Source of the DNA: Cepaea nemoralis
Taxonomy: Eukaryota; Mollusca; Gastropoda; Stylommatophora; Helicidae
Length of the DNA stretch: 64,000 bases
Reading direction: 5' to 3'
Assembly (NCBI GenBank): GCA_014155875.1
Contig: JACEFZ010026856.1
Location: forward strand, 144,501 to 208,500
Part shown: positions 1 through 64,000 of the stretch, in pieces
How positions within the stretch are numbered: position 1 is the first letter of the stretch
Layout: each line of letters begins with the position of its first letter
Position numbers and translations under genes: made by a program
Notes under the pieces: generated by a model
Told to the model about the DNA's origin: nothing
The model's database searches: none
The model's input: the letters and a program-made list of their open reading frames with translations, nothing else

Positions 1-415
1 GGTGAAGCCGGGCCGGGACAGACAGACAGTCGGGAACGGGAGAGCTTATATGACTACGTATATGAATTAAATTAGATGCTCCCCACCAGGGACTGGGTGA
101 AGCCGGGCCGGGACAGAGAGACAAACAGATAGTCGGGAACGGGAGAGCTTATATGACTACGTATATGAATTAAATTAGATGCTCCCCACCAGAGGACTGG
201 GTGAAGCCGGGCCCGGCCAGATAGACAGACAGACAGATAGTCGGGAACGGGAGAGCTTATATGACTACTTATATGAATTAAATGAGATGCTCCCCACCAG
301 GGACTGAATGAAGCCGGGCCGGGTCAGCCAGCCAGACAGACAAACAAGCAGACAGACAGACTGATAGATAGATAGATCCCCTCCAGGGCCTGGGCGAAGC
401 CGGGCCGGGTCAGCT
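1..415 (+). repeat. Minisatellite of about 86-107 bp units with GC-rich core
   Basis: Five units, each with the core GAAGCCGGGCCGGG, begin near 4, 99, 203, 310 and 396. Between cores are GACA/GATA-type runs and an AT-rich stretch. The same GC-rich core occurs inverted at 18601-18625, again beside a long GATA/GACA array, so it is a dispersed unit linked to that microsatellite. Confidence 0.8.
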
Positions 416-463
416 AGTGGTCAATAAAATATACTTCCTTCTGTCAAATGTTCTCAAAAAAAA

Positions 464-1285
<822 letters not shown>

Positions 1286-1562
1286 TATTTATCCCTTGAG
1301 GCATTCATATTTTTGTGTGATATTGCGGAGAATATATTATTTACATATTTAAGGCAACATTTAACCGAAGGATGACTTCTGCCAAGTAGTCAGGATTAGA
1401 GCCATTGTTAAAAAAGGGAAATAACCGAAATAACACTGGAAAACAGGCGTCATAAATCTCTTTACCGAGGGTTACTGAGTGTAACCAACCACCATTCAAG
1501 TCGGTCAATAATTGGACCCACACCCACGTGAGCAGAGTAGAACACGGGAACAGTGAGGTAAA

Positions 1563-1830
1563 TCAAATCAAATCAAATCAACTTTATTAGGGTCACAAAT
1601 TGGGCGCGCAGGCCCGTCTTACATTCGGTCCTTCCAATCACTCGTCTTTCGTTAATCAAGAGCATTATACATTTACATAGGAAGAAAAATAAACATGGTG
1701 AAATGAATGTTGTAAATATAAACAAGGCAAATTACCATGTTATGAGGCCCATCTCCCACGTATCCATACATCACCCCACCCACACACACACCCCCACCTA
1801 CCCACACACACGCACAAAAAGGGACACATA
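1563..1830 (+). repeat. Family B dispersed repeat plus short CA-rich tail array
   Basis: The segment has ACTTTATT, then AATTGGGCGCGCAGGCCCGT and CTTACATTCGG, then an AT-rich part with AATGTTGTAAATATAAACAA, then CCCACCCACACA repeats. The same order appears at 27028-27750 and, inverted, at 18841-20680. No coding potential was seen. Confidence 0.75.
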
Positions 1831-2600
1831 CATACCCCACCAACCGAGGTAATCGCACGGAGCCGAGAATTCAGGGATATTTTGTAGTCACTTGCGGCTC
1901 AGGGTTAGATGAGACACAACAGATGCCGTACGATTAAGAAATTTACCATCAAGCTGTTATATCTGACAACGAAACGTGTCAAGAATACGAAACAAGTGCA
2001 GCTACAGCAAAGATTAATGATGGAATTGAAGCCATACTGTGTAACTGTATCGACGGGCGATTTGAGAAATGCTAACATGCCAGAACTCACAGCGAGCGAT
2101 TTACAGACCGTCTATATGTGAATAATGGGACGCTACAGAATCATGCCTAGTTGAGAACCCAGTGTCAGTGGCGAACTCTTTACGCCTGAGAACTGTAAGT
2201 AATTGATAACTTTCTATGTGTAGCACTAGCAGAAACAACTAAGGGGATATTGACGTAATTTAAAGACATTTAGCCACCTCCGACAGACTGCTATAGCCGA
2301 CGCCAAGGTGTGCAATGTACTGAAGCAGGGCACGATCTGGTCAGTGTGTAAGCTGATCAGTTAAGGCGTACTCAATAACAATTGGAATGATGCAACTAAG
2401 ATCTCTCGTCAGCTGTCTGCAGTGTGTTTTTAATGTTGCCATGTGTTGGAGACCCTAGATAATTAAGGTAACAACCCACCAACGGCGTGGCAGCTACTTT
2501 AAGACAAAATATACACTAAAGAAACATACTTTACATAACACCAGGCATAATATAATATGAATGAATATGTTGTAAAGGTAACATAATTCTTCATTCGGGG
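1831..2600. other. Unassigned intergenic DNA
   Basis: Short ORFs only, none with recognisable motifs. I see no repeat structure here. Confidence 0.6.
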
Positions 2601-2609
2601 CTTGTAGGC

Positions 2610-3340
2610 AAATCGAGATCTACTGCATTAGTTATTGGAACATGGGATGCAAGAACAGTTATGTAAGTCCGTAAACAAGAAAATATCAAGAGGGACATGA
2701 ATGACAATGAATGTAAATATCTTAGAATTATGTGAGACAAAACAGACAGGGGCAGAAGATCTGTACTCAGACGAATATAGAATAATTTACCCACGAGGGC
2801 ATCAACGTGAAAGAGGTGTGACTACAATCTTGGACAGATAATGAACTAAGATAGTGAAAGGATATATGCAAATATCAGATCGGGTTCTGCTGGTCAGATT
2901 AAGGGACACAGTAGTAGATATTAATATCATACAACTCTAAGTACAACTTGCAAACATCACAGAAAAAGAACGTGCTAATTTGTATGAACAATGTACAAGT
3001 TGTGAAACGACTATTGTACTGTGAATGCAGAAGTTGAAGATGAGATACAACATATGAAGAAAGGTAAATCTTCGGACCCAGATAAGTGCCCTATACATTA
3101 AATCTTTTGTGAATTTGGTATGCACTCATAATAGCGGAGAAAATCCTCATAATCTCTTGAGTATATTTTCATATCTGTACCAAAGAAATATTGTGCAACA
3201 GATTGGGGAGAACATAACACATATAGACTAATGAGTCTTGTCACTAAATACTGATGAGAATTATAATGAGCAGTATCAGAAGTGAATGAAATAAAGCCAG
3301 GCATTGGGAATGAGCAGTATGGATTTGTTGAAGATGTGTA
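2610..3340 (+). pseudogene. LINE-C fragment: endonuclease start to RT start, many breaks
   Basis: Broken frames read like the N-terminus of an APE-type endonuclease (IGTWDARTVM), then QISDRVLLVRLRDT, then the linker EVEDEIQHMKKGKSSDPDK. Stops and frameshifts throughout show it is dead. It is related to the copies at 13780-14660 and 55375-57330. Confidence 0.6.
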
Positions 3341-3394
3341 TAACAAAGCAGCCGGGTCTGTGGGAAAGGAGTTACGAATGAAATTCGTAATCTC

Positions 3395-3592
3395 GCATAC
3401 CGCATTCGAAACACAGCTGAGCGCGATTTGGAAGTAAACCGCCTTGCGTTGGTTCCTGTGAAGAGGTATAAGTGTCTGTCGTTCATAAAGCAATGGCAAA
3501 CTTCTGAACGTAAACTTGCCAAGAAATCACAAACTGCCAAAAAATAAACGTCAAGGTTGACTGCCACGTCCTGTAAATGATTTGCAACTAAA
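3395..3592 (+). repeat. Family D element (CCTGTAAAG-type terminus)
   Basis: It contains CGAAACACAGCTG, CTTGCCAAGAAATCA and the terminal motif GTTGACTGCCACGTCCTGTAAA. Copies occur at 9107-9320, 28188-28262, 30108-30240, 42158-42280 and 61045-61203. It is SINE-like or a shared LINE 3' end; the class is undecided. Confidence 0.65.
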
Positions 3593-4035
3593 TTATGTTG
3601 ACATCATAACATGCAACTTTTGCATTTTTGTTATCATTAACATCACGTGAAATGTCACACACCGAAGGCAATGATGTGGCTCCAAAGACATTTGTCCTTT
3701 GTGTTCCTTGTTAGTTTGGTCTCTGATTGTCTTCTTTGTCTCTCTGTCAACATGTGTAGTATGTACTCCTTCCGTATGTCTCGTCACTAACAGCCTTTTT
3801 TCTTTCCGGTTGTCACATCCGTTTTTGGACCTTCGTATATCAAAAAAGGCTCCATAAACGATAGTTGTATTGTCCTGTAGTGGGTAATGACGTTTATTTG
3901 TGGTTGTCTTGTGCGGGACTTGGAGGCTGGAATTCGTAGTTGTCCTTGAAATTCTTAGTATCCTACGTAGATACGACATCTGTGTGGCCGCCAATGACCA
4001 TATGTGTTATACAGCAAACACTTTAGAAACTAGAT

Positions 4036-4308
4036 TTAGGAGTGAATGCAAGAATATGAAAACACTACTATACCGAGGACACTTCCTGGGTGACATGGGT
4101 TTCTTGAAGACATGCAGGGTTCACATTCTGTATGGAACGAGCGTCTGTGTGTCTGCTTGCAAACCCTCTCGACTTGAGCTGGGGTGGTTATGCTTGCTTC
4201 TGTAGATGCAGACATTGCAAACTCTGTGGTAATAGAGTGGTCAGTCTGTGCTTTAATCCCAGATACAGCAAGAATGCTTAGCAATCCCACAATAAGTATC
4301 AGCTTCAT
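4036..4308 (-). CDS. Candidate small secreted peptide, 90 residues
   Basis: The ORF from the second ATG starts MKLILIVGLLSILAVSGIKA, a textbook signal peptide (basic n-region, apolar core, small residue before the cut). A Thr/Ser-rich stretch follows, then a Cys-containing end (VCKQTHRRSFHTECEPCMSS). A TATA box lies 37 bp upstream of this ATG and a palindromic E-box further up, which is why I chose this start. I do not recognise the family. It could be a one-exon peptide, the first exon of a longer secreted protein (a possible donor GTATAG lies inside the ORF), or chance. No function is assigned. Confidence 0.4.
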   Translation of the reverse strand: MKLILIVGLLSILAVSGIKAQTDHSITTEFAMSASTEASITTPAQVERVCKQTHRRSFHTECEPCMSSRNPCHPGSVLGIVVFSYSCIHS

Positions 4309-4338
4309 TAGATTCCCATGCCAGAGGTGTGGCCGATC

Positions 4339-4345
4339 TTTTATA
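4339..4345 (-). promoter_or_regulatory. TATA box upstream of candidate secreted peptide
   Basis: TATAAAA on the minus strand, embedded in the near-palindrome TTTTATAAAA, 37 bp before the ATG at 4308. A start site about 30 bp downstream would leave a very short leader. Confidence 0.35.
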
Positions 4346-4387
4346 AAATGAGGCATGTTGCAGCAGATGTGCAGTTTTTGTAGACTA

Positions 4388-4399
4388 GATCACGTGATC
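4388..4399. promoter_or_regulatory. Perfect 12-bp palindromic E-box
   Basis: GATCACGTGATC, with core TCACGTGA, the preferred site of MITF/TFE/USF-type bHLH-zipper factors. It lies about 45 bp upstream of the TATA box. Its role here is inferred from position only. Confidence 0.35.
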
Positions 4400-5200
4400 A
4401 CCCTGTTAACAATGGGAACATAAAACAAAAGTAGCTATATTTAGTGATGTTTGCAAACATGTAAGTTTCAGACATGCATCATTTGATCTATCAAACATAC
4501 ATTATTATTTGTTCTGTCAACGAAACTGCTTGTGAGGATTGGGGTCAGTGGATCAGTTATTGTTGCCACCATTACGGCTCTAGAATGAGCTCAGTCTCAT
4601 AAACTCTGGTATCGTGTATATTGTAGAATTTATGAGAATTGCCTAGAAAAGAAAACAAAGCGAGAAAGGGAACTGGTAGCTTGACAACGTTTTGTCGTGG
4701 CCTGAAATATGAAAAGAACCAGTATTTCACACCACAGAGGAAATATCTGTCGTTGGATTACCAACACACAAGTGTTGCTTTTAAGCACGTGTTGTTTGTT
4801 GTCGTTTGTATAATTTACAAAAGTGTTGGCTTCAGACACATTGCTGATTCTGTTAAGTGACGTTTGCAACACCTGTTCTTATGCAGTAGTCGATGAGCTA
4901 AAGGTAAGGATAGTCTCGTGGCAGATACTGCCTTAGAGGCTAGCCTTCACACATTCTGGGTAATGACACACTGTTGACGGGTGAACAGTTCCTGTCTTCG
5001 CAGCCATTCCGCTCCAAGCAATTAATTCCGACATTTATCCATTTGGTGAAAATGACTCGATTCTAGAGAGGCCCTGACCGGGAAAAGGCGTGTCATTGTA
5101 TGACCTTGAACAAACACCACTGACTCGGGGTTGGAGGAGGGAGGTGGGGAGTGGCAAGTGGGGTAACCACTGTGTTGTATGATACCTTACCTCAGTGTTT
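4400..5200. other. Unassigned intergenic DNA
   Basis: No motif-bearing ORF or repeat recognised. A short ORF pair at 4630-4872 looks like chance. Confidence 0.6.
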
Positions 5201-5310
5201 CTTCTTCTTCTTCTTCTTCGTCTTCTTCTTCGTCTTCTTCTTCTTCTTCTTCTTCTTCTTCTTCTTCTTCTTCTTCTTCTTCTTCTTCTTCTTCTTCTTC
5301 TTCTTCTTCT

Positions 5311-5343
<33 letters not shown>

Positions 5344-5427
5344 ACTACTACTACTACTGCTACTACTACTAGTACTTATACTACTATTACATTCTCTACT
5401 ACTACAACTACTGCTACTGCTACTACA

Positions 5428-5505
<78 letters not shown>

Positions 5506-5551
5506 GCTACTACTACTACTGTTAGTACTGCTACTTCAACTACTGCTACTG

Positions 5552-5642
<91 letters not shown>

Positions 5643-5651
5643 ATTCTCTAC
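5201..5651. repeat. Compound trinucleotide array (TTC)n(CTG)n(CTA)n
   Basis: TTC runs over 5201-5315 and CTG over 5316-5341, then CTA with GCT and ATT interruptions to 5651. The poly-Ser/Thr, poly-Leu and poly-Val frames are by-products of the triplet period. Confidence 0.95.
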
Positions 5652-5770
5652 TACTACAACTATACTTGGTTTAGAATATGTCCTGTATCCACTGTGGTGT
5701 CGTCCGTAAGTAGTGTTGGCTTCATTGTTGTTCATATCTGCCACAGAATGTCATGTAGTCGTAAGAGCTA

Positions 5771-6272
5771 AGTTAGTTGGTTAGTTAGTTTTTTGTTGTT
5801 GTGGCACTTGTTGTGTGAGACTTAGTTAGTTAGTTAGATAGTTAGTTTCTTGGTTACTTAGTTAGTTAATTAGTTAGCTAGTTTGTTAACTAGTTAGTTA
5901 AATTAGTAGTTTTTTAGTTGGATGGTTACTTAGTTAGTTAGTTAGTTAGTTAGTTAGTAAGTTAGTTGGTTGGTTAGTTTTTTAGTTACTTAGTTAGTTA
6001 GTTGGCTAGCTAATAGTTAGTTACTTAGTAAGTTGATTGGTTAGTTACTTAGTTAGATAGTCAGTTAGTTGGTTATTTAGTTAGTTAGTTAGTTAGTTAC
6101 TTAGTTAGTTAGTTATTAAGTCAGTTAGCTAGTTAGTTAGCTAGTTAGATAGTTACTTAGTTAGTTAGTTAAATAGATAGTTTATTAGTTGGATGGATAC
6201 TTAGTTAGGTAGTTGGTTGATCAGCTAATTAGGTAGTTAGATAGCTAGTTAGTTAGTTTGTTTGTTGGTCGC

Positions 6273-6303
<31 letters not shown>

Positions 6304-6590
6304 CATAGTTACTTAGTAAGTCGATTGGTTATTTACTTTGTTAGTTCGTTAATCAGTTAGTAAGTAAGTTAGTTAGTTAGTTAGATAGTTAGTTTTTTAG
6401 TTAGTTAAATCGTTAATGTGTTAGTTGGTTGGATACATAGTTAGTTACTTGGTTGGTCAGCTAGTTAGTTAGTTAGTTAGTTAGCTAGTTAGTTATATAG
6501 CTAGTTAGTTAGCAAGTTAGTTAGTTGGTCACTTAGTTATTTAGTTAATTAGTTAGTTAGTTAGTTAGACAGTTAGTTAGTTAGTTAGTG

Positions 6591-6648
<58 letters not shown>

Positions 6649-6689
6649 ATAGCTAGTTAGTTAGCAAGTTAGTCAGTTGGCCACTTAGT

Positions 6690-6722
<33 letters not shown>
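5771..6722. repeat. Long (TTAG)n tetranucleotide array
   Basis: About 950 bp of imperfect TTAG/GTTA repeats with scattered substitutions. It is not the TTAGGG or TTAGG telomere unit. Confidence 0.92.
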
Positions 6723-6723
<1 letters not shown>

Positions 6724-6744
6724 CCGAATCTCCCACCCCACCGC

Positions 6745-6915
6745 CTTCCAAGCTATTGATCAGCGTCCGGCAGCTAATAGTGACAGTTCTGTGTTGGTTG
6801 ACGAGGCCCCTCATTCCCTTTTGTGGCTCTCGTGTCTGCTCGTGCCTGTTCTTACTTCAAAGTCTCTCATTCTAGACAACAATGTAGATGCACTGACGTC
6901 AATGTACCGCTCCCG
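6745..6915 (-). pseudogene. LINE-E 3' fragment
   Basis: Matches the 3' coding end of the I-like LINE at 30570-30750: shared blocks include CAGTTCTGTGTTGGTT, GACGAGGC, and GTAGATGCACTGACGTCAA (against GTGGATTCACTGACGTCAA). Frames are broken. Confidence 0.65.
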
Positions 6916-6919
6916 TCAC

Positions 6920-7430
6920 ATCTCTTATCTTAAGAGCTTGTTGGGTTTGAGTGCTTGAGTACAGACAGGGCATCAGTTAGAATTATTATTGGATGTATAT
7001 TGCCATTTGATTTTACAGGTTCTTCATCTGAGTTCACATTGTTCTGACTTAGAAATCAGTTGCCGTTGTATGTTCCAGTTACCACACTTACAGCTCTGCT
7101 GGCTGTGTCTGCATGTTATACATAAACATGTCTTGTGCTTTCAATACTGGCCCCCAAAAAATCAGTAATAAAATGTACTCAGGGGCACAAATATGTGTAA
7201 GAGCTGTTCACTGATCAATCCACCCATTAATTCAGCCATGTAACTTGTCTGCCTTTCGTCTGTCTGTTGCCCGTCTGTTTATCAGTCTGTCTGCATTAAA
7301 GTCATCAACCAAGACTCGCTCAGAGCAATTCGTCCACCCTTGAACACAAAAATCAACAAACGGATTACCTGTAGCACGAAGATGGTATGGACACGTGATA
7401 TCAAAATGGACCCAAGCTTAAATCAATTAG
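6920..7430. other. Unassigned intergenic DNA
   Basis: Nothing recognisable apart from short CTGT runs near 7250-7290. Confidence 0.6.
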
Positions 7431-7439
7431 ATTCAAGCC

Positions 7440-9085
7440 TTATTATAAGTTACTGAAGTTAGTATTTGAGCTAACCAAGGTTATAAGTTACTGAAGTTAG
7501 CACTATTTTAATCCAAGAGTATAAGTTACTGAAGTAAGCACTGGTGCCATCCAAGACTATAACTTACTTAAATTAGCGCTGGTGTCATCCAAGATTATAG
7601 TGTACTTAAATTAGGACTGGTGCCATCCAAGATTATAGTGTACTTAAATTAGGACTGGTGTCATCCACGATTATAGTGTACTTAAATTAGGACTGGTGCC
7701 ATCCAAGATTATAGTGTACTTAAATTAGGACTGGTGTCATCCAAGATTATAGTGTACTTAAATTGGGACTGGTGCCATCCAAGACTATAGTGTACTTAAA
7801 TTAGGACTGGTGGTGCCATCCAAGACTATACGTTAATGATGTTAGCGCTGGTGTCATCAAAGTTAATAACTTACATAAATTAGCACTGGTGCCATCAAAT
7901 ACTATAATATTCTTAATTAACACTGGTGCCATCAAATACTATAATATTCTTAATTAGCACTGGAGCAATCAAATACTATAATATTCTTAATTAACACTGG
8001 CGCCATCAAATACTATAACATTCTTAATTAACACTGGTGCCATCAAATACTATAATATTCTTAATTAGCACTGGTGCAATCAAATACTATAATATTCTTA
8101 GTTAACACTTGTGTCATAAAATACTATAATATTTTTAATTAACGCAGGTGCCATCAAATACTATAACATTCTTAATTAGCACTGGCGCCATCAAATACTA
8201 TAACATTCTTAATTAGCACTGGTGCCATCAAATACTATAACATTCTTAATTAGCACTGGTGCAATCAAATACTATAACATTCTTAATTAGCACTGGTGCC
8301 ATCAAATACTATAACATTCTTAATTAGCACTGGTGCCATCAAATACTATAACATTCTTAATTAGCACTCTTGCCATCAAATACTATAATATTCTTAATTA
8401 GCACTCTTGCCATCAAATACTATAATACACTTAATTAACATTAGTGCCACCAAATACTATATTATACTTAATAAGCACTGGTGCCATCAAATGCTATAAT
8501 ATTCTTAGTTAACACTTGTGTCATAAAATACTATAATATATTTAATTAACGCAGGTGCCATCAAATACTATAACATTCTTAATTAGCACTGGTGCCATCA
8601 AATACTATAACATTCTTAATTAGCACTGGTGCCATCAAGTACTATAATATTATTAATTAACATGATGCCATCAAATACTATAACATTCTTATTAGCACTG
8701 GTGCCATCCAAGAATATAAGTTACAAAATTTAGCACTTGTGCTATCCAAGATTTACGCTACTGAAGTTAACACTGGTACCATCAAAGACTTTAAGCAGCT
8801 GAAGTTAGCACTGGTGCCATCCAAGTCTATAAGTTACTGAGTTAACACTGGTGTCTTCAAAGACTATAAGATACTGAAGTTAGCACTGTCGTCATCAGAG
8901 ACTGTAACTTACTTAAAGTAGCACTGGTGCCATCTAAGACTAGAAGTTACTAAAGTCAGCACTGGTGCCATCTAAGACTAGAAGTTACTAAAGTCAGCAC
9001 TGGTGCCATCCAAGACTATAATGTACTTAAATAAGGACTGGTGCCATCCAAGACTATAAGATACTGACTGATGTTAGCACTGGTG
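7440..9085. repeat. Large 37-38-bp minisatellite
   Basis: Over forty units of the type CACTGGTGCCATC plus AAATACTATAACATTC plus TTAATTAG. Subtypes are ordered in blocks: 38-bp CCAAGATTATAGTGTAC units at 7560-7800, 37-bp AAATACTATAA units at 7880-8680, and a mixed block to 9085. A short remnant lies at 9330-9420. Confidence 0.92.
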
Positions 9086-9106
9086 TAATTAAAGACTATT
9101 GTTTTT

Positions 9107-9320
9107 TTATTCGCATATCCTTTACAGGACATCGCTGTCAACATCAGCATCTTTCAGCTGATTGTTGATTTCTTGGCAAGATTACGCTCACTAGTTTGCC
9201 ACTGCTTTCTGAGCGACCGGCTCGCATACCCCGTAAGTTACTGGCTCGACGAGACCCGCTACCAACTCTCGCTCATGTGATGTTACTCACGAGAGTATAC
9301 AGGATTACGGAGAAAGACGC
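9107..9320 (-). repeat. Family D element
   Basis: On the minus strand it ends TTGCCAAGAAATCAACAATC, a small hairpin CATCAGC/GCTGATG, then GACAGCGATGTCCTGTAAAG. It has inserted into the 37-38-bp array, which resumes at 9330. Confidence 0.7.
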
Positions 9321-9419
9321 TAACCCCTATTTAAAGACTATAACTTACTTAAATTAGCACTGGTTCCATCCAGGACTGTAAGTTACTGATATTAGCACTG
9401 GAGCCACCCAAGAGTCAGT

Positions 9420-10760
9420 GGCTGGCATGTGTTGACGTCTCCGAGCTGTGTTGGGTTTATAACAGATCACCCCGGCACGAGCCGTTTGGATGCTATCGTC
9501 CCAGCACCTCCCCCAAGCTGACAATTTGTGATTCCATACAACCACACATAAAGCCTTCAGTAGGGGAAGTCAGTTATTGACATATTTCCGTTTTTGTGTA
9601 ACACAACAACTCGTTGACCTTGAATTTATGTTGCTGCAAATGTTGTTTTAGATAAAAACAAAGTAATTAATCCTTTCCCCAAAAAAGATGAGACGCAATA
9701 CTTCCAAGCACGGTCTATTAGTGGAAGCTGTGTTGGATGCGGACACTGGCTTACACTGACACTGGCTTACACTTGAGGTAATTCTGGCGACTCTTCAAAG
9801 GTCTAAAAAAGCGATTCAGACTATAATGGCATTCAACAGGATGATACTAGCAATATGTGAGAAGCAGACATGGAGGACATGTCCACAAAATTCAATGCAA
9901 GAACCCAGAGAAGTTAGATAAAGGAGAGGTTTCTGTAAAAATGTCTGATGCCGCTATCTACACAACACGACGATCATGCACAGAAAGTCGGCTACAGCTG
10001 GCTATGCACAACACGGTGGGTTCGCTTCTGGAGCAGATTATTGCATGTAGACCAGCAGGTGACTTCCAGAGGCATCTTATATTCCCATTCACCGTTGGCG
10101 AATACCATGTTGAGAGGACAGGGCAGGCAGGCGTGTTCGAGGATGTGCCTGTAAGTGTGGGCACACATGCACTACTGACAAACATCAGCATGCATTCATA
10201 TGCATGCCTTTTAGGGATACCGTCATCATCATGAAACGAATCCTGTACAGAATGTGTCCCTCATCACAGCTCACCAACTAGACTCTCGATCTCTCGCCAG
10301 TGTGTCTGCCTCATACATGTTCATGCCAGGGACCATCTTGTTGATCGGTCACTGGTTGATGTTCCTGAAACCGCAACTTCCATTAATGTTCTTTTTAGAC
10401 CATTGAGGCATGTGATGCAGACTAATTATTTACGTTTCCCAGACATAGTTATCTTTGAGGCGTTTCCTTTAGTGTTTGCAACTTTTAGAACATCAGAATT
10501 GTCTTATATTCTTACACAAATGTTGATTATACTTCGCGTGCATCATGTCTTCATACACGGAATAGTTGCAACCCCCGCCCCTTTCTATCCTCACCCCACC
10601 CTTTCAAGTGTATGGTTAATTAAGTTCAGCTGTAATAGTTTATCTTCCACAATCACCAGCCAAATTCAACGTATACAAAGTGACAACCATAGAACAACTT
10701 AATGCGTAGGGGACACATGTTCAACTCGTCGAAACTATTTCTTTTGTATTGACAGGGAAA
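9420..10760. other. Unassigned intergenic DNA with one weak ORF
   Basis: An ORF of 125 codons at 9857-10234 (plus) has no domain I recognise and no promoter or splice context. It could be a relic exon or chance. The rest shows no structure. Confidence 0.5.
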
Positions 10761-11360
10761 AGATGCAAGAAGGACATCGTCACATCTTTAACAGATGCTA
10801 CGTCTATAGAAACAACATCACATCATTAACTACTACCACGTCTTTGGAGACATTATCCCATCTTTACCTGCTGCAACATCTAAAGAAATATCACCACATC
10901 CTTACCTACTGCCATCTCTATTGAAGCAATATCACGTGGTCAATTGTTGTAATGTCTTTAGTAATGTCATCACATAATTGCCTGCTGTCATGTCTATAGG
11001 AACATCATCAAATTATTAACTACTGTCCTCTCTTTGGAGATATTATCACATCTTTAACTGCTGTCACGTCTAAAAAAACACCATTACATCACTAATTGTT
11101 GCTGTGTCTAAAGAATTAATATCACATCGTTAACTGCTGCTAAATATACAGAAACATTATCGCATAAGAGATCATCATTATACACGTATTAGCTGTCACG
11201 TCTATAAGAACATAATCAGATAACATTGATTGCTGTCACATCTAAAGGAACACACTTATATATTTAAAACTATAACATCACATCTTTATTCTCTGTCACG
11301 TCTATAGAGACATCGCCGTATTTATTAACATCATCACATCGTTAACTACTCTCACTTCTA
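10760..11360. repeat. Minisatellite of about 37-40 bp (ACATCATCACATC type), left part
   Basis: Degenerate units of the kind AACATCATCACATC plus TTAACTGCTGTCACGTCTATAG. The array is interrupted by a DNA transposon at 11361 and resumes at 11832-11985. Confidence 0.8.
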
Positions 11361-11831
11361 CAGGGTGTTTGTAAAGTCTCACTACACTTTGTATGTAGAA
11401 CAATATTGAAAAATTAAGTACATGATGTCAACACACAATTCGTTAAATTAGTTATAATAGTTAATAATGTTTAACGCTGTTTTGGGAATGTTGGACAGTA
11501 CCAATGGCTTATTCATTGTAACGTATTCAACAAATTTCTAACCGTAATGCGATGACGGGATTGTGTATAGAGAAATCTTGCTATAAATCTTTGAAAAACC
11601 ATCCGTGTTTATCGACCGTCATTTCGAAACAATTATATAACCAATGAAATGCTTTCTTCCGTTGATAACACCATTCTGTTTCGAGTGCAAATAATTACTC
11701 CAGAATACGACAGCCGTAGGCTGCATATTGCTTCATGATGGACTGTGCAGCACATTGTTAGATGAGTAATGTACTTCATTTTTCAAAATCGTTCTACATA
11801 CAAAGTGTAGTGAGACTTTACAAACACCCTG
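11361..11831. mobile_element. Mariner/Tc1-type MITE, 471 bp
   Basis: Both ends begin CAGGGTGTTTGTAAAGTCTC. The inverted terminal repeats match for about 63 bp with 3-4 differences and are flanked by TA on each side (11359-11360 and 11832-11833), the Tc1/mariner target duplication. There is no transposase ORF inside, so it is non-autonomous. It sits within a minisatellite. Confidence 0.92.
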
Positions 11832-11985
11832 TATATGATCATCACAGTAACATTAATTGTTGCCACATCTATGGGAACATCATTGTTTATAAGAACATCA
11901 CTATATGATTAACTGATGTCACGTCTTAAGAAACATCGCCTGAAAGAACATCATCATTTCGTCAGCCACTGTCACGTCTATATCA
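11832..11985. repeat. Minisatellite (ACATCATCACATC type), right part
   Basis: Continuation of the array at 10760-11360 beyond the MITE. Confidence 0.75.
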
Positions 11986-12418
11986 AGCTGGATGTCTTAC
12001 AGAAGCGAGTGACATGGGTCTCCCTTAACTCATTCAGTCCCACGCGACATGTGGTGTGTGAATTGAAGGAGATAGCACTCACATAATTAACCCAGATACG
12101 CCTACCTGGAAACTCTGTACTGCGTGCTTGGCATAAATGACTCCATGAAATATTTGACAGTAAATAAGATCCCAGTCTATTCCTAAAATTACACATTGAA
12201 CAGGTCACAATTAAAGCAGGCAAGGAATAATGTAGGCGGGAAATATTGAAAACGACTGCTGGTTCTTTTGTAACAATGATTGAACACAACAGACCTTCTT
12301 TATTGTCAACCATAAACGCACTTAAAGACTGAACAGAATTGAGCAAGCAGCTATGGTTTGTGTGCACCAGGTATAGATCATGAATACATATATGCTTTCT
12401 TCTTGATTTCCCTGCCAT
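11978..12418 (-). other. Unassigned ORF of 146 codons
   Basis: The longest non-repetitive, non-LINE ORF in the left half. No signal peptide, known motif or splice context was seen. The flanks are arrays. It may be chance or an old transposon remnant. No function is suggested. Confidence 0.2.
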
Positions 12419-12599
12419 GAGACATAGGATCGGGACGTCTGTGGAAGGTGCTCATCTCAAGATAATACCCTAGTGGTCTATATGTTGCACGAAGTTCGCA
12501 GCAGAGGAAAAGGCAACATGTTGAAAGAGGAGAACTATACTGGCTAGTTCAGGATGAAGACACTGTCAGACGTGTATATGAGAACAGGAGTATTGATCA

Positions 12600-13020
12600 G
12601 GGAAATATAGAAGCCAGTGCTTCCAGCAAAAAATATATATCAGTGCCTCCAATATTTAGATATGTCAGTCCCTCTAAACTTCAGAGATATCACTGCCTCC
12701 AACGTGTAGATATGCCAGTACTTCCAACATTTAGATCTGTCAATCCCTCCTGCATTTAGAGATATCATTCCCTTCAACATGCATATATGTCAGTCTCTCT
12801 AACATTTAGAGATATCATTCCCTTCAACATGCATATATGTCAGTCTCTCTAACATTTAGAGATATCAGTCCCTCCAACATTCAGAAATATCAGTGCCTCC
12901 AACATTTAGAAATAGCATTGCCCTCAGCATCTAGATATATCATTGCCCTCGGCATTTATATATCAGTGCCTCCAACATTTAGAGACATCAGAACATCCAC
13001 CATTTATTGAAATCAGTGAA
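12600..13020. repeat. Minisatellite of about 30 bp (GCCTCCAACATTTAGA type)
   Basis: Units such as CAGTGCCTCCAACATTTAGA plus TATAT repeat about 14 times with drift. A 54-bp stretch near 12770-12850 is duplicated almost exactly. Confidence 0.8.
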
Positions 13021-13780
13021 TCAAACATTTTTATCCAACAGTTGTGTCATTTTCAAATTCGACAACAGGTAGAGAGAGTGAAATTTCAAAGTGGCTGTGG
13101 ATTCAGAGGTCATTTTCACCATCATAATAACCTGCATCAGTATGTGCCCGGGCAACTATCGTAGACGTGCATGTCTCTCCGCAGATCTAGGTCCTTGGGT
13201 CGTGTATCAACTCTGTTGATGCAGTTCCTCCATGCCACCGTCGCAGTCCACCCGACATCATTTCTCTGTGCTGCCTTTGCAGAGGTCAATGCTTTCATTG
13301 TTTACACATATTGGGCTGGATGCGATATGATTTACCCAGACGGGTCTAGTGTTCCGCATCAGAAGTACGCATAGGCATTTTCCACATTAGCGAGGCATAA
13401 TTTAATGATGCCAACGGTTTGAAAGTTGTGATCTCAAGAAACAAGAGAACCAAATGTTGGCGGGGAAAAATGCACTACTTTATCTTGAATCACAAAATAA
13501 ATTAACAGGAATCTACACACAATGTTAGTTATAATAATTAATTGCATCAAATCTGCACGAATCTTCAAAATATGTGTGCTCAGATTGATTGATAGTCGCG
13601 CGGCGAATGATTTGGTTTTGGGATAAGGTTCACACTGAAGCACATGAATATGTCTACAAGTGCTCCTGTCTGTTTCTATATATCACGACAGGGAAAGCTC
13701 ATCTCAGAGCACGAACTCTACATGTAACATTTTGTACACCAGAATGTATCAAGACACAAAGAATTTTTGGAGTAGGTAAA
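13020..13780. other. Unassigned intergenic DNA
   Basis: No motif recognised. Short ORFs at 13171-13374 and 13434-13643 look like chance. Confidence 0.55.
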
Positions 13781-14660
13781 GCAAGGGTATCTCCAGATAT
13801 TTTTTCCCTGTACAGTGAAAATATTTTCAGAAATGTAAAAGATATAAATGGAATCAGCATTGGAGGACAAAACATCAGTAACATTAGATATGCAGATTAT
13901 ACAGTACTGATTGCAGACAATGAGCAGGATCTGCAACAATTAGTAGATGAGGTTGTTGCACACAGTGAACAACAAGGGTTAGAATTAAATTGTAAAAGGA
14001 CACAGATAATGGTCGTCACTAGGAAGAACGAAATACCACATTGTAAGATACAAGTAAATGGGAATACTCGTCAACAGGTAAATCGGTATAATTATCTCGG
14101 AACAGCATATCATCTGATGGGAGATGCCTTGAAAAGATTAGAACAAGAATCGCCATGTCAAAAGTAGTCTTTAGCAAGATGAAAAACATACTGACCAATA
14201 AAAAGATGTCAATTGAAACTGAGAAAAAGAGTGTTGAGGTGATACATAGAGCCTGATTACTTTTGTATGGATGTGAAACTTGGACAATAAGCAGTCAAGG
14301 TGAAAAACATCTGATGGTTGCAGGAAATGTGGTTCTGAGGATAAAGCAAAGAATACCATGGACAGACAGAAAAACCAATGACCAAGTACTACAGGAGACA
14401 AATGAAAATCGTAAATTGATTAGAGAAATTAGACGTAGACAGTGAAAATATTTGGAGATGTTATGAGAAGAAATGGATTGGAGAACTTGGTGACAACTGG
14501 CAAGATCGAAGGGAACAGACCAAGGGGAAGACCAAGAAGTAAATACCTGGATGGCTTGGCCATATGACATAGTCGAGATATAAAAACTGAGCTGATTCCC
14601 GACTCTGGTGATCGAGTGAAATGGCGAGTCATGACCGCCCACGCTTTCCGGCATGGCACA
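13780..14660 (+). pseudogene. LINE-C reverse transcriptase, inactive
   Basis: Frames read LYSENIFRNVKDINGISIGG, then NIRYADYTVLIADNEQDLQ, ELNCKRTQIMVVTRK, LYGCETWTISSQ and IPWTDRKTNDQVLQE. The catalytic FADD/YADD box has become YADY, so the second Asp is lost. Frameshifts break the frame after 14167 and after 14445. Confidence 0.82.
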
Positions 14661-14921
14661 TGATGGATTGACTGAAAGTAAGAGTCCCTTGTACACGCTT
14701 CAGTGGGCACTGGACATATGGTTCCAGAGCCATGTTTTTAAATTAACCGTCGACACTCGGAGGTTGATGTGGTTAGTATCATAACGGTTTCCTACACTGT
14801 AAACGACATTTCCTCGTACACATTATGGGTTGGACCAACATGGGAACCACGACAATTAAACACAATTCGATGTCGAACCTTTACCTACTTCTCCACCGTG
14901 ACTACCGAAAAACAAGTCCCA

Positions 14922-15095
14922 AGCAGGAAGTTATCTGTGAAGTGTTAGCACCATCACATTTTGTGGATCTAATTTCATGCAGGAAGTTGTCTGTTAAGTC
15001 CTCGGACAATCACATTTTTTGGATCTGATTACATGCAGGAAGTTGTATGTGATGTTCTAGGATAATCACATTGTGTGGATCTGATTGCATGCAGG
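14922..15095. repeat. Three copies of a unit of about 58 bp
   Basis: GCAGGAAGTT plus GTGAAGT plus AATCACATTTTGTGGATCTG recurs three times. It merges into the next array. Confidence 0.7.
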
Positions 15096-15500
15096 AAGAC
15101 GTGACCTGTCTTTGCTTCTCTTATCTAAAAGACGTGATCGATCTCCATCTCTCTTCTCTAACAAGACGTGATCGGTCTTCATCTCTCTTGTCTAACAAGA
15201 CGTGATCGGTCTTCATCTCTCTTATCTAACAAGACGTGATCGGTCTTCATCTCTCTTATCTAACAAGACGTGATCGGTCTTCATCTCTCTTATCTAACAA
15301 GACGTGATCGGTCTTCATCTCTCTTATCTAACAAGACGTGATCGGTCTTCATCTCTCTTATCTAACAAGACGTGATCGGTCTTCATCTCTCTTACTAACA
15401 AGACGTGATCGGTCTTCATCTCTCTTATCTAACAAGACGTGATCGGTCTTCATCTCTCTTACCTAACAAGACGTGATCGGTCTTCATCTCCCTTATCTAA
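15096..15500. repeat. 34-bp minisatellite (AAGACGTGATCGGTC type)
   Basis: About 11 head-to-tail units of AAGACGTGATCGGTCTTCAT plus CTCTCTTATCTAAC, nearly identical, with one unit 1 bp short. There are no spacers, so it is not a CRISPR array. Confidence 0.93.
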
Positions 15501-16387
15501 CGGCAAGCGTTGGCATCAAACCCTAGTCCGCCCGCCTCCATGACATTACCAGCTTAACCTCCAAGCGACTACACCAAACGCCCGCTATTCTTGCACAAGT
15601 TGACATTTTTATTTGGACATATTGTTTTTGGCCTGCTCTGTCCTGTTTTGCAGCTTGCAAGGGTTTTTTAGCGTGAGCAACGGGCGCGCTATTCCTCAAA
15701 GTGTATTGTGTTTGTTTCTCTTGCAGAGAAAGCTAGAGTCTGAGCCTCTGTCACAGTAGCAGGTCTCGGCGAGTGGATACCATATTTTTATTATTTTGTT
15801 ATAATAGAAATAGTCCACCCGGTGAAAGAAACAAGATTTATCGAGGAAAGAGTAGACATCAGCACTTTAAGCCAATCCGTCCTGTCAACGATTTGGTGTG
15901 TATCGGCTTATTCTAGCCTAGCGCAACGACTTTCCAGTTTAGAGTTGCGAATTCAAAACGTAATTGAGGACAGAATTTGTGTTGTGACAACAAGAATTCT
16001 GGGGTCCACACGGCCTGGCACATTTGGGTGCTGAGAAAGAATGAGAGAATAGATGATATACGGGTGTTGATGGCGGCATGAAGAGATATCAAAACCTGCG
16101 ATTAAAATGCTAGAGTTCAAGAGTTGTGGAGGGATATGTTCGACACCCCCCCCCCCCCCCCCCCCCACCATCAAAGCGGACAAGGCACTTGGGAAAGAGC
16201 AGTTCAAGAGAGTTCAAGCGTGAGTGGGGGATAAAGTTCCAGCCCGACATGCGAAGTTAGAATTGTCCTGCCAGATTAAATTGTCCTGACCCAGAAATGG
16301 TATAACCCGGAAGTTTATCATCAGCAGTTGGAGTGAGATATCTACGTGCTACTCTACATGTACAGTTCCTTTTCATAAGTTTCTGGT
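15500..16387. other. Unassigned DNA with a C21 run
   Basis: Contains a homopolymer of about 21 C at 16146-16166, a G-tract on the other strand. Nothing else was recognised. Confidence 0.6.
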
Positions 16388-16745
16388 ACACCCGAGGTGG
16401 CACAGTGGTTAGTGCGCTTGCCTGCCTAGACAGTGGTCAGAGTTCAATCCCCAATAAGGCAGATCGGGTTCTGTACCCTTTGAGGTCATGTGTATAGCTT
16501 GGAATAACAGATACACCATCATTGTCTGAAGAGAAGGTGAGGCAGGGAGTTACCAGAGGATCTGACTGACACTTAGTACTCCGAGGTATTGCCAGACGGA
16601 CACATAATCAGAATGCAACTTGTACCATTAACATTTCTACTTCTCGCTGATTGTTGAAGATGATCAAGGTTGGAGTAAGGGAATGTTCCAAGTGCGGTGA
16701 AGCCGGTGTTAGACTCAACTCACCAAACTCAACTCAGCCACTGTG
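16388..16745 (+). mobile_element. tRNA-derived SINE (family F) with pol III boxes
   Basis: Box A TGGCACAGTGG at 16398-16408 and box B GTTCAATCC at 16442-16450 fit the pol III consensus at tRNA-like spacing. The 3' part runs through AAGTGCGGTGAAGCCGGT to a CAACT-rich tail (16710-16740). Related 3' ends occur at 18120-18300 and, inverted, at 53866-54030. Confidence 0.75.
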
Positions 16746-18010
16746 GTCACGTAGTGGCTCAACTAAAGCTGGGGCCACCACATGTTGTAGGTCTGAGTAC
16801 ACGGAGGAATAAGTGGTCAGTCTCTCCTTCGTGTTGTTTATGTTTCTTTATTGACGGTGTTCTAGGACATTTACTGTCACAATAGAGCTTGAAAATGCTC
16901 GACTTATTTTGATAAGTTTTGATATTGTGGTTAATTCACATCCGTATGTTGCCATATGAATGGTACACGTGCTCAAAGTGATAATGTATCTGTGTTTTCT
17001 TCGTTCTTTTTAATGTCTGCATTACTTATCCAATATCATACTTAATTCTTTTAATTAAACAGTCCTCATTAGTATTAATTATGGAGCCAAAGTATACAAT
17101 TGCGGATTCCTGCTTCGTTGATTGTAATTTTAATTGTAATTTATGAGTAACTTCTAATGGGCTACAATGTTATTATTTGAGCTCATTCAGACTCAAGCAT
17201 ATATCACATTGCACTCCACTCCCTGAGCATGAGTTACAGCAACACTTGTCTGCAACAGATAGAGTTAACCAGTACCAGGGGACACAACCACTAAGTTGGC
17301 ACTAATAATAACGTGGATGAGCACGGGAAATGTTTACAGACCACAGTTAGCCTGACCGGTTAGTGTACTGGTGTGAGTGATTCCACTTGCATGACAACAC
17401 TTGACCAGTATTTGTGTCAGTCGTCGTGTCCTTCATAATTGGTAGGTTTTCTGTATGTTCTCAGTGACAATGTAAACACTTGGATTTTACTACTTCAATT
17501 TGGCAGCCGTGAACTGGGTGCTTGTAGACAATCAACTCACTAGAGCATCAGTGCTTGTAGACAATCAACTCACTAGAGCTTCAGTGCTTGTAAGTATACC
17601 ACTTAGATTTCAGTTTATGTATGTGTGTATGTCTGCCTCTTCGACTTCAGTCTGTCTTTTGATATGTCTGTATGCCTGGCTTTCTGCGTATGTGCATGTG
17701 CGCATATCTCTGTGCGTGCGTGTGTGCGTGTTATTATAGGATCAGCAATGTGTGTTTTTCCCCCTGTATTTTCGTGTCCCTGTCTTTGTTGAACATAGAC
17801 AGTACCAGACCAGCTGTGAATGTGGTTAATAGTCCAAATATCTGGGCACATAGAGAATATTAGCTGGAACGTGCATAACAGGGATACAGAGCATAATATG
17901 ACAAACAAATCCTGCATGTGGTAAAAGCAACAATATATAATGCAATAAGTCCGTATCAAATTTGATAGCAAAAAATAACTCTTGCATGTTACTTTGAACA
18001 ACTTTTAACA
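16746..18010. other. Unassigned DNA with a short 33-bp repeat
   Basis: GTGCTTGTAGACAATCAACT plus CACTAGAGC occurs twice, with a third partial copy, at 17519-17590. A GT-rich stretch follows at 17690-17735. No gene recognised. Confidence 0.6.
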
Positions 18011-18013
18011 TAT

Positions 18014-18083
18014 GGCTGCGAACTCTGGACAAACGCAACTTTCTGATTTGGAGTCAGACGCGCTAACGTTGCGCCACGGAGCC
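18014..18083 (-). pseudogene. tRNA-Trp-like sequence (anticodon CCA), T-arm broken
   Basis: From 18083 the minus strand reads GGCTCCGTGGCGCAACG, then TAGCGCGTCTGACTCCAAA. This matches eukaryotic tRNA-Trp through the D-arm and the anticodon loop CTCCAAA. The T-arm does not pair and lacks a good TTCGAAT loop. The acceptor can pair with CGCAGCC with one mismatch. It is either a decayed tRNA gene or the head of a tRNA-Trp-derived SINE. Confidence 0.6.
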
Positions 18084-18119
18084 CACTGGTGTTGTGTGTT
18101 GTTGATTGACCTATCCATC

Positions 18120-18300
18120 TAAGTCTAAGAAGACTGAAAATGGCTGAGCGGGAAGACCAGGATAATTTTCAATCAGATAACGCTGGGAACGATTAGTAGT
18201 GCGACTCTTCGCTGGCTGTTGAACGAGGTGACGGAGCGCATTTGGGAATGTCCTGAGTGCAGTTATGTCGGTTATTAGCTCAACTCAACTGAACTCAAGA
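18120..18300 (+). repeat. Family F SINE 3' part
   Basis: CGACTCTTCGCTGGCTGTT, then GGGAATGTCCTGAGTGCAGT and a CTCAACTCAACTGAACTCAA tail. The copy at 53866-54030 (minus) shares all three blocks. Confidence 0.65.
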
Positions 18301-18309
18301 CTGAGCATG

Positions 18310-18570
18310 GAACACACCGTCGCAAAACCTGATCTTTCCAATACTTCAGATTTTGTGATCTTATTCTGCCACTTGATACCAAGTATTATTCATAGACACG
18401 GCATATGAATTCTGTTTAACATTTCTCTTGGTGTAAGTTGACCAGGCTTCACTGCCATAAAGAAGAGTACTAAGGACACATGCTAGAAAAACCAGGAATT
18501 TTGTTTTGGCAGTAAGCTTTCAGTTCTACCAGACCCTTGTTGTTAACCTGTTCATTGTTGTTGCTGTCTT
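18310..18570 (-). pseudogene. LINE-A fragment
   Basis: On the minus strand it matches the thumb region of LINE-A (ACVLSTLLYGS-like and KLTAKTK-like text) and the HMRCLRRIL block. It is nucleotide-similar to 48780-49040, with breaks. Confidence 0.7.
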
Positions 18571-18597
18571 ATATATATATATTATAAACACACACAC

Positions 18598-20186
<1,589 letters not shown>

Positions 20187-20677
20187 GGGGGATGTGTCTC
20201 ACAACATTGCAATATGCACTGTTTATGTTTACAACTTTCATTTGACAATGTTTTTTTCCTTTCCCATGTGAATGTACTATGCGTAATATGCATTGTTTAT
20301 GCTTACAAAATCCATTTGAAAATGTTATTTTTTCCTATGTAAATGTAACATGCACATTTGATGAATGAAAGATGAGTGATCGAAAGGGCCGAATGTAAGA
20401 CGGACCTGCGTGCCCAATGGGGGATGTGTCTCACAACATTGCAATATGCACTGTTTATGTTTACAACTTTCATTTGACAATGTTTTTTTCCTTTCCCATG
20501 TGAATGTACTATGCGTAATATGCATTGTTTATGCTTACAAAATCCATTTGAAAATGTTATTTTTTCCTATGTAAATGTAACATGCACATTTGATGAATGA
20601 AAGATGAGTGATCGAAAGGGCCGAATGTAAGACGGACCTGCGTGCCCAATTTGTTACCCTTTTAAAATAAAGTTTGT

Positions 20678-20680
<3 letters not shown>
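20187..20680 (-). repeat. Family B unit, perfect 232-bp tandem duplication
   Basis: 20187-20418 and 20419-20650 look identical base for base. Each unit itself contains a roughly 73-bp internal duplication (GCACTGTTTATGTTTACAA and GCATTGTTTATGCTTACAA). The end reads GACGGACCTGCGTGCCCAAT, the inverse of the family B core, then TTTTAAAATAAAG. Confidence 0.9.

Positions 20681-20722
<42 letters not shown>
20681..20722. repeat. (TGTC)n microsatellite
   Basis: About 40 bp of TGTC next to family B. Confidence 0.9.
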
Positions 20723-20920
20723 GTTCGGCCCGTTGCCGTTAAAAATATAGATAGAATAGAAGAATAGATAGATTGATAGTAGAAAATATGATTGGAAGAG
20801 ATCTATCTAAAGTAAACTTACCAAGTTATCACGAACAGCCAATAAATGGTGGGAGGTTGGTTGACTGCATAGTACTACAAAGGATATGCAACTAACATTC
20901 TCTCACAAATAATTACTTTT

Positions 20921-21010
20921 TTTTTTAACGAACGAAAATCTTTATTTTCAAAGGGTTAAGAATTGGGCACGAAGGCCCGTCCTACATTCTGCCCTTCTTC
21001 TCTATTTCCT
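20921..21010 (+). repeat. Family B partial copy
   Basis: AACGAACGAAAATCTTTATT, then AATTGGGCACGAAGGCCCGT and CTACATTCTGCCCTTC. It lies inverted to the copy at 20187-20680, about 240 bp away. Confidence 0.7.
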
Positions 21011-21640
21011 CACACATTCTTTCATTCAACATCTCTTATGAAGCAATTCTTTGACAACAAAAGATCAACATGCATGAAAAAAAAACGCATGAAAAGTAAC
21101 TCGTTGAGGCAATGTGTAACACAGGCATCATAAATACCCAACGTGGGTGTTACGCGCCATACACATGAGAATGTTTAAAAAAAAATTAAATGTACTGTTG
21201 AAGAAAAATAGAAAGATGAGTTAGAAAATTTTCACTGTATAAACAGATGCCTTATTTTTATGAAAACATTGAAAATACCTTAAAGATTTTATCATTATAT
21301 ATTATAACGCATATGTCTGTAGATAACTGTAGAGAAAAGGTCTACCTATTTGAGAAATGTGCATCAATTATTTTAATATATAAATATATATAAAATTTTA
21401 TTAAAAGTTATGTCCCTTGATATAACTTCTCTTAAGTTAAGTCCCCTCGCTGTATATATACATTATAAATAGATTACAAAATTAAATTTTATTACTCAAA
21501 TAGCTGTTTTGAAACTAACAAACTATGACAGTTGGCTGCACCGGAATGGAAAGAAGACATGTAGAAAATGTCATCTCAATCGGATGGACCGTTCGCGAAC
21601 ACATAAATAACATACGGACTTACAGACACACATTCTATTT
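21011..21640. other. AT-rich unassigned DNA
   Basis: No ORF or repeat recognised. Confidence 0.6.
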
Positions 21641-21657
21641 TATATATATCATGTTGT

Positions 21658-21702
<45 letters not shown>
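21658..21702. repeat. (GT)n microsatellite
   Basis: About 44 bp of GT next to the Penelope-like fragment. Confidence 0.95.
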
Positions 21703-21710
<8 letters not shown>

Positions 21711-21990
21711 GTTGGACATTGAGGCCGTGAGGGGAGAGTGTGCCCAGCTGGAAGATGAGACGGTGTTCCAATGTCTTCCGATTACGATCGTGGGATGTGC
21801 ATGATTTGATGGCCTTGACCTGTATGTCGGCCACGCCACAGTGGTCAGGACTGTTGAAATGCATAGATACTGGTTTGTGGGCGCCACTGGTGATATCACA
21901 ACATCTTTCATTGCCTTTTTAAGCTTTACTGCGATTCCCCTCATTCTTGTTCCTCGTGTGGTGTCATGGTTGTAAGTACATTATCTCTGC
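21703..21990 (-). pseudogene. Penelope-like element fragment, GIY-YIG endonuclease end
   Basis: On the minus strand, across frameshifts: RSKLKKAMKD-like text, then HFNSPDHCGVADIQV and LEHRLIFQLGTLSPHGLN. The order HFNxPxHS...W/LxxLxTLxPxGLN is typical of the C-terminal endonuclease of Penelope-like elements. Only this end remains. Confidence 0.6.
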
Positions 21991-22379
21991 AAGACAAATG
22001 TATAAATACAGACACGACACACGAAGCGGGTGACTTGCGAACGCGCAAGCCACCTCAAGCAGTGATCCTAGCCAGCTGTAGCTACATACTTGTGATTGTA
22101 GAGTGAAGACACATGAAGGGTGTAGCATAGGTGGGAGCAACAGCGCAACTGAAATACCACTACTGTTATTGTTTCTTTACTTATTCAGTCTGGGAGATCT
22201 GTTCCCAACATAGAGGAGCAATATCTCCGACGGGCCGATTCTCGCTGGTCACGGGATCCGGACTGTAGACAATGTCATGCGGGGATTCTGGCGGTAGTAC
22301 ATGCTTCTACAGGTCCATACACTTACGATGACAGGTGTACATGCTCATACCTGTCCGGACACTTGGTATACGGCACTCA

Positions 22380-22671
22380 GCTGAGGGATATGGCTGACCG
22401 TCTCTAAGTCAAATCACTCGGATGTGAGGGCCTGGCCGCTACCCACCTCCTGCTCGTGGAGGTTAGATGCTGAGCCGTCAGCATCTGCAACCTACCTTTT
22501 TCCAGACGTACTGGTTATTCTTTCCTCTGGAGATAACAAGGTAAGGCCGAGAGAGGGATCATACTGCATGGGCAGCACATGTTCTCTGAATCAAGCCCAG
22601 GTATAGTGCGATGAAATTTTATCTCTAGTTCCAATCCACATTCTTTCGTCTGTAAAGACGGCAAGGTGCCA
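22380..22671 (+). repeat. LINE-A-tailed repeat (SINE-like or 3' UTR copy)
   Basis: Ends TCTGTAAAGACGGCAAGGTGCCA, the LINE-A terminus. The body (CTCTGGAGATAACAAGGTAA, GGCAGCACATGTTCTCTGAA) matches the inverted copy at 59573-59860. It may be a SINE that borrowed the LINE-A tail. Confidence 0.6.
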
Positions 22672-22839
22672 CAGCTTCTTCTTCTTCCCTGTATCTCCAA
22701 TGTGGGCATAGACCCTCAACAGAACCACGCCTCGATATCTCACGCAGTCCCCTCAACGTCCTCTCATCATTATTAACCTTGCCTGTATTTCTCTTGTCCG
22801 TGTGTTGTTATGTCTCTCGCTATTTCGTTTCTCCTGTGG

Positions 22840-23790
22840 GGTCCAGACAAGAGAGTATATATTTATATTATCCTCAAGCTTTCTCAGTGTGTGTACCCTC
22901 TAGCGGTAACGTCTTTCCCTCACCTTTTGGTTCATAGGAATGTGTTCAGTGTCCCCATGTGCTCTACGGTGTGGATGTCATGAATTGGTTACAGACTGCT
23001 GTTTTTACTGGAGTAATCAACGTGAGGATCTCCCAGTGTCATCGGTTAAAAAGAAGAATGTAATTATTCTCCCATAAATAAACTAGTGAATGAGCAATAC
23101 ATCGTCTTCTATACTTCCTGTCGTGTGACATGCTTGATCATGTATGTCCACAGCCTTCTGTCTCGTGTGCTGCTAAACACTTCTGATATCAACGTTTCTC
23201 CATGTAATGATGTCAAAGTGACCACCATACTCTCTCTCTCTTGGTCTCCGCCTGCCTTCCCTCCCCTCCAACTTTCCATGTTATCACGATGTACTGATTT
23301 ATTGTTCTCGTGACATGATCAAAGAAAGTGAACTGGCCTCTTCTAATACGAGTGACCTGTTCTTGTTTGTGAGTTAACTTCTTCATACTCGTTCTATCCT
23401 TTCACGATGTTCTCGTCATTATTTTATGAAACTACACCTCCCAGCTTCCACATAATTCCGTATTTCTCTGCTAATTGTCCATGATTCACATAGATACATC
23501 TGGAGTGGCTCCATATAGCTCTTAAAGAATTCGTTTCCTCACTTGGATAGACAGTTAGACTGCATAACTTATTCTTCATACTATTAAATGCTCCTTTGGT
23601 TAGGCTATTCTACATTAAACTTCCTTTATACTTTATTCGATCTACTGTTATTAAAGTACCGATTGACTTATTTCGGATTAGTTCTATTCATTTTGATGGT
23701 GCATTTGAGAAGCAATTTTTGCTTGTAATTACAATTATTTCATGATGCATATCACTATGTCAATAAATAAGAAACAACAAGATAAGAACA
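22840..23790 (-). pseudogene. Degenerate LINE, C-terminal region
   Basis: Minus-strand text such as RIRRGQFTFFDHVTR and WKVGGEGRQAETK resembles the RxGHVxR...GKxEGxRxRGRPR region after the RT domain of LINEs. Frames are broken and the assignment of the rest is uncertain. Confidence 0.4.
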
Positions 23791-23979
23791 TTGCTCCTTT
23801 TCATGTCATGGCACATTCATTCATTCATTCAGTAGCATGTCCTTTGCAGAACCTCGCTCCCATAACAACCTTCCGGAAAATCTCTCGATCATAAGCAAGA
23901 TGTCCAGTGCCCGATACACTGCCATGGCACATATTGAGTATATCCTGCTTGTCTATATTTATTATGCGCGCGCGCAAGC

Positions 23980-24025
23980 ACACACACACACACACACACA
24001 TGCACACACACACACACACACACAA
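23980..24025. repeat. (CA)n microsatellite
   Basis: CA run preceded by GCGCGCGCAAG. Confidence 0.95.
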
Positions 24026-24501
24026 AACATCTTAACAATAATGCAGATGTGTAATATTGTTTTATTTACAATTGTGAAATGAAAAGTAATAGCATGGTTT
24101 ATGGCCAAGAAGAATATTTTCTATGAGAGGTTGAGTTACAAAGTAGAATAACTAACAAAGATTTACATATCATAACAGTGGATGAAATAAGACTTCATTC
24201 ATGTTTTTTTTTGTTCTGTCCTCTGTTTACAGACTTCCACATGGAAAAGTTCTCAAAGTAAGTGACAGTTTGGAGAAGATTGTGGGTGCCCAAAATAATT
24301 TGAAGAAAAATATATTTTAAGAAGATACAATACTGCAACAGTCTGAATGTAATGACTTGTCCCTATGGACACAAATCCCTTTCAGATGAATAGCATAAAT
24401 GTCCAGCAACGGTCATAAGACTAATAGTCAGAGGCTGAAATTGTCCATAATTATAACTTCTCTTGTGAGGTTGAATGGGTTGGACGTAATGCAGAAGAAA
24501 G

Positions 24502-24517
24502 AGGGGGGGGGGGGGGT

Positions 24518-24560
<43 letters not shown>

Positions 24561-24562
24561 TC
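24502..24562. repeat. G-run and (GA)n microsatellite
   Basis: GGGGGG tract followed by about 45 bp of AG. Confidence 0.9.
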
Positions 24563-25465
24563 TAGTAAATAAAATAAGCAGTATAAAAAAAACGGTTGGT
24601 GTAGTGTAAGCGTATGCAAATTAAAATAAAAGAGAAAGATACAATACTGATGATAGATGAATATCCCAGCAGTAGAAATGGGCACTAACAAAATGGATAA
24701 CCATAATGAGAACAAACAGCAATAGATAAATATACCATTCAATTAGTGTAAGATAAAGATAAGATCAATTTTACATCAATGTAAGATACCGATAAGATAC
24801 ATACAAAACAGGCAATCATTTCAAGATAAAGATAAGATCAATAAGGAACATAACAACACTGTAAGATAAAGATATTATCAATATAAAACAAAATACACAC
24901 ACAGATATATATCGATATGTGTGTGTTTGTGTGTGCATATGTGTGTGTGACTTTTTTGTTGTATAAGTGCACATCATTACTTGAAAATGTATTAATACAA
25001 TCATTACGTTGTTTTACGGTTTTCCGTAATGTTTTACATTATCTGGACAAAAAATAACAGTATAGGATATGTACAGATGTACTGTATGAAAATACTTAAA
25101 GCCATAATTCTTAACAGTGGGAAAGTCAGTAAAATCATTTGTAAAGAGGGGCCAATATTTCCAATAATGTGTGATCAGTTATTTGACTCAAAATATGGTT
25201 CCGTTACGTTGACGTCATGAGTAAATAACAGTTCACTGTATAACTGTCAATGTGATGTTCATAATACTTTGTGCAAAGTGGCCATTTAACTTTGACACTA
25301 AATAAACCCCCGACAGAAGATAACTATTGCAACAAGGTTAAAAACAACGTAGATTCTTCAAGAGATAAATGAAGACAACTGAGTTAATTAACTTATATCT
25401 CAAACAACATATCTTGTAGTCGAGGATGTGTAAGTTTGACATCTTTCCGTTGTTAACTTTGGTGA
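24563..25465. other. AT-rich unassigned DNA
   Basis: AAGATAAAGATAAGATCAAT motifs recur at 24750-24875. Nothing coding was seen. Confidence 0.6.
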
Positions 25466-25469
25466 AATT

Positions 25470-26110
25470 GTTTCATTGAGAGGGAGTAGATTGTTTCCTT
25501 GAGATGGAGTAGATTGCTTTGTTGAGAGGAAGCAGATTGTTTCATTGAGTGGAAATAGATTGTTTCCTAGAGATGGACTAGATTGTGTCCTAGAGAGTAA
25601 GTAGATTGTTTCCTTGAGATGAAGCAGATTGTTTTCTTGAAAGGCAGTAGATTGCTTCTTTGAGAAGGAGTAGATTGTTACCTTGAGAATAAGTAGATTG
25701 TTTCTTATAGAGGGAGTAGATTTCCGTAAGAGGAAGTAGATTGTTCTTTTAAGATAGAGTAGATCGTCTCCTTTAGAGGAAGTAGATTGTTTCCATAAGA
25801 GGGAGTAGACTTCTTTTAGAGGGATTAGATTGTTTCGTGGATAGGGAGTAGATTTTTTCCTTGAGATGAAGTAGATTGTTTCATTGATAGAAAATAGATT
25901 GTTTCCAAGAGAGGGAGTATATTGTTTCCTTCAGAGGGAATATAGTGTTTCCTTCCGAAGGAATATATTGTTTCCTTCCGAGGGAGTAGATTGTTTCCTT
26001 GAGAAGGAGTTGGTGGTCTACTTTAAAGGGAGTAGAGCCTTTCCTTGAGAAAGGGAGTATATTATTTCCTATAGAGGGAGTAAATCCTTTCCTTGAGAGG
26101 GAGTAGACTG
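25470..26110. repeat. 23-bp minisatellite downstream of the receptor stop codon
   Basis: About 27 units of AGATTGTTTCCTTGAGAGG plus GAGT with variation. It begins only about 60 bp past the receptor stop codon, so it probably lies in, or just after, the 3' UTR. Confidence 0.9.
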
Positions 26111-26169
26111 TCACTGAAGATTCCGATTGTCAAATAGACGGTTCTCATATTGTGCATTATCTGGGCTGT

Positions 26170-26274
26170 TCAAAGAAACAGAGGATTCTCATATGCTGTA
26201 TTATCTGTGATGCTCACAGAGTCTCCAGCTTCTTCTGATTTCATCTTCGAGTAGGAAATGTTGCTGTCCTGGTA
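26170..26274 (-). CDS. Receptor terminal exon 15: cytoplasmic tail and stop codon
   Basis: Phase 0 entry, 34 codons plus TGA at 26170-26172. Acceptor TTTCAATTCCACAG. The tail contains YSKM, a YxxPhi adaptor signal, and ends TAYENPLFL. NPLF resembles the NPLY endocytic motif of vertebrate STAB2. No other stop-containing exon fits as well. The 3' UTR runs into the 23-bp array at 25470-26110; I see no clear AATAAA near the stop. Confidence 0.9.
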   Translation of the reverse strand, partial: YQDSNISYSKMKSEEAGDSVSITDNTAYENPLFL

Positions 26275-29200
26275 CTGTGGAATTGAAACGTGAGACTTTT
26301 ATATGCCCATGAACACAAACATCCCAGAAGAAAAACTCATAATCAAATTGATAACATACTAACAAAACAGCTTTCTGTCAGTAAAATGAAGGCCAGGGGC
26401 ATAATGCTATTATAAGCATGAATCAGTATTAGGAAAACTAAGAATAAAACTGAAGAAATTAAGGACAGTACCAAGAAGTATTAATCTCGATTTCGTAATA
26501 ACTGAATCAAATCAGGAAATGAGTGATGAATATGCCATTACTGTGCACAATAAGTACAATGCTACATAAAAAATAGGCAGTGTAGACGAACAATGGGATG
26601 TTTTAATAGAATAGAACAGGCATCAGATGAAATAATACCAGCAATAAAGAAGACTATAGAAGAAAATGGATGGCACAAGACATTCCACAATTGATGGACA
26701 TTAGAAGAAAAGGTAAACAAGATCAACATAAAATAATACATAGCGAACTGTTACGAACATGTATGGCAGCGAAAGAATGGTATTGAAGAACGAGTAGACA
26801 CAAAATATATGTATAGAAAGATACATAAATTAGCAGGCGTTAGTAAACATATAGAAAAGATGTCGGTTGAAAACAAAAGATGATGCAGTTATAATGGACA
26901 AAGAAAAGATCATTAAAAGGTGGACAGGATATATATGAAAGAGGTGTATGATGATGATGATGATGACAGTAGATCAGAAATAAGCAATTATGATCAATGT
27001 GAAGTACTACCAATACCGAAAGGAGAACGAACGAAAGAACGAACGAACGAACTTTATTTTCGAAAGGTAACAAATTGGGCACGCAGGCCCGTCTTACATT
27101 CGGCCCTTCCAAGTACTCATCTTTCGTTCATTAATGCATAGTGCATTCACATAGGAAGAAAACATTGTCAAATGAATGTTGTAAATATAAACAATGCATG
27201 TTACCATGTTATGAGACACATCCCCCCACCCATCCCCTATCTATCCGCGTGTCCTCAACACACACATCCACCACCAAACCACACACATACCCACAGGAAC
27301 ATACATTACCCCATCCATCCAACCATCCCCCAACCCACACATCCCACACACACCCCTCACATATACCATCTCCCCACCCACACACACACATCTCCCACCC
27401 ACCACACATCCCCCACCCACCCACATTGAAACCCAGGCATACATGCATGCATCCACCCATCCATACCAACCCAAACATCCCCCCATCTTCACACATCCCC
27501 CCATCTTCACACATCTCCCCATCCACACGCACATATCCTCCACTCATCCCATAACCTACCAACACTCACCCACCCACATATCCTCCACCACCCACCCACA
27601 CATCCCCAACCACTTAGCCAAACACACATCCCCCAACCACATATCCAACACCCGCACACACATATTCCCGCCAAATCCCATATCCCGCACCTACCCACAC
27701 ACATAACCCGCACCCACCCACACATCCCCCACTTACACACATCGCCCGATATACATCACATGAAGCAATGTAAGTACTGCTGGCTAGATAACAACACTTC
27801 TGTTATTGTGGATTGACTGTCCATTAAGGAAAATCGAACTCAAATCTTTCCTGTACTCGTCACAGCAATAGTAAATATATCATGTAGATAATGCAGGATC
27901 AGTAGTTTTAGCTCATAGCTATCCATCTTCCTCGTGTCATACTCCATGCAGCATTGACATTAATTTTCTCGACCGATGTTTCCCTTTGCCACAATGTTTT
28001 GCTGTTCAGCATCTTCTCTCTCTGTATCTTCCAGTCTCTCTTTCCTTTGAACTATCAGAACTTTACTGCATTTTTCTAGTTTACTAATTCTCATGATTTT
28101 TTCCAATGAATGTAGCCTGGCCTCGCAGACACATCAACCTCAATTATTGGCCGTCTTTCCACTAACTCAAAATACTGAGCATAATCTTGCAAAGAAATCA
28201 ACATCCAGCTGAAAGATGCTGGTGTTGACAGCGATGTCCTGTAAAGGATATGCAAAACATTTTTTTTTCCATTAAAACTAAAATTAAAGGTTCAAAAGGT
28301 TAAGAGCGAGAGGTTTGTCTTCTTTATACAGAGGTTCGCCTCATCTGGCGTGGTCTCTCTCTGCGGACCTGCAAGCCACCTGCCCAGAGCATTGCAGAGA
28401 GCATACACTCGGTCACTCCAGAGCATTGCAGAGACCATACACTCGGTCACTCCAGAGCATTGCAGAGAGCATACACTCGGTCACTCCAGAGCATTGCAGA
28501 GAGCATACACTCGGTCACTCCAGAGCATTGCAGAGAGCATACACTCGGTCACTCCAGAGCATTGCAGAGAGCATACACTTGGTCACTCCAGTGATGGCAG
28601 ACAGGGATTTCAAGAAAAACTGCACTCGTGGTTTAAACGAAACTGTCCTAAAGTGAACCCACGTCTTTGAGAGTTGCGAGGTGAAAATCTTGACAACTTC
28701 GTCACAAAGACTCTCTCCACCCTGTAACTGCTATAATTTAACTGTCTGACACTGTGCTCTTGCATCTTTGGTTTATTTATGTAATGATAATCTAAGCCAA
28801 CGTTTATGAATGAACTACTTACAAGTGATGGGTACCGGAGTAAAAACAAATGGTGTCGTTTCTTGTAAACGACAATGGCAATTATTGCCATAAGCACGAC
28901 AACAGCTGCCACTGTCACACCGGCTGTAGTAGCCTTCGTGGGGAGAAAAAAAAATAGTTTCATATTAATTCATTATAGATATTGGAATCATTAAGTAATT
29001 AATACGAATATGATATCAGAAAAAAACAACAACAGTCAAGCAATTTAAAAATCAGTTTTTCAATTTTTTTAACAATAATATATGTGAGTACATCAAGTTT
29101 GTTAGAACAGCATTTGTGACAAATCAAATTGTAAAAACTTTCAGTAACAAGAAAATTTGGGACAGCAATAACATATGTGACAGAACATGTATAACAAGCA

Positions 29201-32200
29201 TAATATCTGCGACAAGAACATTTCTAATATCAATAAGATATGTGATATAAAATGTTTAACAAAACAAAACAAAAAATTAACATTCCTGACAAGAACATTT
29301 ATACCATCTGGAACAAGAACAAAAATCAACAATATATGTGACAAGAACATGTGAAACACAATATATCTGACAAAGAATATTTGTTCCAATAACATCTATT
29401 TCAAGAACATGTAATAAAACAACCAATCATGTCTGTTGCAAAAACATGTGTTACAACAAAAAATAATATTGTTACACGAACATTTGTAACAACACACAAT
29501 AATATATGTTACAAGAACTGGCGTTACAACAAACAATACTCTATGTTACAAAAACATGTATAACATAAAACTATAACACCTGTTACAATACATTTGTAAC
29601 AACATACACTATTATTTGTTACAAGAATATATGCAATAACAAAGTCTGTGACAAGTCCACTTGCAACAAGTACATACTTGACACAGATCACGTGCAACAA
29701 TAACACAAAGAACGTTTGTAACAACAACAGCAAATGTGACGATATATGAATAACAATAACAACGTTTGTGCCATGAATAGTTGTAACAATAACACCATCT
29801 GTGACAAGAACATGTGCTTATGTTTGGCTAGATCTGTAATAACATTTAATAAATGTGTGTAACACCAAACATATCTGCACCACCAAAAATATTTGCACCA
29901 ACAAGAATATATGCACCACCATAAATATACGTACCACCAACAATATATGTACCACCAACAGTGTCAGCACCACAAATAATATATGTACCACAAACAATAT
30001 ATTTACCAATAGCAATATCTGTACCACCAACAATATGTCCAATGCCATGACCCAATTTAACAGTATCGTTGGTCATGGCATTGTTCAGAGTTCTATTTTG
30101 TACATATTTTGTCGCATATCCTTTACAGGACATTGCAGTCAACATCAGCATTTTTCAGCTGCTGTTGATTTCTTGACAAGTTTTAGTTCAGTAGTTTGAC
30201 ATTTCTTTCTGAACGACCGGCTCACATACCCTTCGTAAGTAACCAAGCGACGCGATCCGTATTGGTCACAGAGAGTGAAAAGCGACGGGAGTCGCTCAGT
30301 GAAAAAAAAAAAACAAAGCGTCTCCTTGAAGGTCACTCTGCGTTGCACAGGTGGTCGAGTGTGGACCTAGTCACGTTTTTAAAGAGGCAAATGGCCAATA
30401 TTTGCGCGGCCACAATGTTGGAATAGTAGTGTCGATTGTATACGTGTTGTTTGGTACTGTTGTACAATTGTGTTTGTGTATCAGTTATCAGTTATCAATT
30501 TGGGCATCTTCATTGCACTCCGGACAGGTCCATAGGTGCTCAGATCCTCCCCCAGCATATGCATCAGTGTTCGGGGGCTAATAGTGCCAGTTCTGTGTTG
30601 GTTAACGAGGCACCTCGTTTTCCCGATGTACCTCTCGCGTCTGGCCATGCCAATTCTTACTCCCAAGTCTTTCATCCTGGACAGCGATGTGGATTCACTG
30701 ACGTCAAAGTCTTCTGTTCTCGACATGTCTTTAAGGACGTTAATAACATCGGCACGATCCATGGGCTGGCCATCTGCAGGGGGTGCAAAGCCAGCCAGTT
30801 TATCAGCTCATTCATTTCCCTCTACTCCCGCACGTCCCGGGACGAAGATGAAGGTGACTTTACGGACAACAGACTTCCGCAGCGACTCAGTCCACTGTCT
30901 ACTTACAGATCCAGCTTCGACCTTCTGAATCATGCTCATTGAATCACTTAGTACAGACACGCATTGATATAATGCTGTGATTCTAACCATAGGAAAGCCT
31001 GTGTTACTGCCACCACCTCCATCGTCATGCTGCTCGTGGGCATAGTGTGGGCCCACTGGATTCTTGAACGGTTCGGCCCGCTGAATGGGCTGTAAATGCC
31101 CGTGCACTTCTCTGCTTCTTTACAACAGATCCATCTGTATAGATGAGCACTTCGGGGTTGTCTGAGTGTTCATTGATGAGAGTGTTGACCTCTGCATTGA
31201 CAGCGGCAGGGTTCTGCTCTCTGCACCGTCTGTCGAAGTGTGATAATGCAGGAGAAGGTGCACTTAAAAGCTAGAGGCACAGGCATCAATTCCTGGCCGG
31301 GGTTGATACTGGTAAGACTGCAGACCTGTCTGACGACATCTTCCGCCCGACCCATCCATGATTTGACCCTCTTTAGCCTGTCACCCTTTTCTCTGAATAT
31401 AGCTTCATGCAGAGGGTGCTGCTCATCTGCACTTATTTTTAAGTATGCACGAGCTCTCCAGATCTTGATCCTGTGTTCCATTGTCGGGAAGTCAAGGAGG
31501 TATCTCATTGCTACACAGCTGGTGTCTCTCGTGCAGCCCAAAATGGCTTCGTTTTGTGCCTTTTCAAGTCTTCCAATCTGTGCAGGGCTGACAGTGAGGA
31601 TGGCCAGGGCATACTAGATGCGTGAAAGCAGCAGTCCTTGGAACAGAAGTATTAGCAGTCTTTGCTCGATATTGGCAGTCGCCATGACTCTCATTGCTGA
31701 CAAACCTTTTCGAGCCTTCGTTATGACATAATCGACATGATCTCTGAAGGACAGGCTACGATCAAGCCTCACGCCAAGATATGTCATTGAATGGGTCCTA
31801 CTCAAAATGCTCCCATCCATTCTTACTGCCGGCAGGTCTGTGTTCACTAATATGGTTGTTTAGGGAGAACCATGTAACCGATGCCTTTGCAGGGTTGACA
31901 AGGGCATCGGCATCAGCACACCATGAGGAAATTCGATCTAGTTCGCCCTGCACATCATTGGCCTGTCTATCTTGAACCTGTCGATACCCGAGAATGTCGT
32001 CAGCAAATGATAGAGTCCTACCCCTCCCGTCCAACTCTTGGTCAGTGATCGGCACAGTATACGCGTTGAATAGTACTGGTGACAGTGGTGAACCCTGCGG
32101 CAATCCTGGACATATCGTTATCGGCTCAGAAGACCAACTCCCGCATCTTAGCACTCCCTTCCTTTGGAGCAGGACTGCAGCTATCCTTCGTACAAGGTGA

Positions 32201-35200
32201 GGGTGCACTTTCAGTCTGAGGAGGGTTTGCATCAAGTGCTTGAAGGATCTCTATTGTATGTGTCTTCTAAGTCTATGGCGGCCGCACATGTCTCTTCTCT
32301 GACCTGAAATCCTTCGTAAACATCGTGAGCAAAGACCGCCACATTCAGCCATGACTCTTTGTTACGTCTGTATCCTCCAAGTGTGGGCGGGAAGCAGCCG
32401 AGTTTTCCCAAGTCACAAGCAAGTCTGTGTGCTACAATTTTCTCCAGTAACTTGCTAGCAGTGTTCTGCATCGTAATGATTCTGTAGCCGCTTATCTTGG
32501 AATGGTCTTTGTTCGGTAATGGCAACGGCAGCAAGTAGCTGTGTAGCCATTCCTCTTTGATCTGACCCCTCTGGATAATGGTGTTGAATTCTCTGGCCAT
32601 TTCTTCCATGTCATCATCAGACATCGCCAGTAGGTCACGATATCGGATGCCTCCTGGGCCTATTGCGGTGTTAGGTGATTTTTTGAGCATCGCATGTATT
32701 GTCTCAGCTGTGATTATATATTCTTCATCTGTACCGACCCCCTCGCACAGCTGAGAGAGTGTCGTTGTGGTCCTCTGTCTGGCGGGCTCGTCTTTCTGGT
32801 CAGTCTGCTGTATGTAAGCTATGTGGCCTTACCTTTACCAGCATCCAACTTTTTCCATGTGAGGTCTGTGCCTTCAAAGTCTGGAATACCCCTACGTTGT
32901 GCAGCACCGTTCATGTTCTTATGGGGGCGCCACGATGTCGTAAGAGATCCTCGGAGCACACCTTCATGCAAAACTCGCCCCATTTCTCGGCCTTGGCCTG
33001 TTTGGCGCAGGATTTGAATAATGTCATCGTCCTATGGACCTCAGTCTTCAGGTCTGCAAACTCAGCCTGTGGCATGTTAGCCTTACTGGCTTTTTGCCAG
33101 TCTTTGACAGCCTGCCTCTTTCCCAGCCATGCCTTCTCGACCTCTCCATTCCACCATGGTGGTTGTAACCATCTTTTTTTGTCTCCTGCGGGAGGAAGTT
33201 AGTTTCCTTCTTCTGATCTTGCTTATGGCGTCTTAACCAGTGTTGTCATACGGGAAGGCATTTGTCTTGTTTCCTTGACTCCTGGCCTGTCTTTCTTGAT
33301 CAGGATGACACAAGGGTAGTGGTCACTATCGTGGTATCCCAGTGTGCCCCACCGGCACCTTGGTGCGATGGTGGGCGACGCCAGGGCCAAGTCAATGACG
33401 CTGTCAGACTGACCTGGTCGAGTGTAGATGTATTTGTGTCGATGAACTTTACTGTATTTCATAGGACAATAGAGTGTATAACACAGAGTCTGTATTGAGT
33501 TGTCAAATCCAAATACGTGTCGAGTTGTGTTCTAGCAGTCAGTAGGTAGAGATGGTACATAATGAAAGAGCAAAATTTAACCAGCCATAACAGTGATATG
33601 TCGACAGCTTTAAGTAACCTCTCTCAAAACATAAAAACATATGTACAGCATCAACTTACATGTGAAGCCGTTGAAGCAGATGCTTTCACAATTGCCAAAT
33701 CTTCCTATATGAGAATCAACAGAAATAATTACTGTGAGATTCTTTTTGAATATTATACATAGATTATATTCACTATTCTGCATCTGAACGCACTAACTGC
33801 TCAGTGACATCATTGCATGCTCTTTTGACACCAGCAATCAACTGTCTACTTACCACAAACATTTCCTAACCGATTCACTTAACCGGTTGTACTTGAAGGA
33901 ATTATTCATATATTTGTTCATATTGATTGTTTAGAACATTTGCTTAGGATGGACCGTGGTCGAGTGTTGACCTGGTCACTTTGTGCAGTGGGCGATGGCC
34001 AGTATGTGCGCCACGACAATAGTGTTGGAATAGTAGTGTCGATTCTATATGTGTTGTATGGCATCGTTAGGACAACTGTGTCTGTGTGTTACAAATTGTA
34101 TTGTATTCCATAGACTGTATAACACGGATATGTGTTGAGTTGTCAAATTCAAATACGTGTCGAGTTGTGTTCTAGGAGTCAGTAGTTAGAGATGGTAAAT
34201 AATGAAAGAGCAACATTTAACAAAAATATATGTTCCAGCAACAATATTTGTACGACCAACATTATATGTAGTACTAACAATATCTGCACAACCAACAATA
34301 TCTGCACCACCAACAATATATGTACCACCAACAATATATGTCACATCAACAATATATGTACCACCAACAATATATACACCACCAAAAATATATACACCAC
34401 CAACACTATATGCACCAGTAACAATATATCTGCACCACCAACAATATCTGTACCACCAACAATATCTGCACCTCGAAAATTATATGCACCACCAACAATA
34501 TCTGTACCACCAACAATATCTGCACCTCGAAAATTATATGCACCACCAACAATATCTGCACCACCAAAAATATATCTGCACCACCAATAATATACCTGTA
34601 CCATCAAAAATATATGTACCACCAACAATGTATGTCACATCACCAATATATGTACCACCAACATTATATCTGTACCACCGACAATATATACACCACCAAC
34701 AATATATACACCACCAACAATATTTGCACCACCAAAAATATCTGCACCAACAACAATATATCTGCACCACCAACAATATCTGTACCACCAACAATATCTG
34801 CACCTCGAAAATTATATGCACCACCAACAATATCTGCAACACTAACAATATCTGCACCACCAAAAATATATCTGCACCACCTATAATATACCTGTTTCAC
34901 CAACAATATATCTGTGCCACAAACAATATATCTGGGCCAACAACAATATCTGTGACACCAACAATATCCGTGAAACCAACAATGTCTGTGCAACAATAAT
35001 AACTGTCAGTACGTAAGTAAAAGACCCTTGTACGTGCCTTTAGTACATTGTGTATATGGTGCTGTACCCAGAGTTGTATACATCAGCGATCTTGTCAGCG
35101 GGTGTGTGGTCAATATCATGGTGACTGTCTTTAACTCCCAAGGAATGCCGAGCATCTATCCTCTGCACTACCCAGTCTTTATAGAATATATGTACCCCCT

Positions 35201-38200
35201 CCCCTCCTCCCCGTCCCAAACAGCAATATAGCAATATCTAATGGAAAACCACATATGTACAACATCAACTTACATGTGAAGCCGTTGAATCAGATGCTTT
35301 CACACTGGTCACATCTTCCTGTTTGAGAAACGACATCAATTATTACTGTCAGATTATGTTTGAATATTATACTTGGATTATATTCACTATTCTGTATCTG
35401 AACACACTGACTGCATGCATTACATGCTCTTTTGACGCCAGCAAACAAGTTTGTACTTATCAAAACACTTTTTAACAGGTTCACTTAACCGGTTGTGCTG
35501 GAAGGAATTATTCCTATATGTGTTTATATTGACTGTTTAAAACAGTTGATTAGGATATCATGTAATTAAAGCAGGCATAAATAACAGGTTGCCTATTGTG
35601 TTGCCTGACATATTTAGCTGCAATTCATCTGGTGATACTGCAGGGTTAGATATCACCTGAAGTCAATAGATGAATCCGTATCTGTCTGGAGTATATAACA
35701 CACATAGACACTGATACTATTCCATTGTAGAACATTTGTAGTGTACAGTTGCTTATCTACATGTCTCATCACTAACACACACGAATCCAAAAAAGAAGAA
35801 AGATACTTACAGGCCTGAACAATGATCCTGCAGTGAGATGTAGAATACCATTGTTTGCCTCTATATTTCCCCGGACAATTCTTACTCCATTTACAAGATA
35901 CTGTTGATGAGAAAACATTTGGCGTGTCATTGATATGTTATGTTATTCATTGATATTAAATAATTACTTTTTAATCATCACGATCATGTGTTATGCCGAT
36001 AAAAGTGGGTGTTCGTGGTTGGTCTTATCACATCATCATCAGTTTTGGATAAGAGTGGGTGTTCGTAGTTTGTCTTATCACATCATCATCAGTCTTGGAT
36101 AAGAGTGGGTGTTCGTGGTTGGTCTTATCACATCATCATCAGTCTTGGATAAGAGTGGGTGTTCGTGGTTGGTCTTATCACATCATCATCAGTCTTGGAT
36201 AAGAGTGGGTGTTCGTGGTTGGTCTTATCACATCATCTTGGATCAGTGTTATCGTTTGATAATACCATTTGACCAAACCATCTACGCGTTTATCTCTTTG
36301 TCTTCCTCTGGCGTATTTGTCATCACTTTTGCCAGTTGTCACTAAGGTTTCAAGTTTATCACTATTCATAATATGCTAAAATATTTTCATTGTCTGTATC
36401 ACATTTTCCTTATCAATTTACGGTGTTCAACTGCTTCTGAAATGATTGCCTCAATTGTTTCTATGTACTCCCAAAGTATTCTTTACATGCTTTTGTAAAA
36501 CCACATTTCTGACGCCATCATATATTTCTCGGCTTGTCTGTTTGTTATCCAAGTCTCAATTGTATAAGTTCTATATATTACTTTAAAACAGCTGTTTTGC
36601 ACACTACACGTGAGGGGATTGCATCTTTTGCAACAACGATTTTTGTTCTGATTTCTACATAGCATCTTCCAACAGATGGTAGGAACGAACCAATAGAACA
36701 ATTATCACTGTTAATTAACTTCATCATAATTATCTATCTGATCAGCATATTTATTATTACAATTATCAGTAAACAATCAACAAGACCAGGTTAGTCAGTT
36801 CAAAGACTGGAACCTATATCCTATCATCCCTCGGATGTTATATTATAACATTTATTATATTATTTTTTTTATTTTTATTATTATTTTATGTTATTATTAT
36901 AACATTTATTATATAACATATTATAATATGCTATATTATCCCTCGGATCATGTCACTCCAGTTTCCTATACTCAACAACAACCATGTTTCAGTAGCAGAT
37001 CTCCATTTCGCATCTTTGTGATAATGTCAAGGCAGCCACATTTGTATATTCTTGTCAAGAGTTGTCTATTTACCCATGTAATTTGAACTTAGTTTATGTG
37101 TTTTTTGTTTCTTAAATTCAAGAATGAACCAATAAATAAATGGATGAATTAAAGATTGAATGACTAGATGCTATGTTTACTCACATGGACACGATGATCC
37201 TTGAAGATGGCGTATAAGGGATAAATGAAAACTGAACCAACACATAACAGGTACAATCATCCATCACAGACTTGTGGACGTCCTGAGATAGAGATCCGAG
37301 CACCGATGCACTAATACAGTATTCATAATCTGATTCTTGAAGGTCACTACTACAGAAAAAAAGTAATCAGAAGAAAAACAACAGGCACAACAATTAATTC
37401 TAAAATCAAAATGTTACCTCTCCCTGGCCAATTAAAGTGACATTGATAACTTGACCTCTGACAGATGTCAATGTCCACTGACTGATGTTGTCTATCCCAG
37501 AATTTCTGTTGCTTATAGTACTGTTGACATCGTCCTTTGTGCCAGGATAGTTTGGTAATTTGAACATCCCACCAACAACAGTAAAGCTTGGGATGTTGAT
37601 GTACTGAAACATGTACAGAGAAACAAACATTAACTGGCAGCAATGCTGATTGTGTGGCATGTTTACACCAATGCTGTATAATGCCTCACTTCGTTCAACA
37701 TAGTCCAACTTAGCGTTACATTATTTATATTTGTTCTGTAGTTTTTGGTCATGTGATATTTATATGGGCTGTTTAGGGGCCTAATTGGCTGCTCGGGATC
37801 ACATCAACATGTGAAAAGCTACCTATCAAAACAATAAGCGTGATTACTGTATATAAACATGTAGGTCCTGATCGATGCAATAGACTTGGTGCACTGTTCT
37901 GAAATTATCACTGTATGATGTATGAGAGAAGACAGAAACACGTGTGGAGATATTTGTGTGCAATGTCGGAGATCTTTAACCAACAACCAAAGCAAAACTG
38001 CGTCTGTTTCAATGATCATCATTTGGACACAGAGCAGGGCTTTGGTTAGCCAAGATGCAAGCAGTGAAGCTATTAGTTTCTAAATACAACCATCATAGTT
38101 GCTGCATAGTTAGCCCAACTATAGGATATACACAAACATACAAAGCAGTAATATCTGCATCAGTAAATAATACATTACAAGTATAAAGATTGATCTATAG

Positions 38201-40333
38201 AGATGTGTGGCAAATGATCTAACGTGATATTCATTGCTTAACTCTGTAGATGCGATAAACTATTTCATATTGTGCAATGTTGTTTTGATCTTTCCTATTT
38301 TCTTTATGTTTTATATGACACACTTGTCATCATGTGTTATTAATTGTCCCATGTAAGAAACAACTTATTGAAAACTGTTATTCCTTCTCAACCCCAAGTC
38401 ACAACTGGGAATTCCCGTAGAGAATGATAGGAGTCGCCAGATACAAATTTCATGATGTAAATTACAACACCACATTGTACATCCCACAAGCAGGGGTCCT
38501 GATCAGGTAGCAAGTACTTACAGAATGTCGCTCGTGTTACAACAGGCAAGGAATAACTCTTGATCAGTCCATAACTCCCTTGCTACGGAAATTTACATAC
38601 CTAGGTCGTCTTTATTTTCCTGTGTCGCCTGTCATGTTGGTCCTCTGAATCTTCTTCCATAAATCATGCGTTCCATTACAGTTCTCTCTAACCACGGTAA
38701 CATTTGATGTGGGAGAGTATTTTAGTTTCTTCCACTAATCATGCGTTCCATTACAGTTCTCTCTAAAACCACTGTAACATTTGATGTGGCCACAGTAATG
38801 TAGTTTCTTCCAGGAATCATGCGTTCCATTACAGTTCTTTCTAACCACGGTAACATTTGATGTGGCAGCAGTATTTTATCTTCTTCCACTAATCATGCTT
38901 TCCTTTAATGTTCTCTTAAAACCACTGTAACATTTGATGTGGCCACAGTAATTTAGTTTATTCCAGGAATCAATCAAACTTTCCTTTACTGTTCTCTCTA
39001 ACCACTGTAACATTTGATGTGGCCACAGTAATTTAGTTTCTTCCAGGAATCAATCAAACTTTCCTTTACTGTTCTCTCTAACCACTGTAACATTTGATGT
39101 GGCCACAGTAATTTAGTTTCTTCCAGGAATCAATCAAACTTTCCTTTACTGTTCTCTCTAACCACTGTAACATTTGATGTGGCCACAGTAATTTAGTTTC
39201 TTCCAGGAATCAATCAAACTTTCCTTTACTGTTCTCTCTAACCACTTTAACATTTGATGTGATCACAGTATATTAGCTGCTTCCAGGAATCAACCACGCT
39301 TTCCATGACAGTTCTCTCTAATTACTGTAACATTTGATGTGGCCACAGTATATTAGCTGCTTCCAGGAATCAACAACGCTTTCCATGACAGTTCCCTCTA
39401 ACCACTGTAACATTTGAAGTGGCCACAGTATTTTAGCTTCTTCTAAGTATCATGCTTTCCATGACAGTTAGTTAAATCTAGCACTTGCCAGTAATATGAA
39501 CACTCATTCTGGAGAAATGACATGTACCCCGCATTCTGTCATCCAGCAGAGTGGAACTGAACATCAGTTATGTTATATTTTTACACGCAGCATTTAACTC
39601 ATCTTTGCTCAGGTATAGCCAGTATAATCTAGTCATTTTGAGTGAGTGACCTGGGCAGGCAACTGAAAGTGTTTACTACTGATATTTTAAACGATATTTC
39701 AAAGATGACATACATAAATCATTATATTTAAACCACAATTGTGCTGACCTTCTTAATAGAAACAAAAACTGTTATTGGTTCCCACCGATAAGCCAAGAGT
39801 TCAACGATCTGGTTGCTGTTATCCTGGAAACAAAAATAAGTCATTTAGGCAGTATTGTAGGCAAAGATGGGAGAACAGATATAAACATTAAAATAAGAAT
39901 ACAAAAGGTAAAGGGAGCTTTCATATTAGTGGGATATTACGGAAATCAAAGGGATTCAACCTGACACCAAACTTGGGATATTTACCTTTAACATTCTATC
40001 AGTACTCTTGTGGGGATCATAAACATGGAGAATGACTAAAACAGTATAGATTCACTACAAACATGCATTAACTGAGGCCTGCGCAGAACGGAAGGTCTAA
40101 AATAATGTGACATAATGACTAATGTGGAGCTAAAAGAGAGAATTAGACAGATCCCAGAGAATCAAGAGGGGCTCTTCTCTTCCTTCAATCCCCTCCCTCT
40201 CAATCTATATGGCCCCATCTCTCTTTTACTCTCTCTCATCTCTCAGAATCTCCCCCCTCTCTCTCTCTTTCCATCTCCCCCTCTCTCTCTAGCTCTTCCC
40301 CTCACTTGTTCTTAGTCTCTCTTGCTCTCTCTC

Positions 40334-40407
<74 letters not shown>

Positions 40408-43400
40408 TAACTGAGAAACTTACATCTGTCAGAAGCCAAGAATTAAACGAGCTTAAGTCAGGTATCCTGGAAATAGCGTCCAGTAGATTGGTACTGCAAA
40501 GTTTTCCATCCCCGACGTAGCCACTTCTACATTCACAGACTGCATGCCCTGGTGTATTAAACACAGGACAGAGACATAGTTTTAACTTTTAATTCAACGA
40601 AAGAAATATCTAGCTTCACACATACAATTACATATATAGTGAAACCTCAGTTTTCGTTGACTTCGGTTTTCGTTCGATTTCGGTTTTCGTCGATTTCTTT
40701 CCAGCGAAAATGTGTCTCGGTTTTTGTCGGTTGCCTCGGATTTCGTCAGAGTGTCCACGTGGCCTCTCTGCTAATTTTGCGAAAACAAACAGATCAGCGC
40801 GTTCTTCTGCTCATTTCGGCGTTGTTTCTCGGTGTGTGAGTACCACTTGCTAATAAGTTAACCCTTTCCTTTTAGCTCCATAATGGGGCCAATACAGTGT
40901 CCGCAGCCAGCTGCTTTTCGAAGAAGAAGGTTAGGAATACGATTGAGTTGAAGAAGGAAATAAGTGAACAATACGAGAGCGGCATTAAGATTGCTGAAAT
41001 CGGCCGCATGTCGCCCTCCAAAATAAGTTTTATTGTGGCGTAAAAGAAAGCAATAAAGGGTGCTAATGTAGCGAAAGGCGTGAGTGTGCCAACGAAACAG
41101 AGATCGCAAACAATTGAAGATGTCGAACAGTTATTTTTAATTTTGATAGATCAAAAACACTTAAATAGCGATTCTTTTTCTGAGACAATCGTATAATAAA
41201 AGGCCAAACTGTTGTATGCGGATCTCAGAAAATGCCTGAGACGACTGCTAGTTTACTTTCTGATTTTAAGGCCAGCAGAGAATGTTTTGAAAAACTCAAG
41301 AGCCTCACTGGCATACAAAATAAGGGAATTTACCCCAGATAGTGCCTTGATACATAAGGTCCTTAAGGATGGGGATTCCACTTCCAAACAATAATGTCAG
41401 CACCTCTCTCACCCGTCCTCGCTGTCTTCCATATGCCACAAAGAGTGTTCAGAGAGGTACCTGGTAGATGACATGTTAAATGTTCATATAATCTTCACAA
41501 TAGTCGTTTATATTCATTTTATATTAATTTCTTATTGATTTTAGTATTATTTATTCTTTATAAAATGTGTTTTGGGTATGTATTTTGGAGTGTCTAGAAT
41601 TAATTGGATTAACATTGATTTATATGAAAAATAACTGCCTCGGTTTTCGTCGGTTTCGGATTTCGCCGATTTTTTTTCGGTGGGTTATCGACGAAAACCA
41701 AGGCTTCACTGTACTCAACATCATAACACGTTATCTTTTACACAATTACTGTCTATGGTCAATATTTGTGTAAAAAATATTTGCTTATAATTTAAATATA
41801 TTATTAGTAATCCTTGAATTTACTCTTCTCCAACGCCTACTACAATCTCTCTAACCTAATCCTGCTGCGTCTCCTCTTTGTTCTTCTGCTTCTTCCTCTT
41901 CAACTCTGTATTCGTATCCCTCAAATGCCATGTTGTTTGACATGACTGATCTTTTAACTCTACACCTCTTGTCCTCTTACAATAGTATCTATTCACGAGT
42001 GAGTATTTCTGCAAGGCATTATCCTGGACTATCTGATATCTTTCAACTCTGGTATCTTTAAACGAAACCAAACTAAGTACATTTTCAAAGATTAACTCTT
42101 TCTTTTATAGGTTGCTGTTCATTCAAATGTAACCCAATAAATGGGATTTATACTTAGTTGTATATCCTTTACAGGACGTAGCAGTCAACTCCAGCATATT
42201 TGGCTGTTAGTGATTCATGGGAGAGTTTACGTTCAGTAGTTTGCCATTGCTTTTTGAATGGCGGGACACATACCATTGTATGGAAACCAACGCAAGCGAA
42301 ATACTTCTAAATCGCCTGCAGCTGTGTTTCTAACACTCACACAACACACGTGCCAACTTATCAAAAAGGAAATCAAACGAATAGCAACCAAACAATCAAA
42401 CAAATACATATTTTAACGGATATAGATGACGTCGACGTGGTCGAAAGGATACTAGCGCTCACTATAAAACTTCCGGTTCGCTGATGGCCAAGTAGGCGGT
42501 TACATCCCTAGACCGGCATTCAGTTGGACTCTCGTTCAGAAAGCATTGGTAAACTGATTGACTTACAATTATCTAGACAACAAAAGCGAGGTTGACTGCA
42601 ACGTTCTGCATTGAACATGCAACATTTATTTTTAACGGATTTAAGTACACATATTTTGAATAACGAAGAAACAAACAATAGATTGCACGATTTATTGCCT
42701 GGCATATTTCGCTGCATCTCGTCAGGTACATACTGCAAAAATCACACGACTTACGTGAATTAACTAGATAAATCCTTCAAGTTGAAATATACACATATTC
42801 GCACAGTAATGTAATAATTCACATATTTTGTTTTTAAAGCAGAGCTCTTGAAAAAGTAAGCTACAGGAGCAATAGATTTATGATTAACCAGGCTACGAAG
42901 CAAAGACATGAAACAATATGCAGGACAAATCATGGAATTAATCCTAGATATGAGCAACCTTAGAAAATAAACGGAGGCAGAAACATAATTTCTCGTCCTT
43001 GATTAGGAACTTACGTATTCTATTACAAGTACTTCAGAAGTCGGTGTAGGTTCGCCTGATGGCGAGGGACACTGGTAATATGGAAAGCTAATCCATCTAC
43101 AAAAATGAGTCCAATGCATTTGAACGCAAAAAAAGAAAGACAAAAATGTATACCACAAGTATATGTTGAAGGTAGTATGATGAATATGTTTTCTTCTCTC
43201 TGAAATAAAATAACAATACAAGAAGCAAAACGTGTCACCTTCATCCATATCTGTGACCTTGGGTTGTGTAAATTTGCAGTCTGCCCTCTCCAAGTCACAG
43301 CCTCCATTACGTGAAGTGCAAGGGTCACTGTTTTGTTGACACCATGTCCCGTTGCCATGGAAGCCAGGATTACATTCACATTGAGATGTCTGGTTGAATA

Positions 43401-46400
43401 TCTTTAGACATGATAAGAGAAGGATACGGTAAAGGTATCCACCAGGGGTAATATTCAAGTGAAAATGCCCTACAAGTATGATATAAATGAAGACAGCATA
43501 TAACAAATAAGATATGGATGAATGCATAATATACCAGTTAAGCTAACGTTAATGCATCCTAAAATATGGAAGATAAAGGTATCACAGTACAACAAAGAAA
43601 CAGGTGAAAGTGTCATACAGCAGGTAAGGCATAGGTGAAGTTATTTTAAAACAGATAAGAAACATGTAGTGTATAACATGTTAAGTACAGGTGAAGTTAT
43701 CATATAACAGGTTAGATTTAGATGCAGTTATCTTAAAACTGATAAGAATGTATCCAACAACAGGTAAGATAAAAGTGAAGGTATCTTATAGCCATCCATC
43801 ATGTGCCATGCCGATAAGTGTGGACGGCCATCTCACTCGATCACCAGAGTCGTTGATCAGCTCCGTGTTTCTGTCTCGACCATGCCAAATATTTATTTCT
43901 CGGTCTTCCCCTTGGTCTCTTCCCTTCAATCTTGCCAGTCGTTAGTCACCAAGTTCTCCAAATCATTTATTCTCATAACATGCCCACAATATTTTGACTG
44001 TCTGCGTCTAATGACTCTAATCAGTTTAGGATCTTCATTTATTTCTTGAAGGTCTTGTTCATTGTTTTTTCTGTCTGTCCATGGTATTCTTTGCATCTTT
44101 CTCAGAAACCACATCTCAACAGCCATCAGATGTTTTTCAGCTTGTCTGCTCATTGTCCACGTTTCACATCCATACAAAAGTACAGGTTCTATGTACTACT
44201 TCTACACTCTTGTTCTCGTCATATCAAATGCTTCTCTAAAATCAATAAACACACATCCACATAGACTGCTGTTGTTTATATTCAGGTGCCCATTTTCTAC
44301 CATGTTTGTTAGGACCGTACGGGAAGAATATTTTGGTCGAAATCCTGATTGACTGTCGACTATAAACTTGTTGCGAACTAAATAATGTAAGGTTGCTTTA
44401 TGAATGTGCTTTTCTAGTTGTTTAGATAGTGATGATAGTACGGAAATAGGCCTATAATTGTTCAGGAGATCATCGTTCAAAGAGACAGATTTGAGAAAAT
44501 GATACACTTTAGCGATTTTGAAAGCTGATGGAAAGTGGCCTTTGGCGGGACACTGGTTGTATATATAGGTTAGCGACACACATATCACTGATATTTGTTT
44601 TATTCATTAGTAAGTTCTTAAAATAATTTTTCTTTTCTCTTCGTATAATATATTGCACTTTGTTTCTAAGGGTACGGTATGTGTTAAGGTCCCTCTTTTT
44701 TATGTGCTTTATCTCTTTCTCTCATGATTTCAAGTATTTCCTGGGTGATCCACCGCGGTTTAACGTGATGTTTTACTCGAATGTCCTTGACTGGCACATG
44801 TCTATGAAACACATCAATAAATGTCTTCATCCAGATTGCCAGAGCTTCATCCGGGTTAGGAAGTTGATAAATATTGTCTAGACGTGAACTGAGCGAGTCC
44901 TGTAACAATGCGTTTTGATTGAAATTGTTGTCAGCTTTTTTATTTTACACTTATGTGTTTATGTTGTTAGTTTTAATTCCGTTTTAGACAGTGTGTAGCA
45001 TATTGGATAGTGATCGCTGATTGCACAAGTTGGTACGGTACATTCTATTATGTCGTCTGAGCAAGTTACATAAATGTGATCTATCGGTGTTCACGATGAT
45101 TTAGTTATTCTAATAGCTTGTTTTACTATTTGTTGGAAGTGTATGATGCAGTTATATTTCCCCATGTTATGTTGGATTTGTTGGTGTCAATGTTAAAGTC
45201 TCCGAGTAGTATGATTTCTTCCGGGCATTGAACACCACATCCATGAAGGCAGTGAAGTTCTCGTACGAGTCGTGTCTAACCCTAACCTTTCGATAGAAAT
45301 AACATATATGTCCTAAGAGGCCAGTGATCAGGGTTGGCGTGCCAATGTCTGCCACATCTCGTAGACTACCATCTATGTCCTAAGAGGCCAATGATCAGGG
45401 TCGGTCAGGGTCTACCTCAACATGTAAACTAAAATGTATGTCCTAAGAGGCCAATGATCAGGGTTGGCATGTGGTTGGTTACCTCAACATGTAGACAACC
45501 GTAGCTACAAAATCCCAACCAATTACATCATAATCAAGTCTAAAGAGATCATCCTGGCGTGGACGGGGAGCTGTACTCCACGTGGAGATGACAGGCTTAA
45601 TGACAATGCACAAGTGGAATGAGACATTTCCACCTAACCAACCGCAGTCTAACATTAGATGTTACAGCAACATGACACAAACAGCAAATACTGGACGCTA
45701 TGTGTGCATAGAGTTTAGAAATACACCACGAAGGTAATACTTACATTTAAGGTACAGTTGGCATTTGGGTGACATCCCCCTTCTTCAGTACAGCTGGCCT
45801 GTTTATGACATCCCCCTTGTTCAGTACAGTTGGCATGCGGGTGACATTTGCCATGTTCAGTACGGTTGGCATGTGGGTGACATTTGCCATGTTCACTACA
45901 GTTGGCATGTGGGTGACATTTGCCATGTTCAGTACAGTTGTCATGTGGGTGACATTTGCCATGTTCAGTACAGTTGTCATGTGGGTGACATTTGCCATGT
46001 TCAGTACAGTTGGAGTGTGGGTGACATTTGCCATGTTCACTACAGTTGGCATGTGGGTGACATTTGCCATGTTCAGTACAGTTGTCATGTGGGTGACATT
46101 TGCCATGTTCTGTACAATTCACGTGTGGATGACATTTGCCATGTTCAGTACTGTTACACTGGGGTGTGCATGTGTACCCATCTCCATCGTAGCCCGAGAA
46201 ACACTGACAAGTGACTCCACTGCTGGTCTCATTACACCAGGCATGGTCGCTGCAGTTGCCATTCATATACTCACAGCTGTTGTCAGCTATAGGAAGAGAA
46301 AACTGGTTGCATGTCATCTTTTTACTACCAACATTCATCATTATTATTAATATCATCATCATTATTTTTATCATCATTATCTTATATGTCATCATGCTCA

Positions 46401-46484
46401 TCTACGTCCATCTGTTTTCTGTCAATCACTTATCAGCTTCCGAGCCTCTGTGCCAACCTATCTTGTATTATCTCTCTTCTCCTG

Positions 46485-46574
<90 letters not shown>

Positions 46575-49500
46575 CGATATCACTAAATTCTTGCCGTACC
46601 AAAGATGACCCGTCTTTCTCAGGACATGTCGGGTGTAGATACTGATCAGTTGGCTTAGTGTTTGTGTAATCGACTGAAGATTACGCTGATAATGTCACTA
46701 GCACAATCAGACAATGATTCTACGACTGCGGTCATCCTCCTCTCAGTTAGGGAAACACTGACCACCTGTTTCTCCATACATTCAGGGCTACAAGATGTGA
46801 GGGCTCTAGCACTGCAGACAACCTTAGCAGTTACTGACAGGGACATTGTTTCCATGCTGGTCGTATTAGTAAACAATAGGATTCTGACGCCATCACAAAG
46901 CCCTCCATGCTGGCATCACACTTAAATCATAACTCTGGAATCCTTCAACATTACTTTATCTATTAATGCAACTTCAACATTATTTAATCTGTTATTGTAA
47001 CTTCCAAAAAAAAAAAAAAAAAATAAATAAATTTAAATTTGCCCCGAATCAATTTCGTACTACGGCCATTACATTTTGGAGTCCCTAATGCACGAAAGAA
47101 AAGGTGGACATTGTTTCACTCACTTAGCAGACGATGAGCCGATACGTCGAATCCTAATCCTGCATGCTCATGGCATTACCAGCACAGCCCCGTCATCGCT
47201 AATATGTCCGCTATCTTCAACTAGCAGTTATATCAACACGTCCGCTATCTTCAACTAGCAGTTATTTCAACACGTCCGCTATCTTCAACTAGCAGTTATT
47301 TCAACACGTCCGCTATCTTCAACAGGCATTTAGATAAAAACGTCCGTTATCTTCAATTAGCAGTTATGTCAACACGTCCGATATCTTCAACTAGCAGTTA
47401 TGTCAACACGTCCGATATCTTCAACTAGCAGTTATGTCAACACATCTGTTGTCTTCAACTAGCAGTTATGTCAACACGTCCGATATCTTCAACTAGCAGT
47501 TATGTACACACGTCCGATATCTTCAACTAGCAGTTATGTCAACAGTCTACAAAGTATCGCCCCTGTACATCTGAGTGTTCCAACCACCGGTACTATTGCA
47601 GCCAACAGATGTGTTGGCATTCCAGCCTGACCCAGATGTTTTGCTCATGTACATACAGCCTTGTGGGAAGGAAGTGTCAGTACCCACTCCGCCCACCTGT
47701 GTCCATGTTTAAACGCTATACACTTTAGACCCCGTCGTGATTGAAAAGATAAGAGCGTTCGCTCCTAACCTTCCGGCACGCTGATGGCGAGGTAGGCTAT
47801 CAATTAGATATGACATTTTACTCACATGTATTGCAATATGGAGGAATTAAGATATGACGTTTTAATTCACATATGTTACAATACGGAGGAATTAAGGTAT
47901 GACGTTTTACGTACACGTGTTACAATATGGAGTCATTAGATGCACCGTTTTACTCATATATGATATAATGTGGAGAAATTGGATATGACGTTTTACTCAT
48001 ATATGATATAATGTGGAGAAATTGGATATGACGTTTTACTCATATATGATATAATGTGGAGAAATTGGATATGACGTTTTACTCACATATGTTACAATGT
48101 GGAGGCACTAGATACGAGGTTTTACTCATATATGATATAATATGGAGGAATTAGATATGACGTTTTACTCACGTATGTTACAATGTGGAGGCACTAGATA
48201 CGAGGTTTTACTCATATATGATATAATATGGAGGAAATAGATATGACGTTTTACTCACATATGTTACAATATGGGGGGATTCCATCATTGGCACCTTGCC
48301 GTCTTGACAGACGACAGTTTGTTACATTGTGCTTTAAAAAGGCATAAAAACTACAGTCCATGGCGGTAGGGAATTCGGCTGATAAGGCCAATTCGCGCTG
48401 TAAATGTTCGTCCACTGTGGATGCATGTGAACACATGGTTATTTCAACCATCATGCACCATCTTATGTCTCACACGCTCGGTGTGTGACTTATCAGCAAC
48501 TATTTTCTCCTTTGTCTTTATTCCATTTCTGATATTTGCCCTCCATGCAACATGTTCAGCGGAGACTTGCTCCCAATGTGCATTATCAATGCCAGTATCA
48601 ATCATGTCCCACTTACTCACATCTTTGTATCGTAGTAAAGGCCCACCCTGAGATCTCTTACACATCTGTAATTCACCAAAAAAGATGTCCTTTGGTATTC
48701 TACCATCATCCATCCTCCTAACATGTCCTATCCATCTAAGTCTACTGAGACTGAGCATGGAATAAACCGTCACACAACCTGATCTTTCCAATACTTCAGT
48801 ATTTGTGATTTTGTCTTGTCACTTAATACCAAGTATTCTTCGCAGAAAACGCATATGAACGCTGTTTAAACATTTCTCTTGGTGTGAGTAACTTGTCCAG
48901 GTTTTACTGCCATAAAGATGAGTACTAAGGACACAGGCTTGGTAGACGAGGACTTTTGTTTTGGCAGTAAGCTTCCTGTTCTCCCAGACCCTTTTTCTTA
49001 GCCTGTTCATTGTTGTTGCTGCCTTACCAATCATGATGTTGATTACCTGATCTAGGAATAATTTGCTGTTTACCTCCGATCCCAGATATGTACAATGGTC
49101 TACTATCTCTAGTTCGGCGTCGTCAATAAAGATTGATGGTACCCCATGTGCACCTTGTGAAATAATCTGTGTCTTCTTTTTGCTAATTGTTAAACCAAAT
49201 TCAGAACAAGCATTGGAGAATGCAGATAGTAGACATTGCCATTCTTCCTCAGAGTGGGTCGTAACTGCAGCATCATCTGCAAAAATCAACTCTCTGATCA
49301 GTACCCTCCTAATTTTGGTCTTGGCCTTCAATCTCTGAGCATTGTAGAGGCCGCCATCTGAGAGTGAGTGAATGTATATACCACCATCCTGATCACGAAA
49401 GGCATATTTCAGTAGAAGTGAAAAGTATATTCCAAAAAGGGTGGAAGCTAGTACACAATCTTGCTTAACTCCACACTTGATTTCAAACTCTTCTGATGTT

Positions 49501-50468
49501 GCACCATCAAACATAATTATACTCTTCATGCCTGTCTCACAGATATGTTACACTATAGAGGAAATTAGATATGAAGTTTTACTCACATTTGTTACAATAT
49601 GGAGGCACGAGATCTGCACGTTCACAGCTCTCACAAAGCTCTGCAGAAAACCCAGGGTTGCATTTACATTTCCCAGAACCTCTGACTCCGTCATCACAGA
49701 TGCCATTTCCTGAACACGGGTCTTCTGGGCCTCCTGGACACCCTGTTTATGGAAATAAAGATGGTTGTTGCTGCTAAATGTCGACATATATTTCTGTAAA
49801 TGTCTCTTGACAATAAAATACCTGAAACCCGTAGAAGGACCATGACAAACCCTAGCTTAACCCTAGTCTGTCTCAATCATAAGCTGGTTACATTCTAAAC
49901 TAACATGACCACCCCTAGCTTAACCCTAGTCAGTCTCAATCATGACCTAGTTACATTCTAAAATAACATGAGCACCCCGAGCTTAATCCCAGTCAAAAGT
50001 TAACTCACGAAGAGACCCGGATACTCGCACCAGAAGAAGATAGTCCATATTCTGTGGGCATGCTATGAGAAAGAGAAAGTAGCAGCATGACGTCACAACG
50101 GGAAGCTAGAAGGGAGGAGAGTGAGAAGGAGACCAATAGAGAATACGCTGGACAGTGTGACATCATGGTATGAAGGAAAGTCGGTATCAGAAATGATTGG
50201 CAGCACACGAGAAAGAAGACATTATCACCCAGTCAGCACAGTATGGACTATAAGAAGATACTGAACAACCATGACACTGTGGGATAGGACATGATCACCC
50301 ACTCAGCACAGTATGGACTATAAGAAGATACTGAACAACCACTGAAACTGTGGGATAGGAAAACTTCTACGCGTATTCTTTTTTTTTTTTTATTACTTTG
50401 CGTTTTCTGTGTTTGAACCCAAGCGTAGTCCATACACTTTTTACTATGCCTAGTACACAGGACTGGTG

Positions 50469-50512
<44 letters not shown>

Positions 50513-53500
50513 TGTGTGTGTGTGTGTGTGTGTGTGGCGCATTCCTATTTACTAGTTTTCTACGCCATCAGGCGACTCCGACTTTTGATGTACTTGTAAT
50601 TTATGTCCCAAATCAAGAAGGAGAAGTCAATAATTTAATCCAACAGGCCGGTGTAAGGGTTGAACTAGTTACTTGGGAATCAGGAAGTTTAAGAGCGAGC
50701 GCTCCTAACCATTCTGCGATGCTGACCTCAATTAACGAGTATTGATTTGTGTTCATTGAAGACAATGAAGCAAAATGGTCACCAGAATACATAAGACAAC
50801 TGTGTAGGCAATACGAGTACAGTGATTTAAGACCCGTCATCTATCAAGCTTTCTGTAACACTCAGTAAGTCTGACACTTCATCAAAATGTCTAATTGAAG
50901 TATACTTTGACACCTAATAAGCCAGAAACATCACCAAAGTGTCTCATTGAGCCATAAAGTATACTTTAACACTCAATAATCAAGACATTTTAACAAAGAG
51001 TACCACTGAACCACCAAGTATACACCGACATTCAATAAACCAGGAACATTAACAAAGAGTGTCACTGAACCATCAAGTATACACCGATACTCAATAAGCC
51101 TGGAACATTTAATAAAGAGTGTCACTAAACGATCAAGAATACACCAACACTCAATACGCCGGGAACATTAACAAAGAGTGTCACTTAGCTATTAAGTTTA
51201 CACCGACACTCAATAAGCCTGGAACATTAACAAAGAGTGTCACTTAACTATTAAGTTTACACCGACACTCAATACGCCGGGAACATTATCAAAGAGTGTC
51301 ACTTAACCATTAAGTATACACCGACACTCAATACGCCAGGAACAATATCAAAGAGTGTCACTTAACCATTAAGTATACACCGACACCCAATAAGATAAGA
51401 ACATTAACAGTGTCTCACTAAACCATCAAGTAAACACCCACGCTCAATAAGCCAGACATTTTAACAAAGCCTCTAACTGAAGGCTCAAGGACACTTTAAC
51501 ACTCAGTAAGTCAGTGAGCTCTAAAAGGTGTCATCACTAGCCAAGACATAACATCCACTTGAACTAACCACTACGGCAAGCAGACATAATTTTCTTGTAT
51601 GCTTATGCATGTCACATGTTTCTAAGTTCATTCAGAACTGAATATTTCAATATTTAACAGACATTAATAGTTTCGTCTTTCTGAAACTGCAAAAATTCAA
51701 TCTATTTGAATATGATCATCTTGAATCATCTCCTTAGTGATTTGTTCCCATAAGAAATATCCAGTCCTCTCATATCCAGTGTTTTAACACTACTCTCATG
51801 TTCTCGCAGAGATTACTGTAAACATATTAAAGTACAGAAATGATACTCACCATCACAATGTGGCCCATAGTAACCACCACAACATTCTATTTTCTGGAAG
51901 ACAAGAAACAAGTCAGTGAGAAACATTATTCAATGTAACCCATGGCATTTACCTATTTCATTCCCGCATTCCCCAAAGAAAAACAAAACAACTTGTATTT
52001 GACACGAGTCAGTCAGAAAAACAATAACAGTTATTGTGGGTTTTGTCACACAGCTTCCAGATGTTACTGAATCTGTCATTGTGCCTGCAATCACTAAGGT
52101 TGTACTGAATCTCTCAGGTTTACTGAATCTCTCAGGTCGTACTGAATCTCTCAGGTTGTACTGAATCTCTCATGTTGTATTGAATCTCTCAGGTTGTAGT
52201 GAATCTCTCAGGTTGTACTGAATCTCTCAGGTTGTACTGAATCTCTCAGGTTGTATTGAATCTCTCAGGTTGTACTGAATCTCTCAGGTTTACTGAATCT
52301 CTCAGGTTGTACTGAATCTCTCAGGTTGTACTGAATCTCTCAGGTTGTACTGAATCTCTCAGGTTGTACTGAATCTCTCAGGTTGTACTGAATCTCTCAG
52401 GTTTACTGAATCTCTCAGGTTGTACTGAATCTCTCAGGTTGTACTGAATCTCTCAGGTTGTACTGAATCTCTCAGGTTTACTGAATCTCTCAGGTTGTAC
52501 TGAATCTCTCAGGTTTACTGAATCTCTCAGGTTGTACTGAATCTCTCAGGTTGTACTGAATCTCTCAGGTTGTACTGAATCTCTCAGGTTTACTGAATCT
52601 CTCAGGTTGTACTGAATCTCTCAGGTTGTACTGAATCTCTCAGGTTTACTGAATCTCTCAGGTTGTATTGAATCTCTCAGGTTGTACTGAATCTCTCAGG
52701 TTTACTGAATCTCTCAGGTTGTACTGAATCTCTCAGGTTGTATTGAATCTCTCAGGTTGTACTGAATCTCTCAGGTTTACTGAATCTCTCAGGTTGTATT
52801 GAATCTCTCAGGTTGTACTGAATCTCTCAGGTTTACTGAATCTCTCAGGTTGTACTGAATCTCTCAGGTTGTACTGAATCTCTCAGGTTTACTTAATCTC
52901 GCAGTATGCACTAAATCTCTAGATTTGTCACTAAATGTAGCAGAGTGTAGCAACTCTTATGGTATGCACTAAATAAACAGGTGTTCACAATCTCATATTC
53001 AGGAGTACATTCCAGAAGATGATTGGTCATTGTCACAAGAAGCTCATTGTTTTAGATGGACTTACAATTGACCATACCACCACATGTGAACACACAGATG
53101 ACTATAAGTGAATTTTAGAAATACGGAAATAGAGCATGCACCATATATTTTAGTGAATCTAGACTTGCAGCCTCAGCAACTTGAGCCAGACTAAATGGAG
53201 TTGGTAAATTTGCGGCAATGTTTGAGCAACTTCATGTGGCACATGATGCACTAAAAGTTAAAATGAATTGTTCGTTATTAATGTTATGTGTTGTTCTTTT
53301 GTTGTCGTGGACTGTCAAGTGTAGACAACTCAGTAGCATTGCCACCACCAACAACAACTTCCCACGGGTGTAGAGAATCACGAGTCCTCGCACGTCTGGC
53401 GCATGTGTTTCATGTCCCTGGTTGGGGTCTATCTGGCATCCTTGCACGTCTGGCGCATGTGTTTCATGTCCCTGGCTGGGGTCTATCTGGCATCCTTGCA

Positions 53501-56500
53501 CGTCTGGCGCATGTGTTTCATGTCCCTGGCTGGGGTCTATCTGGCATCCTTGCACGTCTGGCGCATGTGTTTCATGTCCCTTTTTGGGGTCTCTCTGGCA
53601 TCTCAAAAGTGACAGAGTTAACAGCGTGAACATTCCTGACTATCCTGTTACCATCACAATTGTGAATGATCACTATCTTACTAGTGTGTACTTCGTGCTG
53701 TTGTATTAAATAACAAACAATTTGTTGCATGAAAGAACAAATGTGATCGTTGTATGGAAAGAACAAACATGATGTTAAATGGAAGAACAGAAGATTATGT
53801 ATGATAGAACACACGTGATGTACAACAGATTCAGCAGTTTAAAAGGAGAGTTATCCTGAGTACATGAAGTTGGGTTGAATTGCGATGAGTTGAGCTGAGT
53901 TGAGTTGAATTGCGTTGAGTTGAGTTGGGTTGCGCCAGAAACCGACATCACAGCTCTCCTGGCATTCCCATAAGTGCTTTTTCCTCATCTGAAACAGCCA
54001 GCGAAGAGTCCCAGTACTAATGTTACTAGAACATTCTGATTAAATGTCAGTCTGGCCTTTCCTCGGAGTTTTGAGTGCCAGCCAGATCCTCTGGTCACTG
54101 CCTGCAGCACCATTCTCCTCAAGCAGTGATAATCTATCAGTTCTTCTGCACTATACACACGAATCCAAAGGACCCCGACCATGTCTGTCTCATCATGCAC
54201 CAATACAGCACCACGTGGTGCAGACCCATCCAATATGTCTGCCTCTTTGTTTCCAACCACACCAGCGTGTCCAAGGGGGGAAATCCAACAGATGCTCTAT
54301 ATTGTTTTAATTGAAACCTCTCATTCTACCCGTAGCATGTTTGTCTTCACATTTCTCATAATTCGTCACAATCACGACATGCGTGTAATGTTTGTCATCC
54401 ACCCAGTAGAACGCCGCCATGACTGCCTCCACTTCCATTCTCAGACTAGATATGGTATCTTATGCCAGGCTCTCCTGCACCAAACACCAACCACCAACCC
54501 TCGCCACGAATCCTCCAAGCACATCGTTCACCTCTTAGCACAGAGCCAGCCGTGTACATGATTACATCGTCTGGTCGCTAATTTTCGTGGATCAAGGGTT
54601 TGCACAACCCATTCCATCCAGCCTGCCGGTCAATCCCTGCATTCCCAGTCCGATATTATTATGACCCGCGCAGGTCTGACGTTTCCGCTGGCATTCTGAG
54701 TTACTCTTCTTCTCTCCCAATGTTTTCAAGCATGCACACTTCTCAGATAGTGTCCTCTGCCCGAGCCTTCAATTATTTCCCTCTGATCAGCCTGTGGCCC
54801 ATACATGTGTACAGGGCTATATACAGGGGGTGTTCCGTGTCTGCAGCCACTGGGATATATGATGCAGCCTGACGTACCTTGAGCCTGTCTGCAATCGTGT
54901 ATTAACGTTAATTTTATGTATATAGGCATCGATATAAAAGCTGAACTACACAGCTTAAGAAATAATGAGAATATTTGAATCACTGAATAAATCATTATGA
55001 ATTCAGGTAAGTATGCTATGGTGAGAGAGTAAGGCAGAACAATGCAATGCCATAAATGTTACACTATCTAAAATTTACAATATCAGATTGTACAGAACTA
55101 GTTTTCTACACAATAACGCTTACACTTGTATTTCTAGCACAGATCTGTTGACAGCCAACTGTTTCTTCATGTTCATCTGGGGACATTAGAAAGCTGCATC
55201 TGTATTCTATGATATGGGCCGCACCAAGGGATGTAAATCCGTCAGGACATGTCAGATTGTGAGCTGTACAGTCTCCACACGGCCCCTGATAAAGAGAAAC
55301 ATAGGATGCTGTTAATAGAAAACATGAATTTCCCTTTTACTCGCTGAAATACATCACTCCTGTCACGTTAGGACTTGGTCATAGGTTGTTCTGCCTGTCC
55401 ATGGAATTTTTATTTTTTGTTTTTGCATTTCCCTCTTAAACCACATTTCCACAGCCATTACATGTTTTTAAGCTTTTCTGCCCATTGTCCACGTTTCACA
55501 TTCATATAAAAGTACAGATTATATGTAGAACTTCAACATTCTTTTTCTCTCTGTGATTGGCATAGTTTTATTGGTCAGTATGCTTCCCATCTTTCAAAAG
55601 GCAACACAGTAGCGATTCTTGTTCTATTCTCTTCAAGGCACCCCCCCCCCCCCTTTTTCCCCCACCAGATGTTACGACTGTTCCGAGATAATTGTACCGA
55701 TTCCGATTCACTTGTTTAAGAATATTTCAATTTACCTGTATATGGCATTGTGGTATTTCTTCCTTCCTAATGACGACCATAATCTGTCTTTTTATTTTAC
55801 AATTTAATTCTAACCCTAGTTGTTCATTGTATGCAACAACATCGTTTACTAAATGTTGCAGATCCTGCTCATTGTCTGCAATCAATACCGTATCATCCGC
55901 AAACCTAATGTTATTGATATTACGTCCCCCAATCGTGGTTCCTCTCAGTTCTTCAAATTTCTAAAGAAATTTTCACTGAATAGGGAAAACAGATCTGGAG
56001 ACATCACACATCCCTATCTCACACCTGTCTGATTCGGTTCATAATGACCTACTTCATAATAATTTTTTTTTTTTATGGCAGCTTGTTATTTCCACTATAT
56101 GTTGTTTACAAGTTTAAGATCTTACCCATCAGTTTATAGATATACAAGCTTTCTCATCATGTTGACATATCTTACTTTATTGAAAGCCTTTGTGTAGTCA
56201 ATAAAATGTATTACCTTCTATAGAACATATGGTTAATGTTCTCAGCATATACAAAACATTTAGTATACTCTTGCCTTCAACGAACCCACTTTGTACTCCT
56301 ATTTCTTAGCACAATCTTCGTGGTGTGGCTCATTATATTAACTGTTCGATGTTGATCACATTTCATGGCTTCCGATTTCTTGGGATTGCAATACATACAA
56401 AATTACATAATTCAGGATGTATATATCCAGTATCACATTTTATGATCAGCAGTCTGGTGACTTGATCTCTTCCTTAATCTTCTCGGGCAATGCTCATGTC

Positions 56501-58118
56501 TGCTGTGATGTTGACTGGACCCAGTCTTGCTAGTTTTAGAATGATTAAGAGCATCTTCAAAATTGATGGTCCTTTATTATTATTCCGAATGCCATAATGT
56601 TCTTATATTGTGTCATCAAAGGTCTTTCACATAATCCGACAACGCATCTACAATCTGATATTTTCCTATTCTGATTTTTCCATCTTAGGGTTTAAGGCAA
56701 CCTGTTAATGTGTATGTTCTTTTGTTAGTGATGTAATTAGTTCTCTTTTACATTAAATTGGTATTCCGGGTGTTGTGTTAGTTTTCAATGACCATGCAAT
56801 TTTTCCCAAGCCATGCTTCGTTTGCCCCGTTGCACAATTTTCTCATTTCCCCGTGAATCTCATCATACAAGCATATGTGTCATGGTTATTTTGTTATTTC
56901 TTCTTATTTCCATGAGTTTTAAGTTGTCTTCCGTCAATCATTTCTTACGTTCCATTGTCTTCATTTTTGGGATAGTTGTTTCTGCAGCTTGGCTGACTGA
57001 TTTCTTTAATATTTTCCATTGGTCTCTGATATCTTGAAACAATATTTCCAGATCGGACAATGCATCAGATTTTGTCTGCGCCTCTACGTTGTATTTATCT
57101 TGTATCTCCCCACTCTTCAGTGCACGTAAATCAAATTTAGTATTTATTTGTGTATATTAGAATTTCTTTAAAATATATATGTATATTGCTTATGATTAGT
57201 CTATGGTCGCTGTGGCAGTCTGCGCTTGGTAATGATTTTTCTTTATGTAAAGCATTTCGAAATCTTTTGTTGACGAGAATGTAATCAGTCTGATTCCTGA
57301 TGTTATAGTCAGGACTCCTCCATGTTCATTATCTCCTTGGGTGCTGTTGATACCAAGTGTTTCTAATAATCATATCACGATCTTTTCCCGACTGTACACG
57401 TTTGCAACCTCATTCGTTTTGTGTGGGATGTGTGTGTAGGTGGAGAATGTGTGGACGGGGGAGGTGTTGGTTGGGGGATGTGGGTGGGTGGGTAGAGGAT
57501 GTGTGGGTGGCGGATGGGTGTGTGGGTTAGGATGTGTATGTCGGTGGGCGCGGAGAAGTGTGGGCTGGTGGGGACATCCCACCATGCAGGTGTATGTTAC
57601 TTAACATAGATATTTACAGCTCATGTGATTATGTAGAGCTGCAGTGGTGTAGTATATCCTCACCAGTGCATTGTTCTGTTCTGATATTGTTTGGAAGCAG
57701 ACTGGCGTAGTTTCGGATACATCCGTATGCAAACTGTTTCTTTGCGAAAAAAAAAATAAAATAAAATTATCAATAGCAACAGCAATGAACGCGTGTAACT
57801 CAATAACATTCAGTATTACAGTACTTGTGAAACTTGCTTTCGAACTTACCAAAGATGTCTCACTAATATTCAAATCACATCGATTGTATACTGGACGCAG
57901 GAACCCGTGGACTTCATGAACAACGCCTGCATCTGTCCACATGTCTGGGTGGGTGATTTCCACACCATTGATATATATCTGGGTAGGATGATAATTTGAT
58001 GATCATGAGGTGGCCTTCATAATTGAGAACATCAATATCACATGTGAACTTTTGAGAGTTTTGTTGTAATATGTGCGGACACACATACACACACACATAT
58101 ACACACACACACACACAG

Positions 58119-58196
<78 letters not shown>

Positions 58197-61100
58197 CACC
58201 TGTGATATATGAGGGTAACGGTTTGATATCTATTGTAGCTGAAATACAAATCATTGAGACAGCTCTAGGACAGGCCGGGTTTCATCCTTAGCCATTCTGC
58301 AGACTTCATGGCAACACTGGCAGTGACACAGATGATGCAAGGATCGTTTTTTTCGGTAATGAGTGTATATAATGTTGGTTTTTCTCGATTACACAAGCCG
58401 CATGTTAGTTTTCTAATTATACAAGCTGTATGTTAGTTTTCGCATTATACAACCTTATTGTTAGTTTTCTCGTTATTCAAGTTAAAATGTTAGTTTTCTC
58501 ACTATAAAAGCTTTAGCAGTAGTTTTCTCATTATGTAAGTTATAATGGTAATTTCCTCATTATATAAGCTGTAATGTTAGTTTCCTCATGATACATGCCA
58601 TAATGTTCGGTTTCTCATTGTACAAGCCGTAATGTTTTCTCATTACACAAGCTGTAATGTTAGTTTCTTCATTATACAAGCTGTAATGCTAGTTTTCACA
58701 TGATGACAGCTGTAATGTTAGTATTTTTTGTTTCATTATATAAGCTGTAATGTAGCTGTTTCATTCATTAATCATCATCATTATCAAGTGGCTTGTTGAG
58801 TGGCATTGGCGATCATGCTTTTCCAAATCTTATGATATCCAACTGCATGTATCGTTTCGTGCACCGACACCCTTCCTGCCATGAGACAAGACTCAAGATT
58901 CTTCTCTCGCTGTCTTCTGATTTATTGCTGTCATTATACTGTCATCAGCGACATTAAGTTATTCATATTATGGCCATCAACCGCGACCCCTGGCATATGT
59001 TATGTTGATCTCATTATTTGTTCACTGTACAATGAAAACAAATCAGGAAACAGTAAACAATCTTGTCCGACACCCTTCTTTATGCGCTGAAATGTTCCTA
59101 AACGTTTGTTTATTATGACAGCTGCTGTCTGCTGCCAATATAAGTTCTTCATTTTTCACAGATCTTTGCCATCAATGTTTAATTTTGTTAGTACTATTCT
59201 TTGATAACCGCTTCATGTTTCACATCGTCAAATGCATGTGTGTGGTCATTGTGTGTGGACAGTGATTAACCAGTGGACAGCTGCTAATAATCCCTAAACG
59301 GACAAGTGACTCACCCCCCCCCCCTCCCCCTTAGTGAACAGTGACTAAGTGTTCGATCAGTGGACAGCGACTAATTATGCCATCAGTGGACGGTGACTAA
59401 CTATTCCATCAGTAGACATTGACTAATTACCCCACATAAGACAAAAACTTACCTCCATATCAATAGACAGCAATTAACTACCCCATCAATAAACAGCAAT
59501 TAACTACCCCATCAATAGACAGCAATTAACTACCCCATCAATAGGCACCAATTGTCTACCCCATTGACTGACTGGCACCTTGCCGTCTTGACAGACCATA
59601 GTTTGTAAAATGGAGTTATACCTCTCCATAACACAAAGCCTGGGCTGAATTTAGAGACCATGTGTTGCCCATGCAGCACGATCCATCTCTCGGATTGCCT
59701 AGTTTACTCCAGAGGAAAGGTAACACCAATACACCTGGAATAAGACAAGCTAAAAAAGCTGCCGGATCAGCAAAGCAATGCTCTAGCTGTCCGCCTGTCG
59801 GAGCTTCGATCCTAGGCCAGTTGCCAACCTAGGCTTAGGGCCTGGTCTGCCCTGTCATGACATTTAGCCTTTATGTTGCATTTCCTCGCACTAGGATAAG
59901 GCATGTACCCTCCGAATTGCACTCCTCCGCCCGAAATCCGTTGGCACAATGGGGGGGGGGGGTGTCCGGTTTGGTAAACGCCGCCCAAAATTCGGCGCTA
60001 ACAGAAGCAGGTAGCAGCGTCTACTTGTCATGCGGTAGCTCAGTCATATCTAATACCTGACATCATCATTACGCCATTAGTAGTCCGCAGTTAACTACCT
60101 CATCAAAGGACATTGACTAATTACCACTTCCATATTAAGTTGAGTATTAACCAACTAGTGTATCTGGTGATCTCTGTTTCTAGCCATTAAGATCTTCCAC
60201 CCAAAAGCTTGCATTTCATCGATGTTGATTCACGAAGATGATGATACAGTTGAAAGTTCTCTCCAAGCACCGAGCAACCCTCTAATAGTGTAGCAAGATA
60301 AGGTTCTAACGTAAAAGGAGCAGAGGAAGAGGAAGAAGAAAAAGAAGAAGATGAGGATGATGAAGATTGCAATTGCATTACAATGCACGAACAATTGTAT
60401 TTGTGACTACACTGAACATGATAAACTAAAATAGCAAAGAAAATAACCAACCTTACTACGAGGTCTCTTAATTGACAGCCTGTATCTTGATCCCAAGATT
60501 GTGTCTTTCTCCGTCTTATCTAGCATGGCATTAGTGGAAACACGCTGAGGGAGTATATGGTACTTCAAGAAGTCTGCAGTCTGTGGACAGAATAGCATAT
60601 GAAACAGTTGAATTATCTTGTTAATAAATTAGCATATCAAGCATTAGAAATAAAATATGGGAGGGGTGGATTAAGGCTAGGAAATTATATATAATAAGTG
60701 TGTGTCTGTGTATTACTGCATACATAAATATAATGTGTGGGCAAACATTGTGTATTAAACCACGTGTATGAAACCACGTGTATCACACCTCGTGACCATC
60801 GCTCGCAGCTCGTGTGTATATTCAATGATCACCGATGTCCGTTATGCTCTCTCTTCTCACACAAACACACCCCTAACACATCCCCCCACCCCCTCACAAC
60901 CCACATTTTTTTTTAAAACTGCTCTCAACTGTGATAGTTGTCTAGTTGTGTGTCAGGCGTCCACGGTTCGGTCCCACCGACGTCCTGCATTTAATTGGTT
61001 TACCTGTGGCGAAGAAGTTGCCGGCGCAGTTCTAATCCCACCACCGCGTTCGAAACACAGCTGTGAAAGATTTGGCAACAGACCATCTTGCGTTTGCTTT

Positions 61101-63634
61101 GTGTACAATGGTATGAGTGCCGGTCGTAGAGCTTGCCAATAAATTACAAAAAAGCAAAAACATGCTCTGGTCGACTGCGACGTCCTGTAAAGGCTTTGCA
61201 ACTTCTTTTTTTTTTCTAAACCTGTAGAATAATCTAAAACTGTCCCACGTTGTTTTTAATCGTTCGCATTTCCCTACCTTCCATGTTTTCAGGCCATTGT
61301 TATGTGTAGATTATAATTTTCGCTCACCTGAATGCCTCACCCCCCCCCCCCTCCCAATCGTTCCCCTCTGATGTTGCTGTGGCTATCCTTGGGGTGGCGT
61401 GATTGGCCTATGACCCCTTGACCCACGTTCAACTTCGATTAACCGTCACCAGCAGGACCAAGGGTTGTGGCGGATAACCGAAAAGACGGATAACATAAAT
61501 CTCTTAATACATATGCCAGTAACGTAATGCCACTCCGAATTTTGGACGAAAATGAAAATAGAATCCGTTAACAGTGAGTAAAATATACATATTGCATTTA
61601 ATTTTAATAAATGATCAATATACACTTAAATATAAGACTAGTATTGTAACAGAAATGTATTGTAATACTATAATCCTACGTTACTTTAAAATAATCTGTC
61701 ATCTCCTTCTGTGTCTTTGAAGCTCGAGCAATATTTACTAGAGACAGTTTCACCTTTCTTCAAACGTTTGATAATTTCAAGTTCCTGATTAAAACCTGGT
61801 ACTACACGTTTCTGCTTTTTAGCAATTTAAAAACAAAAACAATTTTATAGAACAGTAAATTCAAAGAATTTAGGGCCTTACATTTTTAAGTGTACATATG
61901 ATAAAAGTGGCAAAATCGAAACACTGCTTAAAAATACAGAACAGTAGCACTATCGTAACGTCATGCGGAAAAAAAATTATTCAGGGCACTATGAAACAAA
62001 ATATTTATTCTAACACACAGGCTACTCTATCACGACTGAAATAGTATGTAAAACAATAGCTACTGGTTTTTACTTGATGATGGATAATAGAAAATGACGG
62101 TTACACGAGTGACGGCTAATCGAAGTTTTAATGTAGTTTAAAGTAGTTTCTTTTCTACTGTATAGTTTTTGAGAATGAGACAGTACTCACAAGTTTCCTC
62201 TTTATGTGTGGTACCACATCATTTGAAAACACAAATAGAGTGTATTCTTTAAGAGAAGACAATGTCTCCAGAACGTTGGTTTCCTGTTTGAAAACAAAAA
62301 CAATCATGAAATAATACTCGAGTGAATGAATCGTACAAATGATAACCTGGTCGCTAGGGGAAACCTGACTTCAAGAGACAGAATCATACACTTACTTCGC
62401 CAGCAATGTAAACATAGAGGGTGGAACAGATAAAGATATCGGAATGAGAATACAGAAGGCTAGGGGAGCTATGTTAGCACTATGACATTTATGGAAGTCA
62501 ACATACAGTAAACTGAACACACAACTTAGAATATCCAATTGTTTCGATAAATCAGTACTGCTGTGTGAATCAGAAAAATGGAGAACAACCAAAGGGATTG
62601 CAAAATTCAGTCCTAACAATGGAGAAGTATTTATATTGCTCAAAGTTTGTCCAGTGGAAACAGCTCAAGGTGTGCCCATGTTCCGAGGAGCTGCATGGCT
62701 GCAAGTTAGTCAGTAAGGAACACAGAAAGGCATTCTTGGCCATACAAAAGACTGTACGCATTCTTCGTGCTAAAGTCATCACTTACCGACTCTTATATAA
62801 TTTTAATTAATCTTTGTAGGTTTTTTTTTTACAGAGGAGACCGAAGCATCTGCTCACATGTATAGAGTGCAATAGAAAATATGCGATGAACTAACATTCG
62901 CCATTTGCGTTCCTCTTTTGAGGTACATGAGGCACACCTGATGTTATGTTACCCCAGAGATCATTGTGCCGGACTGTAATATACATTTGTCTCAGGTGTA
63001 CGCCCTCTAGACAGACCTCGCCCAAGGTAACCGGATCTACCCACCCGTGGTATACTTTCTTTTCTGACAATATAGCAAGAGCTCAGTCCTTGTCACCCAC
63101 TCTTTGCAATTTCCAACCACTGTGGGAGTTTTTAACGTGCTCGAATGTTTTGTGCCCTTTCTAACAGTCTAGGTATCTAATCTCACTTCCCAAGAGATCA
63201 TGGGGGTATGGGATGTCATTCTAAGCCAATGTAAAAGTGGCCAGCCCTATGGTGGGGTTTGTACTAGTAACTTCTGAGTTTGGTGCGGACACCGCAAACA
63301 CTCAGCCACACATCCCCTGAATAGAACTGAAATGTAGATTAGAAGATTATATGTTATGATGATACACAGTACTGAAATGTAGATTAGAAGATTATATGTT
63401 ATGATGATACACAGAACTGAAATGTAAATCATACGCTTCTATATTATGATGAAACACAGCACTGAAATGTAGATGTATGCTGTGGTGATGGCCAGGTTTG
63501 AAATGTAGATTATATGTAATGATGCCAAATAAACTGACCTGCAGTGCTTCATAGAAGAGCTTATACTTAGGGTTCGACGACAATAGAGATTTAAAAGATG
63601 GCTCCTGACTGTCTGGTATGAATGGAACCAATAC
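26170..63634 (-). CDS. Stabilin-like FAS1/EGF transmembrane receptor, C-terminal 730 residues (15 exons; 5' end outside window)
   Basis: Joining the 15 exons listed below, all with GT-AG borders and matching phases, gives an open frame of 2193 nt ending in TGA. Counting from the first residue in the window: FAS1 domain about 10-140; Cys-rich stabilin-type module 150-217; EGF-like 218-310; eleven 12-residue Cys/His repeats about 313-447; EGF-like 448-518; second FAS1 519-659; transmembrane helix about 664-683; cytoplasmic tail to 730. Known for the family: stabilins are large endocytic scavenger receptors with alternating FAS1 and EGF clusters, one membrane pass and NPxY/F-type tail signals. 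By inference this protein is a type I surface receptor that takes up extracellular ligands. Vertebrate stabilins carry a Link domain before the last FAS1; none is seen here, so hyaluronan binding is not predicted. Introns run from 600 bp to 6.9 kb. Domain assignment is firm; orthology to STAB1 or STAB2 is not shown. Confidence 0.9.
26440..27010 (+). pseudogene. LINE-C fragment (linker between endonuclease and RT)
   Basis: Broken plus-strand frames read INLDFVIT, YAITVHNKYNA, IGSVDEQWDVLIE, RTCMAAKEW and MKEVYDDDDDDSRSEISN, typical of this family between EN and RT. It lies in the last receptor intron, on the opposite strand. Confidence 0.65.
27028..27750 (+). repeat. Family B unit (27028-27225) plus CA-rich minisatellite (27226-27750)
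   Basis: AACGAACTTTATTTTCG, AATTGGGCACGCAGGCCCGT and CTTACATTCGGCCCTTCCAA, then GTAAATATAAACAATGCATG, then 520 bp of CACCCACACATCCCCCA-type units. Same order as at 18841-20680 and 1563-1830. Confidence 0.88.
27751..28187. other. Unassigned intron DNA
   Basis: No exon-like segment or repeat seen in the last receptor intron here. Confidence 0.5.
28188..28262 (+). repeat. Family D element, inverted relative to the copy at 30108
   Basis: CTTGCAAAGAAATCAACATCC, hairpin arms around CAGCTGAAAGATGCTG, and GACAGCGATGTCCTGTAAAG, then a T-run. With the copy at 30108-30240 it forms an inverted pair around the transmembrane exon. Confidence 0.75.
28385..28590. repeat. 34-bp minisatellite (GAGCATTGCAGAGAGCATAC type)
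   Basis: Six nearly identical head-to-tail units in the last receptor intron. Open frames here result from low stop content. Confidence 0.92.
28823..28933 (-). CDS. Receptor exon 14: transmembrane helix
   Basis: Phase 0-0, 37 codons. Acceptor TCTCCCCACGAAG, donor GTAAGT. About 20 apolar residues (AGVTVAAVVVLMAIIAIVVY) are followed by the basic stop-transfer cluster KKRHH. The whole helix sits in one symmetrical exon, so skipping it would keep the frame and remove the membrane anchor. Confidence 0.9.
29100..29830. repeat. Irregular ACAAGAACATGTGTAACAA-type array
   Basis: Degenerate units of about 30-36 bp alternating ACAAGAACATTTGTAACAAC and AATAATATATGTTAC. It lies in the largest receptor intron. 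Confidence 0.7.
29850..30035. repeat. 18-bp (ACCACCAACAATATATGT) array, left
   Basis: About 10 units. The same unit forms the larger array at 34215-34995. Confidence 0.88.
30040..30083. other. Perfect 13-bp inverted repeat (hairpin)
   Basis: CAATGCCATGACC at 30040-30052 and GGTCATGGCATTG at 30071-30083, loop 18 nt, at the edge of the 18-bp array. Confidence 0.7.
30108..30240 (-). repeat. Family D element
   Basis: CATATCCTTTACAGGACATTGC, CAACATCAGC and TTGATTTCTTGACAAG, then CTTTCTGAACGACCGGCTC. Highly similar to the copy at 9107-9240. Confidence 0.75.
30350..30480. repeat. Duplicated intron segment G0, left half
   Basis: GTGGTCGAGTGTGGACCTAG through TGTTGGAATAGTAGTGTCGA. Its paralogue is 33955-34090. 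Its right half is at 33450-33580, separated from this half by LINE-E. Confidence 0.8.
30481..33445 (-). mobile_element. LINE-E: I-like non-LTR retrotransposon (EN end, RT, RNase H), 5' truncated, frames broken
   Basis: In minus-strand order: endonuclease C-end (SVIDLALASPT, DSDHYPCVI) at 33223-33440; RT N-part (GPGGIRYRDLL, NYRxI-like SGYRIITMQNTASKLLEK) at 32232-32690; RT core (GLPQGSPLSPVLFNAY and SFADDI) at 31798-32235; thumb at 31614-31847; RNase H (SVLSDSMSMIQKVE, FVPGRAGVEGNE) at 30808-31107; and the tail ORF (RADVINVLKDM, KTRCLVNQHRTGTISPRT) at 30481-30762. The EN-RT-RNase H order places it in the I superclade. The FADD box is kept, but frameshifts split the frame. It ends in (TGATAAC)n. 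The first two thirds of EN are absent. It lies in the receptor intron on the same strand. Confidence 0.88.
33450..33580. repeat. Duplicated intron segment G0, right half
   Basis: GAGTGTATAACAC, GAGTTGTCAAATCCAAATAC and GAGATGGTACATAATGAAAG. The paralogue is 34095-34215, which is continuous with 33955-34090. Confidence 0.85.
33640..33950. repeat. Duplicated intron segment S1
   Basis: About 310 bp closely matching 35250-35565 (ATCAACTTACATGTGAAGCC; TTGAATATTATAC; CACTTAACCGGTTGT). Confidence 0.88.
33955..34215. repeat. Duplicated intron segment G1 (empty-site copy)
   Basis: Continuous version of the two halves that flank LINE-E. It holds no LINE sequence, so it represents the uninterrupted site. 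Confidence 0.8.
34215..34995. repeat. 18-bp (ACCACCAACAATATATGT) array, right
   Basis: About 43 units alternating ATATCTGCACC and ATATATGTACC subtypes, with a block of about 54-72 bp (CACCTCGAAAATTATATGCA) repeated three times. Multiple open frames are by-products. Confidence 0.93.
35250..35565. repeat. Duplicated intron segment S2
   Basis: Paralogue of 33640-33950. The 240 bp before it (35000-35245) shows nothing recognisable. Confidence 0.88.
35811..35900 (-). CDS. Receptor exon 13: end of FAS1 domain 2
   Basis: Phase 0-0, 30 codons. Acceptor TCTCATCAACAG, donor GTAAGT. LVNGVRIVRGNIEANNGILH matches the last FAS1 box (NGxxIxxxDIxASNGVIH) very well. It continues directly into the membrane exon. 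Confidence 0.92.
36000..36235. repeat. 50-bp minisatellite
   Basis: Nearly five head-to-tail units of AAGAGTGGGTGTTCGTGGTT plus GGTCTTATCACATCATCATC plus AGTCTTGGAT in the intron between exons 12 and 13. Confidence 0.93.
36235..36700 (-). pseudogene. LINE-C 3' fragment
   Basis: Minus-strand text ITNRQAEKYMMASEMWF matches the ISSQ/SRQAEKHLMAxEMWF block of other LINE-C copies. Heavily decayed. Confidence 0.6.
37185..37346 (-). other. Exon-like segment with splice signals, stop in the expected phase
   Basis: A strong pyrimidine tract and CTGTAGTAG precede it and the donor GTGAGT follows. The 162 nt between are open in one frame (about 54 codons, with CTCYVLVQFSFIPY). Neighbouring exons 12 and 13 join at phase 0, where this segment begins with TGA. 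It could be a poison or alternative exon, or a relic. Confidence 0.3.
37418..37603 (-). CDS. Receptor exon 12: FAS1 domain 2, core
   Basis: Phase 0-0, 62 codons. Acceptor ATGTTTCAG, donor GTAACA. It starts YINIPSFTVVGGMF, equivalent to the YHIVGG box but without the usual His, and ends INVTLIGQGE. N-x-S/T sequons are visible at NST, NIS and NVT. Confidence 0.88.
37605..38650. other. Unassigned intron DNA
   Basis: No repeat or exon recognised between exon 12 and the 80-bp array. Confidence 0.5.
38655..39470. repeat. 80-bp minisatellite
   Basis: About 10 units containing CATTTGATGTGGCCACAGTA and CTTTCCTTTACTGTTCTCTC. The central four (38960-39240) are almost identical; the outer ones diverge, as is common for arrays homogenised from the middle. 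Confidence 0.93.
39749..39823 (-). CDS. Receptor exon 11: FAS1 domain 2, first conserved strand
   Basis: Phase 0-0, 25 codons. Acceptor TTTTGTTTCCAG, donor GTCAGC. WEPITVFVSIKK corresponds to the TVFAPTNxA box of FAS1 domains. Confidence 0.88.
40311..40408. repeat. (CT)n(CA)n microsatellite beside the exon 10 donor
   Basis: On the transcribed strand it is (GT)n then (GA)n, beginning 15 nt inside the intron after the exon 10 donor. Confidence 0.95.
40424..40548 (-). CDS. Receptor exon 10: end of EGF-like domain and start of FAS1 domain 2
   Basis: Phase 1 to 0, 125 nt. HAVCECRSGYVGDGKLC closes the EGF-like domain. NLLDAISRIPDLSSF starts FAS1 domain 2. Acceptor TTTAATACACCAG, donor GTAAGT. A GT run and then a long GA run follow the donor almost at once (on the minus strand). 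Confidence 0.92.
40637..41711 (+). mobile_element. Tigger/pogo DNA transposon with decayed CENP-B-type helix-turn-helix
   Basis: Ends TAGTGAAACCTCAGTTTTCGT and, inverted, CAGTGAAGCCTTGGTTTTCGT, flanked by TA (40635-40636 and 41712-41713). Inside, a broken frame reads NTIELKKEISEQYESGIKIAEI, interrupted, then GANVAKGVSV and KQRSQTIEDVEQLF, the N-terminal DNA-binding part of Tigger transposases. The DDE catalytic region is missing and stops are present. Confidence 0.88.
41714..42157. other. Unassigned intron DNA with weak minus ORF
   Basis: A 71-codon minus ORF at 41856-42071 (charged, CKRTRGVELKDQSCQTTW) is unrecognised. It has no fitting splice borders for the receptor frame. Confidence 0.4.
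42158..42280 (-). repeat. Family D element
   Basis: TATATCCTTTACAGGACGTAGC and TTGCCATTGCTTTTTGAATG. A weak inverted partner lies at 42585-42620. Confidence 0.65.
42281..43010. other. Unassigned intron DNA
   Basis: Apart from the weak family D end at 42585-42620, nothing recognised. Confidence 0.5.
43239..43389 (-). CDS. Receptor exon 9: EGF-like domains
   Basis: Phase 0 to 1, 151 nt. Acceptor ATTCAACCAG, donor GTGACA. It completes one EGF-like module (CECNPGFHGNGTWC) and opens the next (DPCTSRNGGCDLERADC). I chose the acceptor at 43389 over an AG 12 nt upstream because the join CTLN-TSQC gives a regular EGF. Confidence 0.88.
43785..44195 (-). pseudogene. LINE-C 3' fragment
   Basis: MYGCETWTMSRQAEKHLMA, FLRKMQRIPWTDRKNNEQ and YCGHVMRINDLENL on the minus strand, then a frameshift. 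It abuts the CR1-like LINE at 44200. Confidence 0.82.
44200..45265 (-). pseudogene. CR1/L2-like LINE fragment: endonuclease end and RT first half
   Basis: Minus-strand text: GDFNIDTNKS-like, TPIDHIYVTCSDDI and SDHYPI (endonuclease); PRWITQEILEIMRERD (linker, 44684-44908); NNYRPISVLSSLSKQLEKHI, GFRPKYSSRTVLTNM and VFIDFREAFD (RT, 44202-44588). It stops before the YADD box, where LINE-C sequence begins. Confidence 0.8.
45305..45480. repeat. Three copies of a TGTCCTAAGAGGCCAATGATC unit
   Basis: Units of about 55-70 bp with ATGTCCTAAGAGGCCA and TGATCAGGGT, two of them followed by TACCTCAACATGTA. Confidence 0.8.
45745..46286 (-). CDS. Receptor exon 8: EGF-like domain plus eleven 12-residue Cys/His repeats
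   Basis: Phase 1 to 0, 542 nt. Acceptor CTTCCTATAG, donor GTAAGT. It begins with a regular EGF-like module (NSCEYMNGNC, then CQCFSGYDGDGYTC). Next come eleven tandem units of 12 residues, typically NCTEHGKCHPHA. Nine units keep EHGKCHPH; the last two drift to EQGGCHKQ and EEGGCHPN. The array spans about 45756-46156 with a 36-nt period, so all other frames also look open. Ten units begin with an N-glycosylation sequon (NCT, NCS, NRT or NST), and one more sequon follows the array. Unit 9 has lost its first Cys. The unit resembles the C2-C3 loop of an EGF domain (GGCHPHANC). This exon is the oddest part of the gene. Confidence 0.9.
46490..46570. repeat. (TA)n microsatellite
   Basis: About 80 bp of TA in the intron upstream of exon 8. 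Confidence 0.95.
46571..47190. other. Unassigned intron DNA
   Basis: A 73-codon minus ORF at 46655-46876 is unrecognised. An A-run lies at 47008-47022. Confidence 0.4.
47205..47545. repeat. 34-bp minisatellite (TAGCAGTTATGTCAACACGT type)
   Basis: About 10 units of TAGCAGTTATGTCAACACGT plus CCGATATCTTCAAC. Confidence 0.93.
47556..47717 (-). other. Exon-like open segment of about 54 codons, unassigned
   Basis: Stop-to-stop minus frame with GGVGTDTSFPQGCMYMSK, SGSGWNANTSVGCNSTGGW and a final TAG. Cys/Trp/Gly-rich and extracellular in character, but without start codon, domain match or good donor. It is not part of the reconstructed receptor. Confidence 0.25.
47812..48278. repeat. 43-bp minisatellite derived from the receptor exon 7 donor region
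   Basis: About 10 units of AGATATGACGTTTTACTCAC plus ATATGTTACAATGTGGAGG plus CACT. The same sequence is the exon 7/intron border at 49560-49610. ACTCAC is the donor GTGAGT on the minus strand; it is kept in about five units and changed to ACTCAT in the rest. Confidence 0.9.
48280..49540 (-). pseudogene. LINE-A, 3' part with RT core, inserted in the 43-bp array
   Basis: Minus-strand RT: EFEIKCGVKQDCVLAS, ELIFADDAAV and GLTISKKKTQIISQG, then LSTHLYGSKTW and [12 protein letters not shown], then after a frameshift RLRWIGHVRRMDDGRIPKD and the CCHH region. The FADD box is intact. The 3' end CAAGACGGCAAGGTGCCAATG meets array sequence at 48279, and array sequence resumes at 49541. It is 5' truncated within RT. 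Confidence 0.88.
49587..49742 (-). CDS. Receptor exon 7: EGF-like domain after CPGG
   Basis: Phase 1-1, 156 nt. It starts GCPGG and has an EGF cysteine pattern (CSGNGICDDG, then CKCNPGFSAELC) and ends PPYCNK. Acceptor CATAAACAG, donor GTGAGT. Its last 20 or so coding bases and its donor recur in the 43-bp intronic satellite at 47812-48278, which shows they were copied into, or from, that array. Confidence 0.92.
49990..50230 (+). pseudogene. LINE fragment, post-RT region
   Basis: Plus frames read GHAMRKRK, TTGKLEGRRVRRRP and LDSVTSWYEGKSVSEM, typical of the segment after the RT thumb in EN-type LINEs. A unit of about 69 bp follows in two copies (50222-50365). Confidence 0.6.
50466..50536. repeat. 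(GTGC)n(GT)n microsatellite
   Basis: About 45 bp GTGC then about 25 bp GT. Confidence 0.95.
50575..50735 (-). repeat. tRNA-Leu-like SINE head
   Basis: The minus strand reads GCAGAATGGTTAGGAGCG, then CTTCCTGATTCCCAAG and box B GTTCAACCC. A translation containing IAEWLGALAL is the usual false product of Leu-tRNA-like SINEs. Similar heads lie near 47740-47800 and 63235-63322 (minus). Confidence 0.45.
50880..51500. repeat. 59-60-bp minisatellite
   Basis: About 10 units with AACATTAACAAAGAGTGTCAC and TACACCGACACTCAATAAGC in the intron between exons 6 and 7. Confidence 0.92.
51851..51893 (-). CDS. Receptor exon 6: CCxGYYGPxC micro-exon
   Basis: Phase 0 to 1, 43 nt. Acceptor CTTGTCTTCCAG, donor GTGAGT. 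It encodes KIECCGGYYGPHCD, very close to the ECCxGFFGPxC motif that precedes CPGG in stabilins. Its joins to exons 5 and 7 recreate that family motif exactly. Confidence 0.9.
52090..52895. repeat. 18/19-bp minisatellite (ACTGAATCTCTCAGGTT type)
   Basis: Over forty units of two kinds, TGTACTGAATCTCTCAGGT (19) and TTACTGAATCTCTCAGGT (18), otherwise almost invariant. It lies 200 bp upstream of exon 6 on the transcribed strand. Confidence 0.95.
53385..53600. repeat. 54-bp minisatellite
   Basis: Four units of CTTGCACGTCTGGCGCATGT plus GTTTCATGTCCCTGGCTGGG plus GTCTATCTGGCATC. The 54-bp period is a multiple of three, so several frames on both strands are open by construction. Confidence 0.95.
53866..54030 (-). 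repeat. Family F SINE 3' end
   Basis: Inverted copy: GGGACTCTTCGCTGGCTGTT, TGATGTCGGTTTCTGGCGCA and CAACTCAACTCAACGCAATT on the minus strand. Confidence 0.65.
54031..54860 (-). pseudogene. LINE-E-related RNase H region
   Basis: Minus frames read SLRMEVEAVMAAFYWVDDKH-like and IVTNYEKCEDK, then GNKEADILDGSA, matching the order EVEAVTxALxW...GxxGNxxAD of RNase H at the end of I-like LINEs. The catalytic positions are partly lost. Confidence 0.55.
55124..55285 (-). CDS. Receptor exon 5: Cys-rich stabilin-type linker
   Basis: Phase 0-0, 54 codons. Acceptor CTCTTTATCAG, donor GTAAGC. The Cys pattern begins GPCGDC and ends GCQQIC. In stabilins such a segment lies between a FAS1 domain and the next EGF cluster. 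Six or more cysteines suggest a disulfide-knit module. Confidence 0.85.
55375..57330 (-). pseudogene. LINE-C, longest copy: endonuclease end to RT end
   Basis: Minus-strand endonuclease text WRSPDYNIRNQTDYILVNKR and SADCHSDHRLI near 57210-57310; RT text SGDLFSLFSENFFRNLEEL, NINNIRFADDTVLIADNEQD with FADD intact, and LELNCKI at 55810-55990; then the EKHVMAVEMWF block at 55440-55470. Many frameshifts. It lies in the intron between exons 4 and 5. Confidence 0.82.
57420..57580 (-). repeat. Short GT-rich minisatellite like that of family B
   Basis: GGGATGTGTGTGTAGGTGG-type units without the family B unit beside them. Confidence 0.7.
57850..57978 (-). CDS. Receptor exon 4: end of FAS1 domain 1
   Basis: Phase 0-0, 43 codons. 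Acceptor CATCCTACCCAG, donor GTAAGT. INGVEI followed by AGVVHEVHGFLRP matches the final FAS1 box (NGVVHVIDxVLxP). A Cys follows soon after (YNRCDL), leading into the Cys-rich module. Confidence 0.9.
58075..58192. repeat. (CA)n(TA)n microsatellite
   Basis: CA runs then about 50 bp of TA in the intron between exons 3 and 4. Confidence 0.95.
58370..58755. repeat. 29-bp minisatellite
   Basis: About 13 drifting units of TGTTAGTTTTCTCATTATAC plus AAGCTGTAA. Confidence 0.88.
58775..59270 (-). pseudogene. LINE-C RT fragment
   Basis: Minus-strand text HTHAFDDVKHEAVIK, GVRQDCLLFPDLFSLYSEQI and VADDSIMTAI, with stops between. RT motifs are decayed. Confidence 0.75.
59275..59565. repeat. 28-bp minisatellite (CAGCAATTAACTACCCCATC type)
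   Basis: About 9 units; a further partial unit sits at 60062-60125, with the element at 59573-59860 between them. Confidence 0.88.
59573..59860 (-). repeat. LINE-A-tailed repeat, inverted copy
   Basis: Starts TGGCACCTTGCCGTCTTGAC (LINE-A end), then CATGTGTTGCCCATGCAGCA and TTTACTCCAGAGGAAAGG, matching 22510-22671 in reverse. A GATCGAAGC box-B-like stretch lies near 59805. Confidence 0.6.
60452..60580 (-). CDS. Receptor exon 3: FAS1 domain 1, YH box
   Basis: Phase 0-0, 43 codons. Acceptor TTCTGTCCACAG, donor GTTGGT, a weaker donor but the only one in frame. FLKYHILPQRVS is the second FAS1 signature, which includes the conserved Tyr-His pair. Confidence 0.9.
61045..61203 (+). repeat. Family D element
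   Basis: TTCGAAACACAGCTGTGAAAG, AGCTTGCCAATAAATTACAA and GACTGCGACGTCCTGTAAAG. Confidence 0.7.
61431..62130 (-). mobile_element. Tigger/pogo-like non-autonomous element
   Basis: Inverted ends near AACTTCGATTAACCGTCAC (61431) and, reversed, AACTTCGATTAGCCGTCAC (62127). A minus-strand frame at about 61700-61830 reads KKQKRVVPGFNQELEIIKRL then KKGETVSSKY, the start of a CENP-B-type DNA-binding domain. The exact termini and TA duplication are not certain. Confidence 0.7.
62191..62283 (-). CDS. Receptor exon 2: FAS1 domain 1, first conserved strand
   Basis: Phase 0-0, 31 codons. Acceptor TTTTCAAACAG, donor GTGAGT. EYTLFVFSNDVVPHI is the first conserved FAS1 box, of the TVFAPTNDAF type. The exon joins exon 1 in frame at ALQ-ETN. 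Confidence 0.9.
62290..63100. other. Unassigned intron DNA
   Basis: An 81-codon plus ORF at 62565-62810 has no recognisable motif. No exon fits the receptor here. Confidence 0.45.
63235..63322 (-). repeat. tRNA-Leu-like SINE head
   Basis: The minus strand reads TGTGGCTGAGTGTTTGCGG, then CTCAGAAGTTACTAGTACAA ACCCC, arranged like tRNA-Leu box A and box B but degenerate. Confidence 0.4.
63325..63525. repeat. 45-bp minisatellite
   Basis: About four units of ACTGAAATGTAGATTAGAAG plus ATTATATGTTATGATGATAC plus ACAGA, ending 14 bp before the donor of exon 1 of the window. Confidence 0.9.
63539..63634 (-). CDS. Receptor exon 1 of window: start of FAS1 domain 1
   Basis: Phase 0-0, 32 codons, from VLVPFIPDSQ to FYEALQ. 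The acceptor is TTCTACAG and the donor GTCAGT. The segment SLLSSNPKYKLFYEALQ matches the helix that opens FAS1 domains. Earlier exons of the gene must lie beyond position 64000, because this exon begins with an acceptor and has no start codon. Confidence 0.85.
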
Positions 63635-64000
63635 CTGTAGAATCATTCAATATTTCATAATAAATTTGTCGTAAGTAAATAATATTGCTAACATAACAAC
63701 ACTTCTACAGATAAGGTCACGTGAAGGAGAATAAGTTTTACGGTAATGCCAGAACAGGTGTTGTTACACCGGCGTGTAATAGTAAGCTAGGTGACGATAT
63801 TGTGAGCAAGGGGAAGCAGTTCCCTTCCACACATTGTTTATTCAAATAAAAACAATCACTACTACCGATTGTACGAGTCCGCGTGGACCCAGTGTTATTC
63901 TGATCAGAGCAAAAACAAATTTGGTCACAACTGGAACACACTAAGGGTCGTGGTGTTGGTATGTGAGCACGCTCACCACTCTACCATTTTTTTAATGTTG
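63635..64000. other. Receptor intron, no further exon seen
   Basis: I looked for another FAS1- or EGF-coding exon upstream of 63634 and found none; the preceding exon lies outside the window. Confidence 0.6.

Follow-up and report, generated by a model that had tools for sequence, protein, structure and literature searches.

An exon of a stabilin-like receptor gene in the land snail Cepaea nemoralis carries eleven tandem 36-nt units encoding a Cys/His-rich repeat. On balance, this array probably arose by tandem amplification of the C1-C2-C3 half of one EGF_3 module in land-snail stabilin-like receptors, giving a length-variable, glycosylated, disulfide-rich spacer. The array exon lies on the minus strand (46286-45745) of the window, i.e. 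the whole stretch of 64,000 nucleotides that was analysed, and is one open exon encoding first a complete EGF_3 module and then the eleven units. Its features are as follows.

45745..46286, minus strand: array exon; phase-1 start, phase-0 end; acceptor CTATAG/CTGAC, donor TTAAAT/GTAAGT; EGF_3 E=3.8e-12
46168..46281, minus strand: complete EGF module ahead of the array (NSCEYMNGNC...DGYTC); Pfam EGF_3, 46.7 bits
45751..46146, minus strand: eleven tandem units, each exactly 36 nt, consensus EHGKCHPHANCT
45859..45894, minus strand: unit 8 in register EHGKCHPHANCT, with Cys to Arg (NRT), TGT to CGT
45751..45786, minus strand: last unit, EEGGCHPNANCT; it supplies C2 and C3 to a complete EGF that takes its C1 from the final Cys of unit 10 and its C4-C6 from the following exon

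A preliminary description, made from the sequence alone, had placed an eleven-unit Cys/His array at 45756-46156. The array is real and that location essentially right (units 46146-45751); Tandem Repeats Finder (TRF) gave 45752-46155, with a period of 36, 11.2 copies, 89% matches and 0% indels. The array stretch widens to 46158-45745 if the leading Cys and the exon's final two residues are counted. The consensus unit EHGKCHPHANCT corresponds to NCTEHGKCHPHA in the register chosen in that description, which had also counted an N-x-S/T sequon in ten of eleven units; the same count is obtained in register EHGKCHPHANCT, in which unit 10 has ASCT and unit 1 is preceded by an NST. Compared with each other, the halves of the consensus unit match at 11 of 18 bases, a value as high being reached in 22 of 20,000 shuffles. 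The array end, CTEEGGCHPNANCTLN, runs in phase 0 into the TSQCECNPGFHGNGTWC of the next exon (43.4 kb), and its three Cys are thus C1-C3 of a complete EGF that an intron interrupts; it reads CTEEGGCHPNANC, like an ordinary EGF_3 module.

The host gene was compared with protein relatives from Candidula unifasciata (P0001 and P0007), Bradybaena similaris (P0002 and P0005), Lymnaea stagnalis (P0006), Elysia (P0009) and a fish (P0008), the weak matches P0003 and P0004 being excluded. The protein searches reach only proteins of a length similar to that of the query, and few snail species were returned. P0005 contains three Fasciclin (FAS1) stretches and EGFs, followed, by eye, by a hydrophobic stretch and an NPLF tail. 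Its tblastn matches are collinear on the minus strand; they begin at about 228.7 kb of the contig (loci L013-L015), run through the window and reach the tail at 26262-26176. Fourteen pieces placed with P0005 fall within the window, and splice-like borders were seen at many, not all, of them. The array exon is the eighth of these pieces, in agreement with its earlier designation as exon 8, though the gene has further exons beyond the window. An EGF cluster precedes the array exon, and the final EGF-FAS1-transmembrane-NPLF part follows it. The other pieces, all on the minus strand, are listed here.

63488..63637, minus strand: upstream FAS1 exon (approximate ends); tblastn P0005 49%, E 1e-7
62185..62310, minus strand: upstream FAS1 exon (approximate ends); tblastn P0005 45%, E 3e-5
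60449..60580, minus strand: upstream FAS1 exon (low end approximate); tblastn P0001 49%, P0005 47%; acceptor CACAG
57850..57981, minus strand: upstream FAS1 exon, end of the domain (start approximate); tblastn P0002 48%, P0005 40%; donor GTAAGT
55124..55285, minus strand: upstream Cys-rich exon GPCGDC...GCQQIC; tblastn P0005 54%, E 2e-14; borders visible
51851..51893, minus strand: upstream exon KIECCGGYYGPHCD; tblastn P0005 71%, E 0.017; borders visible
49587..49742, minus strand: upstream exon CPGG...GSGKCKC..GF (stabilin-type EGF); Pfam EGF 23.6 bits; tblastn P0005 76%; borders visible
43239..43389, minus strand: next exon after the array, with the second half of the split EGF and then the first half of another EGF (donor end inferred); tblastn P0001 88% identity, P0005 65%
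40424..40548, minus strand: exon with the end of the further EGF and the start of the last FAS1 domain; tblastn P0005 72%; donor GTAAGT
37424..37606, minus strand: FAS1 exon, middle part (match ends, not splice ends); tblastn P0005 59%, E 2e-16
35820..35939, minus strand: FAS1 exon YLVNGVRIVRGNIEANNGILHL (match ends); Pfam Fasciclin 16.7 bits, below the cut-off of 22; tblastn P0005 57.5%, E 2e-6
28832..28942, minus strand: transmembrane exon (match ends), hydrophobic stretch then YKKR, by eye; tblastn P0005 41%, E 0.002
26176..26262, minus strand: cytoplasmic tail with NPLF; tblastn P0005 65.5%, E 3e-4; CTT TGA next in frame

The predicted product of this gene is a stabilin-like receptor, with FAS1 domains, EGFs, a transmembrane helix and an NPLF tail. 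It resembles Stabilin-1 and -2 (FAS1/EGF/Link scavenger receptors) in having several FAS1 domains (three in the collinear P0005, and the window FAS1 exons found by tblastn), a stabilin-type Cys-rich/EGF block (CC..YYG..C..CPGG; Pfam and tblastn), EGF_3 modules, and a transmembrane helix with an NPxF/Y-type tail (exons 28942-28832 and 26262-26176, by eye and with P0005). The fish protein P0008, which is named Stabilin 2, matched with 27% identity over 73% of the query (E 2e-19). The preliminary description of the ectodomain as stabilin-like is upheld both by this match and by the P0005-collinear exons. A Link (Xlink) domain was found in P0008 but not in P0005, P0002, P0001 or P0006, the scan covering these relatives' proteins. 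The label is therefore limited to 'stabilin-like'. The differences from Stabilin-1 and -2 are the lack of a Link domain in the 760-aa Bradybaena relative and, in eight Cepaea genes, the expansion of an EGF half to between five and 18 full units plus half units. No array of such units was seen by eye in P0008, the single fish sequence inspected. A literature search of limited coverage returned no paper on such arrays in snail stabilins, and the main text of a paper on Cornu aspersum mucus makes no mention of fasciclin, EGF, stabilin or histidine.

Two other features of the region were noted. A second tail-like piece (S-L-N-x-P-D-N-x-Q-Y-E-N) lies shortly downstream of the NPLF tail at L018 (7613-7663), at L022 (2637-2687) and in the window beyond 26176, and is perhaps an alternative protein end. 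The window (1-64000) is also rich in minisatellites and microsatellites, most of them outside the placed exons (100 TRF rows, overlapping rows included); examples are 34221-34967 (18 bp x 40), 52065-52920 (19 bp x 46) and 7537-9065 (37 bp x 41).

A search of the C. nemoralis genome with the protein of the array exon revealed arrays at no fewer than eight loci, a lower bound given that 150 of 17,535 first-look candidates were scored. Together these contain 88 full and five half units. The window array has 11 full units, and those of C7435, C18945, C12545 and C8983 have 5, 8, 8 and 7, respectively; the larger arrays are the two of contig C14458 (17 full and two half units; 14 full and one half) and that of C24697 (18 full and two half). 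Four contigs, one of them the window's own, together contain 16 occurrences of a 26-base piece of the unit. The array exon is open at all eight loci and is bounded at corresponding positions by an AG acceptor and a GTAAGT donor, and not one stop occurs in the 1,056 codons of the 88 full units. It is apparent, from eight loci with open arrays of the same unit, that the array is beyond chance. Two paralogues in the same genome, C10867 and C7517, contain a single unit only.

The possibility that a single EGF loop was expanded by misassembly, which the preliminary description had named as the case that would refute it, is very improbable and was rejected. The assembly is a long-read draft, and the paper describing it reports that retained duplicates or haplotypes remain in part (PMC8022989). 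The eight arrays, however, differ from one another in length and in unit sequence, and their sizes (approximately 180-700 bp) are far below the subread N50 of 16.9 kb given in that paper (PMC8022989). Furthermore, the two C14458 arrays belong to convergent genes on one contig that have separate transmembrane and tail exons. Eight arrays, alongside a single unit in two paralogues and in four of four snail relatives covering the site, do not represent one misassembled loop. In the C14458 pair (L010 and L018 versus L011, L020 and L021), the array exons are about 48 kb apart and the tail exons about 20 kb apart, with arrays of different length. In all 28 pairwise comparisons of loci, similarity is higher in the EGF part of the exon (87-98%) than in 300 bp of the preceding intron (46-94%). 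Alternative haplotypes might account for some pairs, e.g. C14458b with C24697, which are 93.6% alike in the intron.

In the protein collection, the array exon alone gave 216 candidates, none at E<=0.001, and in the NCBIfam scan one array had a weak EntC match (E 1.3e-7; 30.8 bits versus a cut-off of 770), which is read as an effect of composition. Among the weak genomic matches (E above about 1e-18; at least 205 matches in all), three of seven inspected (L036, L041 and L052) were simple tandem repeats. One of these, L041 (C26219:463387-463701), is an unrelated minisatellite that reads in one frame as a 12-residue Cys/His repeat, CTPHQRCTSHQY; such a pattern can thus arise without an EGF origin.

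The source of the unit is indicated by the relatives. An ordinary single EGF occupies the array site in all four of the outside snail relatives that cover it: CYSAEHGECHPQAKC in P0005, CDGTETTACHQWARC in P0001, CDILPNGGCHPSANC in P0002 and CDSLPGGPCHLNATC in P0006. P0007, in which the stretch is absent from the gene model, P0008 and P0009 were left out of this comparison. The first unit of an array, e.g. CNSAEHGKCHPHANC in C14458a, closely resembles P0005. Pfam EGF_3 (PF12947) matches three arrays in 6, 7 and 7 stretches (E<=10), the window array being that with six, and the best stretch of each corresponds to profile positions 3-18 or 4-15 of 36, i.e. the first half. Whole-array scores (19.6-22.9 bits) are below the curated cut-off of 28.5, and the array units have two Cys each, not the six per module of EGF_3.

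The single EGF of the relatives, together with the first-half matches to EGF_3, indicates that what is repeated is one half of an EGF, its C3 occupying the place of the next C1. By these sequence comparisons, the copied piece is the first half (C1-C2-C3) of an EGF_3 module: the best-matching stretches of the array align with the N-terminal half of the profile and the array ends like an ordinary module, but the units lack C4-C6 and the C3 of one unit takes the place of C1 of the next. EGF modules are usually duplicated whole, as disulfides cross between the two halves. The unit had previously been considered a lone C2-C3 loop that multiplied by itself. Its derivation from an EGF module stands, but the lone loop is ruled out, as the relatives and the EGF_3 profile show the C1-C3 half to have been copied. 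The sequon N-C-T and the second His (His 8) are absent from the units of the unexpanded relatives (CHPQA, CHPSA, CHQWA and CHLNA), and are thus derived features. A tree of 14 EGF rows and 42 columns requires one change for the array (support 67/76; 60% of bootstrap trees), and a single origin of the arrays is favoured on this alignment.

Spacing of the Cys residues is highly regular across the eight arrays. Of 174 Cys-to-Cys steps, 160 are of six residues. The eight first steps are of eight residues, as also in the single-unit C10867, and the other six, of 12 or 18, are sites of substituted Cys. Cys is retained at 169 of 176 lattice positions and lost at seven. The six-residue spacing is kept by all five half units, each of which fuses the start of one half with the end of the other, as exchange between half units would be expected to give. 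The number of Cys before the last complete EGF is 19 in the window array, with the leading Cys counted, 8 in C7435, 33 in C14458a, 27 in C14458b, 35 in C24697, 13 in both C18945 and C12545, and 10 in C8983. Parity is therefore not conserved, being odd in six of the eight arrays. Uneven parity and the seven lost Cys would not favour a strictly paired disulfide ladder. The preliminary description had drawn attention to a unit that had lost a Cys, leaving an odd count that could allow intermolecular bonding. The loss is real (TGT to CGT), but an odd number is nothing special in this family, and so constitutes weak evidence for such bonding.

Among the 88 full units, the two Cys are kept in 85 and 84, His 6 in 85, Gly in 79, His 8 in 77, Asn in 77, Thr in 76, His 2 in 75, Glu in 73, Lys in 72, Pro in 69 and Ala in 49; the sequon is present in 72. 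Single-base variants seen at least once comprised 18 of 20 possible synonymous, 44 of 84 nonsynonymous and none of four stop changes (Fisher p=0.002, eight loci), and in the first five loci 17 of 20 synonymous and 32 of 84 nonsynonymous (p=0.0003); the test assumes independent variants, although units are copied into one another, and these p-values are accordingly guides. Within-array pN/pS was 0.37-0.67, below 1 at all eight loci, compared with 0.22 for the neighbouring EGF. The arrays vary as if under relaxed purifying selection.

These data bear on the proposal that the array has expanded almost neutrally, as a coding minisatellite among the many minisatellites of this genome, its reading frame being maintained solely for the sake of the downstream domains. 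We give this a real but minor chance. The window is full of tandem repeats (100 TRF rows), unit numbers range widely with Cys parity not kept, pN/pS exceeds that of the neighbouring EGF, and the unrelated L041 minisatellite likewise reads as a 12-residue Cys/His repeat. The excess of synonymous variants, the pN/pS values below 1 in every array and the retention of Cys at 169 of 176 positions argue against it.

Under the preferred explanation, amplification of half an EGF_3 module into a spacer, unequal exchange between 36-nt units, and sometimes between 18-nt half units, would change the length of the array. The product would be a length-variable, N-glycosylated, disulfide-rich spacer that may lift the membrane-distal FAS1/EGF domains off the cell surface, many lengths being tolerated while the six-residue Cys spacing holds. 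The histidines of the array could add metal or pH sensitivity. From the sequences, we think a spacer role most likely, partly tolerated as a near-neutral expansion. In these arrays, amplification has acted on half a module, in several paralogues, and the half-unit steps preserve the Cys spacing. They may show a repetitive protein domain arising from a fragment of an old one. If the proteins fold and reach the surface, they would provide a natural test of disulfide pairing in which Cys are shared between neighbouring repeats.

It is also conceivable, but unlikely, that the array is a ligand- or metal-binding surface, in which dense H-x-x-C and H-P-H clusters would bind Zn/Cu or polyanions in a pH-dependent manner and the receptor would internalize the ligand. 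HxxC is kept in 72 of 88 first halves and 73 of 88 second halves of the units, His 8 (77/88) is absent from the unexpanded relatives and hence derived, and the receptor has an NPLF tail. Extracellular Cys, however, are expected to be oxidized. The best-kept histidine, His 6 (85/88), also occurs in the unexpanded relatives, as does each unit's 'CH', which alone therefore does not amount to a metal motif. Retention of His 2 and His 8 (75 and 77 of 88) is close to that of Glu 1 and Lys 4 (73 and 72), which indicates no special constraint on His. Taken together, these observations do not single out metal binding. Dense His-Pro-His repeats and N-glycosylation are also found in histidine-rich glycoproteins; the Cepaea array differs in having two Cys per unit, an EGF origin and a membrane receptor as its setting.

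Structure prediction with AF2, run without relatives, gave pLDDT values of 33-41 for the array. When two relatives were included, the values were 50 and 41 for the first two blocks and 28-34 thereafter, and 81-83 at residues 11-40, the EGF ahead of the array. This model-based result neither supports nor excludes an array fold.

A look-alike repeat occurs in the Tenebrio-type antifreeze proteins of beetles (TCTxSxNCxxAx), which have a period of 12 residues with Cys at positions 2 and 8 (PMC8038014). The array read as NCTEHGKCHPHA has the same period and the same Cys2/Cys8 placement, the unit starting at the N of NCT only by the choice of register. It differs in having N-C-T/S, not T-C-T, with a potential glycan, and in being EGF-derived; by analogy, a glycan at this N would sit on the TCT-like face. 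On the beta-helix with a disulfide in each coil that marks this family, the AF2 values of 28-34 over most of the array speak neither for nor against. No antifreeze family model appeared among the Pfam matches at E<=10, the filters of which drop most weak matches, nor did a PDB chain of this kind, and this candidate was set aside. A bolder reading, which we regard as doubtful, is that the half-EGF units fold as a continuous, disulfide-laddered solenoid on an antifreeze-type Cys2/Cys8 lattice, lengthened and shortened in steps of half a coil or a whole coil in at least eight receptors, with rows of His and N-glycans displayed as an adjustable metal- or pH-responsive stalk.

Finally, reverse-transcriptase-like open pieces are situated on the minus strand in introns of the receptor gene, at 30.5-33.5, 44.0-45.1 and 48.4-49.5 kb, and are LINE-like by eye (e.g. 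LSFADD and LIFADDAAV).
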